NCBI GenBank assembly: GCA_033344915.1
Contig: JAWPML010000001.1
Span: 248,001 to 312,000 of the forward strand
Direction: 5' to 3'
Length of the DNA: 64,000 nt
From: Acidimicrobiales bacterium
GTDB taxonomy: Bacteria > Actinomycetota > Acidimicrobiia > Acidimicrobiales > Aldehydirespiratoraceae
Part shown: one piece after another, positions 1 to 64,000 of the stretch
Numbering within the stretch: position 1 is the stretch's first letter
Layout: every line of letters begins with the position of its first letter
The notes under the pieces: generated by a model
Seen by the model: only the letters and a program-made list of their open reading frames with translations
What the model was told of the DNA's origin: nothing
Database searches by the model: none
Translations under genes and position numbers: made by a program

Positions 1-1254
1 CTGTTGTTCCTGATCGCCCTGTTCCTGTTGTACCGGAGACGTCAGCAGCGCCTCTACCGCGCCGATCCGGGGGATTTCGGCGAGTTCATCCCCGTCCCGC
101 CGGGAGGCGACGAGAGCGATGACGACGACGAGCCGGAGGCCACCAGCTCCGGTCCGCCCGGCGTGATCGTCGACGACGGCGAAGGGCCGTCCGGGTCGGT
201 CCCGCCGCCGACGGGCGACTGCATCCCGGAGCGGGAGGAGTTCGAGCTCGCTCGGGAGGCGAAGGATGCGGCGTTCGCGGCGGGGGAGCAGGCCGACCGG
301 GAGCTGGCCGCGGCGAAGGACGCCCACGGCCGTCTCGAGGCCGCCACCCGCAATCCTCTCGGTGAGCAGCCGCCGCAGGTCGAGGTCGACCCGAACGCGT
401 CGGAATCCGAGCAGGCGCAGGCCGCCCGCGTGCACGCCCTGCAGCTCGCGGAGTGGGAGGCGTTCGAGCAGGAGGCCGCCGATGCGGCCGCGGCCCTGCC
501 CGAGGCCAAGGCGGCGCTGGACAAGGCTCGCGCCGACCGTGCCGAGGCGTGGGAGGACTTCCAGCGGATGCGGCGCCGGCTCGAGGCCGCCCGGGTTGCG
601 CTCAACAACTGCGACGGGTCCGCCGGCCCGCCCGATGACGAAGACGAGCCGCCGGCCCCGGAGCCGGGCGCCGAGCCCGAGCCGGACCCCACCGGCGGCA
701 CCACGACCGGCGGAGGCCGACCCGGCGTGATCACCGACCCGCCGACGATCGACCCGCCACCCGTGGACGAGGACACCTGCCCGGAGGGCGCCGAGAAGGA
801 CGGCGAGGTCGTGTCGAGCCAGGAGTTCCGGGTGCCGGGCGGACCGATCACCGTTGAGGTCGGCACCAGTGCGTGGGCCCGCCACGGGCGGACGTTCAAC
901 CCCGAGGCGTTCGAAGAACTGGACACTGATCTCGTTGAGGAGCTGTCCGCCGGCATCGAACAGGAGCGCACGGCCGTGCGCATCTCGGTGCGTATCCCCA
1001 CGACGATCGTCACCGTGCAGTGCGTGGCGATCCTCGTGTGTCGCAGCAACGCCTGGATCGACAGCGGTCGCCGCAAGCGGGTCGAATCACGAGCTCCCGG
1101 GCCGGACCTCCAGGTGCTGCCGACGGGTGCGGCCGGCGGTGTGGCTCGGTCCAAGGACCGTCGCGATGCCGGCCGAATGGTGGAGAAGGCCCAAGCGCTG
1201 CTCGCCGAGCTCCGCGAGAACGAAGAAGACGCTGCGGAGGTCGACTGTGACTGA
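1..1254 (+). CDS. Membrane-anchored coiled-coil protein, 5' end missing (unknown function)
   Basis: The reading frame is open from base 1, so the true start lies outside the window. The visible part opens with a hydrophobic stretch (FLIALFLLY) followed by RRR, as at the cytoplasmic end of a membrane helix. Then come an acidic Pro/Asp-rich linker, an Ala/Glu/Arg-rich segment at about visible residues 75-200 that probably forms a coiled coil, a second Pro-rich linker and a C-terminal part of about 100 residues with a few Cys. No catalytic motif is visible. The TGA stop overlaps the GTG start of the next gene by 8 bases, so the two are probably translationally coupled and act together. I do not recognise a family. 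Confidence 0.75.
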   Translation: MLFLIALFLLYRRRQQRLYRADPGDFGEFIPVPPGGDESDDDDEPEATSSGPPGVIVDDGEGPSGSVPPPTGDCIPEREEFELAREAKDAAFAAGEQADRELAAAKDAHGRLEAATRNPLGEQPPQVEVDPNASESEQAQAARVHALQLAEWEAFEQEAADAAAALPEAKAALDKARADRAEAWEDFQRMRRRLEAARVALNNCDGSAGPPDDEDEPPAPEPGAEPEPDPTGGTTTGGGRPGVITDPPTIDPPPVDEDTCPEGAEKDGEVVSSQEFRVPGGPITVEVGTSAWARHGRTFNPEAFEELDTDLVEELSAGIEQERTAVRISVRIPTTIVTVQCVAILVCRSNAWIDSGRRKRVESRAPGPDLQVLPTGAAGGVARSKDRRDAGRMVEKAQALLAELRENEEDAAEVDCD

Positions 1255-2485
1255 CTCCCCACCCGATCCGCCGAGGCCGAACGGCCCGAAGAAGGATGAC
1301 GACGACGAGGAGCAGGAGCTCGAGGACTGGATCGGCACCGAGTGGGAGGAGAACCTGCCGGAGTCGGTGATCCCCGATCTCGAGATCAGCAAGCGGGTCA
1401 TCACCGGCGGGCACTACCCGCCCGACCCCGAGGCGGAGACCACCGAGCCGGATGAGGCCGATGCCGATGCCGGATCCGAGTTGCCCGACGGCGAGCTCGA
1501 GTTCTCCGATCTGATCGGTGACAAGATCCGCGACTTCGAGGAGGCGATCGAGGCCGGCGACGCCGCCGACGCGCAGGCCGAGACGGACCGCAAGGTGAAG
1601 GAGGTCCTCGACGAGCAGCGCGAGCTGCTCGACAAGATCGAAGCCGACAAGCGGCGTCAGAACCAGCTCGAAGAGGATCGGCGCACCGAGCCGGAACGGG
1701 AACGGCAGTACCAGATCGGCCTTTGGTGGCGCCGGATCGTGGTGACGATCGGGATCCTCGCGGGGCTGGGCTACGGCTGTTCGCAGGTGCTCGGCGATGA
1801 TGGCGAGACCACGGTCGCCGGCGGCGGTGATCCCACCGCTGACGACACCGCGGCGGAAGACTCCGCGACGGACGGCGGCACGCCCTCCGAGCCGGTCGAG
1901 GATCCGACCGGCGATGGCGAGGTTGCGACCGATCCGTCCGGATCCCGGCCACCGTTGGCGTGCGCCGTCGGTGACGCATCGCCGGACGCCGCGGCCCTCG
2001 CCGCGGAGGAAGCCGCGATCCGGGAGCGTGCCGACCAGGAGTTCGTCGAGGAACGGCTCGGCTCGACCGCCGGCGCGGTGGTCTTCGAGAACGGTTCCTA
2101 CGTCTTCACCATGACGGTGCTCGGGGACGGGGAGTCGGTGGCCATGGGGCCGTCGACGCGCTGGTACAACCCCCGCTTCGTCGTGAACAACGATCCCGCG
2201 ACGAACACCTACGACCCGGGCGGCGGCTTCGCCGTGGATGTCAACTTCAGCGGCGGCGACGTCAGGAGCAATGTCTTCGACGAGGACTTCGCGGCCCTAC
2301 CCGCTGAGCAGGCCACGGTCGACGCCGTGTGGTTGGATCCGTCCACGCTCCAGGTCACGGCCACGATCGACGGACCCCAACTCGAGGTCACCAGGATGCG
2401 AGTGGAGATGTCCGTCCGACTCCAGGACGCCGACGGCAACGAGACCGCCACCTTCGGCAACGACGCCTGTTGGACCGCGAGCTGA
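1247..2485 (+). CDS. Single-pass membrane protein with acidic coiled-coil N-terminus (unknown function)
   Basis: About 412 residues from a GTG start placed inside the stop of the preceding gene (8-base overlap). The N-terminal 160 residues are highly charged (a DDDDEE run, then an Asp/Glu/Lys/Arg-rich coiled-coil-like stretch). One membrane helix follows (IVVTIGILAGLGYG, about residues 163-180), then an Asp/Thr/Gly-rich linker and a C-terminal domain of about 150 residues with two Cys that would lie outside the membrane. The positive residues before the helix favour the N-terminus being cytoplasmic. It converges on the Hsp70-like gene with only 18 bases between. No known family recognised. 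Confidence 0.75.
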   Translation: MTDSPPDPPRPNGPKKDDDDEEQELEDWIGTEWEENLPESVIPDLEISKRVITGGHYPPDPEAETTEPDEADADAGSELPDGELEFSDLIGDKIRDFEEAIEAGDAADAQAETDRKVKEVLDEQRELLDKIEADKRRQNQLEEDRRTEPERERQYQIGLWWRRIVVTIGILAGLGYGCSQVLGDDGETTVAGGGDPTADDTAAEDSATDGGTPSEPVEDPTGDGEVATDPSGSRPPLACAVGDASPDAAALAAEEAAIRERADQEFVEERLGSTAGAVVFENGSYVFTMTVLGDGESVAMGPSTRWYNPRFVVNNDPATNTYDPGGGFAVDVNFSGGDVRSNVFDEDFAALPAEQATVDAVWLDPSTLQVTATIDGPQLEVTRMRVEMSVRLQDADGNETATFGNDACWTAS

Positions 2486-2503
2486 GCGGCGGTTCGGCGG
2501 TCG

Positions 2504-5401
2504 TCAGTTCGCCACGCACGAGAACAGCTTCACGGCTCGGCCGACGTAGGACTGGTCGGGGTTCCACACGTCCAGGTAGAGCGTGAACAGCTCGGTCACG
2601 GTGCCGCCGCACGTCATCGTGACGCACGGGCTGGTGAAGGTGCCCAGGCTTCCCTGGAGTGCGCTCTCGAGGGTCCACTCGTGGCTGTGGTAGTCGTCGA
2701 GGTCGAGGCTGGAGCAGAGGTTCTCGGAGCCGGCCCCGGTCACCACGTTCGCTCCGGTGATCGACGGGAGCGGCAGGCTGACCGCGACCACGGTGACCGT
2801 CTTGGTGGCGGTGGCGGACCGACCGGCGCCGTCGGTGACGGTGGCACGCACGGTGTAGGTGCCGGCAGCCGCCCAGGAGTAGTTGGCGGGGTCCTGGACC
2901 GTCGTGACGCCGTTGTCCCAGTCCCAGCTGATGGTCCATCCGTCGACGGCACCGCTCACGGTCGCGTCGTACGAGCCGCTCTGGCCGACGTCGAGTGTGG
3001 AGGGCCCGCTGAACGAGACGCTGAGGTCCGGGAGGGGCGCAGGCGTGATCGTGACGGCTTTCGTCGCGGTGGCGGATCGGCCGGCGCCGTCCGTGACGGT
3101 GGCGCGGACCGTATAGGCACCGGCGGTCGACCAGGAGTGGTTGACCGTCTGCGTCGACGCGTTCGAACTGTCCCCGAACGTCCAGGAAATCGACCAGCTG
3201 CCGCTGTTACCGCTGACGCCACCGCCGAAGGTGCCGCTCTCACCCTCCTCCAGTGACGACGGCCCGGTGATGAAGACCGAGAGGTCGGGAAGCGTCGGTT
3301 CCTGCGGCGTCGGCGGCTCCTGTGGCGTCGGCGGGTCGGGGGTGGTGGGTTCCGCAGGTGTCGGGACGATCGGCGGGTCGACCGGCTCCACCTCGTCGTC
3401 GCAGTCCTCCAGGTTGGGTGGGCAGAGCTCGCCCAACAGTGTCGTGTCTTCTCCGTCGTCTCCGTCTCCGTCTCCGTCGTCGCCCTCGTCGCCGTCTCCG
3501 TCTCCGTCGTCGGCGTCGCCATCCGGGTCGTCGTTCGCCTCGCCGTCATCGCCGTCTCCGTCGTCGGCGTCTCCGCCGTCGCCCTCGCCGTCATCGTCGC
3601 CGAGGTCGTTTCCGGATGCGCCGTCCGATGCGGCGGCGAACTCGTCTCCGGGTTCGAGCGCAGCGTTCGCGGCACTCCACTCCTCGGCCGCAGCCTCGAG
3701 GTCGAAGTCGTCGCCGACCGCGGCGGTGTAGGTGATCTGGACGAGCTCCTGTGCTGCCAGCTCGACGCTCCAGGCAACGATCGGATCCGGGTCGATCACC
3801 TCGTCCGGCGCGACACTGAACACGAGATCGTCGACATGGGCGGCGATGGACTTCGGAATCCACTCCACATGGCGCACCGTGATCGTCTCGTCGGTCGGAT
3901 TGTCGATGACGATTCGACCCACGAGTTCGCCGCCGTCGGGATCCCAGATCCTCTCGACCGTGCCCCCCGACGCCGTCGGCGCGGCGTCGAAGCGCACGCT
4001 TCCGTCGGTGAGCGTCCAACCGACCTCGTCGTCGCCCCCGCCCCCACCGACGGTGAACGCCAGGCCGAGGACGACGAGCAGGAACGCGGCGACGCCGGCG
4101 AGCAGGCGACGAGGGCCGATCCGGTCGACCAGGGACGGCCCGTGATCCCCACTCGCGGTCTGCTGCTCCGGTTTCGGTTCCTCTGTGGGGTCCGTCTGCT
4201 GCGGAGGCTCCATCTGTTGGGGAAGCACGGTGGCGGCGGTGCTGATGATCGTCGCCGGATCCGGTGGCGGTCCGATGAGCGGCGGCGGAGGCAACTGCAT
4301 GGCCTTGGCGCCGCCGATGGCGACGGCGACCTTGGGGTCGTCGTAGGTGTCGGGCGTATCGTCGAACGCCTCCGTCAGGAGTCGGTTGATCAGCGGGATG
4401 CGGCTGGATCCGCCGGTGAGATAGCGGGCCGCAAGATCGGTGGGTTCGAGTCCGGCTCGTTCGATCGTGTGGCTGAACTCGTCGATCGATCGCTGGACGT
4501 CGGCGCGGATGAGTGCCTCGAATTCGGGTCGGGTGACGCGGACTTCGTGGTTGATCGGCGCGGGAAGGAGGGCGCGGTAGGTCGTCTGCCGGCTCAGCGC
4601 CTCCTTGGCGTCGCGAGCGACGCGAAGGACCTGAGCGGCCGCTGTCGTCCATTCGGGATCGTCCGACTCCGTCAGTTGCGCGGCCATGTCGGGTTCGTCG
4701 CCGGCGAGGTGGGCGATCATGAAGTTGGCCAGCCGGTGATCGAAGTCCTCGCCGCCGAGTCGATCATCACCGCCCGGAGGTCCGGCGAGCTCGAAGCCGC
4801 CCGGCGTCCGACGCAGGACCGCGGTGTCGAAGGTGCCGCCCCCGAGGTCGTAGACGGCGACATGGTCGCCCGGTGCCACATTGTCGGTGGCGAAGTGCAG
4901 GGCCGCGGCGACCGGCTCGGGCATGAGTTGCGCGTCGGTGATGCCGGCCCGTTCGGCGGCGTCGACGAGTGCGTCGAGGCGTGCTTGGGGCCAGCGGGCC
5001 GGGTGCGTCAGCAGGGCGCCGTTCGGAGGGACGCCGTTGTGACGCCGCATGGCCTCGTCGAGAACGGCGGTGAGCACGGCGGCAACGGCGTCGACCGTCG
5101 GGATCGCCTCGCCGTCGAGCGCGAGATGTGAGCGGAGGCCGAGAAGACGCTTCGGGTTGCGTTCGGTGGCTCCGGGGAACATCGTCCCCTGTGCATCTGC
5201 GGGGTTGCCGACCACCAGCTCGTCGGCGAGCAGAGCGACCGTCGAGGGCATGCGGCGTACGCCGTCGACCTCGAGTACTTCGACCCGTCCTTCGACCGAG
5301 AGCATCGCGGCGGACGTGTACGTGGTGCCGAAATCAACCGCCAACCACCACACGGAACCGCCGTTCTGGCCCATCTTCTCCCCCGTGAAACGTTGCACCA
5401 T
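2504..5401 (-). CDS. Membrane-spanning Hsp70-family ATPase with extracytoplasmic PKD domains
   Basis: About 965 residues. The N-terminus carries the actin/Hsp70 ATPase signature (LAVDFGTTYTS, residues 20-30), the second phosphate motif (VYDLGGGTFDTAVL) and the adenosine motif (LTGGSSRIPLI), so the nucleotide-binding domain spans about 18-390. There is no classical Hsp70 substrate-binding domain. Instead comes a linker, a membrane helix (LLAGVAAFLLVVLGLAF, about 440), a long Asp/Gly/Glu linker, a Pro/Thr stretch, two PKD-like domains (each with SWxFG/SWDWDNG and YTVRATVTDGAG) and a Cys-containing C-terminal domain. The start at 5401 is preferred because a GAGGGG ribosome site lies 7 bases upstream; ATG 5374 is the alternative. 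Last gene of the dynamin operon, 36 bases after the repeat protein. It is not canonical DnaK; its role is probably at the envelope. Confidence 0.85.
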   Translation of the reverse strand: MVQRFTGEKMGQNGGSVWWLAVDFGTTYTSAAMLSVEGRVEVLEVDGVRRMPSTVALLADELVVGNPADAQGTMFPGATERNPKRLLGLRSHLALDGEAIPTVDAVAAVLTAVLDEAMRRHNGVPPNGALLTHPARWPQARLDALVDAAERAGITDAQLMPEPVAAALHFATDNVAPGDHVAVYDLGGGTFDTAVLRRTPGGFELAGPPGGDDRLGGEDFDHRLANFMIAHLAGDEPDMAAQLTESDDPEWTTAAAQVLRVARDAKEALSRQTTYRALLPAPINHEVRVTRPEFEALIRADVQRSIDEFSHTIERAGLEPTDLAARYLTGGSSRIPLINRLLTEAFDDTPDTYDDPKVAVAIGGAKAMQLPPPPLIGPPPDPATIISTAATVLPQQMEPPQQTDPTEEPKPEQQTASGDHGPSLVDRIGPRRLLAGVAAFLLVVLGLAFTVGGGGGDDEVGWTLTDGSVRFDAAPTASGGTVERIWDPDGGELVGRIVIDNPTDETITVRHVEWIPKSIAAHVDDLVFSVAPDEVIDPDPIVAWSVELAAQELVQITYTAAVGDDFDLEAAAEEWSAANAALEPGDEFAAASDGASGNDLGDDDGEGDGGDADDGDGDDGEANDDPDGDADDGDGDGDEGDDGDGDGDDGEDTTLLGELCPPNLEDCDDEVEPVDPPIVPTPAEPTTPDPPTPQEPPTPQEPTLPDLSVFITGPSSLEEGESGTFGGGVSGNSGSWSISWTFGDSSNASTQTVNHSWSTAGAYTVRATVTDGAGRSATATKAVTITPAPLPDLSVSFSGPSTLDVGQSGSYDATVSGAVDGWTISWDWDNGVTTVQDPANYSWAAAGTYTVRATVTDGAGRSATATKTVTVVAVSLPLPSITGANVVTGAGSENLCSSLDLDDYHSHEWTLESALQGSLGTFTSPCVTMTCGGTVTELFTLYLDVWNPDQSYVGRAVKLFSCVAN
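3445..3600. repeat. Low-complexity Asp/Gly-coding tract in the Hsp70-like gene
   Basis: Runs of ccgtct and ccgtcgtc on the plus strand encode, on the minus strand, a flexible acidic linker of Asp, Gly and Glu between the membrane helix and the PKD domains. The tract is prone to slippage, so its length may vary between strains. Confidence 0.7.
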
Positions 5402-5437
5402 CGTCGTGCCCCTCTGCAAGCGTGCGGCGGGTCGGCG

Positions 5438-6634
5438 TCAGATCCAGCTCGGCAGCGTGAAGCCGAGTCCGGTGGTGTCGAGCGCGGCGAAGAGGGCGTC
5501 GTCGGCGCCGAGGATCTGATCCCGCACACGGATCTCCGTGGCCAGCTGCGTCTGGTTGATCTCGTTGAGGATGAGTCCGTCGAACCCTCCGGCTCCCGGT
5601 CGCCAGGCCCCCGACGCTCGGGCGCTCGCTTCGAGGTCGGCGAGCCACGTGTCCAGACCCTGCAGCCCCGGTTGCGTGGACAGCGACGGGAAGCTGAACT
5701 GGCCGACCAGGCCGGTGCCGTTGAGATGGTCCTGGAACGCCCGGTCCGCCGCGCCGAACGTGGTCTGCCAGACCAGATCGTCGAGCGTGGTGCTCGAAGA
5801 GCTCGGGAGGCCGATGACGTCGGCGATCGCGGCAGGGCCGGCGATCCGGTCGAGGGCCGGGCCGAAGTCCTGGAAACTCTCGAGCGCCGGGTGGGCGAAG
5901 GGGTCGGCCACGAGCTGGTCGGCGAAGGCGAATGCGGCGTCCAGGTCGTCGGCCGGCGCCGTCTCCCAGATCGGAGCGGCAACCGCCGGCGCGGGCTCGA
6001 TGAAGTCGTTGAGCCAGCTGAGGTCCATCGGTGCGGCCGGTGCGACGTCGGTGAAGGTCGGCTCGCTGACGAAGACCGGCTCGGCGACGGGGGCGAGGAT
6101 GGTCTCGAAGACGTCCACACCCGGCGCTTCCAGGGTCGGCACGGCCTCGACCACCGGAACCTCAGCAACGGTGTGCACCGCGGGAACCTCGAGCGCATCG
6201 TCGATGCCGTTGTAGTTCCAGTCGTTGGTGGCGTCGATGTAGTCGTCGATGCCGTTGTAGTCCCAGTCGTTGGTGGCTTCGACATAGTCGTCGATGCCGT
6301 TGTAGTTCCAGTCGTTGGTGGCGTCGATGTAGTCGTCGATGCCGTTGTAGTCCCAGTCGTTGGTGGCTTCGACATAGTCGTCGATGCCGTTGTAGTTCCA
6401 GTCGTTGGTGGCGTCGATGTAGTCGTCGATGCCGTTGTAGTCCCAGTCGTTGGTGGCTTCGACATAGTCGTCGATGCCGTTGTAGTTCCAGTCGTTGGTG
6501 GCGTCGATGTAGTCGTCGATGCCGTTGTAGTCCCAGTCGTTGGTGGCTTCGACATAGTCGTCGATGCCGTTGTAGTTCCAGTCGTTGGTGGCCTCGACGT
6601 AGTCGTCGATCCCGTTGAAGTTCAAGTCAGCCAT
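5438..6634 (-). CDS. Ca2+-loop-like repeat protein of the dynamin/Hsp70 operon
   Basis: About 398 residues. After MADLN the N-terminal third is ten tandem 15-residue units of the form DWNYNGIDDYVEATN alternating with DWDYNGIDDYIDATN. Each has D1, N/D3, N5, G6 and E/D12, the ligand spacing of EF-hand, dockerin or thrombospondin-3 Ca2+ loops. The remaining 245 residues are Ala/Pro/Glu-rich, then alpha-helical, ending LPSWI. There is no signal peptide. ATG 6634 is supported by GGAGGG nine bases upstream. It lies between the YbjN-like gene (79 bases) and the Hsp70-like gene (36 bases). By position it resembles mycobacterial IniB, which is also repetitive, but I see no sequence similarity. Calcium binding is inferred from the motif. 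Confidence 0.8.
   Translation of the reverse strand: MADLNFNGIDDYVEATNDWNYNGIDDYVEATNDWDYNGIDDYIDATNDWNYNGIDDYVEATNDWDYNGIDDYIDATNDWNYNGIDDYVEATNDWDYNGIDDYIDATNDWNYNGIDDYVEATNDWDYNGIDDYIDATNDWNYNGIDDALEVPAVHTVAEVPVVEAVPTLEAPGVDVFETILAPVAEPVFVSEPTFTDVAPAAPMDLSWLNDFIEPAPAVAAPIWETAPADDLDAAFAFADQLVADPFAHPALESFQDFGPALDRIAGPAAIADVIGLPSSSSTTLDDLVWQTTFGAADRAFQDHLNGTGLVGQFSFPSLSTQPGLQGLDTWLADLEASARASGAWRPGAGGFDGLILNEINQTQLATEIRVRDQILGADDALFAALDTTGLGFTLPSWI
6194..6627 (-). repeat. Tandem 45/90-bp coding repeat
   Basis: The 45-bp unit alternates between two versions, giving a 90-bp super-repeat that recurs with almost no silent change over more than 360 bp (for example the block at 6241 returns identically at 6331 and 6421). 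Such near-identity at the DNA level means recent expansion or ongoing homogenisation. It encodes the ten Ca2+-loop-like units of the overlapping gene. Confidence 0.95.
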
Positions 6635-6713
6635 CTCGGCTTCCCTCCGCTTTGTCGAGTCATGGAGTCAGATGCGAGCCATGCCCTCGATGTTCCAATG
6701 AAACTCGAAAATC

Positions 6714-7187
6714 TCAGTCCTCGTCGGTCGGGTCGTTCTGCTCGCGGGTGCGCCAGAACGCGACCGACGAGCGCAGAAGCAGCTCGAGGTGGACGTCGAT
6801 GACCTCGGCGGGGAGGTCGCCGACGAGCGGGGTCCAGGATTCCAGGACGAGTGCGGCCACGTCGTCGGCGGTTGCGAGGCGAGCCGTCGGCAGGAATGCG
6901 CCCCGATTCCACTGGTTGCACGCCGCGGCGAGATTGCCCCAGTGTTCCTTTTCGTACGTCGCCTCGCCCGTCGCCCGGAACAGCAAGGCAGGCTGCTCAC
7001 CGCCGTTCTGACGGACTTCGAGCCGGATGGGGACACGCAGACGCTCGGCCGAGAGGCCGGCGCGGATCGCATGGGACGAACGGGTCGACGAGATGCCGCG
7101 GCGGTCGAGCCAATCCGCCACATGATCGAGCCTGGATGGGCGTTCGGGTTCGGTACCGGACGTCGTATCGGCCGTGGGGTCACTCAT
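6714..7187 (-). CDS. YbjN-like small protein
   Basis: About 157 residues. After a short polar N-terminus comes one compact alpha/beta domain: LDHVADWLDRRGI, a charged beta strand (VPIRLEVRQNGGEQPALLFRATG), the CNQWNR segment, and C-terminal LELLLRSSVAFW. The CNxWNR element followed by a final helix that starts with a hydrophobic pattern is typical of the YbjN/type III chaperone-like fold, whose members are thought to bind partner proteins. The start at 7187 has GGAG 7 bases upstream. It sits between the second dynamin-like GTPase (76 bases) and the repeat protein (79 bases), so it may act as a chaperone or adaptor for one of them. That role is inference. Confidence 0.6.
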   Translation of the reverse strand: MSDPTADTTSGTEPERPSRLDHVADWLDRRGISSTRSSHAIRAGLSAERLRVPIRLEVRQNGGEQPALLFRATGEATYEKEHWGNLAAACNQWNRGAFLPTARLATADDVAALVLESWTPLVGDLPAEVIDVHLELLLRSSVAFWRTREQNDPTDED

Positions 7188-7263
7188 GCGATGTCTCCTC
7201 TGCTTGGTCGTACGACGTGAGAGTGCGCCGCAACGACGAATGTTCCCGCGGCGAGGCGCATTC

Positions 7264-9096
7264 TCAGTCCGCTCCCGATCGAAGCGCCTCGGCCCGTACG
7301 ACGAGCGCCGCCCGCGTCCGATCCAGTTCCTGGAGCTCGCCCACGCGACGCCGGCGGGCTTCGACGTCCGACCGTGCGAGCTCCCGCGTCTCCCGCAGGG
7401 CGCGGTCGGTCTCGCGCCGGCGGATGGCGATCCGTTCGCTGATCTCGTGTTCGAGTTCTCGGCGAAGGGAGGCGGTCTCCTGTGCCAGTTGCCGACTGAG
7501 CGTCCGGCGGACATCGGCGAGGGTCGATCGAACGAGATCCAATGCCTGGCGTTGGGTCGACGCCGCGGAGCTCTGGCGCTGCCGAACCCGGATCATCACT
7601 CCACCGGCGACGACGCCGACGCCGACGAGCACGGGTGCCAGTGCGGCACTCACGGCTCCGCCGAATGCGCCCATCCCGAGCGTTGCCATGGACGAGGGGA
7701 GCGACGCCGCAAGCACTCCGGGATACGCGGCCATCGTCTTCTCGCCGATCGTCGTTCTGGCGCCTTCGATCGCTTGCGCGGCCGACGCCGCGATCGAATC
7801 GGACAGCGACGCCGGGACCTCGAGTGCGCCGAACGGGATGTCGAGATCGTCGCCGTCGATGAGTTCCTCCGTGGCGGCGACGAGCGTCTCGATGAACCAG
7901 TCGTCGAGGAACTGCGTGAGTTCGAGCCAGAGGGCGGCGAGCGACTCGGTCATGTCCTGCTCGATGCGGGAGATCAGATCGGTGTGGCCCTCGCGCGCGA
8001 AGGCCGAATAGCGGGTGTCGAGGGCCTTGATACGAGCCTCTGCTTGCGCGTCGAAGTCGGCGGTCAGGTTGCGCAACCAGTAGTCCATGTCGACGCGCCA
8101 GCGTGCCGACGTGCTGGCGAGGTCGTGGAGGCGCTGCTGCATCGCCTCCAGGCGCTGCACGGTCTCCGGCTCGGCCCTGGCCTCGCTCAGCCGCTCGGCG
8201 ATCCTGATCTCGAGCTGGGCAAGAGCGGCGAGCGTCTCGCTCGCCGCGTTGGCTTCCTTGACTCGCCGGCGGCCGATTCCGTGCGGTCGGAGTTCCTCTC
8301 GCAGCTCGAGCAGGTTGGAGCGTTGCATCGCCGCTTCGGCCAGCTGCGTCTTGCCCTCGCCCATCGCAGCCCGAGCCTGTTCGGCGAGATGCGCGCTCAC
8401 GGCAACGAACGGGATCTCGCTGAGCGACGGATGACCGGCGAGCACCTTCCGGTTGGCCGAGATGATTTCGTCGACCGAGGAATACACGTCCGTCTTCGTC
8501 GCCGCGATGACCACCGTGTCGACCCGATCCTTGATCTCGAGGAGCAGTTCGACCTCGGTCCGGCTCAGCGGAGCGGCCGCGCTGGTGACGAAGAGGACGG
8601 CGTCAGCGGTGTGGAGCGTGGCCAGCGTGAGCGCCAGAGTCGGTGGGCCCGCCGCCCCCGAGCCGGGCGTGTCGATGATTCCGACACCGTCACGAAGGAA
8701 GTCGCAGGGATACTGCACCGAGACTCCCCGGACCCCTTTCTCGTTGGCGGGATTACCTTCGGCCGTCGCGTACTCGGCAAGGTCGGCGGGAAGGATCGAC
8801 GCGGGATCATCACTGTCGACCACGTACACCGACGCGGATTCCGTCGGTCCACCAGTGACCGCAACGTGATGGCGGGTGGACGCGCCGGGCCCGGCGGGAA
8901 GGAGGTCCCCGCCGAGGAGGGCGTTGACGAGGCTGCTCTTTCCCTCACCGGTCAGACCGACCACCACGATGCCGAAGGTCTGCTTGGTGAGTCGGGCCCG
9001 CGCCGCTTCGAGACGAGAGACGGTGAGCTCGGCATCGAGACGACCTGCGAGCTTGGCCGACTCGGTGAGCAGCGACGACGTCTCCCCGCCCGTCAT
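7264..9096 (-). CDS. Dynamin-like GTPase with hydrophobic membrane region (IniA-like position)
   Basis: About 610 residues. GTPase motifs are visible: G1 GLTGEGKSS (47-55), G3 DTPG (142-145) and G4 TKTD (200-203). Long helical stretches follow, typical of the bacterial dynamin stalk, then a hydrophobic Gly/Ala-rich segment at about 465-515 that could be the membrane-inserting paddle, then a coiled coil rich in Arg/Glu. Its ATG overlaps the stop of the upstream GTPase gene by four bases (ATGA). Bacterial dynamins commonly work as pairs in membrane remodelling or protection, for example mycobacterial IniA/IniC, so these two probably form a hetero-complex. Assignment to the family is firm; the function is inferred. 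Confidence 0.88.
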   Translation of the reverse strand: MTGGETSSLLTESAKLAGRLDAELTVSRLEAARARLTKQTFGIVVVGLTGEGKSSLVNALLGGDLLPAGPGASTRHHVAVTGGPTESASVYVVDSDDPASILPADLAEYATAEGNPANEKGVRGVSVQYPCDFLRDGVGIIDTPGSGAAGPPTLALTLATLHTADAVLFVTSAAAPLSRTEVELLLEIKDRVDTVVIAATKTDVYSSVDEIISANRKVLAGHPSLSEIPFVAVSAHLAEQARAAMGEGKTQLAEAAMQRSNLLELREELRPHGIGRRRVKEANAASETLAALAQLEIRIAERLSEARAEPETVQRLEAMQQRLHDLASTSARWRVDMDYWLRNLTADFDAQAEARIKALDTRYSAFAREGHTDLISRIEQDMTESLAALWLELTQFLDDWFIETLVAATEELIDGDDLDIPFGALEVPASLSDSIAASAAQAIEGARTTIGEKTMAAYPGVLAASLPSSMATLGMGAFGGAVSAALAPVLVGVGVVAGGVMIRVRQRQSSAASTQRQALDLVRSTLADVRRTLSRQLAQETASLRRELEHEISERIAIRRRETDRALRETRELARSDVEARRRRVGELQELDRTRAALVVRAEALRSGAD

Positions 9097-10610
9097 TCCC
9101 GATCTCGTCCTGCTCGTGCCGGCTCAGCCTGCGTCTCTGCCGTTGCTCGCTCCCAGATGATCATCAAGGACTGCCGCAGCGTCGCCGCCGCTTCTCGGAC
9201 GTCCCGGTCGGAACGCGGGTCGTTCTCGAGCGCCTGCCAGCGAGTCGTCGCGGCCAGAGCGGTCTCGGCCACGGTCGCCGGCTCGCTCGTTGCGGGCACG
9301 CCGAGCCGTTCGTGGGGCGTACGACTCGTCACGAGCCGCTCGGCGGCGGCCAGATCCGCCGACGGCAGACGCAGCCCGTCGCGCCGGATCATCCGGAGGA
9401 CACTCAGCTCCGCGAGCAGATGGAGATCAGGGTGCAGGGACAACTCGCCCACGCCTCGGCGCAGCTGCTCCAGGGCCGAGCGCTCCGGGTCCGGAACCCG
9501 TGCGTAGGAGAGACGCTCGAGTTCATCGAGGCTCTGTCGTGCCTTCACGGCGTGGGCACGCTCGGCGAGGACCTCGCCGAGCGTGCGGTCGAGCTCGGCG
9601 AATCCCGACGCCTGTGCGAGATGGGCGAGAAGACCGGCGGTCCCGGTGGCATCGGCACCGAGCTTTCGGACTGCCCGCCGAACACCCTGCAGACCCAGCA
9701 GCTGGAGCAGCCGCTCACGGGCGGCCGGCGTGGCGGGCAACTCGCTCTCCCGAAAGTCGCTCGGCGAGAGAAGCGCGATCTCGAGCACCTCGGTGTCGGT
9801 CGCGGCGATCGTCCGCAGGGCACGCGCGTCGGCCTCGGTGAATGCCTCCGCCGCCGCCGTCTCCGCGATCAAACCGTTGACCGGCAGCACATCGAACGCA
9901 CACCGTCGAAGCTCCTCGGACAGGGTTGCCGCGGTGCGCCGGGCGTGGGGCCAGGGATCGGGTTCGTCGGTGAGCTCGTCGATTCGCGACAGCACGGCGA
10001 GCGTCGTGATCGGGGAGGAGGCGGTGTTGCCGAGGGCGGACGCGACACGGTGGAGTCGGTCGGTGTCCTGTTCGAGGAGGTGGGGGAGCAGGAATATCAG
10101 CGCGTCCGCGGCCCGTATCGGACCGACCGAGTCGCCGAGGCCGAGGAGGTCCTCGGTAGCGCTCGCCGACGGGATGTCCGAAGAGTCGAGCCCTGGTGTG
10201 TCGATCAGGGTCATCTGTTCGAGGCGAGCGTTCGACAGCCAGACGGTCACATGATGGATGCTCGCCGCCGGCGCCCCGAGGTCCTCGGGCAGGCGACCGT
10301 TCTCGCTCAGCGAGACCGTCCACTCCGCACCCTCGTGGGGCGTGACCGTGACCCGCTCTCGCGATCCGTAGCGGAACCAGGTGACGACGCGGGTGCACTC
10401 GCCGGCCGCGACGGGGGCGACGCGTTGGCCGAGCAGCGCGTTCACGAGCGTCGACTTGCCCGACTTCAGTCGCCCGGCAACGGCGACGGTGAGTGGCTCG
10501 GTGACCCGCTCCGCCGCGGTCGCGAGCGGGTCGCGCAGGCGCGATCCGCTCGGGAGGTCGGCGATGATGTGCTTGCAGAGAGCTGCAATGTCGGCCGTGA
10601 GATCTTGCAT
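9093..10610 (-). CDS. Dynamin-like GTPase without membrane helix (IniC-like position)
   Basis: About 505 residues from ATG 10610 (AAGGG upstream; longer in-frame extensions would run into the divergent sigma gene). Motifs: G1 GRLKSGKS (46-53), a switch I Thr region (GECTRVVTWF), G3 DTPG (137-140), G4 SRID (208-211). The rest is alpha-helical with no clear membrane segment, so it is likely the soluble partner of the downstream GTPase, to which it is coupled by a 4-base overlap. It is the first gene of the five-gene operon. The 79 bases upstream are shared with a divergent sigma factor gene and should hold the promoters of both. Confidence 0.88.
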   Translation of the reverse strand: MQDLTADIAALCKHIIADLPSGSRLRDPLATAAERVTEPLTVAVAGRLKSGKSTLVNALLGQRVAPVAAGECTRVVTWFRYGSRERVTVTPHEGAEWTVSLSENGRLPEDLGAPAASIHHVTVWLSNARLEQMTLIDTPGLDSSDIPSASATEDLLGLGDSVGPIRAADALIFLLPHLLEQDTDRLHRVASALGNTASSPITTLAVLSRIDELTDEPDPWPHARRTAATLSEELRRCAFDVLPVNGLIAETAAAEAFTEADARALRTIAATDTEVLEIALLSPSDFRESELPATPAARERLLQLLGLQGVRRAVRKLGADATGTAGLLAHLAQASGFAELDRTLGEVLAERAHAVKARQSLDELERLSYARVPDPERSALEQLRRGVGELSLHPDLHLLAELSVLRMIRRDGLRLPSADLAAAERLVTSRTPHERLGVPATSEPATVAETALAATTRWQALENDPRSDRDVREAAATLRQSLMIIWERATAETQAEPARAGRDRE

Positions 10611-10689
10611 GACACCCTTGGTGGAGCGTCCGCTGATGGTACTCCTCGGTTGAGCGGGGCTGTACTCTCGCCTCTGTCTTGGAGGTGGT

Positions 10690-11259
10690 GTGAGCGGACC
10701 GTCGCGGAACCGTCTGGCGCGAATGGACGACGGTGATCTCGTGCGTCGAGTGCGCGACGGCGATGCTGCCGCAGTCGAGACACTTCTGGATCGGCACTTC
10801 GACTTCGTGCACAACGTGTGTCGCACCATCCTGTGGCGGCGAGAGGACGAGGATCGGCTCGCGACCGCCCGTCAGGTGGCGCTGACCCAGATCGCCCGGC
10901 ACCTCGCCGGGTTCGAGGGACGCTCGAAGCTGACCACCTGGATGTATCCGATCGCTCGAAATGCGGCCCTCGCGGAGGCCCGGCGCCGCAGGATCGACCC
11001 GACGGATGCCGTCGCCGTCGAAGCCGAGACCACGCCGGGGCCGGAGGCGCGGGTGGTCTTGCGCGACGCTCTCGACGACTGCCTCGACCGTCTGCCCGCG
11101 GCGTATCGCGACGTGTTGACGCTGCGGCTCATCGGTGAGCTCGACTATCAGGAGATCGCCGACCGACTGGGCGTGGTCATGGGCACGGTCAAGCAGCGGA
11201 TCTCGCGGGGTCGCGAAGCGCTCCGCCGATGTCTGACCGGAAAGGACATCGAGCCGTGA
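10690..11259 (+). CDS. ECF-type RNA polymerase sigma factor
   Basis: About 189 residues from GTG 10690 (GGAGG at 10681, only 4 bases away); ATG 10723, giving MDDGDLVRRVRDGD, is an equally good start. Region 2 (VETLLDRHFDFVHNV through LTTWMYPIARNAALAEARRRR) and region 4 (LDRLPAAYRDVLTLRL...LDYQEIADRLGVVMGTVKQRISRGREAL) are both complete, so it should recruit polymerase to its own promoters. It is divergent from the dynamin/Hsp70 operon and followed 73 bases later by an acidic protein that could be its regulator. Its targets cannot be read from the sequence. Confidence 0.9.
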   Translation: MSGPSRNRLARMDDGDLVRRVRDGDAAAVETLLDRHFDFVHNVCRTILWRREDEDRLATARQVALTQIARHLAGFEGRSKLTTWMYPIARNAALAEARRRRIDPTDAVAVEAETTPGPEARVVLRDALDDCLDRLPAAYRDVLTLRLIGELDYQEIADRLGVVMGTVKQRISRGREALRRCLTGKDIEP

Positions 11260-11332
11260 TTCTCGGAACATTTCCACTCCTGGGCGCATCGGACATGGCG
11301 CGGGAACCACGTCGCTGGAGAGGGCAAGACGA

Positions 11333-11761
11333 ATGAGTGACAACGGAAACGCCGAGATCCCGGTGGACGACGACGAATTCGACGCGTTCGTGGTGCGCGC
11401 CATGCTCGACGCCGGCCCCGCCTCCGTCGATGCGAACGTGCGAGCCGCGGAGATCAGCGCGGCGGTGGCTGCCGCGGAGGTGCCACTCGGCGAGGACGCC
11501 GCAGAGTCCGGCGTCGGCGACGAAGAGCCTGACGACATGGATCCCGACGACATGGGGGAGGCACTCGAGGCCGCCCGCGAGCGGGAGATCGACGCGCTCC
11601 TCGATGACGACCTCGATCTGCCCGCGGTGGACGCCGACTTCGAGCTACCGCCGGACTTCTCCGAGCCGGTCTCCACGCTCGCCGACGCCGTGGACGACGG
11701 GTTCGCCGAGCCGGAGCTGGACGACGTCGATGTCGATGACGACGACCCGGACGGACTCTGA
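11333..11761 (+). CDS. Small highly acidic protein downstream of sigma factor (unknown)
   Basis: 142 residues, extremely rich in Asp, Glu and Ala, with no Cys, no His, no membrane segment and no signal peptide. A GGAGAGG ribosome site precedes ATG 11333. The N-terminus (DDDEFDAFVVRAMLDAGPASVDANVRAAEI) may form helices; the C-terminus is mostly acidic disorder. Position directly after the sigma gene suggests a soluble anti-sigma or accessory factor, but none of the usual zinc-finger or membrane features are present. Function unknown. Confidence 0.7.
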   Translation: MSDNGNAEIPVDDDEFDAFVVRAMLDAGPASVDANVRAAEISAAVAAAEVPLGEDAAESGVGDEEPDDMDPDDMGEALEAAREREIDALLDDDLDLPAVDADFELPPDFSEPVSTLADAVDDGFAEPELDDVDVDDDDPDGL

Positions 11762-11781
11762 GGTTCGGTCGATCCGCCTGC

Positions 11782-12531
11782 TCAACGGAAGCTGATCAAC
11801 CCGCCGCCGTCGAGCACGATCGTCTGGCCGGTGATCCAGCTGCCCGTCTCGGCGGCCAGATAGAGCGCGGCACCGGCGATGTCCTCGACCTCACCGAGCC
11901 GCTTCAACGGGTACGCCTGGGCGACCTCGTCGCCGCGGCCGTCGTCCCACAGGGCGCGGGCGAAGTCGGTCTTGATCAGGCCGGGGCAGATCGCGTTCAC
12001 CCGCACGGCCGGCCCCATCTCCGCCGCGAGCTGCTTCGTCGCGTGGATGAGCGCCGCCTTGGTGACGTCGTAGACGCCGAGGATCGGGTTCGTCGACAGC
12101 CCGCCCACCGAGGAGATGTTGATGACGACACCCCCGCCGGCCTTCATCGACCGCTGCCACACCTCCTGCGTCCACACCAACGGGGCGGTGAGGTTCACGT
12201 CGAGCGTCTTCTGCCAGCGCGGCAGGTCCACGTCGATCATGGGCCCCGCGTAGGGGTTGGTGGCCGCATTGTTGACGAGCACATCGACCGCGCCGAACGC
12301 GTCGATCGTCTCCTGGACCACCCGCGCCGCACCGTCGGGCTCGCCGACGTTGCTTGCCGTCCACCGGCACCCGTGGCCGATCTCGGCCGCGGCGACCTCG
12401 CACGCCTCGGCCTTGCGACTCGTGATCATGACGTTGGCGCCGGCTTGCGCGAACGAGGTCGCGATCGCCTTGCCGATGCCCCGTGAACCACCGGTCACGA
12501 GGGCGGTCTTGTTGTCGAGTCGAAGTTCCAT
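11782..12531 (-). CDS. SDR-family NAD(P)-dependent oxidoreductase
   Basis: 249 residues, a classical short-chain dehydrogenase: TGGSRGIG nucleotide-binding loop (13-20), NNAA (87-90), catalytic Ser in NISS (140-141), Tyr154 and Lys158 (YDVTK), and the C-terminal ITGQTIVLDGG typical of FabG-like enzymes. It probably acts as a soluble 3-oxoacyl or alcohol dehydrogenase; the substrate cannot be told from sequence. It starts 54 bases from the divergent VOC-family gene and may share a promoter region with it. Confidence 0.92.
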   Translation of the reverse strand: MELRLDNKTALVTGGSRGIGKAIATSFAQAGANVMITSRKAEACEVAAAEIGHGCRWTASNVGEPDGAARVVQETIDAFGAVDVLVNNAATNPYAGPMIDVDLPRWQKTLDVNLTAPLVWTQEVWQRSMKAGGGVVINISSVGGLSTNPILGVYDVTKAALIHATKQLAAEMGPAVRVNAICPGLIKTDFARALWDDGRGDEVAQAYPLKRLGEVEDIAGAALYLAAETGSWITGQTIVLDGGGLISFR

Positions 12532-12585
12532 TGCCTGATCCTGCCTCAGCGGGCGCCCCGCGGCGAAGTGCGCGAACGTTGCCGG

Positions 12586-12957
12586 ATGATCGCCACGCTG
12601 CGCCTCGCCGCTCTCGACTGTCCCGATGCGCCGGCCCTCGCCGCCTTCTACGGGGAGATCACCGGATGGCCGATCGCCGACGATTCCGACGGCGATTGGT
12701 TCGAGCTGGCCGCGCCGGAAGGCGTGACGCTCGCGTTCCAGGAGGTCGCCGATCACCAGCCGCCGGCGTGGCCGAGCGGCGTGCCGCCGCAACAGGCCCA
12801 TCTCGACTTCGCGGTGGGGAGTCTCGATGAGGCCGAAATCCAGGTTCTGGCGCTCGGCGCGGTGAAGGCCGACGTGCAGCCGGAGCCCGATCAGTGGCGC
12901 GTCTACATCGATCCGGCCGGTCACCCGTTCTGCTTCGTGCTGGCCGCAGCCGACTGA
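12586..12957 (+). CDS. VOC-family (glyoxalase/bleomycin-resistance fold) protein
   Basis: About 123 residues from ATG 12586; an ATG-less extension back to 12568 is possible. Two beta-alpha-beta-beta-beta modules are recognisable: DCPDAPALAAFYGEITGWPI at the start of the first and HLDFAVGSLDEAEIQVLALGA at the start of the second, ending YIDPAGHPFCFVLA. This is the layout of the actinobacterial VOC proteins, which bind small hydrophobic ligands or a metal. Divergent from the SDR gene. Substrate unknown. Confidence 0.85.
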   Translation: MIATLRLAALDCPDAPALAAFYGEITGWPIADDSDGDWFELAAPEGVTLAFQEVADHQPPAWPSGVPPQQAHLDFAVGSLDEAEIQVLALGAVKADVQPEPDQWRVYIDPAGHPFCFVLAAAD

Positions 12958-13108
12958 CGCATCCGGCGCGGGTTCGATCTCCGGAACGCTGGTCAGTTCG
13001 GTGTCGCTCCCGAAAGGCTGATAGACCACTCAGTCGGCGGATGTGGGGGCGTCACCCTCATCCTCGCCAGTGAGTAGTGGCTCTCTCATTGCGGGAACTG
13101 GAGCGTCC

Positions 13109-14389
13109 ATGAGTGATCAGAATCCGGCGCCTGGATGGTACGAGGATCCGAGCGATCCAGCCCAGATCCGTTATTGGAACGGCGAGACGTGGACGCAGCA
13201 GGTGGCGCCCCGATCGAAGTCCGACGATCCCACGCCCGCCATTCCGACGACCGAGGTGTTCGTCGAGGACGGAAGCGACGAGCAACCCGAGGAACAAACG
13301 ATGTCCCGCGAGACATCGCCCGACCCCGATCCGGCCGAGGGGGACCTCCAGCGCGAGATGGGCATCCACGATGAGCCCCGGAAGAAGCGGCCGTGGATTC
13401 TCGTGCCGGTTCTGCTCCTCGTCATCGGCGCCGCCGCGGCCGCGTTCCTGCTGCTGCGTGATGATGGCGATCCCGACGACGGTGACGTCGCAGTGCTCGA
13501 CGGCGAGGAAACGCCATCCACCACGACCACCACGACCACGACGACCACCACGACGACGACCGAGCCGCCGACAACGACGGAGCCCGAACCCGAGCCGGTA
13601 GCAACGGTCGAGGTCGACGTGGTGAAGGGAATGACAGAAGCCGACGCCGAGGCCCTGCTCGCCGACGCCGGTCTCGAGGTCACGGTCGTGTACCGCGAGA
13701 GCACTGAGTTCCCGCCCGGGACCGCGATGCGCACCAACCCGTCGACGGGCTCGGTCGTCGAGGTCGGCTCGGAGATCAAGCTCGTGGTCGCGTCCGAACC
13801 CACCTGCAATGACATCGTGCGGCCACTTCCGGCGGTGACGTTCGACGACTACGCGTCGTCGTTCCTGACGCCGGGCCCGGAGGTGCTCGACGCCATCGCC
13901 TGGGCCCAGGACATCGAACTCGCGTCCGGCAACGGCGACGGCAACAACTTTGGTCGTCAGGACGAGCTGACCCGAGAGGTTGCTGCGCTCCTTATTCATC
14001 GCTACTTCTGTACTCCCATCCCAGATGGGCCCCCGTCCCAGGCCGATGTGGAGCCGACAGGATCGTTCGCCGATGCGATCGCCTGGGTCACCGAGCAGGG
14101 CATCATGGGCCAGCCTGGTACTGACTTCGAGCCGGAGAACCCGACACTTCGCCAGGTTTGGTACACCGCTCTCTGGCGCGCGTTCGGCAGTCCGGAAACC
14201 GACTTCGAGATCCCCTACAGCGACGTCGACCCGGGGGCGTGGTACGCCGACGGCATCCGGTGGGCGAGCGAGGAGGGCATCGTCCCGGTGGTCGGCACCA
14301 CGTTCGATCGCCAGGGCTGGGTGTTCAAGCAGCAGGCGGTCGTGGATCTGTTCCGCATCGAGCAGATCGTCGCGGCCAACGAGGACTAG
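13109..14389 (+). CDS. DUF2510-PASTA-SLH membrane protein
   Basis: 426 residues. Order of parts: DUF2510 motif (PGWYEDP...RYWNGETWT, 8-28), acidic linker, membrane helix (96-117), a Thr run at about 137-151, one PASTA domain (165-230), and two or three SLH-like repeats rich in W/Y/G (AIAWAQDIELASG; AIAWVTEQGIMGQPGTDFEP; YSDVDPGAWYADGIRWASEEG). DUF2510 faces the cytoplasm; PASTA domains usually bind peptidoglycan fragments and SLH repeats anchor to the cell wall, so this probably links envelope layers. The TAG stop (14387-14389) lies inside the 6-bp target duplication of the downstream insertion sequence, which therefore left the gene intact. Confidence 0.9.
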   Translation: MSDQNPAPGWYEDPSDPAQIRYWNGETWTQQVAPRSKSDDPTPAIPTTEVFVEDGSDEQPEEQTMSRETSPDPDPAEGDLQREMGIHDEPRKKRPWILVPVLLLVIGAAAAAFLLLRDDGDPDDGDVAVLDGEETPSTTTTTTTTTTTTTTEPPTTTEPEPEPVATVEVDVVKGMTEADAEALLADAGLEVTVVYRESTEFPPGTAMRTNPSTGSVVEVGSEIKLVVASEPTCNDIVRPLPAVTFDDYASSFLTPGPEVLDAIAWAQDIELASGNGDGNNFGRQDELTREVAALLIHRYFCTPIPDGPPSQADVEPTGSFADAIAWVTEQGIMGQPGTDFEPENPTLRQVWYTALWRAFGSPETDFEIPYSDVDPGAWYADGIRWASEEGIVPVVGTTFDRQGWVFKQQAVVDLFRIEQIVAANED

Positions 14390-14390
14390 C

Positions 14391-15477
14391 TGTGACGACC
14401 GGGGACGTTGTCCCTGGGTTGATGGGGTGGGGTGATCCACCGATGGGTTGAGCCCTCCGAGTGAGGCTGTGGGTGTTCCACCACTCACATCTCAACCGGA
14501 GGGCTCTATGAGTCACGCTAGAACCCAGCACCCGAACGCGGTGATGACCCCGAATGGTCGGCGCCGAATGGTCGGCTGTGTGCTTGAAGAGGGCTGGTCG
14601 ATCGAGGCGACTGCGCAGCGGTTCCAGGTCGACGCGAAGACGGTGCGCAAATGGCGCGACCGGTTCCTGACCGAAGGACCCGGTGGTCTGCGGGACCGTT
14701 CATCGCGACCTCACCGATCACCGAACAAAACGTCCCCGCGGGGACGTCGTGAAGTGATCCGTCTTCGCAAGAAGCGGCGGTGGGGCGCCGATCACATAGC
14801 GCATGAGACGGGTCTGGCCGCGTCAACGGTGCAGAACATCCTGCGAGCTGAGGGGCTGGGCCGACTCGATCGAGGCGACCGAGCCAGCGCCGAACCGGTC
14901 ATTCGCTATCAACGCGACCGGCCAGGCGAGCTCATCCACGTCGACATCAAGAAGATCGCCGCGATCCCCGACGGCGGCGGCTGGCGCATCCACGGCCGAG
15001 GCAACGACACCACTCGCGGCCATTCCGGCGTCGGTTACCGCTACATCCACTCCGCCATCGATGACCGCACCCGGCTCGTCTACTCCGAGATCCACGACGA
15101 CGAACAAGCCCTCACCGCCGCCGAGTTCTGGCTGCGCGCCAACCACTGGTTCAACCGCGCCGGCATCGAATGCGAACGCGTCATCACCGACAACGGACCC
15201 TGCTACCGCTCACAGCTCTGGCACACCGCATGCGACACCACCGGCACCACGGTGAAGAAGACGCGCCCAAGGCGACCGCAAACCAACGGCAAGATCGAAC
15301 GCTTCCACCGCATCCTGCTCGAGGAATGGGCCTACATCCGGCCCTGGACCTCAGAGACCCAACGCGCCACCTACTACCGCGGGTTCATCCACTTCTACAA
15401 TCACCACCGATCCCACGGAGCACTCGGCTGGGCAACCCCAGCCTCAAACCTCAGGGACAACCTCCCCGCGGAGCACA
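14391..15477 (+). mobile_element. IS481-family insertion sequence, complete
   Basis: The terminal inverted repeats begin TGTG at 14391 and, reading inward, TGTG at 15477. Of the first 26 positions 20 match, with a perfect 9-bp block (TTGTCCCTG) at the same offset. The flanking sequence ACTAGC is present on both sides (14385-14390 and 15478-15483), a 6-bp target duplication of the NCTAGN form reported for IS481. One transposase gene fills the element. Clean ends, duplication and intact gene indicate a recent, probably active insertion. Confidence 0.93.
14450..14506 (+). promoter_or_regulatory. Hairpin that hides the transposase ribosome-binding site
   Basis: GAGCCCTCCG at 14450-14459 is the exact reverse complement of CGGAGGGCTC at 14497-14506, which contains the GGAGGG ribosome site two to ten bases before the transposase ATG (14508). 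Smaller dyads (GTGG/CCAC, AGTG/CACT) lie inside. Transcripts entering from outside would fold this stem and block translation, a control known from other insertion sequences. The folding is inferred. Confidence 0.6.
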
Positions 15478-15482
15478 ACTAG
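14508..15482 (+). CDS. IS481-family transposase (DDE)
   Basis: 324 residues. N-terminal helix-turn-helix (GWSIEATAQRFQVDAKTVRKW, about 29-50) with a second HTH-like part (RWGADHIAHETGLAASTVQNIL), then an RNase H-fold rve domain with catalytic D146 (IHVDIKK), D228 (ITDNGPCY) and E264 (NGKIERFHR). This is the full length for the family, with all catalytic residues present. The reading frame runs off the right end of the element: the TAG stop at 15480-15482 lies in the duplicated target DNA, so the host supplies the stop codon. Confidence 0.95.
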   Translation: MSHARTQHPNAVMTPNGRRRMVGCVLEEGWSIEATAQRFQVDAKTVRKWRDRFLTEGPGGLRDRSSRPHRSPNKTSPRGRREVIRLRKKRRWGADHIAHETGLAASTVQNILRAEGLGRLDRGDRASAEPVIRYQRDRPGELIHVDIKKIAAIPDGGGWRIHGRGNDTTRGHSGVGYRYIHSAIDDRTRLVYSEIHDDEQALTAAEFWLRANHWFNRAGIECERVITDNGPCYRSQLWHTACDTTGTTVKKTRPRRPQTNGKIERFHRILLEEWAYIRPWTSETQRATYYRGFIHFYNHHRSHGALGWATPASNLRDNLPAEHN

Positions 15483-15485
15483 CGC

Positions 15486-16418
15486 TCATCGGTCGTCCGG
15501 GTGGGTGTGCGGCAGCTCGCACGTGGGACCGTTCGCCCAGCCGTCGTAGGTCTGCAGGATCCAGAACCGGGCGAAGAGCGCGATCTCGATCGCCTCGAGC
15601 CAGAAGACGCGTTGGTCCCACTCGATGGACTGGGTCACCCCGATGACGATGGCGGTGCCGGCCATCCCGATCGCGACCCACACGTACTTCCGCCGGAGCG
15701 CGGGCTCGGGCACCGGCGGCGGAGGCTCGCCGAGCCACGCGTACAGCTTCTCCATGAGTCCGCGCGGCGCCCCGATGTTGACGAGCACGGCACACCAGAT
15801 GAAGAAGAACATCGCGATCGCGGACGTGCCGTGGGCCCACTTCGCGAAGTTCTCGCTCCACCGGAAGTACCAGAGCACACCACCGAGGAGCATCGCCACG
15901 AGCGCCACGCCGCCGAGCCGGGCCGCCTTGGTGCCGGTGACGGCGGTCACGAGATCGCGCGCCTTCACGTTGAGCAGCTCCCGGGTGGACGGTTTCGCGA
16001 AGCCGACGGCGATGGCGAGCACGAGGCCGACCAGGAACGACGGCACATTGTTCCGCACGAGCCCCGTGGTGGAGATGATGAAGGTCTCGTCCGCCTCGAT
16101 GCCATCCTTCGGCGCCGTGGTGGGGACGAGCGCCACCACCGGTGCGAGCACGCCCGCGATGTTGAAGAACATGTCCTCGATGGAGTCGCGCCCCTTCAGC
16201 GCGATCAGTGAGACGCCGATCGCGACGAGCATCCCGATGAAGACCGAGTGCACCGGGGTGTAGTAGTACGCGCTGATCGAGCCGAGCCATCCGGTGCCCC
16301 AGATGATCTCGCCGGTCAGTGACGCACCCAGCGTGAGCACCAGCACCACCATCGCCATCCGGAGGTACCGGTAGGACAGGCTGATGTAGCCGTGTTGACT
16401 CTTCGGATAGTTGACCAT
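15486..16418 (-). CDS. Multi-pass integral membrane protein (unknown function)
   Basis: 310 residues with about eight hydrophobic helices (for example MAMVVLVLTLGASLTGEIIWG, VFIGMLVAIGVSLIAL, VPSFLVGLVLAIAVGFA, AIAMFFFIWCAVLVNI). Between helices 1 and 2 is SISAYYYTPVHSVFIG, a motif I associate with a widespread uncharacterised family of bacterial membrane proteins. ATG 16418 has GGAGG 7 bases upstream. The stop lies three bases beyond the IS target duplication, so the insertion also just missed this gene. No transport or enzyme motif is evident. Confidence 0.8.
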   Translation of the reverse strand: MVNYPKSQHGYISLSYRYLRMAMVVLVLTLGASLTGEIIWGTGWLGSISAYYYTPVHSVFIGMLVAIGVSLIALKGRDSIEDMFFNIAGVLAPVVALVPTTAPKDGIEADETFIISTTGLVRNNVPSFLVGLVLAIAVGFAKPSTRELLNVKARDLVTAVTGTKAARLGGVALVAMLLGGVLWYFRWSENFAKWAHGTSAIAMFFFIWCAVLVNIGAPRGLMEKLYAWLGEPPPPVPEPALRRKYVWVAIGMAGTAIVIGVTQSIEWDQRVFWLEAIEIALFARFWILQTYDGWANGPTCELPHTHPDDR

Positions 16419-16506
16419 GGGACCGCCTCCCGTCGTCTGTGGTCGCGACATTAGCCCGACCTGCCGATGGCCGCCCCGGGTCCGACCAGCCGGTACCGTT
16501 CGCCTC

Positions 16507-17421
16507 GTGCGGCTCCGTCTCCTCCTCGTCGCTGTGACGCTCGCGCTCGCCGCGTGCAGCTCCGGCGATGACACGGCCGGTGAGCCCTCGACGACCACCA
16601 CGACGGTGCCCGCGACGACGAACCCGACCACCACGGCGGTGCCCGCGACATCGACGACCACGACCACCACTCCGACGACGAGCACGACGAGCACCACCAC
16701 GACCACGACGCTCGCCCCGCTTCCGGACCGCGGTCTCGCCGCCCCGGGCACGCGCACCGTGTGGTCCGGCACGATCGACGGCGACATCGAGTTCTCCCTG
16801 TGGCTCGCCCAGCAGGATGCGTACCTTCGCGGTGAGCTCACCTACACCCGCGTGGGGGAGCCGATCACGATCGTCGGCCTGGTCCGCGAGACCGGCCTGG
16901 TCGTCCTCCATGAGTTCGACCCGGGCGGCAACATCACGGGCACGCTCGGTTTCGACCATGCGGCCGGGGAGACGGACATCACCGACGGCTTCTGGGACGA
17001 GCTCCCGCTGACCCTCACCTACGCGGGGGCGAGCGACGAGCCGTACTTCTTCGATCCGCTCGTGCGGCCCGGCGACTATCGGTTCCAGTTCGCGCCGTTC
17101 GACGAGGAGGACGATCGCTGCTGTGGCTCGGCCGGCCTGCTCCGGATCAGTGACGTGACCGAGAGCGAGGTCACGGTCGAGTTCAACAACCATCGGGGCG
17201 CACCCAGCTACAACATCGCCTACGTCGAGCCGGTCACGCTGGCGCTCGACGGCAACCGGGCGCGCTACGAGCGGGTGGACGAGTTCGACGACTGTGCGTT
17301 CGAGATCGTCGTCTTCGACGGTTTCGCCTACGTCGACCATGTCGATGACCGCTGGCAGTGCGGGTTCGGCAACGGCGCCACCGTCACCGGGGTGTACGTG
17401 CTGGAGGGCCGTTTCCCCTGA
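16507..17421 (+). CDS. Thr-rich-linker lipoprotein (unknown function)
   Basis: About 304 residues from GTG 16507. A short lipoprotein signal (RLRLLLVAVTLALAAC) ends in a lipobox with Cys at about residue 17. About 50 residues of Thr/Pro/Ala linker follow, then a 225-residue beta-rich domain with one CC pair (DRCCGSAG) and two further Cys near the end (DDCAFEI, RWQCGFG), possibly disulfide-bonded. It is exported and anchored to the outer face of the membrane. The domain is not one I recognise. Divergent from the membrane protein gene, 88 bases away. Confidence 0.8.
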   Translation: MRLRLLLVAVTLALAACSSGDDTAGEPSTTTTTVPATTNPTTTAVPATSTTTTTTPTTSTTSTTTTTTLAPLPDRGLAAPGTRTVWSGTIDGDIEFSLWLAQQDAYLRGELTYTRVGEPITIVGLVRETGLVVLHEFDPGGNITGTLGFDHAAGETDITDGFWDELPLTLTYAGASDEPYFFDPLVRPGDYRFQFAPFDEEDDRCCGSAGLLRISDVTESEVTVEFNNHRGAPSYNIAYVEPVTLALDGNRARYERVDEFDDCAFEIVVFDGFAYVDHVDDRWQCGFGNGATVTGVYVLEGRFP

Positions 17422-17515
17422 CGGCACGACCGTCCCGGAACAATTCTTCGAAAAAGTCTCAGACATCGGGGCGCACGGCGTCTCCTCCTCACACCCCCAA
17501 CGAGGAGACCCCGAA

Positions 17516-18808
17516 ATGTCCACCCCCACCACATCCCTGCGAGCAACCCGCGTCGGCTTCATCGTCGTGCTGTTCCTGTTGCTCACCGCCTGTCGACCCG
17601 GCACCGCCGACGACACCCAGCCCGCATCGGTCGAGACCGACGAGATCACGCTCACGTCACGCGACACGGCGCAACGTCAGCCCCGGCCCCGCTTCGTCAC
17701 CACCCAGATCCACTTCGCCGCCGCGGAGACCCGTGGCGACGACCCGTTCGTCGCCGATGCGGAGATCGTCGAGTGTCACCCCGAGGATCTCATCGCGTTC
17801 CTCGCCGATTCCCCGGCGATCGCGGCCGCCTGGGCCGACGCATCCGGCGTCGAGGTCGAGCGGATCGCCGAAACGATCCGGTCGTGGGAACCCACGGTCC
17901 TGACCGTCGACACCCGTGTCACGAACCATGCCTACCGCAGCGGTACCGCCCGCGGCTTCCAGGCGACGCTCGAGGCCGGCACCGCCGTGCTCGTCGACGA
18001 CGCCGGCGTTCCCCGAGTGCGCTGCGCCTGCGGCAACCCGCTGCTGCCGCCCCAGCCGGTCGGCGAGGAGACGCCGGAGGAGACGCCCACCCAGGTCCCG
18101 GTCACGACGACCACGACCGTGCCGACCCCGACCGTGCCGACCCAGCGCCCGACCGACTTCTGCACCACGTGGGATGCCGTGCGGCCGTCGATGGTCGGCG
18201 GTCCGTCGGCTCCCGGGCCGGAGGCCATGACCGAATACTTCCACCGCCTCGTCGACGGCTTCGATCAGCTCATCGCCGCAGCGACCGCCACGCCCGGTTT
18301 CCCGGCCGATGCCCTCACCGACCTCACGAACTACCGGAACGCGATCGCGGCGGCCGACCCGGCAAGCCCCGGTCCCGGCCCCGAGGACGCACTGCTCGGC
18401 GCTCGGGTGGAGGACTTCGTGACCGACTACTGCGGCGACGAGGACGCGGCGGACACCGCCGACGCCGATGACACCGTGGAGGCCGATGACACCGTGGACG
18501 CCGAGGACATCGACGAGCCGACACCGACCGACGGCAGCAGCGGCAACTGCGGCAGCATGCAGTTCGCTCTGCTCATCATGCTCGCCGAGGACCTCGGCAT
18601 CGACCACGCAGCGACGTCGCAGCCCTACATCGACGCCATGAATGCACTGGTCAACGGGTTCGATCCGGGCCCCGAGTTCGACGTGTCGGACCTCTCGATC
18701 ATGCTCGCCAACGAGGAGATCGGGTGCCAGGGAGCCCAGGCGATGCAGGCGCTCGTGATCGCCCACGGCTACGGGCCGCTCATCGACGGCACCGAGCTCG
18801 GCGCCTGA
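17516..18808 (+). CDS. DUF6777-like lipoprotein
   Basis: 430 residues from ATG 17516 (GAGGAGA upstream). The signal peptide is IVVLFLLLTAC, with the lipid-bearing Cys at about 26. The middle holds AGTAVLVDDAGVPRVRCACGNPL, which I recall from actinobacterial DUF6777 proteins (not checked here). A Thr/Pro linker follows, then two four-Cys-type helical parts (DFCTTWDAVRPSM... and GNCGSMQFALLIMLAEDLG) separated by an acidic repeat-like run (DTADADDTVEADDTVDAED). The FCT...AD helical module also occurs at the C-terminus of the next gene, so the two may share a ligand or partner. Confidence 0.78.
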   Translation: MSTPTTSLRATRVGFIVVLFLLLTACRPGTADDTQPASVETDEITLTSRDTAQRQPRPRFVTTQIHFAAAETRGDDPFVADAEIVECHPEDLIAFLADSPAIAAAWADASGVEVERIAETIRSWEPTVLTVDTRVTNHAYRSGTARGFQATLEAGTAVLVDDAGVPRVRCACGNPLLPPQPVGEETPEETPTQVPVTTTTTVPTPTVPTQRPTDFCTTWDAVRPSMVGGPSAPGPEAMTEYFHRLVDGFDQLIAAATATPGFPADALTDLTNYRNAIAAADPASPGPGPEDALLGARVEDFVTDYCGDEDAADTADADDTVEADDTVDAEDIDEPTPTDGSSGNCGSMQFALLIMLAEDLGIDHAATSQPYIDAMNALVNGFDPGPEFDVSDLSIMLANEEIGCQGAQAMQALVIAHGYGPLIDGTELGA

Positions 18809-18827
18809 TCGACCACCGAGCTCCAAC

Positions 18828-18868
18828 CCCCACCCTTGGTTCGGCCTCCGGGCCGCCGACGGGTGGGG
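18828..18868 (+). terminator. Possible terminator or leader hairpin before the fused sigma factor
   Basis: CCCCACCC (18828-18835) pairs perfectly with GGGTGGGG (18861-18868), with an inner GGCC/GGCC hairpin between them. There is no U tract. It lies between the lipoprotein stop and the sigma start at 18882, so it may end the first transcript or form part of the sigma leader. Confidence 0.4.
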
Positions 18869-18881
18869 TGAGGGCGTTCCC

Positions 18882-20237
18882 ATGACCGATTCCACCCCGA
18901 CCTCCACCCCGACCCAGCCGGACGATGCCGCGCTGGTGGCGACCATCCGAGACGGCGACCCGGCCGCCTGGGGTCCCGTCTTCGACCGCCATCGCGACCC
19001 GGTCTGGCGCCTCGCCCACGGGATCGTGCGAAGCCGGGCCGACGCCGAGGATGTGGTCCAGGCCACCTTCCTCAAGGCCGTCGAGTCGCTCGATCAGCTC
19101 CGCGATCCGAGCGCCCTGCGTCCGTGGTTGCTCTCGATCGCTCGCCGCCGGGCGCTCGACACGGTGCGTCGGGGTCGGGAGGTCGCCCACGACCCCGGTG
19201 ACGGCGACTGGGTCGATGCGGGATCGAGCGGCGCCCCGGACCTCGTGGAAGGAATCCGGCAGGATGAACTCAGCCGGCTCGTCACCGCCGCGTTCGACGG
19301 GCTCGAGCCGCGTGACCGGGCCGCCCTCGAACTCGCCGAGCGACAGGAACTGTCGGGCGAGGAGCTCGCGGAGGCGCTCGACGTCACCCGCGACAACGCC
19401 TATCAACTGCTCCACGCGGCGAGGGGTCGGTTCGAGGCCTCGGTGGCCTCGCTGGTGGTCGCTCGTCAGGGCCGGGCCGACTGCGAGGACCTGGATCTGC
19501 TGCTCGACGGTTGGAACGGGGAACTCACGCCGCTGCTTCGCAAGCGCGTGGCCCGCCACCTCAAGTCCTGCTCGACCTGCGCGGAGACCAAGCGACTTCG
19601 GGTCTCGCCTGCAGCCCTGCTGGCAACGCTCCCGATCGTGGCCATGTCGACGCTGGCCGTCGACCAGAGCCGGGCCGCAGCCATGGACGCGGCCATGAGC
19701 CCACCGACGGGAACCGCCCCGGCGCCGGCCGCGACGGGCGGTGTGTCGCTGGGCGCCAAGGTCGCGGCAGTGCTCGCGGTGCTGGCGATCGGCATCGGCA
19801 CCGCCCTCGTGCTCGCCGCGGAGGACACCGAGCCGCCGGCCGCCGCCGCTCGCGAGGTGCTGCCGGACCCGACGGTCGACGCCGTGCCGGTGACGGCGCC
19901 GACGACGACCACGACGATCGCGGCGGCGCCCACCACGACCAATGCGCCCGCCGACTTCTGCACCGTCGCCGACGAACTCATCGAGGTGGCCGCCGGCGGG
20001 CCGGAGACAGCTTCGCCGGAGGGCGTGGTCGCCTATGTGGAACTCGTCGACGAACATCTCCAGCGGCTCCTCCTCGCCGCGGGCGACGAGGCGTCACCCG
20101 AGATGGAGAAGTACGCGGCGGCCTACGGACAGCTCGTCGGTCTGTCCGCGGACGAAGTCGCCGCCGCCGGTGACGACGACGAACTGCGGGCTCTGCGCGA
20201 CGCGTTCGAGGACCAGCTCAGCGCCAAATGCCCCTGA
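18882..20237 (+). CDS. ECF sigma factor fused to zinc-finger, membrane helix and extracytoplasmic domain
   Basis: 451 residues. Residues 14-190 are a complete ECF sigma (region 2 DAEDVVQATFLKAVESL; region 4 LEPRDRAALELAERQELSGEELAEALDVTRDNAYQLLHAAR). Residues 200-235 carry C201 and then H226-x3-C230-x2-C233, the zinc-binding anti-sigma pattern. A membrane helix follows at about 290-313, then a Thr/Pro linker and an extracytoplasmic helical domain starting DFCTVADELIEVA. Sigma and anti-sigma are normally separate; here they form one chain, so release of the sigma part would need proteolysis or a conformational signal. The outer domain resembles parts of the upstream lipoprotein. The gene ends 3 bases before the convergent small membrane protein. 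Confidence 0.88.
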   Translation: MTDSTPTSTPTQPDDAALVATIRDGDPAAWGPVFDRHRDPVWRLAHGIVRSRADAEDVVQATFLKAVESLDQLRDPSALRPWLLSIARRRALDTVRRGREVAHDPGDGDWVDAGSSGAPDLVEGIRQDELSRLVTAAFDGLEPRDRAALELAERQELSGEELAEALDVTRDNAYQLLHAARGRFEASVASLVVARQGRADCEDLDLLLDGWNGELTPLLRKRVARHLKSCSTCAETKRLRVSPAALLATLPIVAMSTLAVDQSRAAAMDAAMSPPTGTAPAPAATGGVSLGAKVAAVLAVLAIGIGTALVLAAEDTEPPAAAAREVLPDPTVDAVPVTAPTTTTTIAAAPTTTNAPADFCTVADELIEVAAGGPETASPEGVVAYVELVDEHLQRLLLAAGDEASPEMEKYAAAYGQLVGLSADEVAAAGDDDELRALRDAFEDQLSAKCP

Positions 20238-20240
20238 GGG

Positions 20241-20534
20241 TCAGGTCTTCGCGTCGACGTCTTCGGCCGCGTCGTCGAGCACGATCGTGTCGGTCAGGTC
20301 GACGCCCTCGATCGGGTCGTCCGCCAGCACACCCTTCTCCTGCATCTTGGTCACGATCTTGTCCGTCACCATGTCGCGCGTGTCGGGGGGTACTCGGTCG
20401 GGGAAACGGTCGTTGATCCGATCGCGGGCCTCGCTCGCGGTCAGATCCTGCCAATCGGTGCGATCGGACGACCGCTTCTTGATGATCAGGGCGATGAGCC
20501 CGATGACGCCGACGGCGAGTAGCAGTTTCTTCAT
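20241..20534 (-). CDS. Small single-pass membrane protein (unknown)
   Basis: 97 residues: MKK, one N-terminal hydrophobic helix (LLLAVGVIGLIALII), KKR, then a soluble charged part (ASEARDRINDRFPDRVPPDTRDMVTDKIVTKMQEKG). GGAGG lies 7 bases before ATG 20534. The positive charges after the helix place the C-terminal part in the cytoplasm. It converges with the fused sigma gene. No family recognised. Confidence 0.75.
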   Translation of the reverse strand: MKKLLLAVGVIGLIALIIKKRSSDRTDWQDLTASEARDRINDRFPDRVPPDTRDMVTDKIVTKMQEKGVLADDPIEGVDLTDTIVLDDAAEDVDAKT

Positions 20535-20672
20535 GGGGGAACCTCCGGGTTGGTGTCCTCCAACCTAGGCGTCACCCAGTGGCCAAGAAAGGGGCAGAGG
20601 TCCCGTTCCCGAGCCGCCGCGCCTCCTCGGGGTGTGACACGATCAGGGACGCAGCCGAACAGGGAGACGACC

Positions 20673-21125
20673 ATGAGTGACGAGCGCGAGTACGAGCCGA
20701 GTACCTGGGACTGGGTGGCCGATCAGGTGGCCGCCTACGAGGCGTCGGGTGGCACCGAGGCGAACACGCTGATGGACACGGGCATCCCGATCATCGTGAC
20801 CACCATGGTCGGTCACAAGTCCGGCAAGATCCGCAAGGTGCCGCTGATGCGGGTCGAGCACGAGGGCGAGTACGCCCTGATCGCGTCGAAGGCCGGCATG
20901 CCGAGCCATCCGGGCTGGTACCACAACCTGGTCGGCGCCACCCACGTGCAGGTGCAGGACGGTCCCGAACCGCGCAACTACACCGTCCGCGAGGTCACCG
21001 GTGACGAGCGCGACGAGTGGTACGCGCGGGGCGTCGCCGTCTACCCGGACTATGCCGACTACGCGGTGTCGGCCGCCGAGCACGGGCGCACCATCCCGGT
21101 TTTCGTCGCCACACCCGCAGACTGA
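20673..21125 (+). CDS. F420-type nitroreductase-family (DDN-like) protein
   Basis: 150 residues from ATG 20673 (GGGAGA upstream). It has the compact split-barrel pattern of actinobacterial deazaflavin-dependent nitroreductases: IVTTMVGHKSGKIRKVPLMRVEHEGEYALIASKAG, then HPGWYHNLVG and the C-terminal IPVFVATP. The motif GxKSGKxRxxPLMxxxxxGxYxLIASxxG is characteristic. Such enzymes use F420H2 to reduce quinones or nitro compounds. Nearby menaquinone genes make a quinone substrate conceivable, but that is inference. Confidence 0.9.
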   Translation: MSDEREYEPSTWDWVADQVAAYEASGGTEANTLMDTGIPIIVTTMVGHKSGKIRKVPLMRVEHEGEYALIASKAGMPSHPGWYHNLVGATHVQVQDGPEPRNYTVREVTGDERDEWYARGVAVYPDYADYAVSAAEHGRTIPVFVATPAD

Positions 21126-21133
21126 GGCCGGCG

Positions 21134-22423
21134 ATGTCGAGATCCCTGACGTGGACGGCGCGGCTCGTCGCGCTCGCCCTGACGGCGGCGGCCTGCGGGT
21201 CCCACGGTTCGGACGTCGAGGAGGTCGTGGGGTCCTTCGCCGACCCTCCCACGGCGACCGGTGACGATCTCGCCGCCACCCCGACCTCCACGACGAGCTC
21301 GACGACGACAACGACAACGACCGCATCACCGTCCTCATCGACGAGCTCGACCACGCTCGCACCGACGACGACGGCGACCAGCGGGCCGACCGGAGCCGTC
21401 GGCGACCCGTTCGCGTACGACGCGCCGGCGGCCGTGCAGATGGACAGCTTCGGTGACGCCGACGATTCGGTCTGGAACGTCGTGGTGTCACCGCCGGCCG
21501 ATGTGACCGCCGCGGTGCTCGCCGCCAATCAGTTCAACGATCCGCCGCCCGACGGGGTCGTCTTCGCCGGGTTCCGCGTCGAAATGACACTGGCGTCGGC
21601 TGGGAAGGAACCGCTGTCTCCCTCGTTCAACTTCTCCTGGGAGATCCTCGGCGGCGCGACGGCGACGGCGTACGACGCCTTCACGGTCGAGCTGGAGGGC
21701 TTCGGCTGCGGGGTCACACCGGACGACTTCGACGACTTCAGCGAGGTCTTTGTCGGCGGCACGCTCGACGGGCTCGTCTGCATCCCACTGCCGAGCGAGG
21801 ACCTGAGCGATCCGGGCACGGCGGTCGCCGTCCACCACATCTCGGACAGTCGCACGGTGTTCGCGGCGGACGGGTCCCCCGGTGTTGCCGCGCCGGTGCC
21901 GGCGCCTCGCGACGACATCAACTCGGGGTCGGGCGACGGCACCCGCGTGGCCCCTCACCCGTACGGCGGGCCGGTCGAGATCACCCTGGACACGTTCGGC
22001 GACGCGGACGGGTCGGTCTGGTCCGTCCAGGTCGAACGGCCCGAGGACATCACCGACGCGGTCCTCGCCGACAACCAGTTCATCGAGCCGCCGCCCGCCG
22101 GCGTTCGCTACATCGGCTTCGAAGTGCGCATGCGCCTGCTCGAGGCGGGCAAGGAACCGCTCGCACCCGGCTTCAACTTCACCTGGGAACTGCTCGGGGG
22201 CGAGACGCGGGCCGTCTATCGGGCCGGCACGATCGAGACCGGGAACTTCGGCTGTGGGCCCGTGCCGCAGGAGTTCGACGACTTCACCGAGGTCTTCGTC
22301 GACGGGCTCCTCGAGGGGTGGGTCTGTGTGCCGCTCCCGGTCGGGGACGTCGACCACCCGTCGACCCAGGTGGCCATCCACCACAGCGCCGATTCACGGT
22401 CGATCTTCGGCGAGGTCGCCTGA
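21134..22423 (+). CDS. Lipoprotein with two tandem homologous domains (unknown function)
   Basis: 429 residues. The signal (VALALTAAAC) has its lipid Cys at about 21, followed by a Ser/Thr linker. Two copies of a roughly 150-residue domain follow. The first starts VQMDSFGDADDSVWNVVV, the second VEITLDTFGDADGSVWSVQV. Both contain AxxxANQF/ADNQF...PPxGV, AGKEPLxPxFNFxWE, GCG...DFDDFxEVFV and a closing VAxHHxxDSRxxF. The repeat pattern looks like an exported beta-sandwich ligand-binding module of the DUF4352 sort, but I cannot confirm that. It begins 8 bases after the F420-type gene and is probably co-transcribed with it. Confidence 0.8.
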   Translation: MSRSLTWTARLVALALTAAACGSHGSDVEEVVGSFADPPTATGDDLAATPTSTTSSTTTTTTTASPSSSTSSTTLAPTTTATSGPTGAVGDPFAYDAPAAVQMDSFGDADDSVWNVVVSPPADVTAAVLAANQFNDPPPDGVVFAGFRVEMTLASAGKEPLSPSFNFSWEILGGATATAYDAFTVELEGFGCGVTPDDFDDFSEVFVGGTLDGLVCIPLPSEDLSDPGTAVAVHHISDSRTVFAADGSPGVAAPVPAPRDDINSGSGDGTRVAPHPYGGPVEITLDTFGDADGSVWSVQVERPEDITDAVLADNQFIEPPPAGVRYIGFEVRMRLLEAGKEPLAPGFNFTWELLGGETRAVYRAGTIETGNFGCGPVPQEFDDFTEVFVDGLLEGWVCVPLPVGDVDHPSTQVAIHHSADSRSIFGEVA

Positions 22424-22449
22424 GCGGCGACCCGGCCGAGCCGGCCGTG

Positions 22450-23307
22450 TCAGTTGATCGCGGCTTCGAGCTCGGCGACCGCGAACGTGACGGCCGTCGT
22501 CAACGCGACCTCACCCCAGACCTCCCAGCCGGTGGGATCCTGATCGGTCTGTTGCCAGATCGTCCAGATGACGGTCGCGGATCCGGGGAACGGACCGGCG
22601 GCCGCGGACTCGAAGGTGTACGCACACTCGGTTGTCTGCCGCTCGCCCCGGTCGGGTTGCCAGACGGCCGTGGCATCCCCGACGCAGACGTGCCGATCAC
22701 CGTTCCCGAGGTCCCACACGACGTGACGGAACACCGGCCGCACCGTGGCCCACACGGGGCCGGCCTGGGCGGAGACGGCGTCGTAGTCGAGGCGGTTCGT
22801 GACCGCGAGCCAGGTCGGCACGCCGACGACATGGTGCGTCGCGGGCGCCGTCGCGATCACCGGCGACTCGAACGCGATGTGCTCGACGGCATACGCCGCA
22901 ACGGTCTGCGTGGTGATCGCCGGGCCGGGTTGCGCGGCGGTCGGGTCGTGGACGACGACGACCGGATAGGTCGGATCGTACGGTTCCAGATACGGATGAT
23001 TCCCATGCTCCCAGCAGGACCACAGGTACGACTGCCCGACAACGGGGTCGGCGAGCACGAAGTCGATCACCTGGAGGCCGCCGAGATCCACGGCGAAGTA
23101 CGCGCACCGAAGTCGGGGACCGTCGTACGGCGTGCCGGGACCGGTCGTGACCTCGATCCCGCCCGGGTAGGACGCATGGACCGTCAGGACGTGGTCGTCG
23201 AGATCGACGCCGGTGCCGCCGAGTTCGGTCTCCTGGGCGCCGACCCTGGGGGTGACGGCGAGCACCAGGAGACAGCATGCGACCGTGACGAGTGGGTGCG
23301 AGGTCAT
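22450..23307 (-). CDS. Secreted protein with signal peptide (unknown function)
   Basis: 285 residues from ATG 23307. The signal peptide (LVTVACCLLVLAVTPRVGA) has a likely cleavage after GAQ. The mature part is beta-rich and contains six scattered Cys (RCAYF, WSCWEHG, HVCVGD, TECAYTF), suggesting disulfide bonds and an exported life. An unusually AT-rich stretch upstream (23308-23370) probably carries its promoter, back-to-back with that of the sigma-like gene at 23431. No family recognised. Confidence 0.75.
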   Translation of the reverse strand: MTSHPLVTVACCLLVLAVTPRVGAQETELGGTGVDLDDHVLTVHASYPGGIEVTTGPGTPYDGPRLRCAYFAVDLGGLQVIDFVLADPVVGQSYLWSCWEHGNHPYLEPYDPTYPVVVVHDPTAAQPGPAITTQTVAAYAVEHIAFESPVIATAPATHHVVGVPTWLAVTNRLDYDAVSAQAGPVWATVRPVFRHVVWDLGNGDRHVCVGDATAVWQPDRGERQTTECAYTFESAAAGPFPGSATVIWTIWQQTDQDPTGWEVWGEVALTTAVTFAVAELEAAIN

Positions 23308-23430
23308 GTGACAGAAACTAGATGAAATCCATTGAAAAGCAAGGAAAGCTCGATAGGGCGGACCATGGCTCGACCCGCCCAGGTCCGAGAAATAGGTCAA
23401 CTGGCCCACGAAGCGTGACGAAGGAGCGCC
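23308..23430. promoter_or_regulatory. Divergent promoter region, locally AT-rich
   Basis: 123 bases between divergent genes. About 23312-23356 is markedly richer in A and T than its surroundings. On the minus strand TTGCTT and TAGTTT stand 16 bases apart upstream of the secreted-protein gene. No convincing -10/-35 pair is seen for the plus-strand gene, which may use an ECF promoter. Confidence 0.35.
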
Positions 23431-23883
23431 ATGCCGCTCGTGCTCGCCGTGGAGGATCCGTCCGTTGCCGGCGCGCGCGCCGGGGACGCCTTGGCGTGGG
23501 CCGATCTGTACGAGCGGTTCCAGCCGGTCCTCGTGCGCTATCTCGAAGTCGTGGCCCCCGACGACGTGCAGGACATGGACTCCGTCTGGGAACGGGCCGG
23601 CCGAGCCCTGGCGGGTCAGCCCGAGGGGGTGGACCCCCTCGTCTGGCTTCTCCGGGTGGCCCGGGATGGTCGGGTCCTCTGTCCGTCGCCTGACGACGCC
23701 GACGATCCGACGATCAAGTGCATCCGTCGTCTCCGCCCCCTGGAGATGGATGTCATCGCGCTACGCGTGATCGCCTCGCTCTCCGACGAGGACGTGGCCG
23801 TCGTGACCGGTCGACCGATCGAGCGCATACGCATGGCGGGGCACCTCGCGGTCGCGAAGCTCATCGATGAAGGAGCCGCATGA
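23431..23883 (+). CDS. Short, divergent ECF sigma-like protein
   Basis: 150 residues from ATG 23431 (GAAGGAG upstream). Two helical parts correspond to sigma region 2 (WADLYERFQPVLVRYLEVVAPDDVQDMDSVWERAGRAL...PLVWLLRVAR) and region 4 (RRLRPLEMDVIALRVIASLSDEDVAVVTGRPIERIRM). The linker is short, and the basic DNA-contacting part of region 2 (usually RRRxxD) is missing, so it is a degenerate member that may bind polymerase or DNA poorly. It overlaps the next gene by four bases (ATGA), forming the first of two tandem sigma/partner modules. Confidence 0.7.
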   Translation: MPLVLAVEDPSVAGARAGDALAWADLYERFQPVLVRYLEVVAPDDVQDMDSVWERAGRALAGQPEGVDPLVWLLRVARDGRVLCPSPDDADDPTIKCIRRLRPLEMDVIALRVIASLSDEDVAVVTGRPIERIRMAGHLAVAKLIDEGAA

Positions 23884-24698
23884 CGGCCAGCCCGTATTCC
23901 GACGCGGCGTCGATCCTCGACGCAGCCGCAGCCGGCGAACGTGCGCTCGGCTTCGAGGCCGTCGGCGACCTGCTCATCGATCTTGGTCGGACCACCCCGG
24001 TCACCAACGGCGAGGCGATGCGGAGTTCGGCGGTCGCCGCCGCGGCCGCAGCGTCCGCGCCGGGTGCCATTGCGGGGATCACGGCGTTCGCCAAGCCGCT
24101 GGTGGTCATGCTCGGCCTCAGCGTTCTCGCGTTCGCGATCGGGATCTCGTTGCGCTCGCCGGGCGGGGCGGGGACCATCACGGTTCGTCCCGCGGCCGCC
24201 GACCGGGTCGGCGTGGAGCGGGTCGTCGACCCGTCTTCGACCGACCCCGGAGGGGCCGCGGTCGCCGCCGAGGTCGACGCTGCGGTGGAGCCCGATGCGT
24301 CCCGCGATGGCTCGTCGATCGAGTCGCCGGATCCGGGCTCGAACGATGCGCCGACGCCGCCCTCGGCCACCGCAGCAACCGGCCCACCGGCGACCGCGGC
24401 CCCCACGACCGACGCCCCCACGACCGCGGCCCCCACGACCGACGCCCCCACGACCGCGGCCCCCACGACCGACGCCCCCACGACCGCGGCGCCGACGACG
24501 GCGCCGGAACCGGTCGACACGACTTCATCCACCAGCACGACGACGGTGGCACCGACGACCACCGTGCCGACGACCACGTCCGAGGCTCATGGGAACAACG
24601 GCAACGGCAACGGCAACGGCGTCGGCAACGGCAAGGGCAACCAGGGGAGCGGCAACGGAAATGGTGGCAACGGGAACGGAGAACCGCCCGGTGAGTGA
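23880..24698 (+). CDS. Membrane anti-sigma-like partner with TTDAP repeats and Asn-Gly tail
   Basis: 272 residues. N-terminal cytoplasmic helices (about 1-60), a membrane helix (PLVVMLGLSVLAFAIGISL, about 70-90), an Asp/Glu/Ser linker, then TTAAPTTDAP units repeated three times and a final Asn-Gly run (NGNGNGNG) ending GEPPGE. There is no zinc motif. Its start overlaps the sigma-like gene, and its stop overlaps the next sigma gene by 8 bases (GTGAGTGA), so three genes are translationally coupled. Anti-sigma function is inferred from topology and coupling. Confidence 0.72.
   Translation: MTASPYSDAASILDAAAAGERALGFEAVGDLLIDLGRTTPVTNGEAMRSSAVAAAAAASAPGAIAGITAFAKPLVVMLGLSVLAFAIGISLRSPGGAGTITVRPAAADRVGVERVVDPSSTDPGGAAVAAEVDAAVEPDASRDGSSIESPDPGSNDAPTPPSATAATGPPATAAPTTDAPTTAAPTTDAPTTAAPTTDAPTTAAPTTAPEPVDTTSSTSTTTVAPTTTVPTTTSEAHGNNGNGNGNGVGNGKGNQGSGNGNGGNGNGEPPGE
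24391..24490 (+). repeat. 30-bp coding tandem repeat (TTAAPTTDAP)
   Basis: Three perfect 30-bp copies start at 24391, 24421 and 24451, plus a partial copy. They encode an extracytoplasmic Thr/Ala/Pro stalk. Confidence 0.9.
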
Positions 24699-25278
24699 CG
24701 TCCGCCCGTCTTCGGCCCCGACCCGCGTCATCCACGACGCCCAACGGGGCGATCAGGCAGCCTTCGACACGATCTTCCGGATCCATCAACCCGGCCTGCT
24801 GCGGTATCTGCGCGCGGTCGCTCCGGACCTCGCGGCCGACGTCGCGTCGGCGACCTGGGAGTCTGTGGCCCGGTCACTCCACCGATTCTCGGGCGACGGC
24901 GACGACCTGCGCGCCTGGTTGTTCACGATCGCTCGCCGTCGCCTCACCGACGAGGTGCGCCGCGCGAGCCGGCGGCCACTACGGGTCGCGAGCCCGCCGG
25001 AGGATGTCGACGAGCGGACTGCTGCCGACGCGGCCTGGGGCGAACCGGATTGGGCGGAGGCGGTGTTGCGGAAGATCCCGACCCGCCAGGCCGACGCAGT
25101 CGCCCTCCGGGTCATCGGCGGCCTGTCCGTGGCCGAGACCGCGGACCTTCTCGGCGTGACCCAGCAGAACGTGCGGGTCCTCTGCCATCGGGGGCTCGGC
25201 GCGATCGCCGAGGTCCTCGGCGTGGACCGGGCGGGCACGCGCTCGGAGAACGCCGAAACTCTTCTCTCCGTCGTGTAA
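24691..25278 (+). CDS. ECF-type RNA polymerase sigma factor
   Basis: 195 residues from GTG 24691, inside the end of the preceding gene. Region 2 is intact (AAFDTIFRIHQPGLLRYLRAVAPDLAADVASATWESVARSLHRF...LRAWLFTIARRRLTDEVRRASRR), as is region 4 (IPTRQADAVALRVIGGLSVAETADLLGVTQQNVRVLCHRGLGAI). It is clearly related to the shorter neighbour at 23431 (shared RYLxVVAPD/RYLRAVAPD and VIALRVI/AVALRVI), which suggests a local duplication in which one copy decayed. The next gene, 30 bases on, is its presumed partner. Confidence 0.9.
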   Translation: MSDVRPSSAPTRVIHDAQRGDQAAFDTIFRIHQPGLLRYLRAVAPDLAADVASATWESVARSLHRFSGDGDDLRAWLFTIARRRLTDEVRRASRRPLRVASPPEDVDERTAADAAWGEPDWAEAVLRKIPTRQADAVALRVIGGLSVAETADLLGVTQQNVRVLCHRGLGAIAEVLGVDRAGTRSENAETLLSVV

Positions 25279-25308
25279 CGCCCGAGCGGGCGCGAACGAT
25301 CTCCAAGC

Positions 25309-26121
25309 ATGAACGAGATCACACTCCCGAAGTCCGAGGCCATCATCGACGCAGGTGCGACGGGTGCGACCGTCCCGGGCCACGAAGAACTCGGCCAGGT
25401 GTTCGCGGCGTTGCACGCGCCCGGCGAGGAGACGGTGGCCGCTCCGGATGTCGCGGTTCGAACGGGTGCGGTCCGGCGGGTTGCACGGCGAACGGCTGTC
25501 GCTGCGACCGCGGCGGTCCTCGGCGTTGCCGGCATGGCGGCGGCGGAGTCCGGCGTGCTCGATTCGGTACTGCCCGGGCCGGATCCTGTGGTCGAGATCG
25601 CCGACGGGGCGCAGCAGGAGGGTGGCGAACCCGAGGCCGTGGCCACCGCGGATGACGACGACCACGACGCCCCGGCCGAGGGTGCGCCAGCGTCAGCCGA
25701 GCCGAAGGGGCACGAGGTCGAGATCGAAGGTGTGGACACCAGCGATGGTGTGGACGACGAGGAACTGGCCATCGCCTGCGACGGCGTCGGTAACCACGGG
25801 GAGTACGTCCGTCTCGTCGCCCGCGACAAGCTGACCGAACACGACGGTACCCATGGCGACCGCGTCAGTGAGGCGGCCAGCTCCGATTGCGGCAAGCCCG
25901 AGTCCGGCGACACCGACGACGGTGACGAGAACGAGGCAGAGACCGACGACGACGAGGCCGACGAGGCCGACGACGAAGCCGACGAGGCCGACGAGGCCGA
26001 CGAGGTCGCCCCGGGGAACGGGAAGGCAAAGGGCCACTCCAACGGCAATGGCAATGGCAATGGCAACGGTCACGGGCGCGGAAACGGTAACGGCCACGCT
26101 CACGATGTCACCGACGAGTGA
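25309..26121 (+). CDS. Sigma-partner-like acidic protein with Asn-Gly tail
   Basis: 270 residues. The N-terminus is soluble. A hydrophobic Ala-rich segment at about 58-78 follows Arg-rich VRRVARR. Then comes a long Asp/Glu/Ala region with two Cys (IACDGVGNHGEYVRLVARDKL, SSDCGKPE), then DEADEADD repeats and an Asn-Gly/His run at the C-terminus. The GxGNHGxYVxxVA part resembles a short motif seen in several actinobacterial secreted proteins. It matches the gene at 23880 in order and in its NG-rich tail, supporting duplicated sigma/partner modules. Function unknown. Confidence 0.7.
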   Translation: MNEITLPKSEAIIDAGATGATVPGHEELGQVFAALHAPGEETVAAPDVAVRTGAVRRVARRTAVAATAAVLGVAGMAAAESGVLDSVLPGPDPVVEIADGAQQEGGEPEAVATADDDDHDAPAEGAPASAEPKGHEVEIEGVDTSDGVDDEELAIACDGVGNHGEYVRLVARDKLTEHDGTHGDRVSEAASSDCGKPESGDTDDGDENEAETDDDEADEADDEADEADEADEVAPGNGKAKGHSNGNGNGNGNGHGRGNGNGHAHDVTDE

Positions 26122-26132
26122 CAAGCCGGGTC

Positions 26133-26164
26133 GACCGGGGCGCGCCACGTGGCGCGCCCCGGTC
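26133..26164. terminator. Bidirectional terminator candidate, 32-bp perfect palindrome
   Basis: GACCGGGGCGCGCCAC (26133-26148) is followed directly by its reverse complement (26149-26164). It fills the gap between two convergent genes (stops at 26121 and 26167). There is no U tract, but its position and strength suit a terminator for both directions. Confidence 0.65.
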
Positions 26165-26166
26165 GC

Positions 26167-28734
26167 TCAGCCGGCCTGGACGAACTCGATGACCTGCTGA
26201 TAGGTCGGCCGGTTGGTCGAGCGGAAACGATCCGGGATCAGGCCCGGGACGAATCCCGACGTTCGACCCTCGCGGCGCCAGGCGCTCGGATCGTCGCCGT
26301 GCTCGGCGGCCAACTCGGCGACGCGGTCGTCGATGGCGGCCCACAGGTCGGCTCGGCACCGGTCGAGATCGCCGGCGCCGCAGTACTGGAGATTGAAGGT
26401 GCCCTCGACGGGCTGACCGAGCAGGGTCCGCAGGTCCTTGTCGATGATCGACGACTCGTCGATGCCACGCAGGCCGATGTCGTCGTTGCGCAACGGTTCG
26501 AACACCGGGTCGAGCGCCGCGACCTGCACCGGGCCCCACAGCTCGGCGGCGATCATCGCCCCCGGCTCGTCGTAGTCGCCGTCCTCGTCCGCGTCGAGGA
26601 GGGGGGCGTCGTCGGCGAGCCAGGCGTCGAGGATCGAGATGACCTCGGCGGAGAGCTCGGAGGGAGCGTCCCTGCCGGCGAGCACCTCGCTGATCACGGC
26701 CCAGACCGGGGACAATGTGTCCTCCGTCGCGGCGCGGTTCATGATCGACACGACATCGGACAGCACGGCCTCGTCGGGCCACTGGTCGAAGAGTTCGACG
26801 CGATGATGCGAGCCGAAGTTCGTGGTGTCGCCGTGCATGAACCCAGGCGCCGACTGGTTGTTCCAGTTGAGCAGCCGGCCGTCTGAGTGGCTCGTACCGT
26901 GCGGGTGTTCGTCCTGCTCGAGGAAGCCCTGCCACTCGTACTCGCCGGTTCCGAGGGTCGGGAGGCGCCGGTCGAGGCCCTCGGCCCGTTCGGGAAGGTA
27001 GCCGGACGCGAAGTAGGCGATCCCGTCGCGGTTGGCGTAGCCCCAGTTGAAGGTGAAGCCGAACTTGTTCGCGGCCTCGAAGAACGCCTCGGGCGTGTCG
27101 GCGTCGCCCTCGGTCATGTCCTTCAGGGCGGCGAGGTTGAAGCCGTCGCGGCCGAACGTCGATCGGGCCCGCGTGAGCGCGATCGGTTCGCCGTCGACGA
27201 GAGCGGTTCCGATGACCGGGCCGTGCACGGAGGTCGGGTACGCGATCGGCACGCCGCCGAGGGTGCCCGCCTCGAAGATCTCGAACGGCACGCACTCGCC
27301 GTCGTGCATGTACGAGCCCGACTCGCGGGTCGGGGTGGACCCGTCCGGCTCGCACAGCACCTCCGCGAAGACGTCTCGCACGTCCTGGTTGGCCGAGGTC
27401 AGGCTCCACGCGTAGTCATCGCTGCGCCCGATCAGGATGTAGTGGGCGAGGCCCGGAACCGCCGCGCCCTGGGCCTCCCACTCCGGCGTCTTCAGATGGA
27501 TCTGGAGCACGATCTCCGGGTAGTAGTAGCCGAGTTGCGGGCCCATGACGGCGAGCGTGTTCCCGGTCGCGGAGGCCTCGGGGGAGACCGTCAGCCAGTT
27601 CGATGCGTTGCGGCTCGGCGGGTCGCCTGCAGCGTCGACGAGACCGATGTTGATGACGCCGCCCGGGGTCGAGCCGGGCTGGGGGTCGGTCGGGTCGAGC
27701 GAGATGATCGACCCCTCGTCGATGACGACCGAGCCGGTGACCTCGCCGCCGGTGAGCGCCGGATAGTCGAAGCGCGCCTCGAGGGTCGTCGGCGCTTCGG
27801 GGTCGTCGGTCTGGAGCAGGTCCTCCCAGGCGGCGCGACCGGTCTCGTCGCCGAGCCGGTTCTGGAGCTGCGACAGGAACTCGGCGTTCGAGGCCTCGCC
27901 GCCGCCACCGGCGCCGAAGATCGATCCGATGAACGCGGTGGTGGCGATGATGTCATTGACCGTGAAGGGCTCGACAGCCACCTCGGGGTGGGCGGCCAGG
28001 TACGCGTTCGCGCCGTCGGCGTACGCCTGGGCGTCGGCGATGATCTCCTCACCCTCGGGAAGCGTCGTGCGGATCAACTCGACCTGGTCGGTGACGAGCT
28101 GTTCAGCCGCCTCGCTGGGCACGAAGGGGGTTGCGCTCGTCACGAGGGAGAAGGCGTCGATGCCGGGGATGTCGGCCACCGCAGCCCGCGACGGGCCGCG
28201 GCCGAAGTTGATGAGCAGCTCGCGATCGCGCAGCGTCACCCAACCGGCACCGAAGGCGACGTCCTCGCGGGTCTCGCCGGTGACGTGGGCGATGCCCCAC
28301 TCGTCGTATTCGAGGGTCAGGCCCTCGCGTCCCGTCTCGATCACGGTCGTCTCGCCGATCGGCGCGAAGTCCTGGGGCAGGAAGAACTCCTCGATGTCGG
28401 CGTCCGTCACGTTCCCCCGCAATGGGGTCAGGCCGTCGTACAGCGCGAGCTGGTCGAGGGAGTTCTCACCGGTGGGAACGCCGCCGAAGTTGCCGGGCGG
28501 CAGCACGTAGTACGCCCGGTCCTCCGTGGGCGCCTCGACCACGACCTCGCCGTCGTCGTCGCCGTCGTCGGCGGTCGTGGAGTCGTCGGACCCGTCGTCG
28601 CCGGTGCCGTCGTCGGTGGTCTCCCCGGACGGGTCGGGCGGGTCGGCCGCGGGGTCGTCCTCGCCGCACGCGGCGGCGATCAGGGCGAAGGCGAGTGCGG
28701 TCGCGAGCAGGCGGCGAACGAAGCGTGCGGTCAT
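26167..28734 (-). CDS. Penicillin-acylase-family lipoprotein (Ntn hydrolase)
   Basis: 855 residues. Lipoprotein signal (LLATALAFALIAAAC, Cys23) and an Asp/Gly/Thr linker to about 65. The acylase alpha part contains LEYDEWGIAHVTG and FGAGWVTLRDRELL. The beta subunit would begin at Ser378 in NASNWLTVSP, the conserved autoproteolysis site whose Ser is the N-terminal nucleophile. Then follow GPQLGYYYPEIV, IGRSDDYAWSLTS, and further conserved parts. Full length for penicillin G acylase/AHL acylase relatives; substrates are amides such as acyl-homoserine lactones or antibiotics, not decidable here. It is anchored outside the membrane. Transcribed alone. Confidence 0.9.
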   Translation of the reverse strand: MTARFVRRLLATALAFALIAAACGEDDPAADPPDPSGETTDDGTGDDGSDDSTTADDGDDDGEVVVEAPTEDRAYYVLPPGNFGGVPTGENSLDQLALYDGLTPLRGNVTDADIEEFFLPQDFAPIGETTVIETGREGLTLEYDEWGIAHVTGETREDVAFGAGWVTLRDRELLINFGRGPSRAAVADIPGIDAFSLVTSATPFVPSEAAEQLVTDQVELIRTTLPEGEEIIADAQAYADGANAYLAAHPEVAVEPFTVNDIIATTAFIGSIFGAGGGGEASNAEFLSQLQNRLGDETGRAAWEDLLQTDDPEAPTTLEARFDYPALTGGEVTGSVVIDEGSIISLDPTDPQPGSTPGGVINIGLVDAAGDPPSRNASNWLTVSPEASATGNTLAVMGPQLGYYYPEIVLQIHLKTPEWEAQGAAVPGLAHYILIGRSDDYAWSLTSANQDVRDVFAEVLCEPDGSTPTRESGSYMHDGECVPFEIFEAGTLGGVPIAYPTSVHGPVIGTALVDGEPIALTRARSTFGRDGFNLAALKDMTEGDADTPEAFFEAANKFGFTFNWGYANRDGIAYFASGYLPERAEGLDRRLPTLGTGEYEWQGFLEQDEHPHGTSHSDGRLLNWNNQSAPGFMHGDTTNFGSHHRVELFDQWPDEAVLSDVVSIMNRAATEDTLSPVWAVISEVLAGRDAPSELSAEVISILDAWLADDAPLLDADEDGDYDEPGAMIAAELWGPVQVAALDPVFEPLRNDDIGLRGIDESSIIDKDLRTLLGQPVEGTFNLQYCGAGDLDRCRADLWAAIDDRVAELAAEHGDDPSAWRREGRTSGFVPGLIPDRFRSTNRPTYQQVIEFVQAG

Positions 28735-28825
28735 GTGGGTCCCCTCCGTGACGCGGCGAGCCTAGGCCGGGTCGGGGAGGGAGCGTCCAGACGAGTTACG
28801 CCCGCCGCGGCGTACCATCGGGCCG

Positions 28826-30103
28826 ATGCCGACACAGGAGCGGGTCGACCGCGCCATGGACGCCTTTGCGAAGAAGGTGGCGCACGAGCTCGCGTGGGCC
28901 GGACGCGGCGAGCGTGGCCTGTCCACCGAGGAGGCCCGTCGGGTGGCCCGGCTCGAGGCCCGCCGGCTCCTGACGGCGATGGCGCTCGTGGACGGTCGGC
29001 ACTCGCCGGGTGAGCCGGCATGGACGGGGATCGGGATCGAGACGCGCGAGGAGGCCCGAACCTTCCTCGCGAAGCCGTCGGACGTCCTGGAGCTCCTCCT
29101 GTCGACCGAGGGCCGCAACGGGGCCGCCGTGATCGTCTACGCCCACCACGCCCGCCACCTGATGCGCACCGCGGCCGCGGTCGATGGCGTCACGGGCGAC
29201 CACGAGCTGGTCGGCCTCCGCATGCTCGACGAGGTGTTGCGGGATCCCGAGCACGAAGCGGTGGTGGCCGCCGAGACGGACGCGGACCGCGACGAGCCGA
29301 ACGAGACGGTCGACGACGTGCTGGCGGAGCTCGACGGGCTCATCGGTCTCGACGCGGTGAAGACGGCTGTCCGCGAGCTGGTCAACGTGACGATCGTGGA
29401 GAAGATGCGCGTCGACGTGGGACTCCCGGTGCCGGAGCGCACGCACCATCTCGTGTTCACCGGGAACCCCGGCACGGGCAAGACCACCGTGGCCCGGCTG
29501 CTCGCTCGCGTCTTCGCCGCCCTCGACATCTTCGATCGCGGTCATCTCGTCGAGGTGCACCGAGCGGACCTCGTCGCCGGCTACGTCGGCCAGACCGCGA
29601 CCAAGACCGAGGACGCGGTGAACGAGGCGCTCGGCGGCGTGCTGTTCATCGACGAGGCCTACGCGCTCGTGGGGGAGGGGCGGGACTTCGGCGACGAGGC
29701 CATCACGACGCTCGTGAAGCTGATGGAGGACCATCGCGACGACTTCATGCTGGTCGCGGCCGGCTACCCGGTCGAGATGCGGGCCTTCGTCGACGCCAAC
29801 CCGGGCCTGGCGAGCCGGATCCGGGCCGAGGTCGACTTCCCCGACTACACGCCGGACGAGCTCGTCGCCATCACCCGGGTGATCTGCGACGCGAACGGCT
29901 ACGACGCCGCGGTCACCGACGAGCAGCTCGTCGCCCATTTCACGTCGGAGGCCATCGAGCTGAGCAAGGGGAACGCCCGCCATGCCCGTCGCGCGTTCGA
30001 GGAAGCCACCGTGCGGCAGGCCACCCGCCTCGTCGCCGCGACACCGGATCGGGACGCGCTGCGGGAGCTGACGGCCGCCGACTTCGGGCTCGGCGCGCTC
30101 TAA
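28826..30103 (+). CDS. CbbX/SpoVK-like AAA+ ATPase
   Basis: 425 residues. The N-terminal 160 residues are helical with TerB-like phrases (AMALVDGRHSPGE; RTAAAVDGVTGDHELVGLRMLDEVL). The AAA domain starts at GLIGLDAVKTAVREL; Walker A GNPGTGKT (213-220), the pore-loop region LVAGYVGQTATKT, Walker B VLFIDEAYAL, sensor AAGYP and arginine-finger region NPGLASRI. This is the CbbX/SpoVK/EccA C-terminal type. No RuBisCO or type VII secretion gene is nearby, so it is a general remodelling ATPase of unknown client. Not obviously in an operon with the ABC-F gene 40 bases downstream, though co-transcription is possible. Confidence 0.9.
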   Translation: MPTQERVDRAMDAFAKKVAHELAWAGRGERGLSTEEARRVARLEARRLLTAMALVDGRHSPGEPAWTGIGIETREEARTFLAKPSDVLELLLSTEGRNGAAVIVYAHHARHLMRTAAAVDGVTGDHELVGLRMLDEVLRDPEHEAVVAAETDADRDEPNETVDDVLAELDGLIGLDAVKTAVRELVNVTIVEKMRVDVGLPVPERTHHLVFTGNPGTGKTTVARLLARVFAALDIFDRGHLVEVHRADLVAGYVGQTATKTEDAVNEALGGVLFIDEAYALVGEGRDFGDEAITTLVKLMEDHRDDFMLVAAGYPVEMRAFVDANPGLASRIRAEVDFPDYTPDELVAITRVICDANGYDAAVTDEQLVAHFTSEAIELSKGNARHARRAFEEATVRQATRLVAATPDRDALRELTAADFGLGAL

Positions 30104-30143
30104 ACGCTCCCGTCCGGTCCGTCCCCGCTTGTACCGTCACGGC

Positions 30144-31754
30144 GTGGGATCGATCCAGGTCAGCCATCTCGGATGGTCGCTGCCGGGCGGCCGGATGCTG
30201 CTCGACGACGTGGGCTTTCGCGTGGGCGAGGGCGAGCACGCGGCGCTTGTCGGCGCGAACGGCGCCGGGAAGTCCACGATCATGCGTCTCGTCGCCGGCA
30301 CCGAGACGGCGGCCGAGGGCACCATCTCCGTCCAGGGTTCGATGGGCGTGATGACCCAGCTGGTGGGCTCGCTCGACGAGGCGGTCACCGCGCGGGACCT
30401 CTATGTCTCCCTGGCCTCCACCGAGATCCGCGAAGCGGCGACGCGGCTCGCCGACGCCGAGTCCCAGATGGTCGCGGGCACCGACGACGGCATGAAGTAC
30501 GCGAAGGCGCTCGACCGGTGGGGCGGCATCGGCGGCTACGACGAGGAGGTTCGCTGGGAGGAGTGTGCCCACCGCGTGACCGGTCGGTCGTGGACGGAGG
30601 TCGCCGACCGCTCGATGGCGACGTTCTCGGGAGGCGAACAGAAGCGCATGGCGCTCGAGTACCTGCTCCGCTCCGAGCACGAGGTGCTGCTGCTCGACGA
30701 GCCCGACAACTTCCTCGACGTCCCCGGCAAGGAGTGGCTCGCCGAGCGGCTCCGCGAGAGCGCCAAGACGATCCTCTACGTCAGCCACGACCGCGAGTTG
30801 CTCGCCGCGACCTCCGACAAGGTCATCACGATCGAAGCCCACGGCGCCTGGACCCACGGGGGATCGTTCGCGACCTGGCGTGAAGCCCGGGAGCATCGGC
30901 TGGAGCTCGCGAACGACGAACAGCGCCGGTGGGCCGAGGAGCGCAAGCGGCTCGTCCGTCACATGCGCGAGCAGAAACGGCGCGCCGCGATGAGCGACGC
31001 GAACGCGAGCCGCGCCCGCGCCGCGGAGACGCGGCTGCGCCATTTCGACGACGAGGGTCCCCCTCCGGAGGCGGCGAAGGACCAGCGCATCGAGATGCGG
31101 CTCGCCGGGGGTCGCACCGGCAAGCGGGTGGTCGTCGCGGAGCAACTCGAACTGACCGACCTGACGTTCCCCTTCGACCTGGAGATCTGGTTCGGCGAGC
31201 GGGTTGCCGTCGTCGGTCGCAACGGCACCGGAAAGTCGCACTTCCTGCGCCTGCTCGGCCAGTGGACGGGCGAGGAGGTCGACCCGGCCTGCCCCGTCGC
31301 GCACGAGGGATCGTGGAAGCTCGGCGCGCGGGTCGTGCCCGGCCTGTTCAACCAGACCCACGACCAGCCGGAGCTCGTCGGCCGCACGGTCCTCGAGATC
31401 CTCGCGGACCGTCACCTCGCTCGCGGCCCGGCCATGAGCCGGCTCCGGCGCTACGAACTCCAGGGGCAGGCCGACCAGGCGTGGGAGACGCTGTCCGGTG
31501 GGCAGCAGGCGCGGTTCCAGATCCTCCTGCTCGAGATCGACGGAGCGAACCTGCTCCTGCTCGACGAGCCGACCGACAACCTCGACGTCGCCTCGGCCGA
31601 GGCACTCGAAGCCGGCCTGGAGGTGTTCGAGGGCACGGTGGTCTGTGTGACCCACGATCGCTGGTTCCTGCGCTCCTTCGACCGGTTCGTGGCCTTCACC
31701 GGCGACAACGAGGTCGTGGAGCTCGATGATCCGGCCGACGCCTGGGCGTCGTGA
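30144..31754 (+). CDS. ABC-F-family ATPase (two ABC domains, soluble)
   Basis: 536 residues from GTG 30144. Two nucleotide-binding domains without membrane segments: Walker A GANGAGKST with signature FSGGEQKRM, then Walker A GRNGTGKSH with signature LSGGQQARF. Both have LLLDEPDNF / LLLDEPTDNLD Walker B motifs and the H-loop (VSHDREL, VTHDRWF). The linker between them is basic and helical (EERKRLVRHMREQKRRAAMSDANASRARA), as in ribosome-associated ABC-F translation factors or resistance proteins. The second Walker A ends in His instead of Thr/Ser, which is unusual. Likely acts on the ribosome. Confidence 0.9.
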   Translation: MGSIQVSHLGWSLPGGRMLLDDVGFRVGEGEHAALVGANGAGKSTIMRLVAGTETAAEGTISVQGSMGVMTQLVGSLDEAVTARDLYVSLASTEIREAATRLADAESQMVAGTDDGMKYAKALDRWGGIGGYDEEVRWEECAHRVTGRSWTEVADRSMATFSGGEQKRMALEYLLRSEHEVLLLDEPDNFLDVPGKEWLAERLRESAKTILYVSHDRELLAATSDKVITIEAHGAWTHGGSFATWREAREHRLELANDEQRRWAEERKRLVRHMREQKRRAAMSDANASRARAAETRLRHFDDEGPPPEAAKDQRIEMRLAGGRTGKRVVVAEQLELTDLTFPFDLEIWFGERVAVVGRNGTGKSHFLRLLGQWTGEEVDPACPVAHEGSWKLGARVVPGLFNQTHDQPELVGRTVLEILADRHLARGPAMSRLRRYELQGQADQAWETLSGGQQARFQILLLEIDGANLLLLDEPTDNLDVASAEALEAGLEVFEGTVVCVTHDRWFLRSFDRFVAFTGDNEVVELDDPADAWAS

Positions 31755-31763
31755 CGGGCCCGT

Positions 31764-32609
31764 CTACGGCTCGGGCGGGGCGACGAAGTCGATGAGCTCC
31801 TCGACGGCGCGCAGCATCGGGGCCTCGAGGTCCTGCCACGAGTCGACCTGGCCCAACACCTGCTTCCAGAACTCGCCGGGCGACGCGTTGCTCCCGAGCG
31901 CGGCGATCACGCCTTCCTTCCACGGTTGACCCTTCGGAATCGTCGGCCAGGCGTCGATGCCGAGCACGGTCGGCTTCACCGCCTGCCAGACGTCGACGTA
32001 CGGATGGCCGGTGATCAGCACGTTCGGGTCGTCGATCTCGGCGGCGATGCGGGTCTCCTTCGATCCGTCGACGAGATGGTCGAGCAGGATGCCGAGGCGG
32101 CGGCCGGGCGTCGGCCGGAAACCGCGGACCCGCTCGGCGAGGTCGTCCGCACCTTCGAGCTGTTCGACCACCACCCCTTCGACCCGCAGGTCGTCACCCC
32201 ACACCTTCTCCACGAGTTCGGCGTCGTGGATACCCTCGACCCAGATGCGGCTGGCCCGCGCGACGCGGGCCGGGACGGCGCCGAGATCGATCGACCCCGA
32301 TGCGGTCAGCGTCGGCTCACCCGCGGTCGGGTCCGGGGGCACGAGTTTCACCGGCACGCCCTTGCCGTCGATCGCGGCGCGTACGGACCCGTCGGCGTAG
32401 CGAACCGTGTGGTCCTTGCCGTGGCGGTCGCGCAGCACGAGTCGGGGCGGACGGAACTCGACGAGCGCACCGACGATCCCCGAGCCCCGGTCCTCCAGGA
32501 CGAGCCCCCGGTTCGCCGTCATCACCGGGCGTTGCCTGGCGCGCGCCGCGCGCGACCCGCTCGGGTCGTCCAGGTCGATCATCTCGAGGCGGCGCTCGTC
32601 GGAAGCCAT
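31764..32609 (-). CDS. DUF3097 family protein
   Basis: 281 residues. It contains the actinobacterial DUF3097 core: WVEGIHDAELVEKVWGDDLR, VVVEQLEGADDL, GVLLDHLVDGSKE-like (GILLDHLVDGSKETRIA) and NVLITGHPYVDVWQAVKP. The WVEGxHDAxLVEKVWGxDLR and DHLVxGSKE parts recall a Toprim fold, so a nucleic-acid role is plausible but unproven. Soluble. It ends 9 bases from the convergent ABC-F gene and starts about 100 bases from the divergent menaquinone operon. Confidence 0.88.
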   Translation of the reverse strand: MASDERRLEMIDLDDPSGSRAARARQRPVMTANRGLVLEDRGSGIVGALVEFRPPRLVLRDRHGKDHTVRYADGSVRAAIDGKGVPVKLVPPDPTAGEPTLTASGSIDLGAVPARVARASRIWVEGIHDAELVEKVWGDDLRVEGVVVEQLEGADDLAERVRGFRPTPGRRLGILLDHLVDGSKETRIAAEIDDPNVLITGHPYVDVWQAVKPTVLGIDAWPTIPKGQPWKEGVIAALGSNASPGEFWKQVLGQVDSWQDLEAPMLRAVEELIDFVAPPEP

Positions 32610-32656
32610 GGCCGAGAACCTACGGCCCGCCTCATGGGCGCGGGTGGAGGGCCGAT

Positions 32657-32693
32657 GATGCGAGTGTGCACTCCGTGAGTACTCACTCGCATC
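32657..32693. promoter_or_regulatory. Interlocked dyads upstream of the MerR-MenF gene (candidate operator)
   Basis: GATGCGAGTG (32657-32666) and CACTCGCATC (32684-32693) are perfect inverted copies. Within lies the perfect palindrome GTGAGTACTCAC (32675-32686) and the dyad GAGTG-TG-CACTC (32663-32674). They stand 20 to 56 bases before the GTG start at 32713. MerR proteins bind such dyads, so autoregulation by the fused MerR domain is plausible. Confidence 0.5.
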
Positions 32694-32712
32694 GTCGTCT
32701 AGGGTGGTGGGC

Positions 32713-34767
32713 GTGACCGAGCCTGTTCGCTACCGCGTCGAGGACCTGGCCGAGGCCGCCGACGTCGCCGTCGACACCGTCCGCTACTACCAGCGCCGCC
32801 GCCTCCTGGCCCCGCCGGTCAAGGAAGGGCGTGTCGCCTGGTACGACGAGGCGCACCTCGCCCGACTGCGCGAGGTCCGCCAACTCGCCGAACGCGGCTT
32901 CACGCTCGCCCAGATCAAGGAGTTGTCGACCCAGGACGCCTCGGGCCTGCTCGCCGATCTGGCGGCCCAGCACGCCGCGGACCCCGACCTCGACAAGGCC
33001 GAGCTCGCCCGCCGGGCCGAGGTGCCGGAGTTCATCGTCGACCTCGTCGTCGGCGCCGGGCTGCTGGTGCCCTCGGGTGGTGACGGCGACACCGCCCGCT
33101 TCCCGGCCGACGCCGTCGACATGCTCGTCGCCGCCCGCACGCTCGTGAGCGAGGGTGTGTCGCTCGAGGAGCTGACCGCGTTGGCGATGCGCCACGCAAC
33201 CCATGTCGAGGACGTGATCGACGATGCCATCGAGCTCTTCAAGCGCCACAGCGATCGTCGCGGTGGCGACCGCGCCGAGCTCATCGGGCTCATGCATCGT
33301 CTCGTGCCGGTCGCCAGCGATCTCGTCGGTCGCCATTTCGAACGCACCCTGTTGACCCGCGCCCTGGCGCGTATGGGCGACGACCCTTCGTTGGCCGACG
33401 CATTGAGCGGTGGTCTGGTCGTCCTCGCTCGGCGGCTCGACGAACGGGTCGACCCGCTGGCGGTGTTCGCCGCGGCGGGGGACGAGCATCGCACCGTCTG
33501 GATCCGCCCGGATCGTGCGTTCTCCGTGGTGGGCCTCGGCGCCGTCGAGACCATCGCGCCGGTCGGTGACGGGCGCTTCTCCGCGGCGTCCGCGGCGCGG
33601 GCCGCGCTGGCCGCTCGGGTGCGCCGCACCGGCCCCTCCGAGGCGCCGGCGCCGATGCTCGTCGGCGGGTTCTCGTTCTCGTCGTCGGGGTGGGGTGGCC
33701 CCGTGGGCGGGACCGGCCGCGGCCCGGACTGGTCGGGCTTCCCCGAGACGCACTGGGTCCTGCCGGAACTCACATTCGTCGATCGGGTCGACGGTTCCTG
33801 GATCCTGGCCGCGGCGCGCATCGTCGCGGGGGAGCAGGAGAGCGATGCGATCGATTCGCTGGACCGCCGCATCGATGCCATCTGCGCCGACCTGCCGGCG
33901 CCGCTCGAGGTCGAGCTCGACTATGACGACGGCGACGTCTCGTCCGAGGGAGCGACGGCGGCGGCGTACGAAGCGATCGTCGCCGACGCCGTGCAGTCGA
34001 TTGCCGCGGGTGAACTCGGCAAGGTCGTGCTCGCTCGCACCCACGACGAGGTCGGGGTCGAGCCGGTGACCGTGCTCGCCCGCCTACGTGAGCGCTATCC
34101 CGGGTGCGCGATCTTCTCGTTCGCGGTCGGTGATCGGCACTTCCTGGGTGCGTCGCCCGAGGAACTCGTCAGTCTCGACGGCCGCCAGGTCCGCACCGCG
34201 GCGCTGGCCGGCACGACCGGGGTCGGTTGGGACGAGACCAGCGACCAGGGCCTCGCCTCCGAGATGCTCACCTCGGCCAAGATCCGCGCCGAGCACCAGT
34301 TCGTCGTCGACGACATCACCGGCCGCCTCGCCGCGCTCGGACTCGTCGGCGACACCCCGGTCGAACCCGAGGTGCTTCGCCTGGCCCGACTCCAGCACTT
34401 GCGCACGCCCATCACCGCCCGCATCGAACGGCGAGCGGGCGGGGTGAGCGACATGGACGTCCTGCGGGTGGCCGGCGTGCTCCATCCGACGCCGGCCGTC
34501 GCTGGCACGCCGACGGCCGCGGCGGTCAACTGGCTCGAGGCCCGCGAGGCCTTCGACCGGGGTTGGTACGCGTCGCCGGTCGGCTGGTGTGATCTCGACG
34601 GCAACGGCGAGCTGCGCGTTGCCCTGCGCACCGCGCTCGTCGATGCGTCCTCCGGCCACGCGACCCTGTTCTCGGGCGCCGGGATCGTCGCCGAGTCGGA
34701 CCCGGCCGAGGAGCTCGCCGAGACCGGCGTCAAGCTCCGTGCCCTCCTGGATGTGATGGACAAGTGA
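32713..34767 (+). CDS. menF: MerR regulator fused to isochorismate synthase (MenF)
   Basis: 684 residues from GTG 32713. Residues 5-75 are a MerR winged helix-turn-helix (YRVEDLAEAADVAVDTVRYYQRRRLL...LAQIKELS). Residues 80-235 form a helical part with a second HTH-like section (KAELARRAEVPEFIVDLVVGAGLL). Residues 250-684 are a complete isochorismate synthase: GKVVLAR, FLGASPEELVSLDG, AGTTGVGWD, EHQFVVDDI, LQHLRTPI, LHPTPAVAGTP, RGWYASPVGW and GAGIVAESDPAEELAE. It converts chorismate to isochorismate, the first menaquinone-specific step. The reading frame is continuous with no stop or restart between the two parts. Its stop overlaps the menD start, so it leads the operon. The fusion suggests the enzyme also controls its own expression. 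Confidence 0.9.
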   Translation: MTEPVRYRVEDLAEAADVAVDTVRYYQRRRLLAPPVKEGRVAWYDEAHLARLREVRQLAERGFTLAQIKELSTQDASGLLADLAAQHAADPDLDKAELARRAEVPEFIVDLVVGAGLLVPSGGDGDTARFPADAVDMLVAARTLVSEGVSLEELTALAMRHATHVEDVIDDAIELFKRHSDRRGGDRAELIGLMHRLVPVASDLVGRHFERTLLTRALARMGDDPSLADALSGGLVVLARRLDERVDPLAVFAAAGDEHRTVWIRPDRAFSVVGLGAVETIAPVGDGRFSAASAARAALAARVRRTGPSEAPAPMLVGGFSFSSSGWGGPVGGTGRGPDWSGFPETHWVLPELTFVDRVDGSWILAAARIVAGEQESDAIDSLDRRIDAICADLPAPLEVELDYDDGDVSSEGATAAAYEAIVADAVQSIAAGELGKVVLARTHDEVGVEPVTVLARLRERYPGCAIFSFAVGDRHFLGASPEELVSLDGRQVRTAALAGTTGVGWDETSDQGLASEMLTSAKIRAEHQFVVDDITGRLAALGLVGDTPVEPEVLRLARLQHLRTPITARIERRAGGVSDMDVLRVAGVLHPTPAVAGTPTAAAVNWLEAREAFDRGWYASPVGWCDLDGNGELRVALRTALVDASSGHATLFSGAGIVAESDPAEELAETGVKLRALLDVMDK

Positions 34768-36566
34768 GCCCCGATCCGACCCCCGATCCGACCTATGACG
34801 TCATCGCCGCGTTTGCCGCGGGGCTCGTCGAGCACGGGGTCGCCGATGTCGTCATCAGCCCGGGGTCACGGTCGACGCCGCTCGCCGTCACGCTCCACGC
34901 CCAGCCGGCGCTCACGACCTGGATCCAGCTCGACGAGCGGTCCGCGGGCTTCTTCGCCCTCGGCCAGGCCAAGGCGACCGGTCGCCCCTCGGTGCTGGTC
35001 TGCACGTCGGGAACGGCAGCCGCCAACTATCTGCCCGCCGTGGTCGAGGCCCATCACGGCGGCATCCCGCTCATCGTCTGCACCGCCGACCGGCCCCCCG
35101 AGCTGCGGGACTGGGGTGCCGGCCAGACCATCGATCAGATCGGCATCTTCGGGTCGTGCACCCGATGGGCCCCGGAGCTCCCCGTCGCGGGCGAGTGGCG
35201 CCCGGCGCAGGCCCGCATGGCCGCCCACCGGGCCGTCGACGCCGCCACCGGATCTGCACCCGGGCCCGTTCATCTCAACTGGCCCCTCCGGGAGCCGCTC
35301 GAGCCGCTCGGCGCCGTTCCCGTCGTTGCGGTTCCGAACAGTGCTGCGACGGAGCGTCCGCCCGTGGTCTCCCTCGCGCCGCGGGTCGCGCCGATCGACC
35401 TCCCCGGGCGCGGGGTGATCGTGATCGGTCCCGACGCCGGCCTCGGCATCGCCGCCCAACGCGACATCGCCGCCGCGGCACTCGCCGCCTCCGCCCGCAC
35501 TGGGTTCCCCGTCGTCGGTGAGCCGATCTCCGGGGTGCGCCGCGCCGGCGCCACGGACGGCCTGCCCATCGCGACCGCCGACCATCTCCTGAAGGTCGAT
35601 TCCATCGCGGCCGAATTGGTGCCCGATGTCGTCGTGCGGGTCGGCGGCTCGCCGACCACCAAACCCGTCCGGCTCTGGATGGAGCGACATCGGCCCCGCA
35701 CCGTCCTCATCGATCCCGCCCGACGCTGGCACGACGCCTCCTTCACCACCGTCGATCATGTCGCGGCCGATCCGGTCGCCGTCCTCGACGCGTTGGCGTC
35801 CACGCCGGAGCCCGGCTGGACCGATCGCTGGCGCGAGTTGGACGCCGCGGCGACCGCCACCGTCCGCCGGGAAACGACCGACGACGAGCACGACGGCGGC
35901 CCGCTGCTCAGTGCGTCGATCACGGCGATCCTCGCCGATGCCGTCCCCGACGGCGCGCTCGTCATGACCTCGAACTCGATGCCGGTCCGCGATCTCGACG
36001 CCTTCGTGCCGCTCGATGGCCCGACGATCGACTTCGTCGGCAACCGCGGCGCCAGTGGCATCGACGGCATCACCTCCACCGCCCTCGGACTCGCCAGTCG
36101 ACACGACGGGCCCGTCGTGCTCTACACCGGCGACATCGCGCTGCTCCACGACCTCGGTGCGCTCTACAGCGCCCGACGGGCCGGCCTTCGTCTCACCATC
36201 GTCTGTGTCGACAACGACGGCGGCGGGATCTTCGCGATGCTGCCCATTGCCTCGTTGCCCCCGGACCAGGGGACAGGTGTGGACTTCGAGACGCTCTTTC
36301 GTACCCGCCACGGGCTCGATCTCGCGGCGCTCGGTGGGCTCGGCGGGGTGCACGTCACCGAGGTCACCGATGGGGCGGCGCTTCGGCGAGCGATCTCGTC
36401 GTCAGTTTTGCTTGACGGAGGCGACGATGTGTCAACCAAAACTGACGACGGCATCCACCTCATCCTCGTGCGGATCGACCGTGATGCCGATGTCGCCCAA
36501 CGCCGCGCCGTGACCGCCGCCGTGGGAGGGGACGTGGGAGGGGACATGGGAGGAGACATCGCGTGA
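34764..36566 (+). CDS. menD: SEPHCHC synthase MenD
   Basis: 600 residues from GTG 34764, overlapping the menF stop. A thiamine-diphosphate enzyme that joins isochorismate and 2-oxoglutarate. Visible motifs: ISPGSRSTPLA (31-41), catalytic E58 in LDERSAGFFALG, CTSGTAAANYLPAVVEA, TADRPPELRD, and the cofactor/Mg2+ site GDIALLHDL...VDNDGGGIF. Near the C-terminus, residues 545-562 (about SSVLLDGGDDVSTKTDDG) form an extra loop encoded by a 54-bp hairpin element between the usual AxxxAL helix and the final IHLILVRIDRD strand. The stop overlaps the next start. Otherwise full length. Confidence 0.95.
   Translation: MSPDPTPDPTYDVIAAFAAGLVEHGVADVVISPGSRSTPLAVTLHAQPALTTWIQLDERSAGFFALGQAKATGRPSVLVCTSGTAAANYLPAVVEAHHGGIPLIVCTADRPPELRDWGAGQTIDQIGIFGSCTRWAPELPVAGEWRPAQARMAAHRAVDAATGSAPGPVHLNWPLREPLEPLGAVPVVAVPNSAATERPPVVSLAPRVAPIDLPGRGVIVIGPDAGLGIAAQRDIAAAALAASARTGFPVVGEPISGVRRAGATDGLPIATADHLLKVDSIAAELVPDVVVRVGGSPTTKPVRLWMERHRPRTVLIDPARRWHDASFTTVDHVAADPVAVLDALASTPEPGWTDRWRELDAAATATVRRETTDDEHDGGPLLSASITAILADAVPDGALVMTSNSMPVRDLDAFVPLDGPTIDFVGNRGASGIDGITSTALGLASRHDGPVVLYTGDIALLHDLGALYSARRAGLRLTIVCVDNDGGGIFAMLPIASLPPDQGTGVDFETLFRTRHGLDLAALGGLGGVHVTEVTDGAALRRAISSSVLLDGGDDVSTKTDDGIHLILVRIDRDADVAQRRAVTAAVGGDVGGDMGGDIA
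36397..36450. repeat. 54-bp palindromic element inserted in frame in menD
   Basis: Arms of 20 bases (36397-36416 and 36431-36450) are inverted copies with one mismatch, separated by 14 bases. Each arm contains the AT-rich core CAGTTTTG or CAAAACTG, unlike the GC-rich neighbourhood. Length 54 is a multiple of three, so the frame is kept and 18 codons are added. Confidence 0.75.
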
Positions 36567-38446
36567 GCGACGTGCTCGTGCACGAGCTCGAGTTGATCGG
36601 GGATGTCTCGCTGCGCGTGGAGGAGCGGGGTGACGGATTGCCGATCGTCCTCCTCCACGGCTTCACCGGCGATGCCTCGACGATGGGGATGCTGGCCGAA
36701 CCGCTGGCGAGCAGTCGGCGGGTGTTGGTGCCGGACCTGATCGGCCACGGCGGCTCGACGAGCCCGCACCCGGAGGCGTACGGCGTCGACGAGATCGTCG
36801 GGCAGCTCCTGGAGATGCTCGACGAACTCGGAGTCGACGGCGCCGTGGACCTCGTCGGCTACTCGATGGGCGGCCGGGTCGGGTTGACCTTGGCGTGCCG
36901 GCATCCGTTGCGGGTGCGGTCGTTGACGCTCATCGGCGCGTCGGCAGGGCTGGCGACGGAGGAGGAACGGCGCGACCGGCGCGACGCGGACGAGGCCCTC
37001 GCCCGTTCGATCGAGGTCGACGGACTCGACGCGTTCGTCGACCGATGGATGGCCAACCCGCTGTTCGCGACCCAGGCGCGGCTCGGGGAGGACCGGCTCG
37101 CCGAGTTCCGAGCCCAGAGGCTCCGCAACGACGGCGCGGAGCTGGCTCGGAGTCTGCGGGCCGCGGGAACGGGGTCGATGGAACCGCTGCACGACGCGGT
37201 CCCGGCGTGTCCGGTGCCGACCACCCTGGTGGTGGGGGCCGACGACCCGAAGTTCCAGGCGATCGCCGAGGACCTGCGTCGCGTCATGCCGGACGCGACG
37301 GTCGCGACCGTCGACAACGCCGGTCATGCCGCCCATGTCGAACAACCCGAGGCCGTGCTGGAGATCGTGGAGGACCGGCTGCGACGAGCGGTGACCGTGC
37401 AGATCGCCGATGCGCGGCTCCCGCTCGTCGCCCCGCTGACGACGGCCGCCGGCGTCACCGACGTCCGCCACACGTTGTTGTTCGGGCTGACCGACGACGG
37501 CGCCACGGGGTGGGGCGAGGCCGCGCCGCTTCCCGGATGGTCGCCCGAATCGCTCCCGGCGTGCCGGGCCGCGCTGCCGACCGCCATGCCGGCGGTGGAG
37601 TTGGATCTGGAGCCGGTCCTGTCGGAGCGAACGTTCCCGGCGCGAGCCGCGGTCATCGGGGCGGCCCTGGATCTGCGGGCCCGCCAGGCCGGCCGGTCGC
37701 TTCGCGAGCATCTCGCGGCGACATATCGGCGAGCAGAGGCGGCGGACCGCGTCGCGGTGAACGGCGTGGTGTCCGCGACCGATCCGGAGCAGGTGGCGGT
37801 GGAGGTCGCGTCCCTGGCGGAGCGGGGCATCGGCGTCGTGAAGCTCAAGGTCGCGGCGCTGGACGTGAAGGCCGACACGGCCCGCATCGCCGCCGCCCGC
37901 GCGGCGGCGCCCGGAATGGTGCTGCGGCTCGACGCGAACGGCGGCTGGTCGACCGAGGAGGCGGTCGACGCCCTCCGGACGTTCGCCCCCCATGACATCG
38001 CCCTGTGCGAGGAACCCGTGCGCGGCGTCGACGAGATCGCCGCGGTGGGCGCCGCCGTCGAGATCTCCGTCGCGGTCGACGAATCGGTCCGCGGTCTGCC
38101 GGACACGCGGCGGGTCTGGGCGCACGCGGGTGCGATCTCCACCGTCGTCATCAAGCCCCAGGCGATCGGCGGCGATGACTTCGCCATGGTCGCGATCGCC
38201 GAGGCTCGACGAGCCGGAGTGGACGTCATCGTGACGACGATGATCGACAGCGCGGTCGGCGTCGCCCATGCCGCGCACGTGGCCGCCGCCGCGGCCCTGC
38301 CCGGTGCGCACGGCCTCGACACGTCCCGCCTCCTGGCGGTCGATGTCGCGACACCGCTGCCGATCATCGACGGCGAAATCCGCTTTCCCGACGAGGCGGG
38401 CCTCGGCATCGGCGCCGTTTCGCCGGGGGGCGGGCACGGGTCCTAG
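36563..38446 (+). CDS. menH-menC: MenH-MenC fusion: SHCHC synthase and o-succinylbenzoate synthase
   Basis: 627 residues from GTG 36563, overlapping the menD stop. Residues 1-275 are an alpha/beta hydrolase of the MenH type: oxyanion HGFTG (32-36), nucleophile S101 in GYSMGG, His in NAGHAAHVEQPE (255/258). Residues 279-620 are an enolase-superfamily MenC: K427 and K429 (VVKLKV), metal ligands D457 (LDANGG), E483 (CEEP), D506 (VDES) and K531 (VIKPQ). Together they carry out pyruvate removal to SHCHC and its dehydration to o-succinylbenzoate. Both halves keep all catalytic residues. The genes for later steps (menE, menB, menA) are not in the window. Confidence 0.93.
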   Translation: MSDVLVHELELIGDVSLRVEERGDGLPIVLLHGFTGDASTMGMLAEPLASSRRVLVPDLIGHGGSTSPHPEAYGVDEIVGQLLEMLDELGVDGAVDLVGYSMGGRVGLTLACRHPLRVRSLTLIGASAGLATEEERRDRRDADEALARSIEVDGLDAFVDRWMANPLFATQARLGEDRLAEFRAQRLRNDGAELARSLRAAGTGSMEPLHDAVPACPVPTTLVVGADDPKFQAIAEDLRRVMPDATVATVDNAGHAAHVEQPEAVLEIVEDRLRRAVTVQIADARLPLVAPLTTAAGVTDVRHTLLFGLTDDGATGWGEAAPLPGWSPESLPACRAALPTAMPAVELDLEPVLSERTFPARAAVIGAALDLRARQAGRSLREHLAATYRRAEAADRVAVNGVVSATDPEQVAVEVASLAERGIGVVKLKVAALDVKADTARIAAARAAAPGMVLRLDANGGWSTEEAVDALRTFAPHDIALCEEPVRGVDEIAAVGAAVEISVAVDESVRGLPDTRRVWAHAGAISTVVIKPQAIGGDDFAMVAIAEARRAGVDVIVTTMIDSAVGVAHAAHVAAAAALPGAHGLDTSRLLAVDVATPLPIIDGEIRFPDEAGLGIGAVSPGGGHGS

Positions 38447-38455
38447 CCTGCGGTC

Positions 38456-39061
38456 GTGGATCTCTACATCATCCGGCACGGTCGACCCGAGCGACAGGTC
38501 GTCGCGGAGGGCGACGCCGCCGATCCGCCCCTCTCCGAGATCGGCCACCAACAGGCCAAGCGCATCGCCGGGTACCTCGAACACGAGGGGATCCACCACG
38601 TCGTCTCGTCGACGATGACCCGGGCCCACCAGACCGCCATCCCCACCGCGGAACTGCTCGGCACCGAGATCGAGCTGCTCGCCGACATCGTGGAGTCCGA
38701 CAATCGCAGCACCGTCTACGTCCCCGCCGAGGAGATGTCGCCCGACGATCCGGACACGGCCCACTTCTTCGAAGGCAACATCCACGACCATGTGTTCAGC
38801 GAGGGCATCGACGTCTTCACCGAACGGGTCACCCGGGGGTTCCAGCACATCATCGACACGAACAAGAGCCGCAAGGTCGCGGTGTTCTGTCACGGCATGG
38901 TGACGTCGATCTTCCTACGCTCGATCCTCCAGTTCCCGGACCCGCTGTCCCTCTCGGTCGACTACTGCGGACTGACGCGAGTGCGGGCGGCCTCCAACGG
39001 CATCCGCACGGTGCGCTCGATCAACGAGACCCACCATGTCCGCGACCTGATCGAGTGGTGA
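38456..39061 (+). CDS. Histidine phosphatase superfamily protein
   Basis: 201 residues from GTG 38456, 9 bases after the menaquinone operon. Phosphohistidine motif LYIIRHGRPE (His8), then SSTMTRAHQTA and the second catalytic His in VAVFCHGMVTSIFL. These are the hallmarks of the phosphoglycerate-mutase-like family. Substrate unknown. Close spacing means it may be read through from the menaquinone operon. Confidence 0.9.
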   Translation: MDLYIIRHGRPERQVVAEGDAADPPLSEIGHQQAKRIAGYLEHEGIHHVVSSTMTRAHQTAIPTAELLGTEIELLADIVESDNRSTVYVPAEEMSPDDPDTAHFFEGNIHDHVFSEGIDVFTERVTRGFQHIIDTNKSRKVAVFCHGMVTSIFLRSILQFPDPLSLSVDYCGLTRVRAASNGIRTVRSINETHHVRDLIEW

Positions 39062-39065
39062 CCGC

Positions 39066-40031
39066 ATGAAGGCAGTCCGCGTCCTCGACGGCACCCCGAC
39101 GCTGGTCGATGCCGACACCCCGGCACCGGGCCGGACCGGGAACCAGGTCCGGGTGAACGTGGCCGCGGTCGGGATCTGCGGGTCGGACCTCCATCTGCTC
39201 GACCTCGGGTTCGCCGAGGGTCGGGTGCTCGGGCACGAGATCAGCGGTCACCTCGACGACGGCACTGCCGTGGCGATCGAGCCGTTCCGCTCCTGTGGAG
39301 CGTGCGGGCCGTGCGAGAACGGCGACCGGCATCGCTGCGACGAGACGAAGGACATCATCGGGATCGCGAGCGACGGTGGGATGGCCGAGCACCTGCTCGT
39401 CCCCGACGACGCGCTGGTCCCGCTCGCCCCCGGGGTCGACATCGGGGATGCGTCGTTGGTCGAGAACCTCGCGGTCGCCGTCCATGCACTCAACCGGGCT
39501 CGGCTCGAGCCGCGCGACCGCGTTGCCGTCGTGGGGGCCGGCCCGATCGGGTTGGCGACCGCCGCGGCGCTCCGCCGGAGCGGCTTCGCCGTGTCGATCG
39601 CCGCCCGCCACGACCATCAGCGGGCCGCGGCCGGGCGCATCGGGGCCCACGTCATCGACGACGCCGACGGTCAGGAGGGCGACTTCGACGTCGTCTTCGA
39701 CGCGGTCGGCAACACCGCCTCGCTGGGGGAGTCCGTGCGCCGCGTCGCCTACCAGGGCCGGATCGTGATGGTCGGGTCGTTCTGGGACCAGGTCGGGATC
39801 GACGTCGGCATCCTCATGCAGGAGGCCGAACTCATCCCCGCGATGATGTACGGCCGCACCCCGAACGGCCGCGAGATCGACGGCGCGGCCCGACTGCTGG
39901 CCGAACTCCCCGAGCTGGGGTCGACGCTCATCACCCACCGGTTCCCGCTCGATGCCGCGCCCGAGGCGTTTGCCGTCGCCGGCGATCGGGCGGCGGGTGC
40001 GATCAAGGTCGTCCTCGAACCCGGTCGCTGA
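39066..40031 (+). CDS. Zinc-dependent alcohol dehydrogenase (MDR family)
   Basis: 321 residues. Catalytic zinc region GICGSDLH and GHEISG; structural zinc Cys in CGACGPCENGDRHRC; Rossmann motif VGAGPIGLATAAAL; closing region KVVLEPGR. Full length for a short member of the MDR family (threonine/sorbitol dehydrogenase-like). Soluble. It follows the phosphatase by four bases and precedes the pentapeptide-like gene by two, so the four genes from 38456 to 41189 form a tight run. Confidence 0.92.
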   Translation: MKAVRVLDGTPTLVDADTPAPGRTGNQVRVNVAAVGICGSDLHLLDLGFAEGRVLGHEISGHLDDGTAVAIEPFRSCGACGPCENGDRHRCDETKDIIGIASDGGMAEHLLVPDDALVPLAPGVDIGDASLVENLAVAVHALNRARLEPRDRVAVVGAGPIGLATAAALRRSGFAVSIAARHDHQRAAAGRIGAHVIDDADGQEGDFDVVFDAVGNTASLGESVRRVAYQGRIVMVGSFWDQVGIDVGILMQEAELIPAMMYGRTPNGREIDGAARLLAELPELGSTLITHRFPLDAAPEAFAVAGDRAAGAIKVVLEPGR

Positions 40032-40033
40032 CC

Positions 40034-40708
40034 GTGGACGAGCCCTACGCCGACCCGCCCCGCTCGACCGGACCGCTCACCACGCCCGGCGAGGATGCCG
40101 TGGTCGACATCGACGACCGCTGGGGATCGATCGAGGACGCCGACCTCGCCGGACCGCTCGACATCGCCGCGTGTGACCGTCTGGAGATCCGCGGGTCGTC
40201 GCTCGCGGGTGTCAGCTTCACCGGCGGTGGCGATGTCGAGATCGAGGCCGTGGACTGTGCCTTCACCGACTGCGATCTCAGCGGTCTGCGGTTCACGCAG
40301 CTTCAGACCTCCTCGTTCGTCGGATGCAAGCTGTCCGGCGTCGATCTGACATCGGCGCTGTTGCGAGACGTGCGCATCGAACGGACGGTGCTGCGGCTCA
40401 CGTCCATCCGCATGGCCGAGATGGAGCGGGTGGCGTTCGTCGACAGCACGCTCGAGGAGATCGACTGCTACGAGACCCGGTTCGCCCACGTGGACGTCAC
40501 GGGTTCGGCCCTACGCGAGGTGGAACTCGACAAGGCCACGTTCTTCCGCGTCGACCTCCGGGGGGCCCTCGAGCTCGACCTGCGGAAGTGTCGTCGGTTC
40601 GACGGCTGCCTCATCACCGACGACCAGGTCCTGGCGCTCGCGTACGTGCTCGCGGGGGCGACGGGAATCTCGATCGACCGTTCCGCGTTGGAGACAGACG
40701 ATGACTGA
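40034..40708 (+). CDS. Pentapeptide-repeat-like protein
   Basis: 224 residues from GTG 40034. The body is made of five-residue steps of the A(D/N)LxX kind: SSLAGVSFTGGGDVEIEAV, CAFTDCDLSGLRFTQLQ, SSFVGCKLSGVDLTSALLRDV, TRFAHVDVTGSALREV, ATFFRVDLRGALELDL. Such repeats fold as a right-handed four-sided helix and often mimic DNA or bind proteins; related actinobacterial proteins carry the DNA-gyrase-protecting MfpA. The last segment (ITDDQVLALAYVLAGATGI) is helical. Overlaps the next gene by eight bases. Target unknown. Confidence 0.85.
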   Translation: MDEPYADPPRSTGPLTTPGEDAVVDIDDRWGSIEDADLAGPLDIAACDRLEIRGSSLAGVSFTGGGDVEIEAVDCAFTDCDLSGLRFTQLQTSSFVGCKLSGVDLTSALLRDVRIERTVLRLTSIRMAEMERVAFVDSTLEEIDCYETRFAHVDVTGSALREVELDKATFFRVDLRGALELDLRKCRRFDGCLITDDQVLALAYVLAGATGISIDRSALETDDD

Positions 40709-41189
40709 TGCACCTGACCGCAGCGACGAGTGGGAGCGCCTCCGGACGGCCCACCTCGCGCCCGCCGAGAACCGCCCGCGGTCGTCGGCCAGAGGGGTCC
40801 ACCATGTCGCCCTGCTGTCCCATGACGTCGAACGGACGATCGCGTTCTACCAGGACCTGCTCGGCTTCCCGTTGACCGAGCTGTTCGAGAACCGTGATTA
40901 CGAGGGATCGACCCACTTCTTCTTCGACATCGGCAACGGCAACGCGCTCGCGTTCTTCGACTTCCCGGGTCTCGGGCTCGAGGACTACGCCGAGGTGCTC
41001 GGCGGGCTCCACCATCTCGCGATCTCGATGCCGCCCGACGAGTGGGCCGACAAGAAGGCCCGGCTCGAGGCCGCCGGCGTCGACCTCCACCAGGTCGAGA
41101 CCTCGCTCTACTTCCGCGACCCCGACGGCGCCCGCATCGAACTCATCAGCGACCCCCTCGGCGAGATGTACGGCACCCCCATCGGCTGA
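40701..41189 (+). CDS. VOC-family dioxygenase/glyoxalase-fold protein
   Basis: 162 residues. Metal-binding style VOC motifs: GVHHVALLSHDVERTIAFYQDLLGFPL, then FFFDIGNGNALAFFDF, GLHHLAISM and YFRDPDGARIELI. The two H positions and the final E match the usual metal triad, so it is more likely to be an active metal enzyme than the VOC protein at 12586. Substrate unknown. Confidence 0.9.
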   Translation: MTDAPDRSDEWERLRTAHLAPAENRPRSSARGVHHVALLSHDVERTIAFYQDLLGFPLTELFENRDYEGSTHFFFDIGNGNALAFFDFPGLGLEDYAEVLGGLHHLAISMPPDEWADKKARLEAAGVDLHQVETSLYFRDPDGARIELISDPLGEMYGTPIG

Positions 41190-41199
41190 GTTGAGACGC

Positions 41200-41226
41200 C
41201 GGGGTCAGAGTCCCGTCCCACCTTCG
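41200..41226 (-). repeat. 27-bp dispersed repeat, copy A
   Basis: On the minus strand this sequence is identical to 63351-63377. It contains GGTGGGACGGGACTCTGACC. Here it supplies the last codons (EGGTGL) and stop of the metallo-beta-lactamase-fold gene. Confidence 0.9.
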
Positions 41227-42095
41227 GTCGGCTCGTAGCGCCACCCGGCGCCGTCGGTCAGGACCCGGCCGACCGGATCGACGGGGAAGTGGGTGCCGGC
41301 GATGACGGCGCCGGACCGGGCGTGTTCCGCGAAGAAGTCCTTGCGGGTGCGCCGGGCCAGGTCGGCATCGTGGTCACCGACCTCGGCGATGTCGGGCGCG
41401 GCGAACTGGAACGGATGGTGGAGCAGATCGCCGGTGATGACGAGGGTGTCGGCGGTGGTCGCGACCTCGATCGACACGTGGCCCGGCGTGTGCCCCGGCG
41501 TCGACACCAGCCGGAGACCGTCGCCGAGATCGTGATCGGCGGCCACCTCGTCGGCGAGTCCGGCGCGCAGGATCGGCTCGATCGACTCGGCGAAGGGACC
41601 GGCATCGCGGGCCCGCACCTCCTCCGACGACGCCCACTCGAGCTCGTCGCCCACGTAGAGATGCCGCGCATTGGGGAACGTCGGCCGCCACTCGCCGTCG
41701 ACGCAGTGCGTGTCCCACCCGATGTGGTCCTCGTGGAGATGGGTGTGGACGACGAGATCGACGTCGGGCGGCTCCACACCGCACGCCCGCAGCTCATCGA
41801 GCCAGGGCAGGTCCAGTCCGTTCCAGAACGGCATGTTGAGGTGCTTGCCGTTGCCGACGCAGGGGTCGACGAGGATGATGCGCCCCGCATGGCGGAGGAC
41901 GAACGCCTGCACCCGGAACGTGATCGCGGCGCCACCCTCATCCGCCATGCCGGCGGGTAGCCAGGCGAGCGACGGCTGCACATCCGCCGCCGACGCGTCC
42001 GGGTAGAAGGCCTCGACGGGGACGTGGCGGGTTTCGGCCTCGACGAGCGAGGTGATCGTCGTGTCGCCGATGTGCCAGGTCGCGGGGGAGGCCAT
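41205..42095 (-). CDS. Metallo-beta-lactamase-fold hydrolase
   Basis: 296 residues. Metal motif HTHLHEDHIGW (HxHxDH), then TPGHTPGH with the next His, ITGDLLHH with Asp, and GTHFPV with the last His: all seven ligand positions are present. It resembles the AHL lactonase/alkylsulfatase-like branch with an N-terminal beta domain (WHIGDTTITSLVEAETRHVPVEAFYPDA). Soluble. The last six residues and the stop come from a dispersed repeat, so the original C-terminus may have been replaced. Confidence 0.92.
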   Translation of the reverse strand: MASPATWHIGDTTITSLVEAETRHVPVEAFYPDASAADVQPSLAWLPAGMADEGGAAITFRVQAFVLRHAGRIILVDPCVGNGKHLNMPFWNGLDLPWLDELRACGVEPPDVDLVVHTHLHEDHIGWDTHCVDGEWRPTFPNARHLYVGDELEWASSEEVRARDAGPFAESIEPILRAGLADEVAADHDLGDGLRLVSTPGHTPGHVSIEVATTADTLVITGDLLHHPFQFAAPDIAEVGDHDADLARRTRKDFFAEHARSGAVIAGTHFPVDPVGRVLTDGAGWRYEPTEGGTGL

Positions 42096-42148
42096 GGGTC
42101 ACGGTAGCAATCCTCGGCGTGGCGATGGCCGCCCAATACCCTGACCGG

Positions 42149-42982
42149 ATGTCCGTCACCCTCGTCGTCATGGCCGCCGGTCTCGGCTCGCGCTTCGGGG
42201 GCACGAAACAGCTCGAGCAGGTGGGCCCCAACGGCGAGGCGTTCCTCGACTTCTCGATCCTCGACGCCACCGCGGCGGGCGCGGAGAAGGTCGTCCTCAT
42301 CGTCCGCAGCGAGATCGAGGACGACGTGCGCCGCCATGTCGAGCCCCGCCACCCGGACCTCGACATCGCCTACGTCCTCCAGGACCGCCACGGACCGAAG
42401 CGGGACAAGCCGTGGGGCACCGGCCATGCCGTGCTCACCGCGGCGCCGGAAGTGGACGGGTCGTTCATCGTGGTCAACGCGGACGACTACTACGGGCGCA
42501 GCACGTACGCATCAGCCGTGCCCCTCGTGGCCGAGCTGCCGCCGAACCGGGCGCTGCTCGCCGGCTTCAAGCTGGCCCACACGCTGCCGGCGGACGGCGA
42601 GGTCAGCCGCGGGGTGTGCGAGGTCGACGGCGACCGGCTCACGAGCCTGGTGGAGACGCACGGGATCGGGCGCCGGGCCGACGGCACGGTCACGTCCACC
42701 GATCCGGTGGCGACGCTGACCGACGACACCGTGATGTCGATGAACTTCTGGGGGTTTCCCCACCGCGTCTTCGACGAGCTCGAGGCCGGCTTCGCCGCAT
42801 TCCTGCAGGAGCACGGGCGCGAGGAGAAGGCGGAATACCTGCTGCCGAGCGTCGTGCACGAACTGATGGCGAGCGGCGAGTTGACCGTCGGCGTGGTGCC
42901 GACCGACGAGCCGTGGGTCGGCGTCACCAACCCGGCCGACCTCGAGGTGGCCCGCACCACGATTGCCCAGCTCAGGGCCTGA
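42149..42982 (+). CDS. Nucleotidyltransferase (sugar-1-phosphate type)
   Basis: 277 residues from ATG 42149. N-terminal nucleotide-binding signature VVMAAGLGSRFGGTKQLEQVGPNG, then a metal-binding DD in IVVNADDYYG, and SMNFWGFPHRVFDELE. It belongs to the NTP-transferase family that makes NDP-sugars or related phospho-compounds. The exact sugar is unclear; it lacks the sequence of canonical GalU and may act on another phosphorylated substrate. Confidence 0.88.
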   Translation: MSVTLVVMAAGLGSRFGGTKQLEQVGPNGEAFLDFSILDATAAGAEKVVLIVRSEIEDDVRRHVEPRHPDLDIAYVLQDRHGPKRDKPWGTGHAVLTAAPEVDGSFIVVNADDYYGRSTYASAVPLVAELPPNRALLAGFKLAHTLPADGEVSRGVCEVDGDRLTSLVETHGIGRRADGTVTSTDPVATLTDDTVMSMNFWGFPHRVFDELEAGFAAFLQEHGREEKAEYLLPSVVHELMASGELTVGVVPTDEPWVGVTNPADLEVARTTIAQLRA

Positions 42983-43031
42983 ATCGCCGCTCCCCGGGAA
43001 CCCGGGTGGCGGGAGGGTCGTCCGAAGGGAC

Positions 43032-44477
43032 ATGACTCGATCCGTGCACCGCCGAACCCCCCTGTTGGCCCTCGCTCTCGTGCTCGCGCTGTTCGCATCG
43101 GCCTGCGGCGACGACGCGGACGTCGCCGACCAGGTGATCGGCGACCCCGATGGGGTCGGTGACGGTGGTGGCGACGACGGTACGGACGGCAGCGGCGGGC
43201 GCGGCTGGATCGACGGCGCGCCCGACTCGGGCGAGGGTGGCGATGGGGGCGGCGACGGCGACGCCGCGACCGGCGAACGCAGCGCCGAGCTCGACGCTGC
43301 CGTGGCGGACGAAGCCGCGCCGGGCGCCCTCGAGCCGCCGATCGACCCGCTCCCGCCGACCGACGAGCCGCTGCGGGCGGGGTCGATCGACGACGCCGAC
43401 GACGTGACCGGCTATCTCGACTATCGCGATTCGATCGTGTCCGCCGGCGTGCGGGTGCGTCCGCTCGACGTCACCGACTCGACGGTCTTCACCGTGATCG
43501 GCGGCAACGGCCTGCCCGTGCTCGGCGCCGAGATCCTCATCCGGGATGCCGTCTCCAGTGACGCCGACGCCCTGGCGACCCTACGCACCCGGGCCGACGG
43601 AACGGTGCGCTTCATGCCCGGCATGCTCGACGCGTCACCCGCCGTGATCTTGGTCGAGGTGGTCGTCGACGGCCAGGTCACCCCGGTCGACAATTTCACG
43701 ATCGGCACTCCGGCTGTCGCGGTCGAGGTCGACCCCGACGGCGGCTACGACGGGTCCGTCCCGCTCGACATCCTGTTCGTGATCGACGCGACCGGTTCGA
43801 TGGGCGACGAGATCGACCGGCTCCGCGACAACATGTCGAGCGTTGCCGAACAGATCGATGCGCTCCCGAGCGATCCGGACGTCCGCTTCGGCATGACCGT
43901 GTACCGCGACGAGGGTGATGCCTACGTCACCCGCACGTTCGATCTGACCGACTCGCTCGCGGACTTCCTCGACGCGCTGGACGACGTCGTCGCCGAGGGC
44001 GGCGGCGACTACCCCGAGGCGATGGACGAGGCGCTCGCCGACGCGATGGAGCTGCCCGATTGGCGTCGGCAGGATGCCGTGCAGCTGATGTTCCTCCTCG
44101 CCGACGCCCCGCCCCAGGTCCGCCGCGAGGTGCAGACGCCGTACACGCAGACGGCCACGCAGGCGGCCGAGGCCGGCATGAAGATTTTCCCGATCGCGGC
44201 GAGCGGCACCGACGATCAGGCCGAGTACGCGATGCGCGAGCTCGCATTCGTCACGGGTGGCCGGTTCGTGTTCCTGGCGTACGGCGGTGGCGACTCGGCA
44301 ACCGGCAGCGGCACCGACATCACCACGCAGGACTTCGACGAACTCCCGCTCGACCAGCTGGTCGTACGGTTGGTGCAGGACGAACTGGCTGCCCTCACCG
44401 GCACCGAGCCCGGCGACGGCGAGACCACGCCCACCGTCCCGCCGCCGAGCACGACCGTGCCCGCGCCGGACCAGTGA
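43032..44477 (+). CDS. Von Willebrand factor A-domain lipoprotein
   Basis: 481 residues from ATG 43032 (GAAGGG upstream). Lipoprotein signal (LLALALVLALFASAC, Cys25), then an Asp/Gly-rich linker to about 115, a beta-rich part (VTGYLDYRDSI...NGLPVLGAEILI), and a VWA domain from about 245 with MIDAS D252-A-T-G-S256 (FVIDATGSMGDEI), followed by TVYRDEGDAYVTRTF and a later Asp. C-terminal Pro/Thr tail. It is exported and likely binds a protein or metal outside the membrane. A divalent-metal role follows from the MIDAS. Confidence 0.9.
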   Translation: MTRSVHRRTPLLALALVLALFASACGDDADVADQVIGDPDGVGDGGGDDGTDGSGGRGWIDGAPDSGEGGDGGGDGDAATGERSAELDAAVADEAAPGALEPPIDPLPPTDEPLRAGSIDDADDVTGYLDYRDSIVSAGVRVRPLDVTDSTVFTVIGGNGLPVLGAEILIRDAVSSDADALATLRTRADGTVRFMPGMLDASPAVILVEVVVDGQVTPVDNFTIGTPAVAVEVDPDGGYDGSVPLDILFVIDATGSMGDEIDRLRDNMSSVAEQIDALPSDPDVRFGMTVYRDEGDAYVTRTFDLTDSLADFLDALDDVVAEGGGDYPEAMDEALADAMELPDWRRQDAVQLMFLLADAPPQVRREVQTPYTQTATQAAEAGMKIFPIAASGTDDQAEYAMRELAFVTGGRFVFLAYGGGDSATGSGTDITTQDFDELPLDQLVVRLVQDELAALTGTEPGDGETTPTVPPPSTTVPAPDQ

Positions 44478-44483
44478 GAACCG

Positions 44484-45122
44484 TCAGCTGAACTTGCTGG
44501 CGACGCGCTCGATCGGTTCGCCGTCGATCTCGAGATCGACCTTCTCGTTGTAGAAGCAGAGCAGCCCCTTCACGGGCGCCGATTCCGGCAACGGGTCGTC
44601 GTAGCTCCAGACGAAGTCCTCGTACACGGTGTCGCCGAGGTGGAGATCCCAGTAGCGGGCGTACCCCTTGTACGGACAGCCGGTGGTCGTGTCGCTCTCC
44701 CGGAGGAGATCGATGCGGACGTCGTCGACCGGCAGGTAGTAGCGCGGCGGCAGGCCGGTCTCGAACAGGATCGTCGGCCGCGGCGAGTCGGCGACGACCT
44801 GGCCGTCGACCCGCACCACCACGTGACGACTGGAGGGGAGGGCGTCAACGCGGCGGTACGGGTCGCGGGGGTGGATGAGCACTTCGACGTCCTCCTCGAA
44901 CCAGCGTTCGACGGCGGACCACCGGACCTTCACATGGTCCGGGAGTTCGTCGATGGCGGTGGTGGGGAGGGTGTCGTCGTGCACGTCGTCGACCGGCACG
45001 TACCACTGCGGGTAGTAGGGGTGCTCCCAGACGAGCTGGGCCCGTTTCGAGTCGACGACCGCGGTCGTGCCGTTGAAGCCGCGGATCCATTTCGGGGCGG
45101 GTTCGATGCGCACGATGCTCAT
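44484..45122 (-). CDS. DUF427-domain protein
   Basis: 212 residues. Two related halves: an N-terminal one (VVDSKRAQLVWEHPYYPQWYVPVDDV) and a C-terminal complete DUF427 domain (VRVDGQVVADSPRPTILFETGLPPRYYLPVDDVRIDLL...CPYKGYARYWDLHLGDTVYEDFVWSYDDPLPES). The GxPxRYYLPxxDV and CPYKGxAxYW elements are diagnostic. Cytoplasmic beta-sandwich of unknown biochemical role. Convergent with the VWA gene, 6 bases apart. Confidence 0.93.
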   Translation of the reverse strand: MSIVRIEPAPKWIRGFNGTTAVVDSKRAQLVWEHPYYPQWYVPVDDVHDDTLPTTAIDELPDHVKVRWSAVERWFEEDVEVLIHPRDPYRRVDALPSSRHVVVRVDGQVVADSPRPTILFETGLPPRYYLPVDDVRIDLLRESDTTTGCPYKGYARYWDLHLGDTVYEDFVWSYDDPLPESAPVKGLLCFYNEKVDLEIDGEPIERVASKFS

Positions 45123-45181
45123 GCCATCGACAACCGCGTTGTCCCGCGATTGATTCCCACGGCCGTGCCAGACTCGGCGGC

Positions 45182-46744
45182 GTGATTCCCGCCTCCGTCA
45201 CCCGCCACGCGCCGAACGGCATGGTCTCGACCATCGATCATCTGGCGACGTCCGCCGGTGTCGACCTGTTGCGTCGGGGCGGCTCGGCGGTGGACGCCGC
45301 GATCGGCGCCAACGCCGTGCTGTCCGTGACGTCCTCGCACATGTGCGGCATGGGCGGCGACCTGTGGGCGCTCGTGCATCACGCGGACGGGGAGGTCCCG
45401 GCCACGCTCGACGCGTCGGGCCGGGCCGGCTCGGGTGCCGATCCGGAGCGGGCCCGCGCCGATGGGCTGACCCGCATCCCACTGCGGGGCGACATCCGAG
45501 CGGTGACGGTGCCCGGTGCGGTCGACGGGTGGTTGACGCTGCACGAGCGATTCGGCCGCCTCCCACTCGGCGACGTGTTCGCTGCGGCGGTGGAGCTCGC
45601 AGAGCACGGCTTCCCGGTGTCGCCGATCCTCTCGGTGCTCGCGCCGGAGATGGCGTCGGTGGTCGGCAACGAGATCCCCGGCGCCCCGTCGACCGGACAG
45701 ATGGTGACGCGCCCCGGTTCGGCCCGGGCCCTGCGGGCGATCGCGGCCGACGGACGCGCCGGGTTCTACGGCGGCGAGTTCGGCGAGGGACTCCTCGCGG
45801 CGGGCCCCGACGAGTTCACCCCGGCCGACCTGGACGACTCGCAGGCGCGTTGGGTCGATCCGCTGTCGATCGACGCGATGGGGCATCGGCTCTGGACGGC
45901 CCCTCCAACGAGCCAGGGCTACCTGTCGTTGCTCGGCGCCGTGATCGCGGACGGGCTCGAGCCGGGGCCGGACCCCCGTGGCGTCCACATCCTCATCGAA
46001 GCGGCAACGCAGGCGGCCCACGACCGACCGACCCAGCTCCACGAGGGTGCCGATCCCGGCGAGCTCCTCAGTGCCGAACGCATCGCCGATCGGCGCGCCG
46101 CGATCGATCCTCAACGGGCCGGCACGGTCGGGGTGCCGGCGTGGCACGGCGACACCACCTATCTCTGTGCGGTGGACCGTGACGGCATGGGTGTGTCGCT
46201 CATCAACAGCAACGCCAGCGGCTTCGGCGCCGGGATCATCGCCGGCACGTCGGGCATCTTCCTCCACGACCGGGGTTTGGGCTTCTCACTCGAAGCCGGT
46301 CACCCGGCCGAGTACGGGCCGGGGCGGCGCCCGCCCCACACGCTCGCGCCGGCGCTGGTGACGAGGACGGACGGCACGCTCCACACCGTGCTCGGAACGA
46401 TGGGCGGCGACACCCAGCCCCAGATCGTCCTCCAGCTCCTCGCCGCCACACTGCTCCACGACCGCGATCCGGGCCGGGCGAACGGTCAGGCTCGGTGGCG
46501 GATCGCCCCGAGCGACGACGGCGGCGGGTTCGACACCTGGCGCCACGGCCACGGACGCCACGTACGGGTCGAGGCCCACCTGCCCGACCGGATCGTCGAC
46601 GGCCTGCGGGATCGTGGCCATGAGGTGGTCACGGACGACTCCAGCGGGTTCGGCCACGCCCACCTCATCCAGGTCACCGAGCACGGTTCGCTCGCGGGTG
46701 CGTGCGATCCGCGCGCGCTCACCGGCGCAGCCGCCGGCCACTGA
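45182..46744 (+). CDS. Gamma-glutamyltransferase-family Ntn hydrolase
   Basis: 520 residues from GTG 45182. GGT-type layout: N-terminal SSHMCGMGGDLWALVH (the GIGGGG-like loop), GDIRAVTVPGAVDGW, and the autocatalytic junction WHGDTTYLCAVDRDG, where T325 would become the nucleophile of the small subunit; later TSGIFLHDRG and PPHTLAPALV. There is no signal peptide, so it may be cytoplasmic, as in oxamate amidohydrolase-like relatives, and act on an amide other than glutathione. Confidence 0.9.
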   Translation: MIPASVTRHAPNGMVSTIDHLATSAGVDLLRRGGSAVDAAIGANAVLSVTSSHMCGMGGDLWALVHHADGEVPATLDASGRAGSGADPERARADGLTRIPLRGDIRAVTVPGAVDGWLTLHERFGRLPLGDVFAAAVELAEHGFPVSPILSVLAPEMASVVGNEIPGAPSTGQMVTRPGSARALRAIAADGRAGFYGGEFGEGLLAAGPDEFTPADLDDSQARWVDPLSIDAMGHRLWTAPPTSQGYLSLLGAVIADGLEPGPDPRGVHILIEAATQAAHDRPTQLHEGADPGELLSAERIADRRAAIDPQRAGTVGVPAWHGDTTYLCAVDRDGMGVSLINSNASGFGAGIIAGTSGIFLHDRGLGFSLEAGHPAEYGPGRRPPHTLAPALVTRTDGTLHTVLGTMGGDTQPQIVLQLLAATLLHDRDPGRANGQARWRIAPSDDGGGFDTWRHGHGRHVRVEAHLPDRIVDGLRDRGHEVVTDDSSGFGHAHLIQVTEHGSLAGACDPRALTGAAAGH

Positions 46745-46757
46745 CCCGGGGTCAGTG
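46739..46757. terminator. Shared terminator candidate covering both stop codons
   Basis: CACTGACCC and GGGTCAGTG are perfect inverted arms around one G. The stop codons of both convergent genes (46742-46744 plus strand, 46752-46754 minus strand) lie within it. It may end transcription in both directions or be a small REP-like element. Confidence 0.45.
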
Positions 46758-47387
46758 CGTCGGCAGGGTGGCGAGCAGGACGCGGGCGGCCTCGACGTCG
46801 CCGGTGATCCGAGCATCCCCCGAGGCGATCAGGTCGTCCACCGTGCGGTCGCCGCCGATCACGGCGGCGAGGCACGAACCGACGGTCACGATCGTCGCGT
46901 GGGGCTCGTGGTCCTCCACGATGCGCATCAGACCGGGGGACATCTCGACGAGCGCGTGGCCTTCGTCGACCGTCACGCTGATGATCACCCGCTCCTCGAC
47001 CTCCAGCAGGTCGAGACCGCGACGTCGGGCCGCGTCGGCGATCGCGTAGGCGAGCATCCAGTCGTTCACGACGATGTCCTCCAGCATCGGCATGCCGAAG
47101 TTGAACAGGGCGGTGATCACATCCGAGACGCCCTCACCCCGCTCGCTGAGCGCGTAGCGCGCCTTCGGTTCGTCGAGTTGATCGAGGAGGCCGTGACTGA
47201 CCAGGTGGGTGATGCGCTCGGTGAGGGTGTCTTCGTCGAGGCCGGGATTTCGTTCGAGCAGGCCAGCCCGGCTCTGGGGTCCGGCCCACAGGAGATCGCG
47301 CAGCAAGAGCAGCGACCATCGGTCGCCCAATGCCTCGAGCGAGATCGCGACCGGACAGAACTGCTCGAATGACACCGCCGTAGTCAT
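46752..47387 (-). CDS. HxlR-family transcriptional regulator
   Basis: 211 residues from ATG 47387. The HxlR winged helix occupies 1-100: FEQFCPVAISLEALGDRWSLLLLRDLLWAGPQSRAGLLERNPGLDEDTLTERITHLVSHGLL, with the conserved Cys11 (a redox-sensing position in some members), then YALSERGEGV. The remaining 110 residues form an SCP2-like C-terminal domain (VIISVTVDEGHALVEMSPG...ATIVTVGSCLAAVIGG), which may bind a lipid or sterol-like ligand. It is divergent from the acyl-CoA gene pair at 47499 and is a good candidate regulator of it. Confidence 0.9.
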   Translation of the reverse strand: MTTAVSFEQFCPVAISLEALGDRWSLLLLRDLLWAGPQSRAGLLERNPGLDEDTLTERITHLVSHGLLDQLDEPKARYALSERGEGVSDVITALFNFGMPMLEDIVVNDWMLAYAIADAARRRGLDLLEVEERVIISVTVDEGHALVEMSPGLMRIVEDHEPHATIVTVGSCLAAVIGGDRTVDDLIASGDARITGDVEAARVLLATLPTH

Positions 47388-47466
47388 GGGTCCATAAGAG
47401 CACATCCCGGGAGGGTCCGGGGCCGGGTTCCGACTGAGGGGTGCCGAACGCGCCGCCGGTAGGGTT

Positions 47467-47483
47467 TCTGACCGATCGTCAGA
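47467..47483. promoter_or_regulatory. Candidate operator upstream of the HMG-CoA-synthase-like gene
   Basis: TCTGAC and GTCAGA are perfect inverted arms separated by CGATC, 15 bases before the ATG at 47499. The TGAC-N5-GTCA form is like operators of TetR-family regulators of acyl-CoA metabolism. No TetR gene is in the window; the adjacent HxlR protein is another possible binder. Confidence 0.45.
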
Positions 47484-47498
47484 TTCTCAGGAGCATGC

Positions 47499-48911
47499 AT
47501 GCGCGGCATCATCGCCAGCGGGGCGTACATCCCTCATCGTCGTCTCGACCGGGCCGAGATCACCGCCCTGTTCGGCAAGGGTGGCGGTCGCGGCACCCGC
47601 AGCGTCGCCGGCTTCGACGAGGACACCACCACCATGGGGGCCGAGGCCGCGCGCAACGCACTGCGCGACGCCGGGGACGTGTCCGTCGACTCGCTCTGGT
47701 TCGCCACCTCGACGCCCGCGTATCTCGAGAAGACGAACGCCGCCGCGATCCACGCGGCGTTGCGGCTCGACCCGTCGGTCGGCGCCCTCGACCTCGGCGG
47801 CGCCCTTCGCTCGGGCATCGGTACCGTGCGCACCGCCCTCCAGGGAGGCGGCACGACGCTCGTGGTCTGCTCCGACGTCCGCGACGGCATGGCCACGTCG
47901 GCCGACGAGGCGAGCGGCGGCGACGGTGCGGCGGCGCTGCTGATCGGCGACGAGTCGGCCGGTCCCGTCATCGCCGAGTACGTCGGTGCCGGCATCGCCA
48001 CCGACGAGTTCCTCGAGCGCTGGCGGGTGCCGGGCGCGGCGCGCAGCCGGGTCTGGGAGGAGCGGTTCGGTGAGGTCACCTACGCGCCGCTGATGAAGGC
48101 AGCGTTCGACGCCGCGCTCGCCGACGCGGGCATCGAGGCCGACGCGATCGACCATCTCGCGGTCGCCGGGCTCCACGCCCGGGCGATCAAGCGCGGCGGC
48201 AAGGCCTTCGGGGCCGCCACAGAGCATCTCGTCGACGACTTGTCCGCCACGGTGGGCAACACCGGCACCGCCCATCCGGCGCTTCTCCTGGCGGCCACGC
48301 TCGAGCAGGCCGAGCCGGGCCAGACGATCGCTGTCGCGATGCTGGCGGACGGCGTGGAGGTCGTGATCCTGCGGACGACGGATGCCATCGCGAACTACTC
48401 GCCGTCCGCTCCCGTCTCGGCGCAGGCTGCCTCCGGCGCTCCCATCGATTACGGGAAGTTCCTCTCGTGGCGCGGCATGGTTGCGGTCGAGCCGCCGAAC
48501 CGTCCTCCGCCACAGCGGACGTCCGCGAGCGCCGCGTACCGGCGCAACGATTGGAAGTTCGCCTTCGTCGGCACCCGTGATCGCAGCAGCGGCATGCTCC
48601 ACATGCCCCCGGCCCGCGTCTCGCAGAAGGGTGGCGCGGTGGACGACATGGAGCCGGTGCCGATGGCGGACACCGTCGGCACGATCGCCAGCTTCACCAT
48701 CGACAAGCTCGTCTACTCACCGAGCCCGCCCGTGGTCTTCGCGGTCGTCGACTTCGACGGCGGCGGTCGCGCGCCGCTCGAACTGACCGACGTCGACCCC
48801 GACGAGGTCGAGATCGGCGGACGGGTCGAACCGACGTTCCGTCGCCTCTCGACGAGCGATGAGATCCACAACTACTTCTGGAAAGTCCGTCCCGTACGGG
48901 GGGAGAGCTGA
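47499..48911 (+). CDS. HMG-CoA-synthase-like protein fused to an OB-fold (DUF35-like) domain
   Basis: 470 residues, ATG 47499 with AGGAG upstream. Residues 1-310 have the thiolase-fold pattern of 3-hydroxy-3-methylglutaryl-CoA synthase relatives (IIASGAYIPHRRL, GAEAARNAL, NTGTAHPALLLAATLE). The usual nucleophile Cys is replaced: DLGGALRSGIG has Leu at about 103. Residues 325-470 resemble a DUF35 OB-fold (FSWRG, FVGTRDRSSGMLHMPP, ASFTIDKLVYSPSPPVVFAVVDFDGGGR, VEIGGRVEPTFR), but the zinc-ribbon Cys pairs are missing. It is followed after one base by a thiolase. In archaea thiolase, HMG-CoA synthase and DUF35 form one complex; this pair may be an inactive-scaffold variant. Confidence 0.85.
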   Translation: MRGIIASGAYIPHRRLDRAEITALFGKGGGRGTRSVAGFDEDTTTMGAEAARNALRDAGDVSVDSLWFATSTPAYLEKTNAAAIHAALRLDPSVGALDLGGALRSGIGTVRTALQGGGTTLVVCSDVRDGMATSADEASGGDGAAALLIGDESAGPVIAEYVGAGIATDEFLERWRVPGAARSRVWEERFGEVTYAPLMKAAFDAALADAGIEADAIDHLAVAGLHARAIKRGGKAFGAATEHLVDDLSATVGNTGTAHPALLLAATLEQAEPGQTIAVAMLADGVEVVILRTTDAIANYSPSAPVSAQAASGAPIDYGKFLSWRGMVAVEPPNRPPPQRTSASAAYRRNDWKFAFVGTRDRSSGMLHMPPARVSQKGGAVDDMEPVPMADTVGTIASFTIDKLVYSPSPPVVFAVVDFDGGGRAPLELTDVDPDEVEIGGRVEPTFRRLSTSDEIHNYFWKVRPVRGES

Positions 48912-48912
48912 C

Positions 48913-50106
48913 ATGGGTTCCCACGGCATCAAGGACCAGGTCGCCATCATCGGCATGGGCTGCACGCCCTTCCTCGAACACTGGGACAAGTCGCTCGACG
49001 ACCTGATCATCGACGCCGCCCAGTCCACCTACGCGTCGGCCGGTGTCGCCCAGGAGGACGTCGACGCGTTCTGGTTCGGCACCTCGCAGTCGGCCGCGTC
49101 GGGCCTCGCCATGGGCGGGCCGCTCAAGATCCAGGGCAAGCCCGTCACCCGGGTCGAGAACTATTGCGCCACCGGGTCCGAGGCGATGCGCAACGCGGCC
49201 TACGCGGTGGCCTCCGGCGCGTACGACGTGGTCATGGCGCTCGGCGCCGAGAAGGTGAAGGACGGCGGCTACCAGGGGCTCAATGCGTTCCCGATCCCGA
49301 CCGACGGCACGCAGCGCACCCTCACTGCCGCCGCGATGTTCAGCCTCATCCTCCCGTCCTACTCGCAGAAGTACGGCGTCGACCGTGACGAGCTGCGCTA
49401 CACGGTGGCGAAGATCGCGGAGAAGAACCACTACAACGGCGCCCGCAACCCGCTCGCCCAGTTCCGCCGGGAGACCAGTGCCGAGCAGATCTGCCAGATG
49501 GCGGCCGTGGCCGGCGAGTTGTCGGTGTTCGACTGCGCCGGCGTGGCCGACGGTGCGGCCGCGGTGATCATGTGCCGCGCCGAGGACGCTCACAAGTACT
49601 GCCCGAACCCGCTCTACATCAAGGCGCTGTCGTTCGTCGCCGGCACCGGTGCCGGATCGCTTGACCCGGACTACGACTACACGTCGCTGCTCGAGTCCAA
49701 GTGGGCGGCGGAGGACGCTTACGCCCAGGCCGGGGTGACGGACCCGAAGTCCGAGATCGCGATGGCCGAGGTGCACGACTGCTTCACGCCGACCGAGCTC
49801 GTCCTCATGGAGGACCTCGGCTTCTCGGACCCGGGCGCGGCCTGGCAGGACGTGCTCGACGGCGCGTTCGCGCTCGACGGCCGGCTCCCGGTCAACACCG
49901 ACGGCGGCCTCAAGTCGTTCGGTCACCCGGTCGGCGCGTCGGGGTTGCGGATGCTCTACGAGGTCTGGCTCCAGCTGCGGGGCGAGGCGCCCGAGGATCG
50001 GCGGATCCCCGAGACCGATCGCAACCTCGGGCTCACCCACAACCTCGGCGGCTACCCCGGCGAGATGGTCAGCTTCGTCGGCATCTACGGCCCCGAACTC
50101 GGCTAG
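48913..50106 (+). CDS. Thiolase-family protein (SCP2-type)
   Basis: 397 residues from ATG 48913 (GGAGAG upstream), one base after the preceding gene. Catalytic Cys85 (VENYCATGSEAMRNA), His in VHDCFTPTE, and the closing GHPVGASG motif are intact. It resembles the actinobacterial thiolases linked to lipid or steroid side-chain metabolism (acetyl-CoA acetyltransferase family). Tight coupling with the HMG-CoA-synthase-like/DUF35 gene implies a hetero-complex. Substrate chain cannot be told. Confidence 0.93.
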   Translation: MGSHGIKDQVAIIGMGCTPFLEHWDKSLDDLIIDAAQSTYASAGVAQEDVDAFWFGTSQSAASGLAMGGPLKIQGKPVTRVENYCATGSEAMRNAAYAVASGAYDVVMALGAEKVKDGGYQGLNAFPIPTDGTQRTLTAAAMFSLILPSYSQKYGVDRDELRYTVAKIAEKNHYNGARNPLAQFRRETSAEQICQMAAVAGELSVFDCAGVADGAAAVIMCRAEDAHKYCPNPLYIKALSFVAGTGAGSLDPDYDYTSLLESKWAAEDAYAQAGVTDPKSEIAMAEVHDCFTPTELVLMEDLGFSDPGAAWQDVLDGAFALDGRLPVNTDGGLKSFGHPVGASGLRMLYEVWLQLRGEAPEDRRIPETDRNLGLTHNLGGYPGEMVSFVGIYGPELG

Positions 50107-50116
50107 GCCATACCTT

Positions 50117-50133
50117 CTGGGGTCAGACCCCAG
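50117..50133. repeat. REP-like palindrome
   Basis: CTGGGGTC and GACCCCAG flank a single A. It is located between the thiolase and the peptidase. Its core GGGGTCAGA is shared with the 27-bp repeat at 41200 and 63351. Confidence 0.5.
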
Positions 50134-50224
50134 TACTTTCTCCGCTCAGTCGCCGTGGCGGCGCACGTCTCGTCGGCCGTGATCGCGCGAGATACGTTGT
50201 GGTATCGGACGGCGAGGGGGCGAC

Positions 50225-52372
50225 GTGCGACAGGCGGTGGACCCGAGGCGGAGGCGACGTGCGCCGGCGGCGTTCGTCATCGTGATCGTGCTCTCGTCGA
50301 TCCTCGCAACCGAGTCGCCCGCCGCGGCGCAGGAGGATGGACTTCGGTTGACCGGGCACAGCGTGTACCGCGTGCTCCCCGACGAAGGGGTGATCGACGT
50401 GGAGATCACCTTTACGGCGACCAACCAGGTGCCCGACCGTCGCGAGGGATTTCGGATCCTCCAGACGTACTTCTCGGCGATCTACGCCGGGATTCCGAAA
50501 GATGCCGTGGATGTCGCCGCCCGCCGGTCGAATGGGGATGCGCTCGCGGTGTCGCTCGCCGCCCTGACCCCTGAGGAAGAGATCGAGTTCGCCGACAGCC
50601 CGTTCGCCACCTGGGAGATCGATCTCGGCCCGAACCTCTTCTACGGCCAGACCCGCGAGCTCACGGTGTCGTTCCGCATCCCGGACGGCGGTCACCGAAA
50701 CGACGAGGCGTGGGCGCGGGTGAACCCGGCCCTCACGAGCTTCCCGGTCGTCGCCCGCGGTGATGACGGCCGGGCCTCGGTGCGGGTCGAGTTCCCGCCC
50801 GGCTTCGAGGTGCAGACGTTCGGCAACGACGTCGACCGAACCGAGGCGTTCGGCGCGACCGTGCTCGAGGCCGAGGGGATCACCGATCCGTTCGAGTGGT
50901 TCGTCATCGTCGTCGCGAGTTCCGATTTCGGCCTGGCCCGGCGCACCGTGGACGTCGGCGGCATCGACGGTGAGCTCTCGATCGCGTCATGGCCGGGCGA
51001 CACGGAGTGGGACGCGTTCGTCGAGCGCGGTCTGCGCGAGGGACTTCCGATCCTTCAGGAGGCCGTCGGTACCCCGTGGCCGGTCGGCGACGAACTCGAG
51101 ATCCGCGAGGCGATCGCCCCTGCGCTGGCGGGATACGGCGGGTGGTACTACGAGCCGATCGAGACCGACGAGGACGATGCCGCGATCGAGGTCGGGGAGT
51201 ACCTGGAGATGGACCTCCTCGGCCACGAGCTCGCCCACGCCTGGTTCAACAACGATTTCAGTCGAGCGCGCTGGCTCACCGAGGGCCTGGCCGAGTACTT
51301 CGGCGTCCGGATGGCCCGGGAGCTCGGCGACGAGGTCGTCGAGTTCGACACGGTGACTCGGAACGGGGCCGGCAGTATCGAGCTCGCCGCGTGGACGACG
51401 CCATTCTTCTGGGAGGACTCGGAGGAACAGGCCGAGCGCGAGCAGTGGGGGTATGCGGCCTCGTATCAGGTCATCGACGCGCTCGTCGACGAGATCGGCG
51501 AGGAGGCATTGACCGCGGTGCTGACGTCGTTGTTCGAGCAGGAGAATCCGTACGCGCCGGTTTTGTCCGACCCTGGATTGACGGCCGCCGATTGGCGCGA
51601 CGTGGTGGATGCCTTCGAGGTGGTCGGGGGGAGCGAGCAGGTGGGGGAGCTGCTGGCCGAGTGGGTGCTCCGCCCCAACGAGATCGACCGCTTGGACGAG
51701 CGGCCCGCGGCGCAGGATGCCGTCACGGAGATCGCCGAGGCTGAGCCCGGATGGGCCGTGCCCGATGAGCTCTACCAGCTGCTCGCGGACTGGCGCTTCG
51801 ATCGCGTGATCGAGTTCGCCGAGGCCTTGTCCGCAGCGGCGGCCGAGGCGCAGGCCGTACGAGCCGATTCCTCGACGCTCGGCCTCACCGCTCCGGCCGC
51901 GCCCCAGGCCCTCTATGAAGACGCGAGCGCGGTACGAGATGTCGAGGCGGTGCTCGAGGCGCTCGCTGAACAGCAATCCGCGCTTGCGGCGCTGACAGAG
52001 GCGTCGGCCCGGGCGGAAGAACCCACGAGCCGACTCGAGGATCTCGGCCTGTGGGGCACCGACGTCGACGCGACCGTGGAGGACGCGCGCGTCGCGTTCG
52101 AGTCGGGCGCCTACACCGCCGTGCACCGCGCAGCCGACGACGTGCTCGACACGCTCGATGATGCCGAGTCGGTCGGGCGGACTCGAGCGACCGTGATCGG
52201 CAGTGTCGCGCTCGGGCTGTTGGTGCTGTTGGTCCTCGTCCTCGTCCTTCTCCTTCGTCGTCGGCGGCGGCGCCGACGGGCGGAGGATGAAACGGCCGAG
52301 GCCGACGCGGCGGTGGAGGACGAGGGTGGCGCCGAGCCGGAACTGTTCAGCGGCTTCGCCCGAGACGACTGA
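50225..52372 (+). CDS. M1-like membrane-anchored metallopeptidase
   Basis: 715 residues. A signal or N-terminal anchor (FVIVIVLSSILA), a beta-sandwich N-terminal part, then the gluzincin site H334-E335-x2-H338 (LGHELAHAWF) with E357 exactly 18 residues later (LTEGLAEYFG), as in M1 aminopeptidases. C-terminal helical region, then a membrane helix (about 660-682) and an R-rich, acidic cytoplasmic tail. Outside-facing peptidase domain with zinc site intact. Full reading frame; GTG 50225 is the annotated start. Substrate unknown. Confidence 0.88.
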   Translation: MRQAVDPRRRRRAPAAFVIVIVLSSILATESPAAAQEDGLRLTGHSVYRVLPDEGVIDVEITFTATNQVPDRREGFRILQTYFSAIYAGIPKDAVDVAARRSNGDALAVSLAALTPEEEIEFADSPFATWEIDLGPNLFYGQTRELTVSFRIPDGGHRNDEAWARVNPALTSFPVVARGDDGRASVRVEFPPGFEVQTFGNDVDRTEAFGATVLEAEGITDPFEWFVIVVASSDFGLARRTVDVGGIDGELSIASWPGDTEWDAFVERGLREGLPILQEAVGTPWPVGDELEIREAIAPALAGYGGWYYEPIETDEDDAAIEVGEYLEMDLLGHELAHAWFNNDFSRARWLTEGLAEYFGVRMARELGDEVVEFDTVTRNGAGSIELAAWTTPFFWEDSEEQAEREQWGYAASYQVIDALVDEIGEEALTAVLTSLFEQENPYAPVLSDPGLTAADWRDVVDAFEVVGGSEQVGELLAEWVLRPNEIDRLDERPAAQDAVTEIAEAEPGWAVPDELYQLLADWRFDRVIEFAEALSAAAAEAQAVRADSSTLGLTAPAAPQALYEDASAVRDVEAVLEALAEQQSALAALTEASARAEEPTSRLEDLGLWGTDVDATVEDARVAFESGAYTAVHRAADDVLDTLDDAESVGRTRATVIGSVALGLLVLLVLVLVLLLRRRRRRRRAEDETAEADAAVEDEGGAEPELFSGFARDD

Positions 52373-52398
52373 TCCGCCCCGTCGGGTACGGTCGGCCC

Positions 52399-53815
52399 AT
52401 GGACGCCGAAGACCTCGCTTTCGCAGGGATCGCCGAACAGGCTCGTCTGCTCCGATCCGGTGACATCAGTTCTCGCGAGCTCGTCGACGTGTGCCTCGAC
52501 CGGCTCGACGATCGGGTCGGCGGGCTGAACTCCTTCCGGGAAGTCTTCGTCGGCGACGCCCGGGCCGCGGCGGCTGCGGCGGACCAGCGGCTGGCCGCGG
52601 GCGAGTCGGCACCGCTGCTCGGCGTGCCGGTCGCGTTCAAGGACGAGTTGGACATCGCCGGTCGCGTGGCCCAACACGGCACGAACGCCTACGACACGCC
52701 GGCGCCGACCACTGCGGTGCACGTCCAGCGCCTGCTCGACGCCGGCGCGATCACCATCGGGATGACGAACCTCCCCGAACTCGCGATCTGCGGGTTCACC
52801 GAGTCGCCCGCCACCGGCGACACCCGCAACCCGTGGAACCTCGGGCGCACGCCGGGCGGCTCGAGCGGTGGTTCCGGGGCCGCCGTCGCCGCCGGACTCG
52901 TGGGTGCAGCATCGGCGAGTGATGGTGCCGGATCGATCCGCATCCCGGCCGCCCTCAACGGGCTCTTCGGGCTCAAGCCCCAACGGGGCCGCATCTCGCT
53001 CATGCCGGAGGCCGAGCACTGGTACGGCATGTCGAAGACGGGATGCCTGAGCCGGCGGGTGGAGGACACCGCCCTGTGGCTCGACGTCGCCCACGGTCCG
53101 GCCGACGGAGATGCCCATCGGGCCGAGCCGCCGACCGACTCCTTCGTTGCCGCGGCGAGCCGTCCGCCGGGATCGCTGCGGATCGCCATCTCGAGCGCGA
53201 CCGTGCGTGGTGTCCTGCCTCCCCGCATCGAAGCGGCGGCGACGGATGCGCTCGCCGCCGCCGACGCCCTCTTCCGCGAGCTCGGCCACACCACCGAGGA
53301 ACGTGATCCCGCGTACAAGAACGCCGGCAACGGCATGATCGCCCTTGTACCTGAAGGGTGTGCAGCAGCACCTCGAGACCGTGCCGAACCCGGAGCGACT
53401 CGAGGCCCGTACCCGGGGCTTCGCACGACTCGGGCGCATGCTCCCGGACCGGGCCCGCCGCGCCGCCCTGCGCAATCAGCACGCCCACGCCACGCGCATC
53501 AACGAGGTGTTCGACCATGTCGACGTGCTCGTGACGCCGGTGGTCGGGACGCCGCCCGTGGCGGTCGGGGAGTGGGCCGGGAAGGGGGCGGTTCGCACGC
53601 TGCTCGGCATGAGCCGCGTCTACCCGTTCACCGCCATCTGGAACTACACGGGCCAGCCGGCGGCATCGGTCCCGATGGGATTCGACGCGGACGGTCTGCC
53701 GCAGGCGGTGATGCTCGTCGCCCCGCCGAACCGCGAGGACCTCCTCCTCTCGTTGGCCGCGCAGATCGAGGCGACAACCGGCTGGCCCGACGAGCGTCCG
53801 CGGCTCGGGACGTAG
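52399..53815 (+). pseudogene. Amidase-signature gene disrupted by a +1 frameshift
   Basis: The first part (52399-53343) reads as an amidase: K81 (VAFKDELD), S155/S156 in TPGGSSGGSG and S179 (DGAGSIRIP), the Ser-cisSer-Lys triad. After NAGNGMIA the frame is lost. The C-terminal part (LYLKGVQQHLETVP...TAIWNYTGQPAASVPMGF...) continues in the next frame from 53345 to 53815. One extra T within 53344-53346 (CTTGTAC for CTGTAC) explains it. As the rest is intact and codon use stays normal, this is a recent mutation or a sequencing error rather than an old pseudogene. Confidence 0.8.
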
Positions 53816-53855
53816 GTCACTGTCCATCCGGGCTCGGCGGCCGTAGAACGGGGGG

Positions 53856-54773
53856 ATGCAGACGGGTCCAGCGGTCGTCGAGACGCGTCATCTCACCAAG
53901 GCGTTTCCCGGCGTGGTCGCCGTCGACGAACTCGACCTCACGATCTGGCCCGGCGAGATCTTCGGATTCCTCGGTCCGAACGGGGCGGGCAAGTCCACCA
54001 CGATTCGCATGCTGCTCGATCTCGCCCGACCGACGTCCGGCGCTGTGGAGGTCTTCGGGCTCGATCCCCGGGCCCACGCGGCGGCGATCCTGCGGCGCAC
54101 CGGCTACGTGCCGAGTGAACCCGCGTTCTCGGATCAGCTGACCGGTCGGCGGTTTCTCCGCGAAGCCGACGCCCTTCGCGGCGTCGACGCGTCCGCAGTG
54201 CGGGAGGAGATGGCGACACGTCTCGACGCCGAACTCGACCGACGAATCCGGGATCTCTCCACCGGCAACCGACAGAAGATCGCCCTGCTTCACGCGCTCG
54301 CGCACGAGCCCGACCTGATCGTGCTCGACGAACCGACCCGCGGGCTCGACCCGCTCGTGCAGCACACCCTCCACGAGATGCTCCGGCAGGCCGCCGATCG
54401 GGGCGCAACCGTGTTCCTCTCATCGCACAGCCTGGCCGAGGTCGACCGCGTCGCGGACCGGGTCGGCGTCATCCGCGAAGGACGCCTCGTGGCGGTCGAC
54501 ACCCTCGCGGGCCTCAAGGAACGTGCGACCACGACGCTCGAGCTCGAGCTGGCCGAGCCGCCGGACATCGGCCGCATCCGAGCGGTGGACGGCGTGCGGT
54601 CCGCCGAGGCGAACGGCGCTCGCCTGCGGGTGGTCGTGCAGGGATCCGTCGACGCCGTGTTGCGGGCGGCCCTCGTCGATTCGGAGGTGCGGTCGGTGCG
54701 CAGTGCAGCCGCTGACCTCGAGGACGTGTTCCTTGACTTCTACCGAGCGGACGACGGGGCGGTGGCGCCGTGA
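53856..54773 (+). CDS. ABC transporter ATP-binding protein (ABC-2 type)
   Basis: 305 residues. Walker A GPNGAGKST, Q-loop region VPSEPAFSDQLTGRRFL, signature LSTGNRQK (a relaxed LSGGQ), Walker B LIVLDEPTRGLDP and H-loop SSHSLAEVD. The C-terminal 90 residues (ELELAEPPDIGRIR...DVFLDFYR) are the regulatory extension usual for ABC-2 exporters of the DrrA/CcmA type. Its stop overlaps the permease start, so the two form one exporter. Substrate not apparent. Confidence 0.95.
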   Translation: MQTGPAVVETRHLTKAFPGVVAVDELDLTIWPGEIFGFLGPNGAGKSTTIRMLLDLARPTSGAVEVFGLDPRAHAAAILRRTGYVPSEPAFSDQLTGRRFLREADALRGVDASAVREEMATRLDAELDRRIRDLSTGNRQKIALLHALAHEPDLIVLDEPTRGLDPLVQHTLHEMLRQAADRGATVFLSSHSLAEVDRVADRVGVIREGRLVAVDTLAGLKERATTTLELELAEPPDIGRIRAVDGVRSAEANGARLRVVVQGSVDAVLRAALVDSEVRSVRSAAADLEDVFLDFYRADDGAVAP

Positions 54774-55573
54774 TGGTGGTGTTGCACCAGGGTCGGGTGC
54801 TCGCCACCCGATTCGCCCGGGAGCGGCGCACCCTCACCGGCGGCGTGGCGCTCGGCGCCATGTTGATGCTGTGGCTCCAGATCGCGGTCTACCCGAGCGT
54901 GCGCGACAGCTTCGCGGAGATGTCCGACAATCTCCCGGAGTTCTTCGAACAGCTTGTCGGCAGCACCGAGTTCGCGACTCCGGAGGGGTTCCTCCAGGCG
55001 GAGGCGTTCGGTTCGATGGCGCCGATCCTCGTGACCGTCGTGGCGGTGTCGACGGCGGCGTCGGCGCTGGCCGGCTCCGAGCGCAGCGGCCGACTCGACC
55101 TGCTCGCGACGATCGGCGTCGAGCGCCGCACGATCGCGCTGTCCGCCGCGGTGTCGATGGTCGCCTCGGTCTCCGTCGTCGTGGCCGGCTACTGGTTCGC
55201 GGCAGCCACCGGGTCGTTCGTCGCGGATCTCGGCATCGGGCTCGGGAGGCTGACCGCCGCGTGCCTGCACCTCTGGGCGCTGGGGGTCACGATCGGCGCC
55301 ACGGGATTCGCCGCGGGGGCGATCACCGGTCGGCGGGGCACCGCGCTCGGCGCCGGCAGCGTGATCGCGGTGTGGAGCTATCTCGCGTACGGCCTCTTCC
55401 CGCTGGTCGACTCGATCCGCTTCCTGCGCTATGCGTCGCTCTGGTATCCCTACGCGGACTCGCAGCCGCTCTGGCAGGGAGTCGGGGTCGCGCCCCTTCT
55501 CCTCCTGCTCGCGATGGCCTCCGTCCTCGTGGCGGTCGGTGTCACTGCGTTTCAGCATCGCGACATCGGCTGA
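54770..55573 (+). CDS. ABC-2-type transporter permease
   Basis: 267 residues (GTG 54770 or ATG 54773). Six membrane segments are visible, for example TGGVALGAMLMLWLQIAVYPS, MAPILVTVVAVSTAASALAG, MVASVSVVVAGYWFAAATG, LWALGVTIGATGFAAGAITG and VAPLLLLLAMASVLVAVGVTAF. The segment RSGRLDLLATIGVERRTIALS is typical of the coupling helix of ABC-2 permeases. Partner of the ATPase directly upstream. Confidence 0.9.
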   Translation: MMVVLHQGRVLATRFARERRTLTGGVALGAMLMLWLQIAVYPSVRDSFAEMSDNLPEFFEQLVGSTEFATPEGFLQAEAFGSMAPILVTVVAVSTAASALAGSERSGRLDLLATIGVERRTIALSAAVSMVASVSVVVAGYWFAAATGSFVADLGIGLGRLTAACLHLWALGVTIGATGFAAGAITGRRGTALGAGSVIAVWSYLAYGLFPLVDSIRFLRYASLWYPYADSQPLWQGVGVAPLLLLLAMASVLVAVGVTAFQHRDIG

Positions 55574-55754
55574 CCACCGAGCGAGGCGGGTTTTCGCCGG
55601 TCGGGCGGAATTCCACAGGTTTCCACAGGGACCCATGCATCACTCGGCGTGACGGTGATGTTACGTTTCCATGACGGAAAGGCGCGGGCTGGAGGGCATG
55701 GTGTTTCCCAGATTCGCTTCACGTTGGTCGAGTTCGCGCCGATACCTGCATCTG

Positions 55755-57737
55755 ATGCGTCGTTTCGCCCCACTTCTCCTTTCGATCGCCCTGCTGGCGG
55801 TCGGTGTCGGCCCGGCCTCGGGCGTGGCGGGTTTCGGGGACGTCGAGAGCGGGACGTACTGGGCCCGACCGGTCCAGTGGATGGTTGACAACGACATCAC
55901 CACCGGCACCGGCGCCGGTTGCTTCTCGCCCCACGACGCCGTCACCCGCGGCCAGGCAGCGGCGTTCATGTGGCGGATGGAAGGCGAGCCCGCACCCGTC
56001 GGCGATCACCCGTTCGCCGACGTCGTGGCCCCATGGCAACAGGATGCCGTGGCCTGGATGGTCGAGCAGGGCATCACCACCGGCACCGCCCCGTGGCGGT
56101 ACTCGCCGGACGACGGACTGACCCGTGGCCAGCTCGCTGCGCTGTTGCACCGCCTGGCCGGCGAGCCGAGCGCGAACGGCCACCCGTTCCACGACGTCAC
56201 GAGCGGCTGGCAGCAGGCCCCCGTGGCCTGGATGGTCGCCGAGGACATCACCACCGGCACGAGCGCGACCACGTTCTCCCCGGACGCGATCGTCACCCGT
56301 GGCCAGCTCGCTGCGTTCTTCTACCGCTACAAGGGCTCGCCGGCCGTCACGGTCGACACGGCGTCCCCGGCCTGCACCGGCGGCCCTGTCAACCCGCCTG
56401 ACCCGACGCCGGCGAACAGCGATCCGCCGGTTTCGGGCAGCGACCCCGCCGACTGCCGTGTGAAGGCCGGCGAGCAGTGGTCCGACGTGTGGTTCGACAT
56501 CCACTACAACCCGGGCTCGCCGTCGTGCGCTCGTCCGGAGTTCGTGGCGACCGGCACGACCTACATCGTGGATCGTGATCATCCGGATGCCTCCGACGCC
56601 AACCCGGGCACCGCGGCCGCCCCGTGGCGCACGATCGTCCACGCGGCCGAGACCGCCGCCACGGGCGATGTCGTGCTCGTGAAGGCCGGTGTCTACGACG
56701 ACGGGCGGATCGAACCGCGCACCAGTGGTGTCGTCCTCTCCGCCTATCCCGGCGATGAACACGACGCGATCATCGAGGGCTGGGGGATACGCGCCATCGG
56801 CACGTCCGATCTCATCGTCCACGGCTTCCTCCTGCGCGACATCGCGAACAACGGGCTGCAGGTCATCGGCCCGGACGTGGACAATGTCGTGTTCGCCAAC
56901 AACCAGACGCTGCGCACCGAACACTCCGGCATCAGTGTCCGTGGCGTCCTGCCGAGTGCGGATCCGGGCGACTTCGACGGTGTGCGCGACATCCTCATCA
57001 TCGGCAACGAGATCCGTTTCGCGACGCTCACGACCAGCGAGGTCCTTTCCGTCGGCAGTGGCGTGGTCAACGCCCACATCGTCGCCAACGAGCTCGCCGA
57101 CGGCGACCCGTCCGGCACCGGCGGCGACGAGGGCATCGCCCTCAAGGAAGGCGTGCGGGACTCCAAGATCTACGGCAACTACGTCCACAACATGGCGGAC
57201 CGCGGCATCCACATCGACGGTGGCTCGGCGGATTGGGACGCGCTGATCACCGACATCGAGATCTTCGGCAACCTGCTCGCGTCCAACGCCAATCAGGGCC
57301 TGTGGGTCACGACCGAGGGACAGGGCGACGTCGACGGGATCCACATCCACGACAACATCGCCGTCGGCAACGATGGCGACGGCTTCCTCGTCTACGACCA
57401 TCCTCATGGGAACGAGGCGGGCGGCACGGTGAAGAACGTCGTCTTCGAACACAACATCGCCTACGCCAACGGATTGCACAGTGGCTACGGCGGGTTCCGG
57501 GTGAACCACCCGACGGCGACGGGGATCGTGTTCCGCGACAACATCGGCTGGGCGAACGAGGGCCAGGATCTGCGCGGCGATCCCGGCACCGTCTTCGACA
57601 ACAACCTGTGTGACAGCTCGGTTTGTGAATACCGTGCCGACCCCATGTTCGTGGCGGCACCGCTCGACTTCTCGTTGGCGCCCGGCTCACCGGCGATCGG
57701 TGCGGCGACCGACGGCAGCGACCTCGGATTGAACTGA
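55755..57737 (+). CDS. SLH-domain protein with parallel beta-helix domain, secreted
   Basis: 660 residues from ATG 55755 (signal peptide FAPLLLSIALLAVGVGPASG). Three SLH repeats (VQWMVDNDITTGTGAGCFSPHDAVTRGQAAAFMWR and two more with GITTGT/DITTGT, about 25-200), a short Pro/Asp linker, then about 400 residues of repeating strands (ATGTTYIVDRDHPDASDANPGT...VVLVKAGVYDDGR...VHGFLLRDIANNGLQVI...IIGNEIRF...IYGNYVHNM) that form a right-handed beta-helix like that of pectate lyases and alginate epimerases. A wall-anchored polysaccharide-binding or -cleaving protein is likely; no catalytic residues are assigned. Confidence 0.88.
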   Translation: MRRFAPLLLSIALLAVGVGPASGVAGFGDVESGTYWARPVQWMVDNDITTGTGAGCFSPHDAVTRGQAAAFMWRMEGEPAPVGDHPFADVVAPWQQDAVAWMVEQGITTGTAPWRYSPDDGLTRGQLAALLHRLAGEPSANGHPFHDVTSGWQQAPVAWMVAEDITTGTSATTFSPDAIVTRGQLAAFFYRYKGSPAVTVDTASPACTGGPVNPPDPTPANSDPPVSGSDPADCRVKAGEQWSDVWFDIHYNPGSPSCARPEFVATGTTYIVDRDHPDASDANPGTAAAPWRTIVHAAETAATGDVVLVKAGVYDDGRIEPRTSGVVLSAYPGDEHDAIIEGWGIRAIGTSDLIVHGFLLRDIANNGLQVIGPDVDNVVFANNQTLRTEHSGISVRGVLPSADPGDFDGVRDILIIGNEIRFATLTTSEVLSVGSGVVNAHIVANELADGDPSGTGGDEGIALKEGVRDSKIYGNYVHNMADRGIHIDGGSADWDALITDIEIFGNLLASNANQGLWVTTEGQGDVDGIHIHDNIAVGNDGDGFLVYDHPHGNEAGGTVKNVVFEHNIAYANGLHSGYGGFRVNHPTATGIVFRDNIGWANEGQDLRGDPGTVFDNNLCDSSVCEYRADPMFVAAPLDFSLAPGSPAIGAATDGSDLGLN

Positions 57738-57767
57738 CGCGACAGCGGGCGCCGCGCCCGGTGTGCC

Positions 57768-57806
57768 GGTTGGAGCGGCGCGATCTACGATCGCCGCGGT
57801 CCAACC
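57768..57806. terminator. Strong hairpin between SLH gene and CoA-transferase
   Basis: GGTTGGA (57768-57774) pairs with TCCAACC (57800-57806) around a GC-rich inner stem (GCGGC...GCCGC) with CGATC/GATCG. It lies 31 bases after the SLH stop and 24 before the next GTG. It could end the first transcript; there is no U tract. Confidence 0.5.
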
Positions 57807-57830
57807 CGGACAGGCAACCAGGGAGAGCTC

Positions 57831-60206
57831 GTGCCGCGTCGTCCATTGAACGGAATCCGTGTCGTCGACATGACGATCGGTCGCGGCGAGTTGTGTGGCC
57901 GCCTTCTGAGCGACCTCGGCGCCGACGTGGTCAAGGTCGAACCCGCCGGCGGGTCGCCCAGCCGGACGATGGCGCCGATCGACGGGGACCATTCGCTCTA
58001 CTGGACGTTCCGCAACTGCGGGAAGCTCGGCGTGGAGCTCGACCTCGCCGACGGTGATGGCCGTGAACAGCTCCACCGGCTCCTCGCCCATGCGGACGTC
58101 GTGATCGTCTCCGACGAACCCGCGACGGTGGAGGGGACAGGCCTCGATGCCGACGAACTCGGCGGGCGACATCCGCACCTGATCGTCGCGAGCATCACGG
58201 CGTACGGGCGCACCGGTCCCTATGCCGGTCGCGACGTGCCGGACGCGGTCATCGAGGCGACGGGCGGCATGGCGTTCAAGGCCGGGACCCACGAGGGCGG
58301 GCCGATCCTTCCCCCCGGGCTGATCGGCGACGACACCGCCAGTGTCGTGGGCGCGTGGGCGGTGCTCTGCGCGCTCTGGCAACACGAGGACACCGGCGCC
58401 GGGCAGGTCATCGACGTCTCGGTCAACGAGTCCTTGGCACAGATCACCGACTGGTCGCTGTCCAACTGGAGCCGGTCGTTCGACGCCGGGCAGCCGGGGT
58501 TGGAGATGCGGGCGGGGCCGGGCCCCGTCTACACGATCATCCCGTGCGCCGACGGCTTCGTGCGTCTCGTCGTGCTGAGCCCGCGGCAATGGCACGCGAT
58601 CCGAGCGTGGCTCGGGGAGCCGGACTACCTCCAGGATCCGGATCTCGACGGTTTCGTCGGTCGCCTGATGATCGCCGACGCCGTCCTGAACCCGCTCTAC
58701 GCCGAGCTCTGGAAGGACATGAAGATGCTCGACGTGTGCGAGGAGGCGCAGCGTCGCGGCATCGTGTGCACACCGATCCTGAAGCCGGACGAGGTGCTCG
58801 CCAACCCCCATCTCGAGAGCCGCGGCACCTTCGACGACGTCACGATCGACGACGGTCGCGTCATGAAGCTGCCGTCCGGCTGGTTCGAGATCGACGGCGA
58901 GCGGGTGGGGCCGGTTTCGCCTCCCCCGGCGGTCGGGCAACACACCGACGAGGTCTTCGCGGATCTCGGCGAGGCGCGGCCCGCGCCCACCGCCCCGCTC
59001 GACCCGGCGAAGCCGCTCGCCGGCGTGCGGGTCATGGACTTCGGCCACGGTGGGGTCGGCGTGGAGACCGGTCGGATGTTCGGCGAGTACGGCGCCGACG
59101 TCGTGAAGATCGAGAGTCGTACGTACCCCGACTTCATCCGCGTGGTGCTCGGCGGCGAGATGTCGCCCTCCTTCGCGTCGTCGAGCCGCAGCAAGCGCTC
59201 CCTGGGGATCAACGCCAAGACCGAGAAGGGCATCGAGCTGCTGAAGACGATGGCGGAGACCTCCCATGTCGTCATCGAGAACAACTCGACCGGCACGATG
59301 GACAACATGGGGCTCGGCTATCCGGCGATGCGGGAGGTCAACCCCGACATCGTGATGATGTCGAGCCAACTCATGGGGTCACGCGGCCGCTGGGCGGACT
59401 GGCTCGGCTACGGCCCCAACACCCAGGTCACGGGGGGCATGACGCACCTCTGGAACTACGAGAACGACCCGGTGCCCGCCGGAAGTCAGGCGATCTTCCC
59501 CGACCACTTCGCCGGCCGGGTCGGCGCGGTCGGCGCTCTCGCCGGGGTGCTCGGCAACCGCCGCAACGGCGACGGTGGAGCCCATGTCGAGGTGTGTCAG
59601 GTGGAACAGGTCGTCGGCGTGATGGGCGATCTCCTGGCGAAGGAGTCGCTCGTGCCCGGCTCGGTCGTGCCGCGGGGCAACCACTCCGACCACGGATCGC
59701 CGTGGGGCCTCTACCCGACCGCCGGCGAGGACACCTGGGTCGCGATCTGCTGTCGAACCGACGCCGAGTGGGAGGCGCTGGCCGGATTGGTCGGCGGCCT
59801 CGATGCGTCGCTCGACGAGTCCGGACGGCGTGCTGCAGAAGCCGACATCGACGCCGCCATCGCGACATGGACCGGCGCGCGCACGAACGACGAGGCGACC
59901 GCGGCGTGCCTTGCAGCCGGTGTTCCCGCCGGCCCGATGCTGACGGGCGCGACCCAGTCGACCGACCCGCACCTCGAGGCGCGGGGCTACCTCCAGTGGC
60001 TGGAGCAGCCACCGATCGGCCGGATGATCTTCGAGGGTGGTGCGTTCCACGCCTCCGGCATGATCGGGCCGGACATCTTCCCGGCGCCCGGACTCGGTGA
60101 GCACACCCGGGAGATCGCCGGGGACTGGTTAGGCGTCCCCGCCGACGAGATCGACGGCCTCGTCGCCTCCGGCGTGTTGGAGACCGACCCGCCCCACGAG
60201 GGTTGA
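57831..60206 (+). CDS. Double CoA-transferase (CaiB/BaiF family, tandem fusion)
   Basis: 791 residues from GTG 57831 (GGGAGAG upstream). Two complete class III CoA-transferase units: the first opens LNGIRVVDMTIGRGELCGRLLSDLGADVVKVEPAGG, the second LAGVRVMDFGHGGVGVETGRMFGEYGADVVKIES. Each has a PP/FPD region with an Asp (IGDDTASVVGA; FPDHFAGRVGA) near the place of the catalytic Asp. Normally such enzymes are dimers of one unit; here the dimer is in one chain. It acts in acyl-CoA activation or transfer; substrate unknown. Confidence 0.93.
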   Translation: MPRRPLNGIRVVDMTIGRGELCGRLLSDLGADVVKVEPAGGSPSRTMAPIDGDHSLYWTFRNCGKLGVELDLADGDGREQLHRLLAHADVVIVSDEPATVEGTGLDADELGGRHPHLIVASITAYGRTGPYAGRDVPDAVIEATGGMAFKAGTHEGGPILPPGLIGDDTASVVGAWAVLCALWQHEDTGAGQVIDVSVNESLAQITDWSLSNWSRSFDAGQPGLEMRAGPGPVYTIIPCADGFVRLVVLSPRQWHAIRAWLGEPDYLQDPDLDGFVGRLMIADAVLNPLYAELWKDMKMLDVCEEAQRRGIVCTPILKPDEVLANPHLESRGTFDDVTIDDGRVMKLPSGWFEIDGERVGPVSPPPAVGQHTDEVFADLGEARPAPTAPLDPAKPLAGVRVMDFGHGGVGVETGRMFGEYGADVVKIESRTYPDFIRVVLGGEMSPSFASSSRSKRSLGINAKTEKGIELLKTMAETSHVVIENNSTGTMDNMGLGYPAMREVNPDIVMMSSQLMGSRGRWADWLGYGPNTQVTGGMTHLWNYENDPVPAGSQAIFPDHFAGRVGAVGALAGVLGNRRNGDGGAHVEVCQVEQVVGVMGDLLAKESLVPGSVVPRGNHSDHGSPWGLYPTAGEDTWVAICCRTDAEWEALAGLVGGLDASLDESGRRAAEADIDAAIATWTGARTNDEATAACLAAGVPAGPMLTGATQSTDPHLEARGYLQWLEQPPIGRMIFEGGAFHASGMIGPDIFPAPGLGEHTREIAGDWLGVPADEIDGLVASGVLETDPPHEG

Positions 60207-60212
60207 GATTGC

Positions 60213-61079
60213 GTGCGTCGCATCGTTGCCGTGGTGGTCGGTGCGGCACTGCTCGCGGCCGGCTGCGGGGACGGGGACGCCCCGGTGAGTGACCCCGAGC
60301 CGCGATCCGGCTCCGGTCCGACGCAGCTGGGCTACGGCGAGGACTATCCGCAGCAGTACGGATTCCTGACCCTGCCGCCGGGAAACGGGCCGCATCCCGT
60401 GATCGTGTTCATCCACGGTGGCTTCTGGCGGAATGCGTTCGACACGACGCTGGCCGAGCCGCAGGCCGCGGACGCCGTCGCCAACGGCTACGCGGCGTGG
60501 AACATCGAGTACCGCCGCGTCGGTGACCCCGACGGCGGCTACCCCGGCACACTCGTCGACGTCGCCGCCGCAGTCGATCACCTCGCCACGCTGGCCGAGA
60601 CCGAGCCGCTCGACCTGGACCGGGTCGCGGTGGTCGGCCACTCAGCCGGAGGGCACCTCGCGTTGTGGATCGGTCAGCGCGCCAACATCTCCGCAGGCGC
60701 GCCGGGTTCGGACCCTGCGGTCACGCCGCGACTCGTCGTCGGCCAGGCACCGGTTGCCGACCTGCAGGCCAACATCGACCTGGGGCAGGGCGCCGTCCTC
60801 GGCCTGATGGGTGCACAGCCGAGCGACGCGCCGGAGGCGTACGCCATCGCCGATCCGGCCGCACTCCTGCCGATCGTCGTGCCCCAGTTGGTCATCCAGG
60901 GAGCGGAGGACGCCATCGTCCCTCCGGATCGGGTCGTCGCGTACGAAGCGAAGGTCGCCGATCCGGCGCAGCTGACGGTCGAAGTCTTCGACGGGGCCGA
61001 TCACTTCGACGTGATCGACCCCGCCCACGAGAGTTGGACGCTGACCCTCGACCGGATCAGCGCGGCGCTGGCGAGCTGA
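60213..61079 (+). CDS. Alpha/beta-hydrolase lipoprotein
   Basis: 288 residues from GTG 60213, six bases after the CoA-transferase. Lipobox AALLAAGC (Cys19). Carboxylesterase-like fold: oxyanion HGGFWRN, nucleophile in GHSAGGHLAL, Asp in QGAEDAIVP and His in GADHFDVID. It resembles the esterase/lipase branch related to kynurenine formamidase. Exported and anchored outside the membrane. Possibly co-transcribed with the CoA-transferase. Confidence 0.9.
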   Translation: MRRIVAVVVGAALLAAGCGDGDAPVSDPEPRSGSGPTQLGYGEDYPQQYGFLTLPPGNGPHPVIVFIHGGFWRNAFDTTLAEPQAADAVANGYAAWNIEYRRVGDPDGGYPGTLVDVAAAVDHLATLAETEPLDLDRVAVVGHSAGGHLALWIGQRANISAGAPGSDPAVTPRLVVGQAPVADLQANIDLGQGAVLGLMGAQPSDAPEAYAIADPAALLPIVVPQLVIQGAEDAIVPPDRVVAYEAKVADPAQLTVEVFDGADHFDVIDPAHESWTLTLDRISAALAS

Positions 61080-61115
61080 CTCAGCCAGCCTCGCTACTTG
61101 TTGGGTCGGCTGGAC

Positions 61116-61130
<15 letters not shown>
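61079..61130. repeat. 17-bp direct repeat covering the 3' end of ino1
   Basis: ACTCAGCCAGCCTCGCT occurs at 61079-61095 and again at 61114-61130. The second copy encodes, on the minus strand, the last codons and stop of the inositol phosphate synthase gene. A GGCTGG/CCAGCC dyad between them may act as a terminator for the convergent genes. Confidence 0.7.
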
Positions 61131-62420
<1,290 letters not shown>

Positions 62421-62449
62421 GGGGATGACGATAAGGAGTTCTTGCAACC

Positions 62450-62478
62450 TTGGATCGTTGATGAAGTAAGTCTAAACT
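62450..62478 (+). promoter_or_regulatory. Candidate promoter of the LysR gene
   Basis: TTGGAT (62450-62455) and TAAACT (62473-62478) are separated by exactly 17 bases, each matching four of six consensus positions. Transcription would then start near 62485, close to or inside the coding start, suggesting a leaderless or very short leader mRNA from GTG 62491. The CAAC-N8-GTTG dyad (62445-62460) may be part of the LysR binding site. Confidence 0.4.
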
Positions 62479-62481
62479 ATC

Positions 62482-63372
62482 GTGCACGGGGTGCGCACCG
62501 CCCTGCCCGACCTGTCGATTCGGCAACTCGAGTATCTGGTCGCCGTTGCCGACCACCCGACATGGGCGGCGGCCGCGGCCTCGGTCGGCGTGAGTGCGTC
62601 GGCGCTGTCGCAGGGGCTGGCCGAGCTGGAGCGTCGGGTCGGCGTGCCGTTGTTCGACCGGGATGGGAGGCGTCGGGTGCTGCGGCCGGCGGCCGGGGAA
62701 GTGCTGGCGCACGCCCGACAGGTCGTCGCGCTGACGAGAGACCTTGCGACGTGGGCCGACCGAGCCCGCACCGGCGCATCCGGTCGTGTCCGCATCGGGA
62801 TGATCGACGCCGCGGCCGTCGGGCACTTCTCGGATCACCTCCGTTCCTTCCGCGCCGCCCATCCGGAGCTGGAGGTACTGCTCACGGTCGGGCCGTCTGG
62901 GGAGATGCTGGACCACCTCGAAGCGGGTCGAGTCGACCTCGCGGTGTGCGTCGATCCGCGGGGGTCTCGTCGGGGCGTCGACGTACGGCCCCTGCTGACC
63001 GAAGACATCGCCGTGTACTCCCCGGACGGGCGCCGACCTCGCCGACCCGACACGTGGGGTCCGTGGGTCCTCTTCCCCGAGGGATCACACACCCGGGCGC
63101 TCATCAGCGACGCGCTCGAGGAGCTGGGAGCTCCGATGGATGTCGTCGCCGAGTCGCATCAGCCGGAGGTGCTGCGTTCGATGGTGGCGCTCGGACTGGG
63201 GTGGACGGTCCTTCCGGTGGTGCAGGCGGAGACGGGAACGGACGCGCTGGCGAATGGACGTGTCATCGCGTCGCGGGACCTCGTGGCCGCCACCCGCACC
63301 GGAGCCGCGACGGATCCCGCGGTCGCCCTGCTCCTGGATCGCCTCGCTGGCGAAGGTGGGACGGGACTCTGA
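62482..63372 (+). CDS. LysR-family transcriptional regulator
   Basis: 296 residues from GTG 62482; GTG 62491 fits the candidate promoter better. N-terminal HTH (LSIRQLEYLVAVADHPTWAAAAASVGVSASALSQGLAELERRVGVPLFDR) and a periplasmic-binding-like effector domain (GRVRIGMIDAAAVGHF...LLTEDIAVYSP...MVALGLGWTVLP). Divergent from ino1, the usual arrangement of a LysR regulator with its target. The last residues (EGGTGL) and the stop lie in a 27-bp repeat also found at the end of an unrelated hydrolase gene. Confidence 0.95.
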   Translation: MHGVRTALPDLSIRQLEYLVAVADHPTWAAAAASVGVSASALSQGLAELERRVGVPLFDRDGRRRVLRPAAGEVLAHARQVVALTRDLATWADRARTGASGRVRIGMIDAAAVGHFSDHLRSFRAAHPELEVLLTVGPSGEMLDHLEAGRVDLAVCVDPRGSRRGVDVRPLLTEDIAVYSPDGRRPRRPDTWGPWVLFPEGSHTRALISDALEELGAPMDVVAESHQPEVLRSMVALGLGWTVLPVVQAETGTDALANGRVIASRDLVAATRTGAATDPAVALLLDRLAGEGGTGL

Positions 63373-63377
63373 CCCCG
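63351..63377 (+). repeat. 27-bp dispersed repeat, copy B
   Basis: Identical to the minus strand of 41200-41226, with similarity continuing about 12 bases further. TGGGACG and CGTCCCA can pair around it as a 7-bp stem. It covers the final codons and stop of the LysR gene. Confidence 0.9.
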
Positions 63378-63449
63378 ACGTCCCAACTGTCGGAGCGGGG
63401 CGCAGGGACGTAGAGTCCTCGGCGTTCGACGAGCATCCGGAGATCGGTG

Positions 63450-63920
63450 ATGAGCAACGCAGCGAAGGCGTTCGAGGCCATGCAGGCCAGCGAGGGCAGG
63501 GACGAGGGCCACGGCGACTGGTTCGAGATCACGCAGGAGCAGATCGACCAGTTCGCCGATGTCACCCTCGACCATCAGTTCATCCACATCGACCCCGAGC
63601 GGGCGACGCCACTGTTCGGCGGCACGATCGCCCACGGGTTCCTGACCCTGTCGATGCTCGTCCACCTGACCGAGTCGATCGAGCAGGAACTCCCGCCCCT
63701 CGAGGGCGTGATGATGGGCATCAACTACGGCTTCGACAAGGTCCGCTTCCTCAACCCGGTCAACTCCGGCAAGCGGGTGCGGGCCCACAGCGTCATCAGC
63801 AAGGTGGAACTCAAGGGCGCGGCGATCAACAGCACGCGCACCATCACGGTCGAGATCGAGGGCGTCGAGAAGCCGGCCCTGATGGCCGAGTGGATCGGCC
63901 GGATCGTCTTCGACTCATGA
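63450..63920 (+). CDS. MaoC-family (R)-specific enoyl-CoA hydratase
   Basis: 156 residues from ATG 63450 (GTG 63447 just before). Hot-dog-fold hydratase with the catalytic pair D41 and H46 in DHQFIHIDPERA, then FGGTIAHGFLTLSML. It hydrates enoyl-CoA in fatty-acid or related breakdown. Soluble, dimeric in relatives. Its stop overlaps the next start (ATGA). Confidence 0.95.
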   Translation: MSNAAKAFEAMQASEGRDEGHGDWFEITQEQIDQFADVTLDHQFIHIDPERATPLFGGTIAHGFLTLSMLVHLTESIEQELPPLEGVMMGINYGFDKVRFLNPVNSGKRVRAHSVISKVELKGAAINSTRTITVEIEGVEKPALMAEWIGRIVFDS

Positions 63921-64000
63921 ACGACTATCCGATCAAGGTCGGTTCGATGCTCTTCACGATGGTCGACCCTGAGGTCGGCCACGAGGTGGAGTACAACCGC
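63917..64000 (+). CDS. Start of a coding sequence, cut by the window edge (unknown)
   Basis: The first 28 residues (MNDYPIKVGSMLFTMVDP and EVGHEVEYNR) are visible; the rest lies beyond the window. The start overlaps the MaoC stop by four bases, so the two are coupled. No family can be named from this fragment. Confidence 0.6.
   Translation, partial: MNDYPIKVGSMLFTMVDPEVGHEVEYNR

Follow-up and report, generated by a model that had tools for sequence, protein, structure and literature searches.

The window, a 64,000-nucleotide stretch of an Acidimicrobiales genome, encodes two dynamin-family GTPases side by side that sequence comparison identifies as orthologues of IniA and IniC. On the same grounds, the locus is assigned to a sister lineage of the mycobacterial iniBAC operon, of which it is a new and little-known variant. 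We somewhat favor the hypothesis that it is an envelope-stress membrane-remodeling module in which the two dynamins cooperate with an ATPase of the Hsp70 type. The argument draws on features that can be read from genomes: homology, gene order, recurrence of partner genes, a gene fusion in four relatives, domain layout, and purifying selection.

Gene content and organization of the locus

Five genes run on the minus strand from position 10610 to 2504, encoding in this order the IniC-like and then the IniA-like GTPase, a YbjN-like protein, a repeat protein, and an Hsp70 protein with a transmembrane segment (TM) and PKD domains (Table 1). An earlier note, made from the sequence alone, had proposed these genes in this arrangement; all five open reading frames were confirmed, as were the ATGA overlap of the GTPase genes (9093 to 9096) and the short gaps elsewhere in the set (76, 79, and 36 bp). 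The five genes may form one transcript. The four testable operon genes are under purifying selection, with dN/dS values of 0.12 to 0.16 against the closest relative, G025. A scan of positions 2300 to 11900 yielded no sigma-70-type promoter (0.4 expected), although that consensus says little in a GC-rich actinobacterium, and three terminator-like sites (2.9 expected), not above shuffled sequences. The earlier note did not mention the divergent extracytoplasmic function (ECF) sigma factor gene and its acidic companion, or the reversed order of the GTPase genes.

Table 1. Features of the locus in the window
Feature	Position	Strand	Evidence
IniC-like dynamin-family GTPase, first gene, 505 aa	9093..10610	-	Pfam Dynamin_N 8e-15
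IniA-like dynamin-family GTPase, 610 aa	7264..9096	-	Dynamin_N 7e-21
YbjN-like protein, 157 aa	6714..7187	-	PF10722 E 3e-5
15-residue-repeat protein, 398 aa	5438..6634	-	TRF
Hsp70 ATPase domain, Pro-rich linker, one predicted TM, acidic linker, two PKD domains, 965 aa	2504..5401	-	PF00012 3e-40
ECF sigma factor gene, divergent	10690..11259 (start 10690 or 10723)	+	Sigma70_r4_2 9e-17
Acidic 142-aa protein behind sigma gene	11333..11761	+	No family; orthologue in G025
Divergent intergenic region, 79 bp, presumed promoters	10611..10689	.	Conserved with G025

Both GTPases carry the expected motifs (GRLKSGKS, DTPG, and SRID in the IniC-like protein) and match Dynamin_N above the cut-off. Among the proteins of six mycobacterial loci, the IniC-like product matched IniC best (8e-43, versus 3e-12 for IniA), and the best matches of the IniA-like product were the IniA proteins; its phmmer match to Mycobacterium smegmatis IniA (6j72) spans residues 9 to 592, the full length, at 9e-23. 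The resemblance to iniBAC pointed out in the earlier note therefore holds as homology. The IniA-like protein has a hydrophobic segment near residue 484. An AlphaFold2 model of the IniC-like protein (pLDDT 87.4) has the mitofusin/BDLP/IniA fold and aligns with chain C of 5oxf at a Z score of 17.5 (rmsd 3.6 over 285 residues).

Relationship to iniBAC and the partner genes of the sister lineage

The iniBAC genes form a cell-wall-stress operon of mycobacteria, whose IniA and IniC products have been connected with tolerance to drugs that act on the cell wall. Adjacent IniA and IniC orthologues are common to that operon and the window. In both the IniC and the IniA tree, the window falls in a clade sister to the classical, mycobacterial-type loci with SH-aLRT support of 100, from quick searches with no bootstrap; in the IniA tree, long branches that join within the sister clade call for caution. 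The window also differs from iniBAC in gene order, which is iniC-iniA instead of iniA-iniC, and in its facing sigma factor gene, its repeat protein, and its YbjN-like gene. The iniC-iniA order prevails in the sister clade and was found in 5/5 of its pairs in the later set described below.

Partner genes were counted in two sets of loci. Of 60 named loci, 44 were annotated, and 16 (L158 to L165 and L167 to L174) were left out as weak matches, nearly all from outside the actinobacteria; a scan of the class supplied a selection of 35 stretches, taken with the best or longest matches first. The first set held 85 loci including the window, 15 of them with no called pair; the other 70 pairs became 69 when L132, on the contig of L087, was dropped. 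Because of its length, L056 could not enter the IniC tree; it was placed in clade I by default, and its Hsp70-IniA fusion was scored as "no Hsp70 gene" in the 6-kb count. The later set comprised 38 stretches, of which 37 were annotated (L243, on the contig of L121, was dropped) and 33 contained a pair. All sister-clade matches above 500 bits outside the first set were included (6/6), together with part of the listed classical matches; L258, which scored 214 versus 265 bits for the two clades, was counted as classical. L263 to L267 are near-copies (>85% identical), and L263 and L264 are 93 to 94% identical to L150, which limits the independence of the later set. Fisher P values take no account of relatedness.

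Two partner genes set the sister clade apart. Genes for D.D.DG repeats lie within 6 kb of 9/15 sister-clade pairs versus 5/54 others in the first set, and beside 4/5 versus 0/28 in the later set. For ECF sigma factor genes the corresponding counts are 6/15 versus 0/54 and 3/5 versus 0/28. We found no counterparts, above the profile cut-offs, of the mycobacterial genes that these might replace. The IniB N-terminal domain (NF038175) was absent from nine window proteins at E values up to 1, with an L150 control at 64 bits versus 40, and its best match in the whole genome (E 0.29) was under the cut-off. The eight genome matches to the IniR profile (NF038181) all covered just its final 90 positions and fell short of the cut-off, the L150 control reaching 1298 bits versus 750. 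The sister lineage points to the two GTPases and, often, Hsp70 as the constant parts; IniB seems to have been exchanged for D.D.DG repeats, and IniR for an ECF sigma factor.

The repeat protein contains ten 15-residue units, NDW[ND]YNGIDDY[VI][ED]AT, of which the first and last are degenerate, and about 250 further residues of no known family. Tandem Repeats Finder (TRF) reported a 45-bp period with 9.6 copies and a 90-bp higher-order period (score 820). In the core D-x-[ND]-Y-N-G-I-D-D the residues are spaced as in a D.D.DG loop; since no Pfam calcium-binding family matched at E values up to 1, the label "Ca2+-loop" comes from the letters only. The bacterial TSP3 profile (PF18884) did not match either, and it equally missed the plain DTDGDG arrays of L074 and L242. 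Kinship with IniB was considered, and none was detected by Pfam and NCBIfam profile searches. An AlphaFold2 model built from two sequences had a mean pLDDT of 42.5 and was not used. In G025 the orthologous gene adjoins the same Hsp70 gene.

The sigma factor matches TIGR02937 at 82.7 bits against a cut-off of 42.9, and its G025 orthologue adjoins the IniC gene. The 79-bp divergent region differs from that of G025 at 5/79 positions, with dS values of 0.58 and 0.76 for the two flanking genes. It contains GTACTC-N17-GTACTC at 10639 to 10667, which is kept in G025, although a 6-base repeat is no unusual chance event in a region this short. The acidic 142-aa protein is a possible partner of the sigma factor. 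By eye it resembles a TM protein behind the L074 sigma gene; phmmer found no match between them at E values up to 0.05.

The YbjN-like protein, a weak match to PF10722 (24.7 bits versus a cut-off of 22), is not supported as a conserved part of the system. No relative lies beside any other pair examined (E up to 0.05 in the first set and 1e-5 in the later set). None was found in 10 chosen genomes, a weak test; in G025 the site coincides with a contig gap.

Hsp70-family genes beside the GTPase pair

In the window Hsp70, the PF00012 match reaches only position 369 of the 599-position profile, which leaves the protein with no substrate-binding domain; the best PF00012 stretch ended at 369 to 380 in 10/10 Hsp70 proteins scanned. 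The phosphate and adenosine motifs of the ATP site are kept, as in the chaperones DnaK and HscA, whereas the place of their substrate-binding domain is taken by the predicted TM, which starts at about residue 433, and the PKD domains, which, judging by their type, probably lie on the outer face of the membrane. The ATP-site letters deviate in a minority of Hsp70s. By a simple hydropathy scan, a TM is predicted behind the ATPase domain in 60/74 complete Hsp70 genes near pairs and is missing from the other 14, and none is predicted in the DnaK of the same genome. The membrane-spanning layout is thus common and not universal, given those 14 proteins and a fused form with no separate anchor (below).

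Among the pairs flanked on each side by 5 kb or more of sequence, in both clades, 36/49 have an Hsp70-family gene within 6 kb; the figure for all pairs is 43/69. The rate of 36/49 is about fifty times the chance expectation of about 1.4% per locus, itself a rough figure from only the four Hsp70-fold genes of the same genome. The later set gave 27/33, including one 379-aa Hsp70-fold gene (L259) that may be MreB-like. Loci with a lone, weakly scoring IniA-like GTPase, by comparison, had an Hsp70 gene in 0/9 cases. These nine came from the 15 loci with no called pair; the remaining six (L023, L062, L068, L085, L130, and L140), whose partner lies past the contig end or was missed by the gene caller, were omitted, and 5/6 of them have an Hsp70 gene. 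Twelve of the 49 well-flanked pairs have neither a nearby Hsp70 gene nor a fusion, and the thirteenth, L056, is a fusion. The twelve include the sister-clade loci L115, L119, L120, L151, and L166; L122, which has a short flank, has no Hsp70 gene either. The Hsp70 and repeat genes thus recur beside the GTPase pair, the opposite of the outcome that the earlier note had named as telling against its proposal. That ini-type loci in general often have Hsp70 as a partner was not part of that proposal.

Order and strand of the Hsp70 gene vary between loci; it is often on the strand opposite the pair and therefore need not be co-transcribed with it. In G409, a single open frame of 988 aa joins an Hsp70 ATPase domain (residues 2 to 394) to IniA (384 to 982), with no separate membrane anchor preceding IniA. 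Full-length relatives with 57 to 71% identity occur in G1060, G1091, and G1058, so that the fusion was found in 4/200 genomes of that family, in four genera.

In the mycobacterial loci L147, L149, and L150, genes of the iniR and iniB* types have an Hsp70-TM gene as a neighbor, NCBIfam names having been checked in L150 only. Boot 2017 (PMC5760070) mentions, in one sentence, a dnaK-like gene next to iniR in M. smegmatis. In the literature covered, which left most subscription journals outside its scope, Hsp70 and ini-type dynamins appear together only in that sentence. CoCoNuTs, in the parts of their description used here, have Hsp70 and no dynamin (PMC11090510).

Possible function and competing explanations

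A recurrent Hsp70-type ATPase, sometimes fused to IniA, is a direct candidate for the missing link that directs the dynamins to the right place and time of action. In the module that we favor, the IniA- and IniC-like GTPases would act together as a heterotypic pair at the inside of the cytoplasmic membrane and would cut or seal damaged patches or release vesicles. Membrane cutting by the pair is suggested by the biochemistry of IniA, which cuts membranes in vitro according to the sections of PMC6715688 consulted, and by mycobacterial vesicle work, which ties iniAC to vesicle release (PMC11832169). The Hsp70 protein, which with no substrate-binding domain is presumably no general chaperone, would be an ATP switch, anchored in the membrane here. 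Its inner ATPase domain might act on IniA to control assembly or release of the dynamin coat, while the outer PKD domains would contact the cell wall. We speculate that the repeat protein takes the place of IniB as a scaffold that may use calcium, and that the divergent ECF sigma factor may serve as regulator in the place of IniR.

More tentatively, and with less than even confidence, we postulate that in actinobacterial ini-type loci, mycobacteria included, an Hsp70-fold ATPase drives assembly or disassembly of the dynamin pair. It would mostly span the membrane and sense the state of the cell wall by an outer domain that varies between loci (the window has PKD; in related L074 the Hsp70 ends in a Septum_form domain, PF13845, 5e-11), and in a few cases would be fused to IniA; the window would represent a second lineage, in which the scaffold is of the calcium-loop type and control lies with an ECF sigma factor. 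The Hsp70-IniA fusions make such an Hsp70-dynamin machine more probable.

An alternative hypothesis, which we consider rather unlikely, is that the locus is mainly a vesicle-secretion machine, in which the pair pinches off vesicles and the repeat and Hsp70 proteins choose the cargo or site. A passage of PMC11832169, citing Gupta 2023, states that IniA and IniC presumably assist extracellular vesicle release in M. tuberculosis; one GTPase step would serve release and repair alike, and sequence cannot separate the two.

A septal role in cell division, like that of Streptomyces DynA and DynB, is improbable. The Septum_form domain of L074 would suit it, and the portion of PMC6104087 used here reports that DynA and DynB interact and that most bacterial dynamins are paired in operons. 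However, a division role would be expected in most genomes, and IniA-like matches (E 0.001) are patchy, in 6/51 genomes of the family (this one included) and 49/395 of the class. The same portion of that paper describes the side-by-side pair Cj-DLP1/DLP2 of Campylobacter jejuni, which resembles the window's, a likeness to which the 5oxf alignment of the IniC model adds, and names no Hsp70, repeat, or sigma gene with it.

A Leo-type dynamin system for phage defense or toxin release is slightly less probable still. LeoABC, a three-gene set, shares dynamin-fold GTPases with the window, and PADLOC models matched both GTPases (LeoBC 6.8e-18; LeoA 6.9e-15 and 2.8e-11). In L257 a distant IniC-like protein carries a fused CHAT domain, a type that occurs in immunity systems. 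These Leo matches are at the level of the dynamin fold, however, and weaker than the full-length match to IniA; LeoABC is not known to include an Hsp70-TM protein, and PKD and ECF sigma genes are not known as Leo parts either. We rejected LeoABC membership, as no PADLOC model matched the other three operon proteins. Ten nearby proteins gave one PADLOC match, PD-T4-6, over a stretch that we take to be PASTA repeats.

Least probable is that a variable island carries the Hsp70, repeat, and sigma genes along as passengers that do not work with the GTPases. Some pairs have no Hsp70 gene and its order and strand vary, but its recurrence, far above the chance estimate, was repeated in the later loci, and 0/9 lone-GTPase loci have it; in some genomes, moreover, its ATPase domain forms one protein with IniA. 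The repeat and sigma genes are tied to the pair by clade-wise recurrence alone.

Gene content of the window and its relation to iniBAC

Five genes on the minus strand of the window, read from 10610 to 2504, encode two dynamin-like GTPases, a YbjN-like protein, a repeat protein of putative Ca2+-loop type, and an Hsp70 predicted to span the membrane. The earlier note had described this arrangement as an operon and likened it to mycobacterial iniBAC; all five genes are present in the order that it gave. The stretch spans positions 248001 to 312000 of a single-contig genome of 4.48 Mb, with a GC content of 67 to 73% in 4-kb steps. Both ORFs that converge on the Hsp70 gene are acidic, the second with a predicted transmembrane segment (TM), and neither had a family above its cut-off in Pfam or NCBIfam. 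An ORF at window 14829-15482, presumably an integrase-core transposase by its motif, had no PADLOC match.

Features of the window and of compared ini-type loci (L numbers; G409 is a compared genome)
Feature	Position	Strand	Remarks
IniC-like GTPase	window 9093-10610	-	505 aa; first gene read
IniA-like GTPase	window 7264-9096	-	610 aa; second; ATGA overlap with IniC-like gene
YbjN-like protein	window 6714-7187	-	157 aa; third
Repeat protein	window 5438-6634	-	398 aa; fourth
Hsp70-TM-PKD protein	window 2504-5401	-	965 aa; fifth
ECF sigma factor	window 10690-11259	+	divergent, across 79 bp from IniC-like gene; faces five-gene row
Acidic 142-aa protein	window 11333-11761	+	neighbor of sigma gene
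Two long ORFs	window 1-2485	+	convergent on Hsp70 gene; second ends at 2485
SLT_3 + NlpC/P60 with TSP3-type D.D.DG loops	L131:14990-16546; L146:1527-4790; L148:5974-7335; L155:5288-6721		adjoin classical iniA-iniC pairs
Hsp70 ATPase domain joined to BamB/PQQ-type beta-propeller	L116:14706-17504; L241:3844-5967		no clear TM in either
Hsp70-IniA fusion	L056:7950-10916 (G409)		single 988-aa frame, no inner stop
IniC behind protein-kinase domain	L056:10909-13860 (G409)		next gene after fusion

The 610-aa protein matched M. smegmatis IniA (6j72) across residues 9 to 592 (9e-23), and a hydrophobic segment around its residue 484 falls, in the alignment, in the area of the loop that interacts with lipids in M. 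smegmatis IniA (residues 480 to 492; PMC6715688). Against the proteins of six mycobacterial loci, the 610-aa protein matched IniA at 1.6e-27 and IniC at 2.4e-5, and the 505-aa protein matched IniC at 8e-43 and IniA at 3e-12. In both, the P loop, the DTPG motif, and a motif resembling G4 are intact. The solved structures that were matched did not include an IniC; a predicted structure of the window IniC (pLDDT 87.4, built from 24 sequences) aligned with mitofusin 1 (Z 21.6, rmsd 5.1 over 305; Foldseek E 5e-10), M. smegmatis IniA (Z 20.2, rmsd 6.2 over 268; Foldseek E 5e-9), and one chain of the Campylobacter pair (Z 17.5, rmsd 3.6 over 285). In other loci an IniC-like domain follows a protein-kinase domain (L250:7831-10662 and L273:6860-9961) or a CHAT domain (L257:8482-11358) in a single open frame.

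The likeness to iniBAC holds for the homology of both GTPases, which the two systems share, but neither IniB_NTERM nor IniR scored over its cut-off anywhere in the window's genome. By membership tests on sequence, the locus is classed as a sister type of iniBAC and not as iniBAC itself. The window's ini-type system is patchy in occurrence: within its family the IniC-like and IniA-like proteins were each matched in 6 of 51 genomes (E 0.001; the window's genome and weak matches counted), the IniA-like protein was matched in 49 of 395 genomes of the class, and an IniC profile was matched in 25 of 396 genomes of the phylum (1e-20).

Two lineages of ini-type loci and their partner genes

For comparison, 40 stretches around genome matches and 60 named loci were fetched, genes were called by a codon-usage script in all 40 stretches and 44 of the named loci, and these were scored with profiles built here. 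Among the 85 loci tabulated, window included, 15 had no called IniA and IniC pair, and 69 pairs were left after one duplicate contig was dropped. A tree of 68 IniC rows split 53 versus 15 (SH-aLRT 100; quick search without bootstrap). The 53-row side (classical) has the order iniA-iniC throughout and includes six mycobacterial loci; the 15-row side (sister clade) holds the window and has the order iniC-iniA in 12 rows. The same 15 rows lay on one side of a branch in the tree of 67 IniA rows (SH-aLRT 100, with a long-branch warning inside those 15); the two GTPases therefore diverged together. Among the sister-clade loci are those of Amycolatopsis, Saccharothrix, Glycomyces, Geodermatophilus, Frankia, Williamsia, and Millisia. 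Three sister-clade loci (L237, L240, and L242) adjoin apparent cytochrome c oxidase genes, as judged by eye, and another locus (L239, G857:C23) holds the second sister-clade IniC of its genome, with an Hsp70 gene directly after it and no called IniA.

To see whether the partner genes recur in loci that had played no part in forming the idea, 396 and 397 genomes were searched with a sister-clade IniC profile. The 38 new stretches fetched comprised all six sister-clade matches that scored above 500 bits and were not already in the first set, together with some of the classical matches; 37 were kept, and 33 had a pair (5 sister clade, all in the order C-A, and 28 classical).

Of the 15 sister-clade pairs, 9 had a gene with at least three D.D.DG-type motifs within 6 kb, versus 5 of the 54 other pairs (Fisher p 1e-4, relatedness ignored), and 6 had an ECF sigma gene within that distance, versus 0 of 54 (Fisher p 4e-5, relatedness ignored). 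The later set gave 4 of 5 versus 0 of 28 classical pairs for the repeat gene and 3 of 5 versus 0 of 28 for the sigma gene. L242 comes close to the window in layout: genes for a sigma factor, an acidic product, IniC, IniA, DTDGDG repeats, and Hsp70 lie in a row that uses both strands and has no YbjN-like gene. In L116 and L241 the repeats are followed by a C39-peptidase-like domain. Three of the five repeat genes outside the sister clade (L131, L148, and L155) encode SLT_3 and NlpC/P60 domains with TSP3-type loops; proteins of this kind would provide a link between wall turnover, calcium-type loops, and ini-type dynamins. In L146 these domains and loops share one frame with IniA.

Hsp70-type ATPases beside and within ini-type dynamins

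Ini-type dynamins regularly have an Hsp70-type ATPase as a neighbor and in some cases carry it within the same protein. Hsp70-family genes lay within 6 kb of 36 of the 49 pairs that had at least 5 kb of flank on each side (29 of 37 classical and 7 of 12 sister clade) and of 43 of 69 pairs overall; in the later set they accompanied 24 of 28 classical and 3 of 5 sister-clade pairs. The window's genome has four Hsp70-fold genes (DnaK, the window's own, one reading as MreB, and one further), from which the chance of such a neighbor is roughly 1.4% per locus, a figure taken from one genome. Where an IniA-like GTPase stood alone and scored weakly, an Hsp70 gene was present in 0 of 9 loci, a control that omits six other no-pair loci (incomplete or miscalled), five of which have one. 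In mycobacterial loci L147, L149, and L150, Hsp70-TM genes adjoin iniR-type and iniB*-type genes; L150 (M. pinniadriaticum) reads iniR, Hsp70-TM, Rv0340-type iniB*, iniB, iniA, iniC, with scores of 1298 bits for IniR (cut-off 750), 204 for Rv0340_fam (100), and 64 for IniB_NTERM (40). Three Hsp70-type genes surround iniA and iniC in L149. In the literature searched, this association seems to be noted in a single sentence, which places a dnaK-like gene next to iniR in M. smegmatis (Boot 2017, PMC5760070).

Across both sets, 74 Hsp70 genes near pairs were complete; 60 of them encode a predicted TM after the ATPase domain, and DnaK of the window's genome has none. The best Pfam Hsp70 match stopped at position 369 to 380 of 599 in all 10 proteins scanned, so they lack the substrate-binding domain. 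What follows the ATPase domain differs: PKD in the window, Septum_form in L074, and a BamB/PQQ-type propeller in L116 and L241. The window protein retains the ATP-site motifs DFGTT, NPKRLLG, EPVAAAL, DLGGGTFD, and GGSSRIP; some of these positions are altered in a minority of 53 aligned Hsp70 sequences.

Gene fusion is a usual sign of two proteins acting together. The G409 fusion joins an Hsp70 ATPase domain (residues 2 to 394, 464 bits) to a complete IniA (384 to 982, 474 bits), and Pfam recognized both HSP70 (7e-46) and Dynamin_N (3e-18). Among 200 genomes of the same family, full-length relatives with this fusion were found in three others, G1060 (71% identity), G1091 (66%), and G1058 (57%); their frames (L280 to L282) span 999 to 1023 aa, and with G409 they represent four genera. 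A fusion of this kind also means that the ATPase lies on the same side of the membrane as the GTPase.

Proposed mechanism and comparison with a close relative

IniA with GTP cuts membrane tubes in vitro (PMC6715688), bacterial dynamins occur mostly in operon pairs (PMC6104087), and vesicle release has been linked to iniAC (PMC11832169); we therefore read the pair as a putative membrane cutter or sealer, which would act on the membrane of a stressed envelope. The recurrence of Hsp70 and its fusions to IniA indicate that an Hsp70-type ATPase is part of the system and a working partner of IniA. Any effect on IniA would, in the window, be exerted by a membrane-anchored protein whose PKD domains lie outside. 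The repeat protein and the sigma factor occupy the places of IniB and IniR in the classical locus, and the YbjN-like gene may have been added locally. We lean, with some reserve, toward an envelope-stress membrane-remodeling module, a sister lineage of iniBAC in which an Hsp70-type ATPase works with the dynamin pair. More speculatively, and with our doubts outweighing our confidence, actinobacterial ini-type loci in general could be an Hsp70-dynamin machine, the window representing a second lineage with a calcium-loop scaffold and ECF sigma control. The fusions modestly raise the support for both readings.

In G025, a genome of the same genus, the IniA (partial), IniC, sigma, and acidic genes lie together on one short contig and the repeat and Hsp70 genes on a second, ordered as in the window; the YbjN position falls between the two. 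Values of dN/dS between window and G025 were 0.15 for Hsp70, 0.135 for IniA, 0.119 for IniC, 0.075 for sigma, 0.19 for the acidic protein, and 0.16 for the repeat protein from residue 102 onward. The 79-bp divergent region has 5 differing sites, with dS values of 0.58 and 0.76 for the genes on either side. A direct repeat in this putative promoter region, GTACTC-N17-GTACTC at window 10639-10667, is retained in G025 and may be due to chance. Window 6198-6628 consists of 45-bp repeats with a 90-bp higher-order period, their units alternating between NYN and DYN, whereas the visible units of G025 are uniform and all DYN, which points to repeat turnover within an in-frame array.
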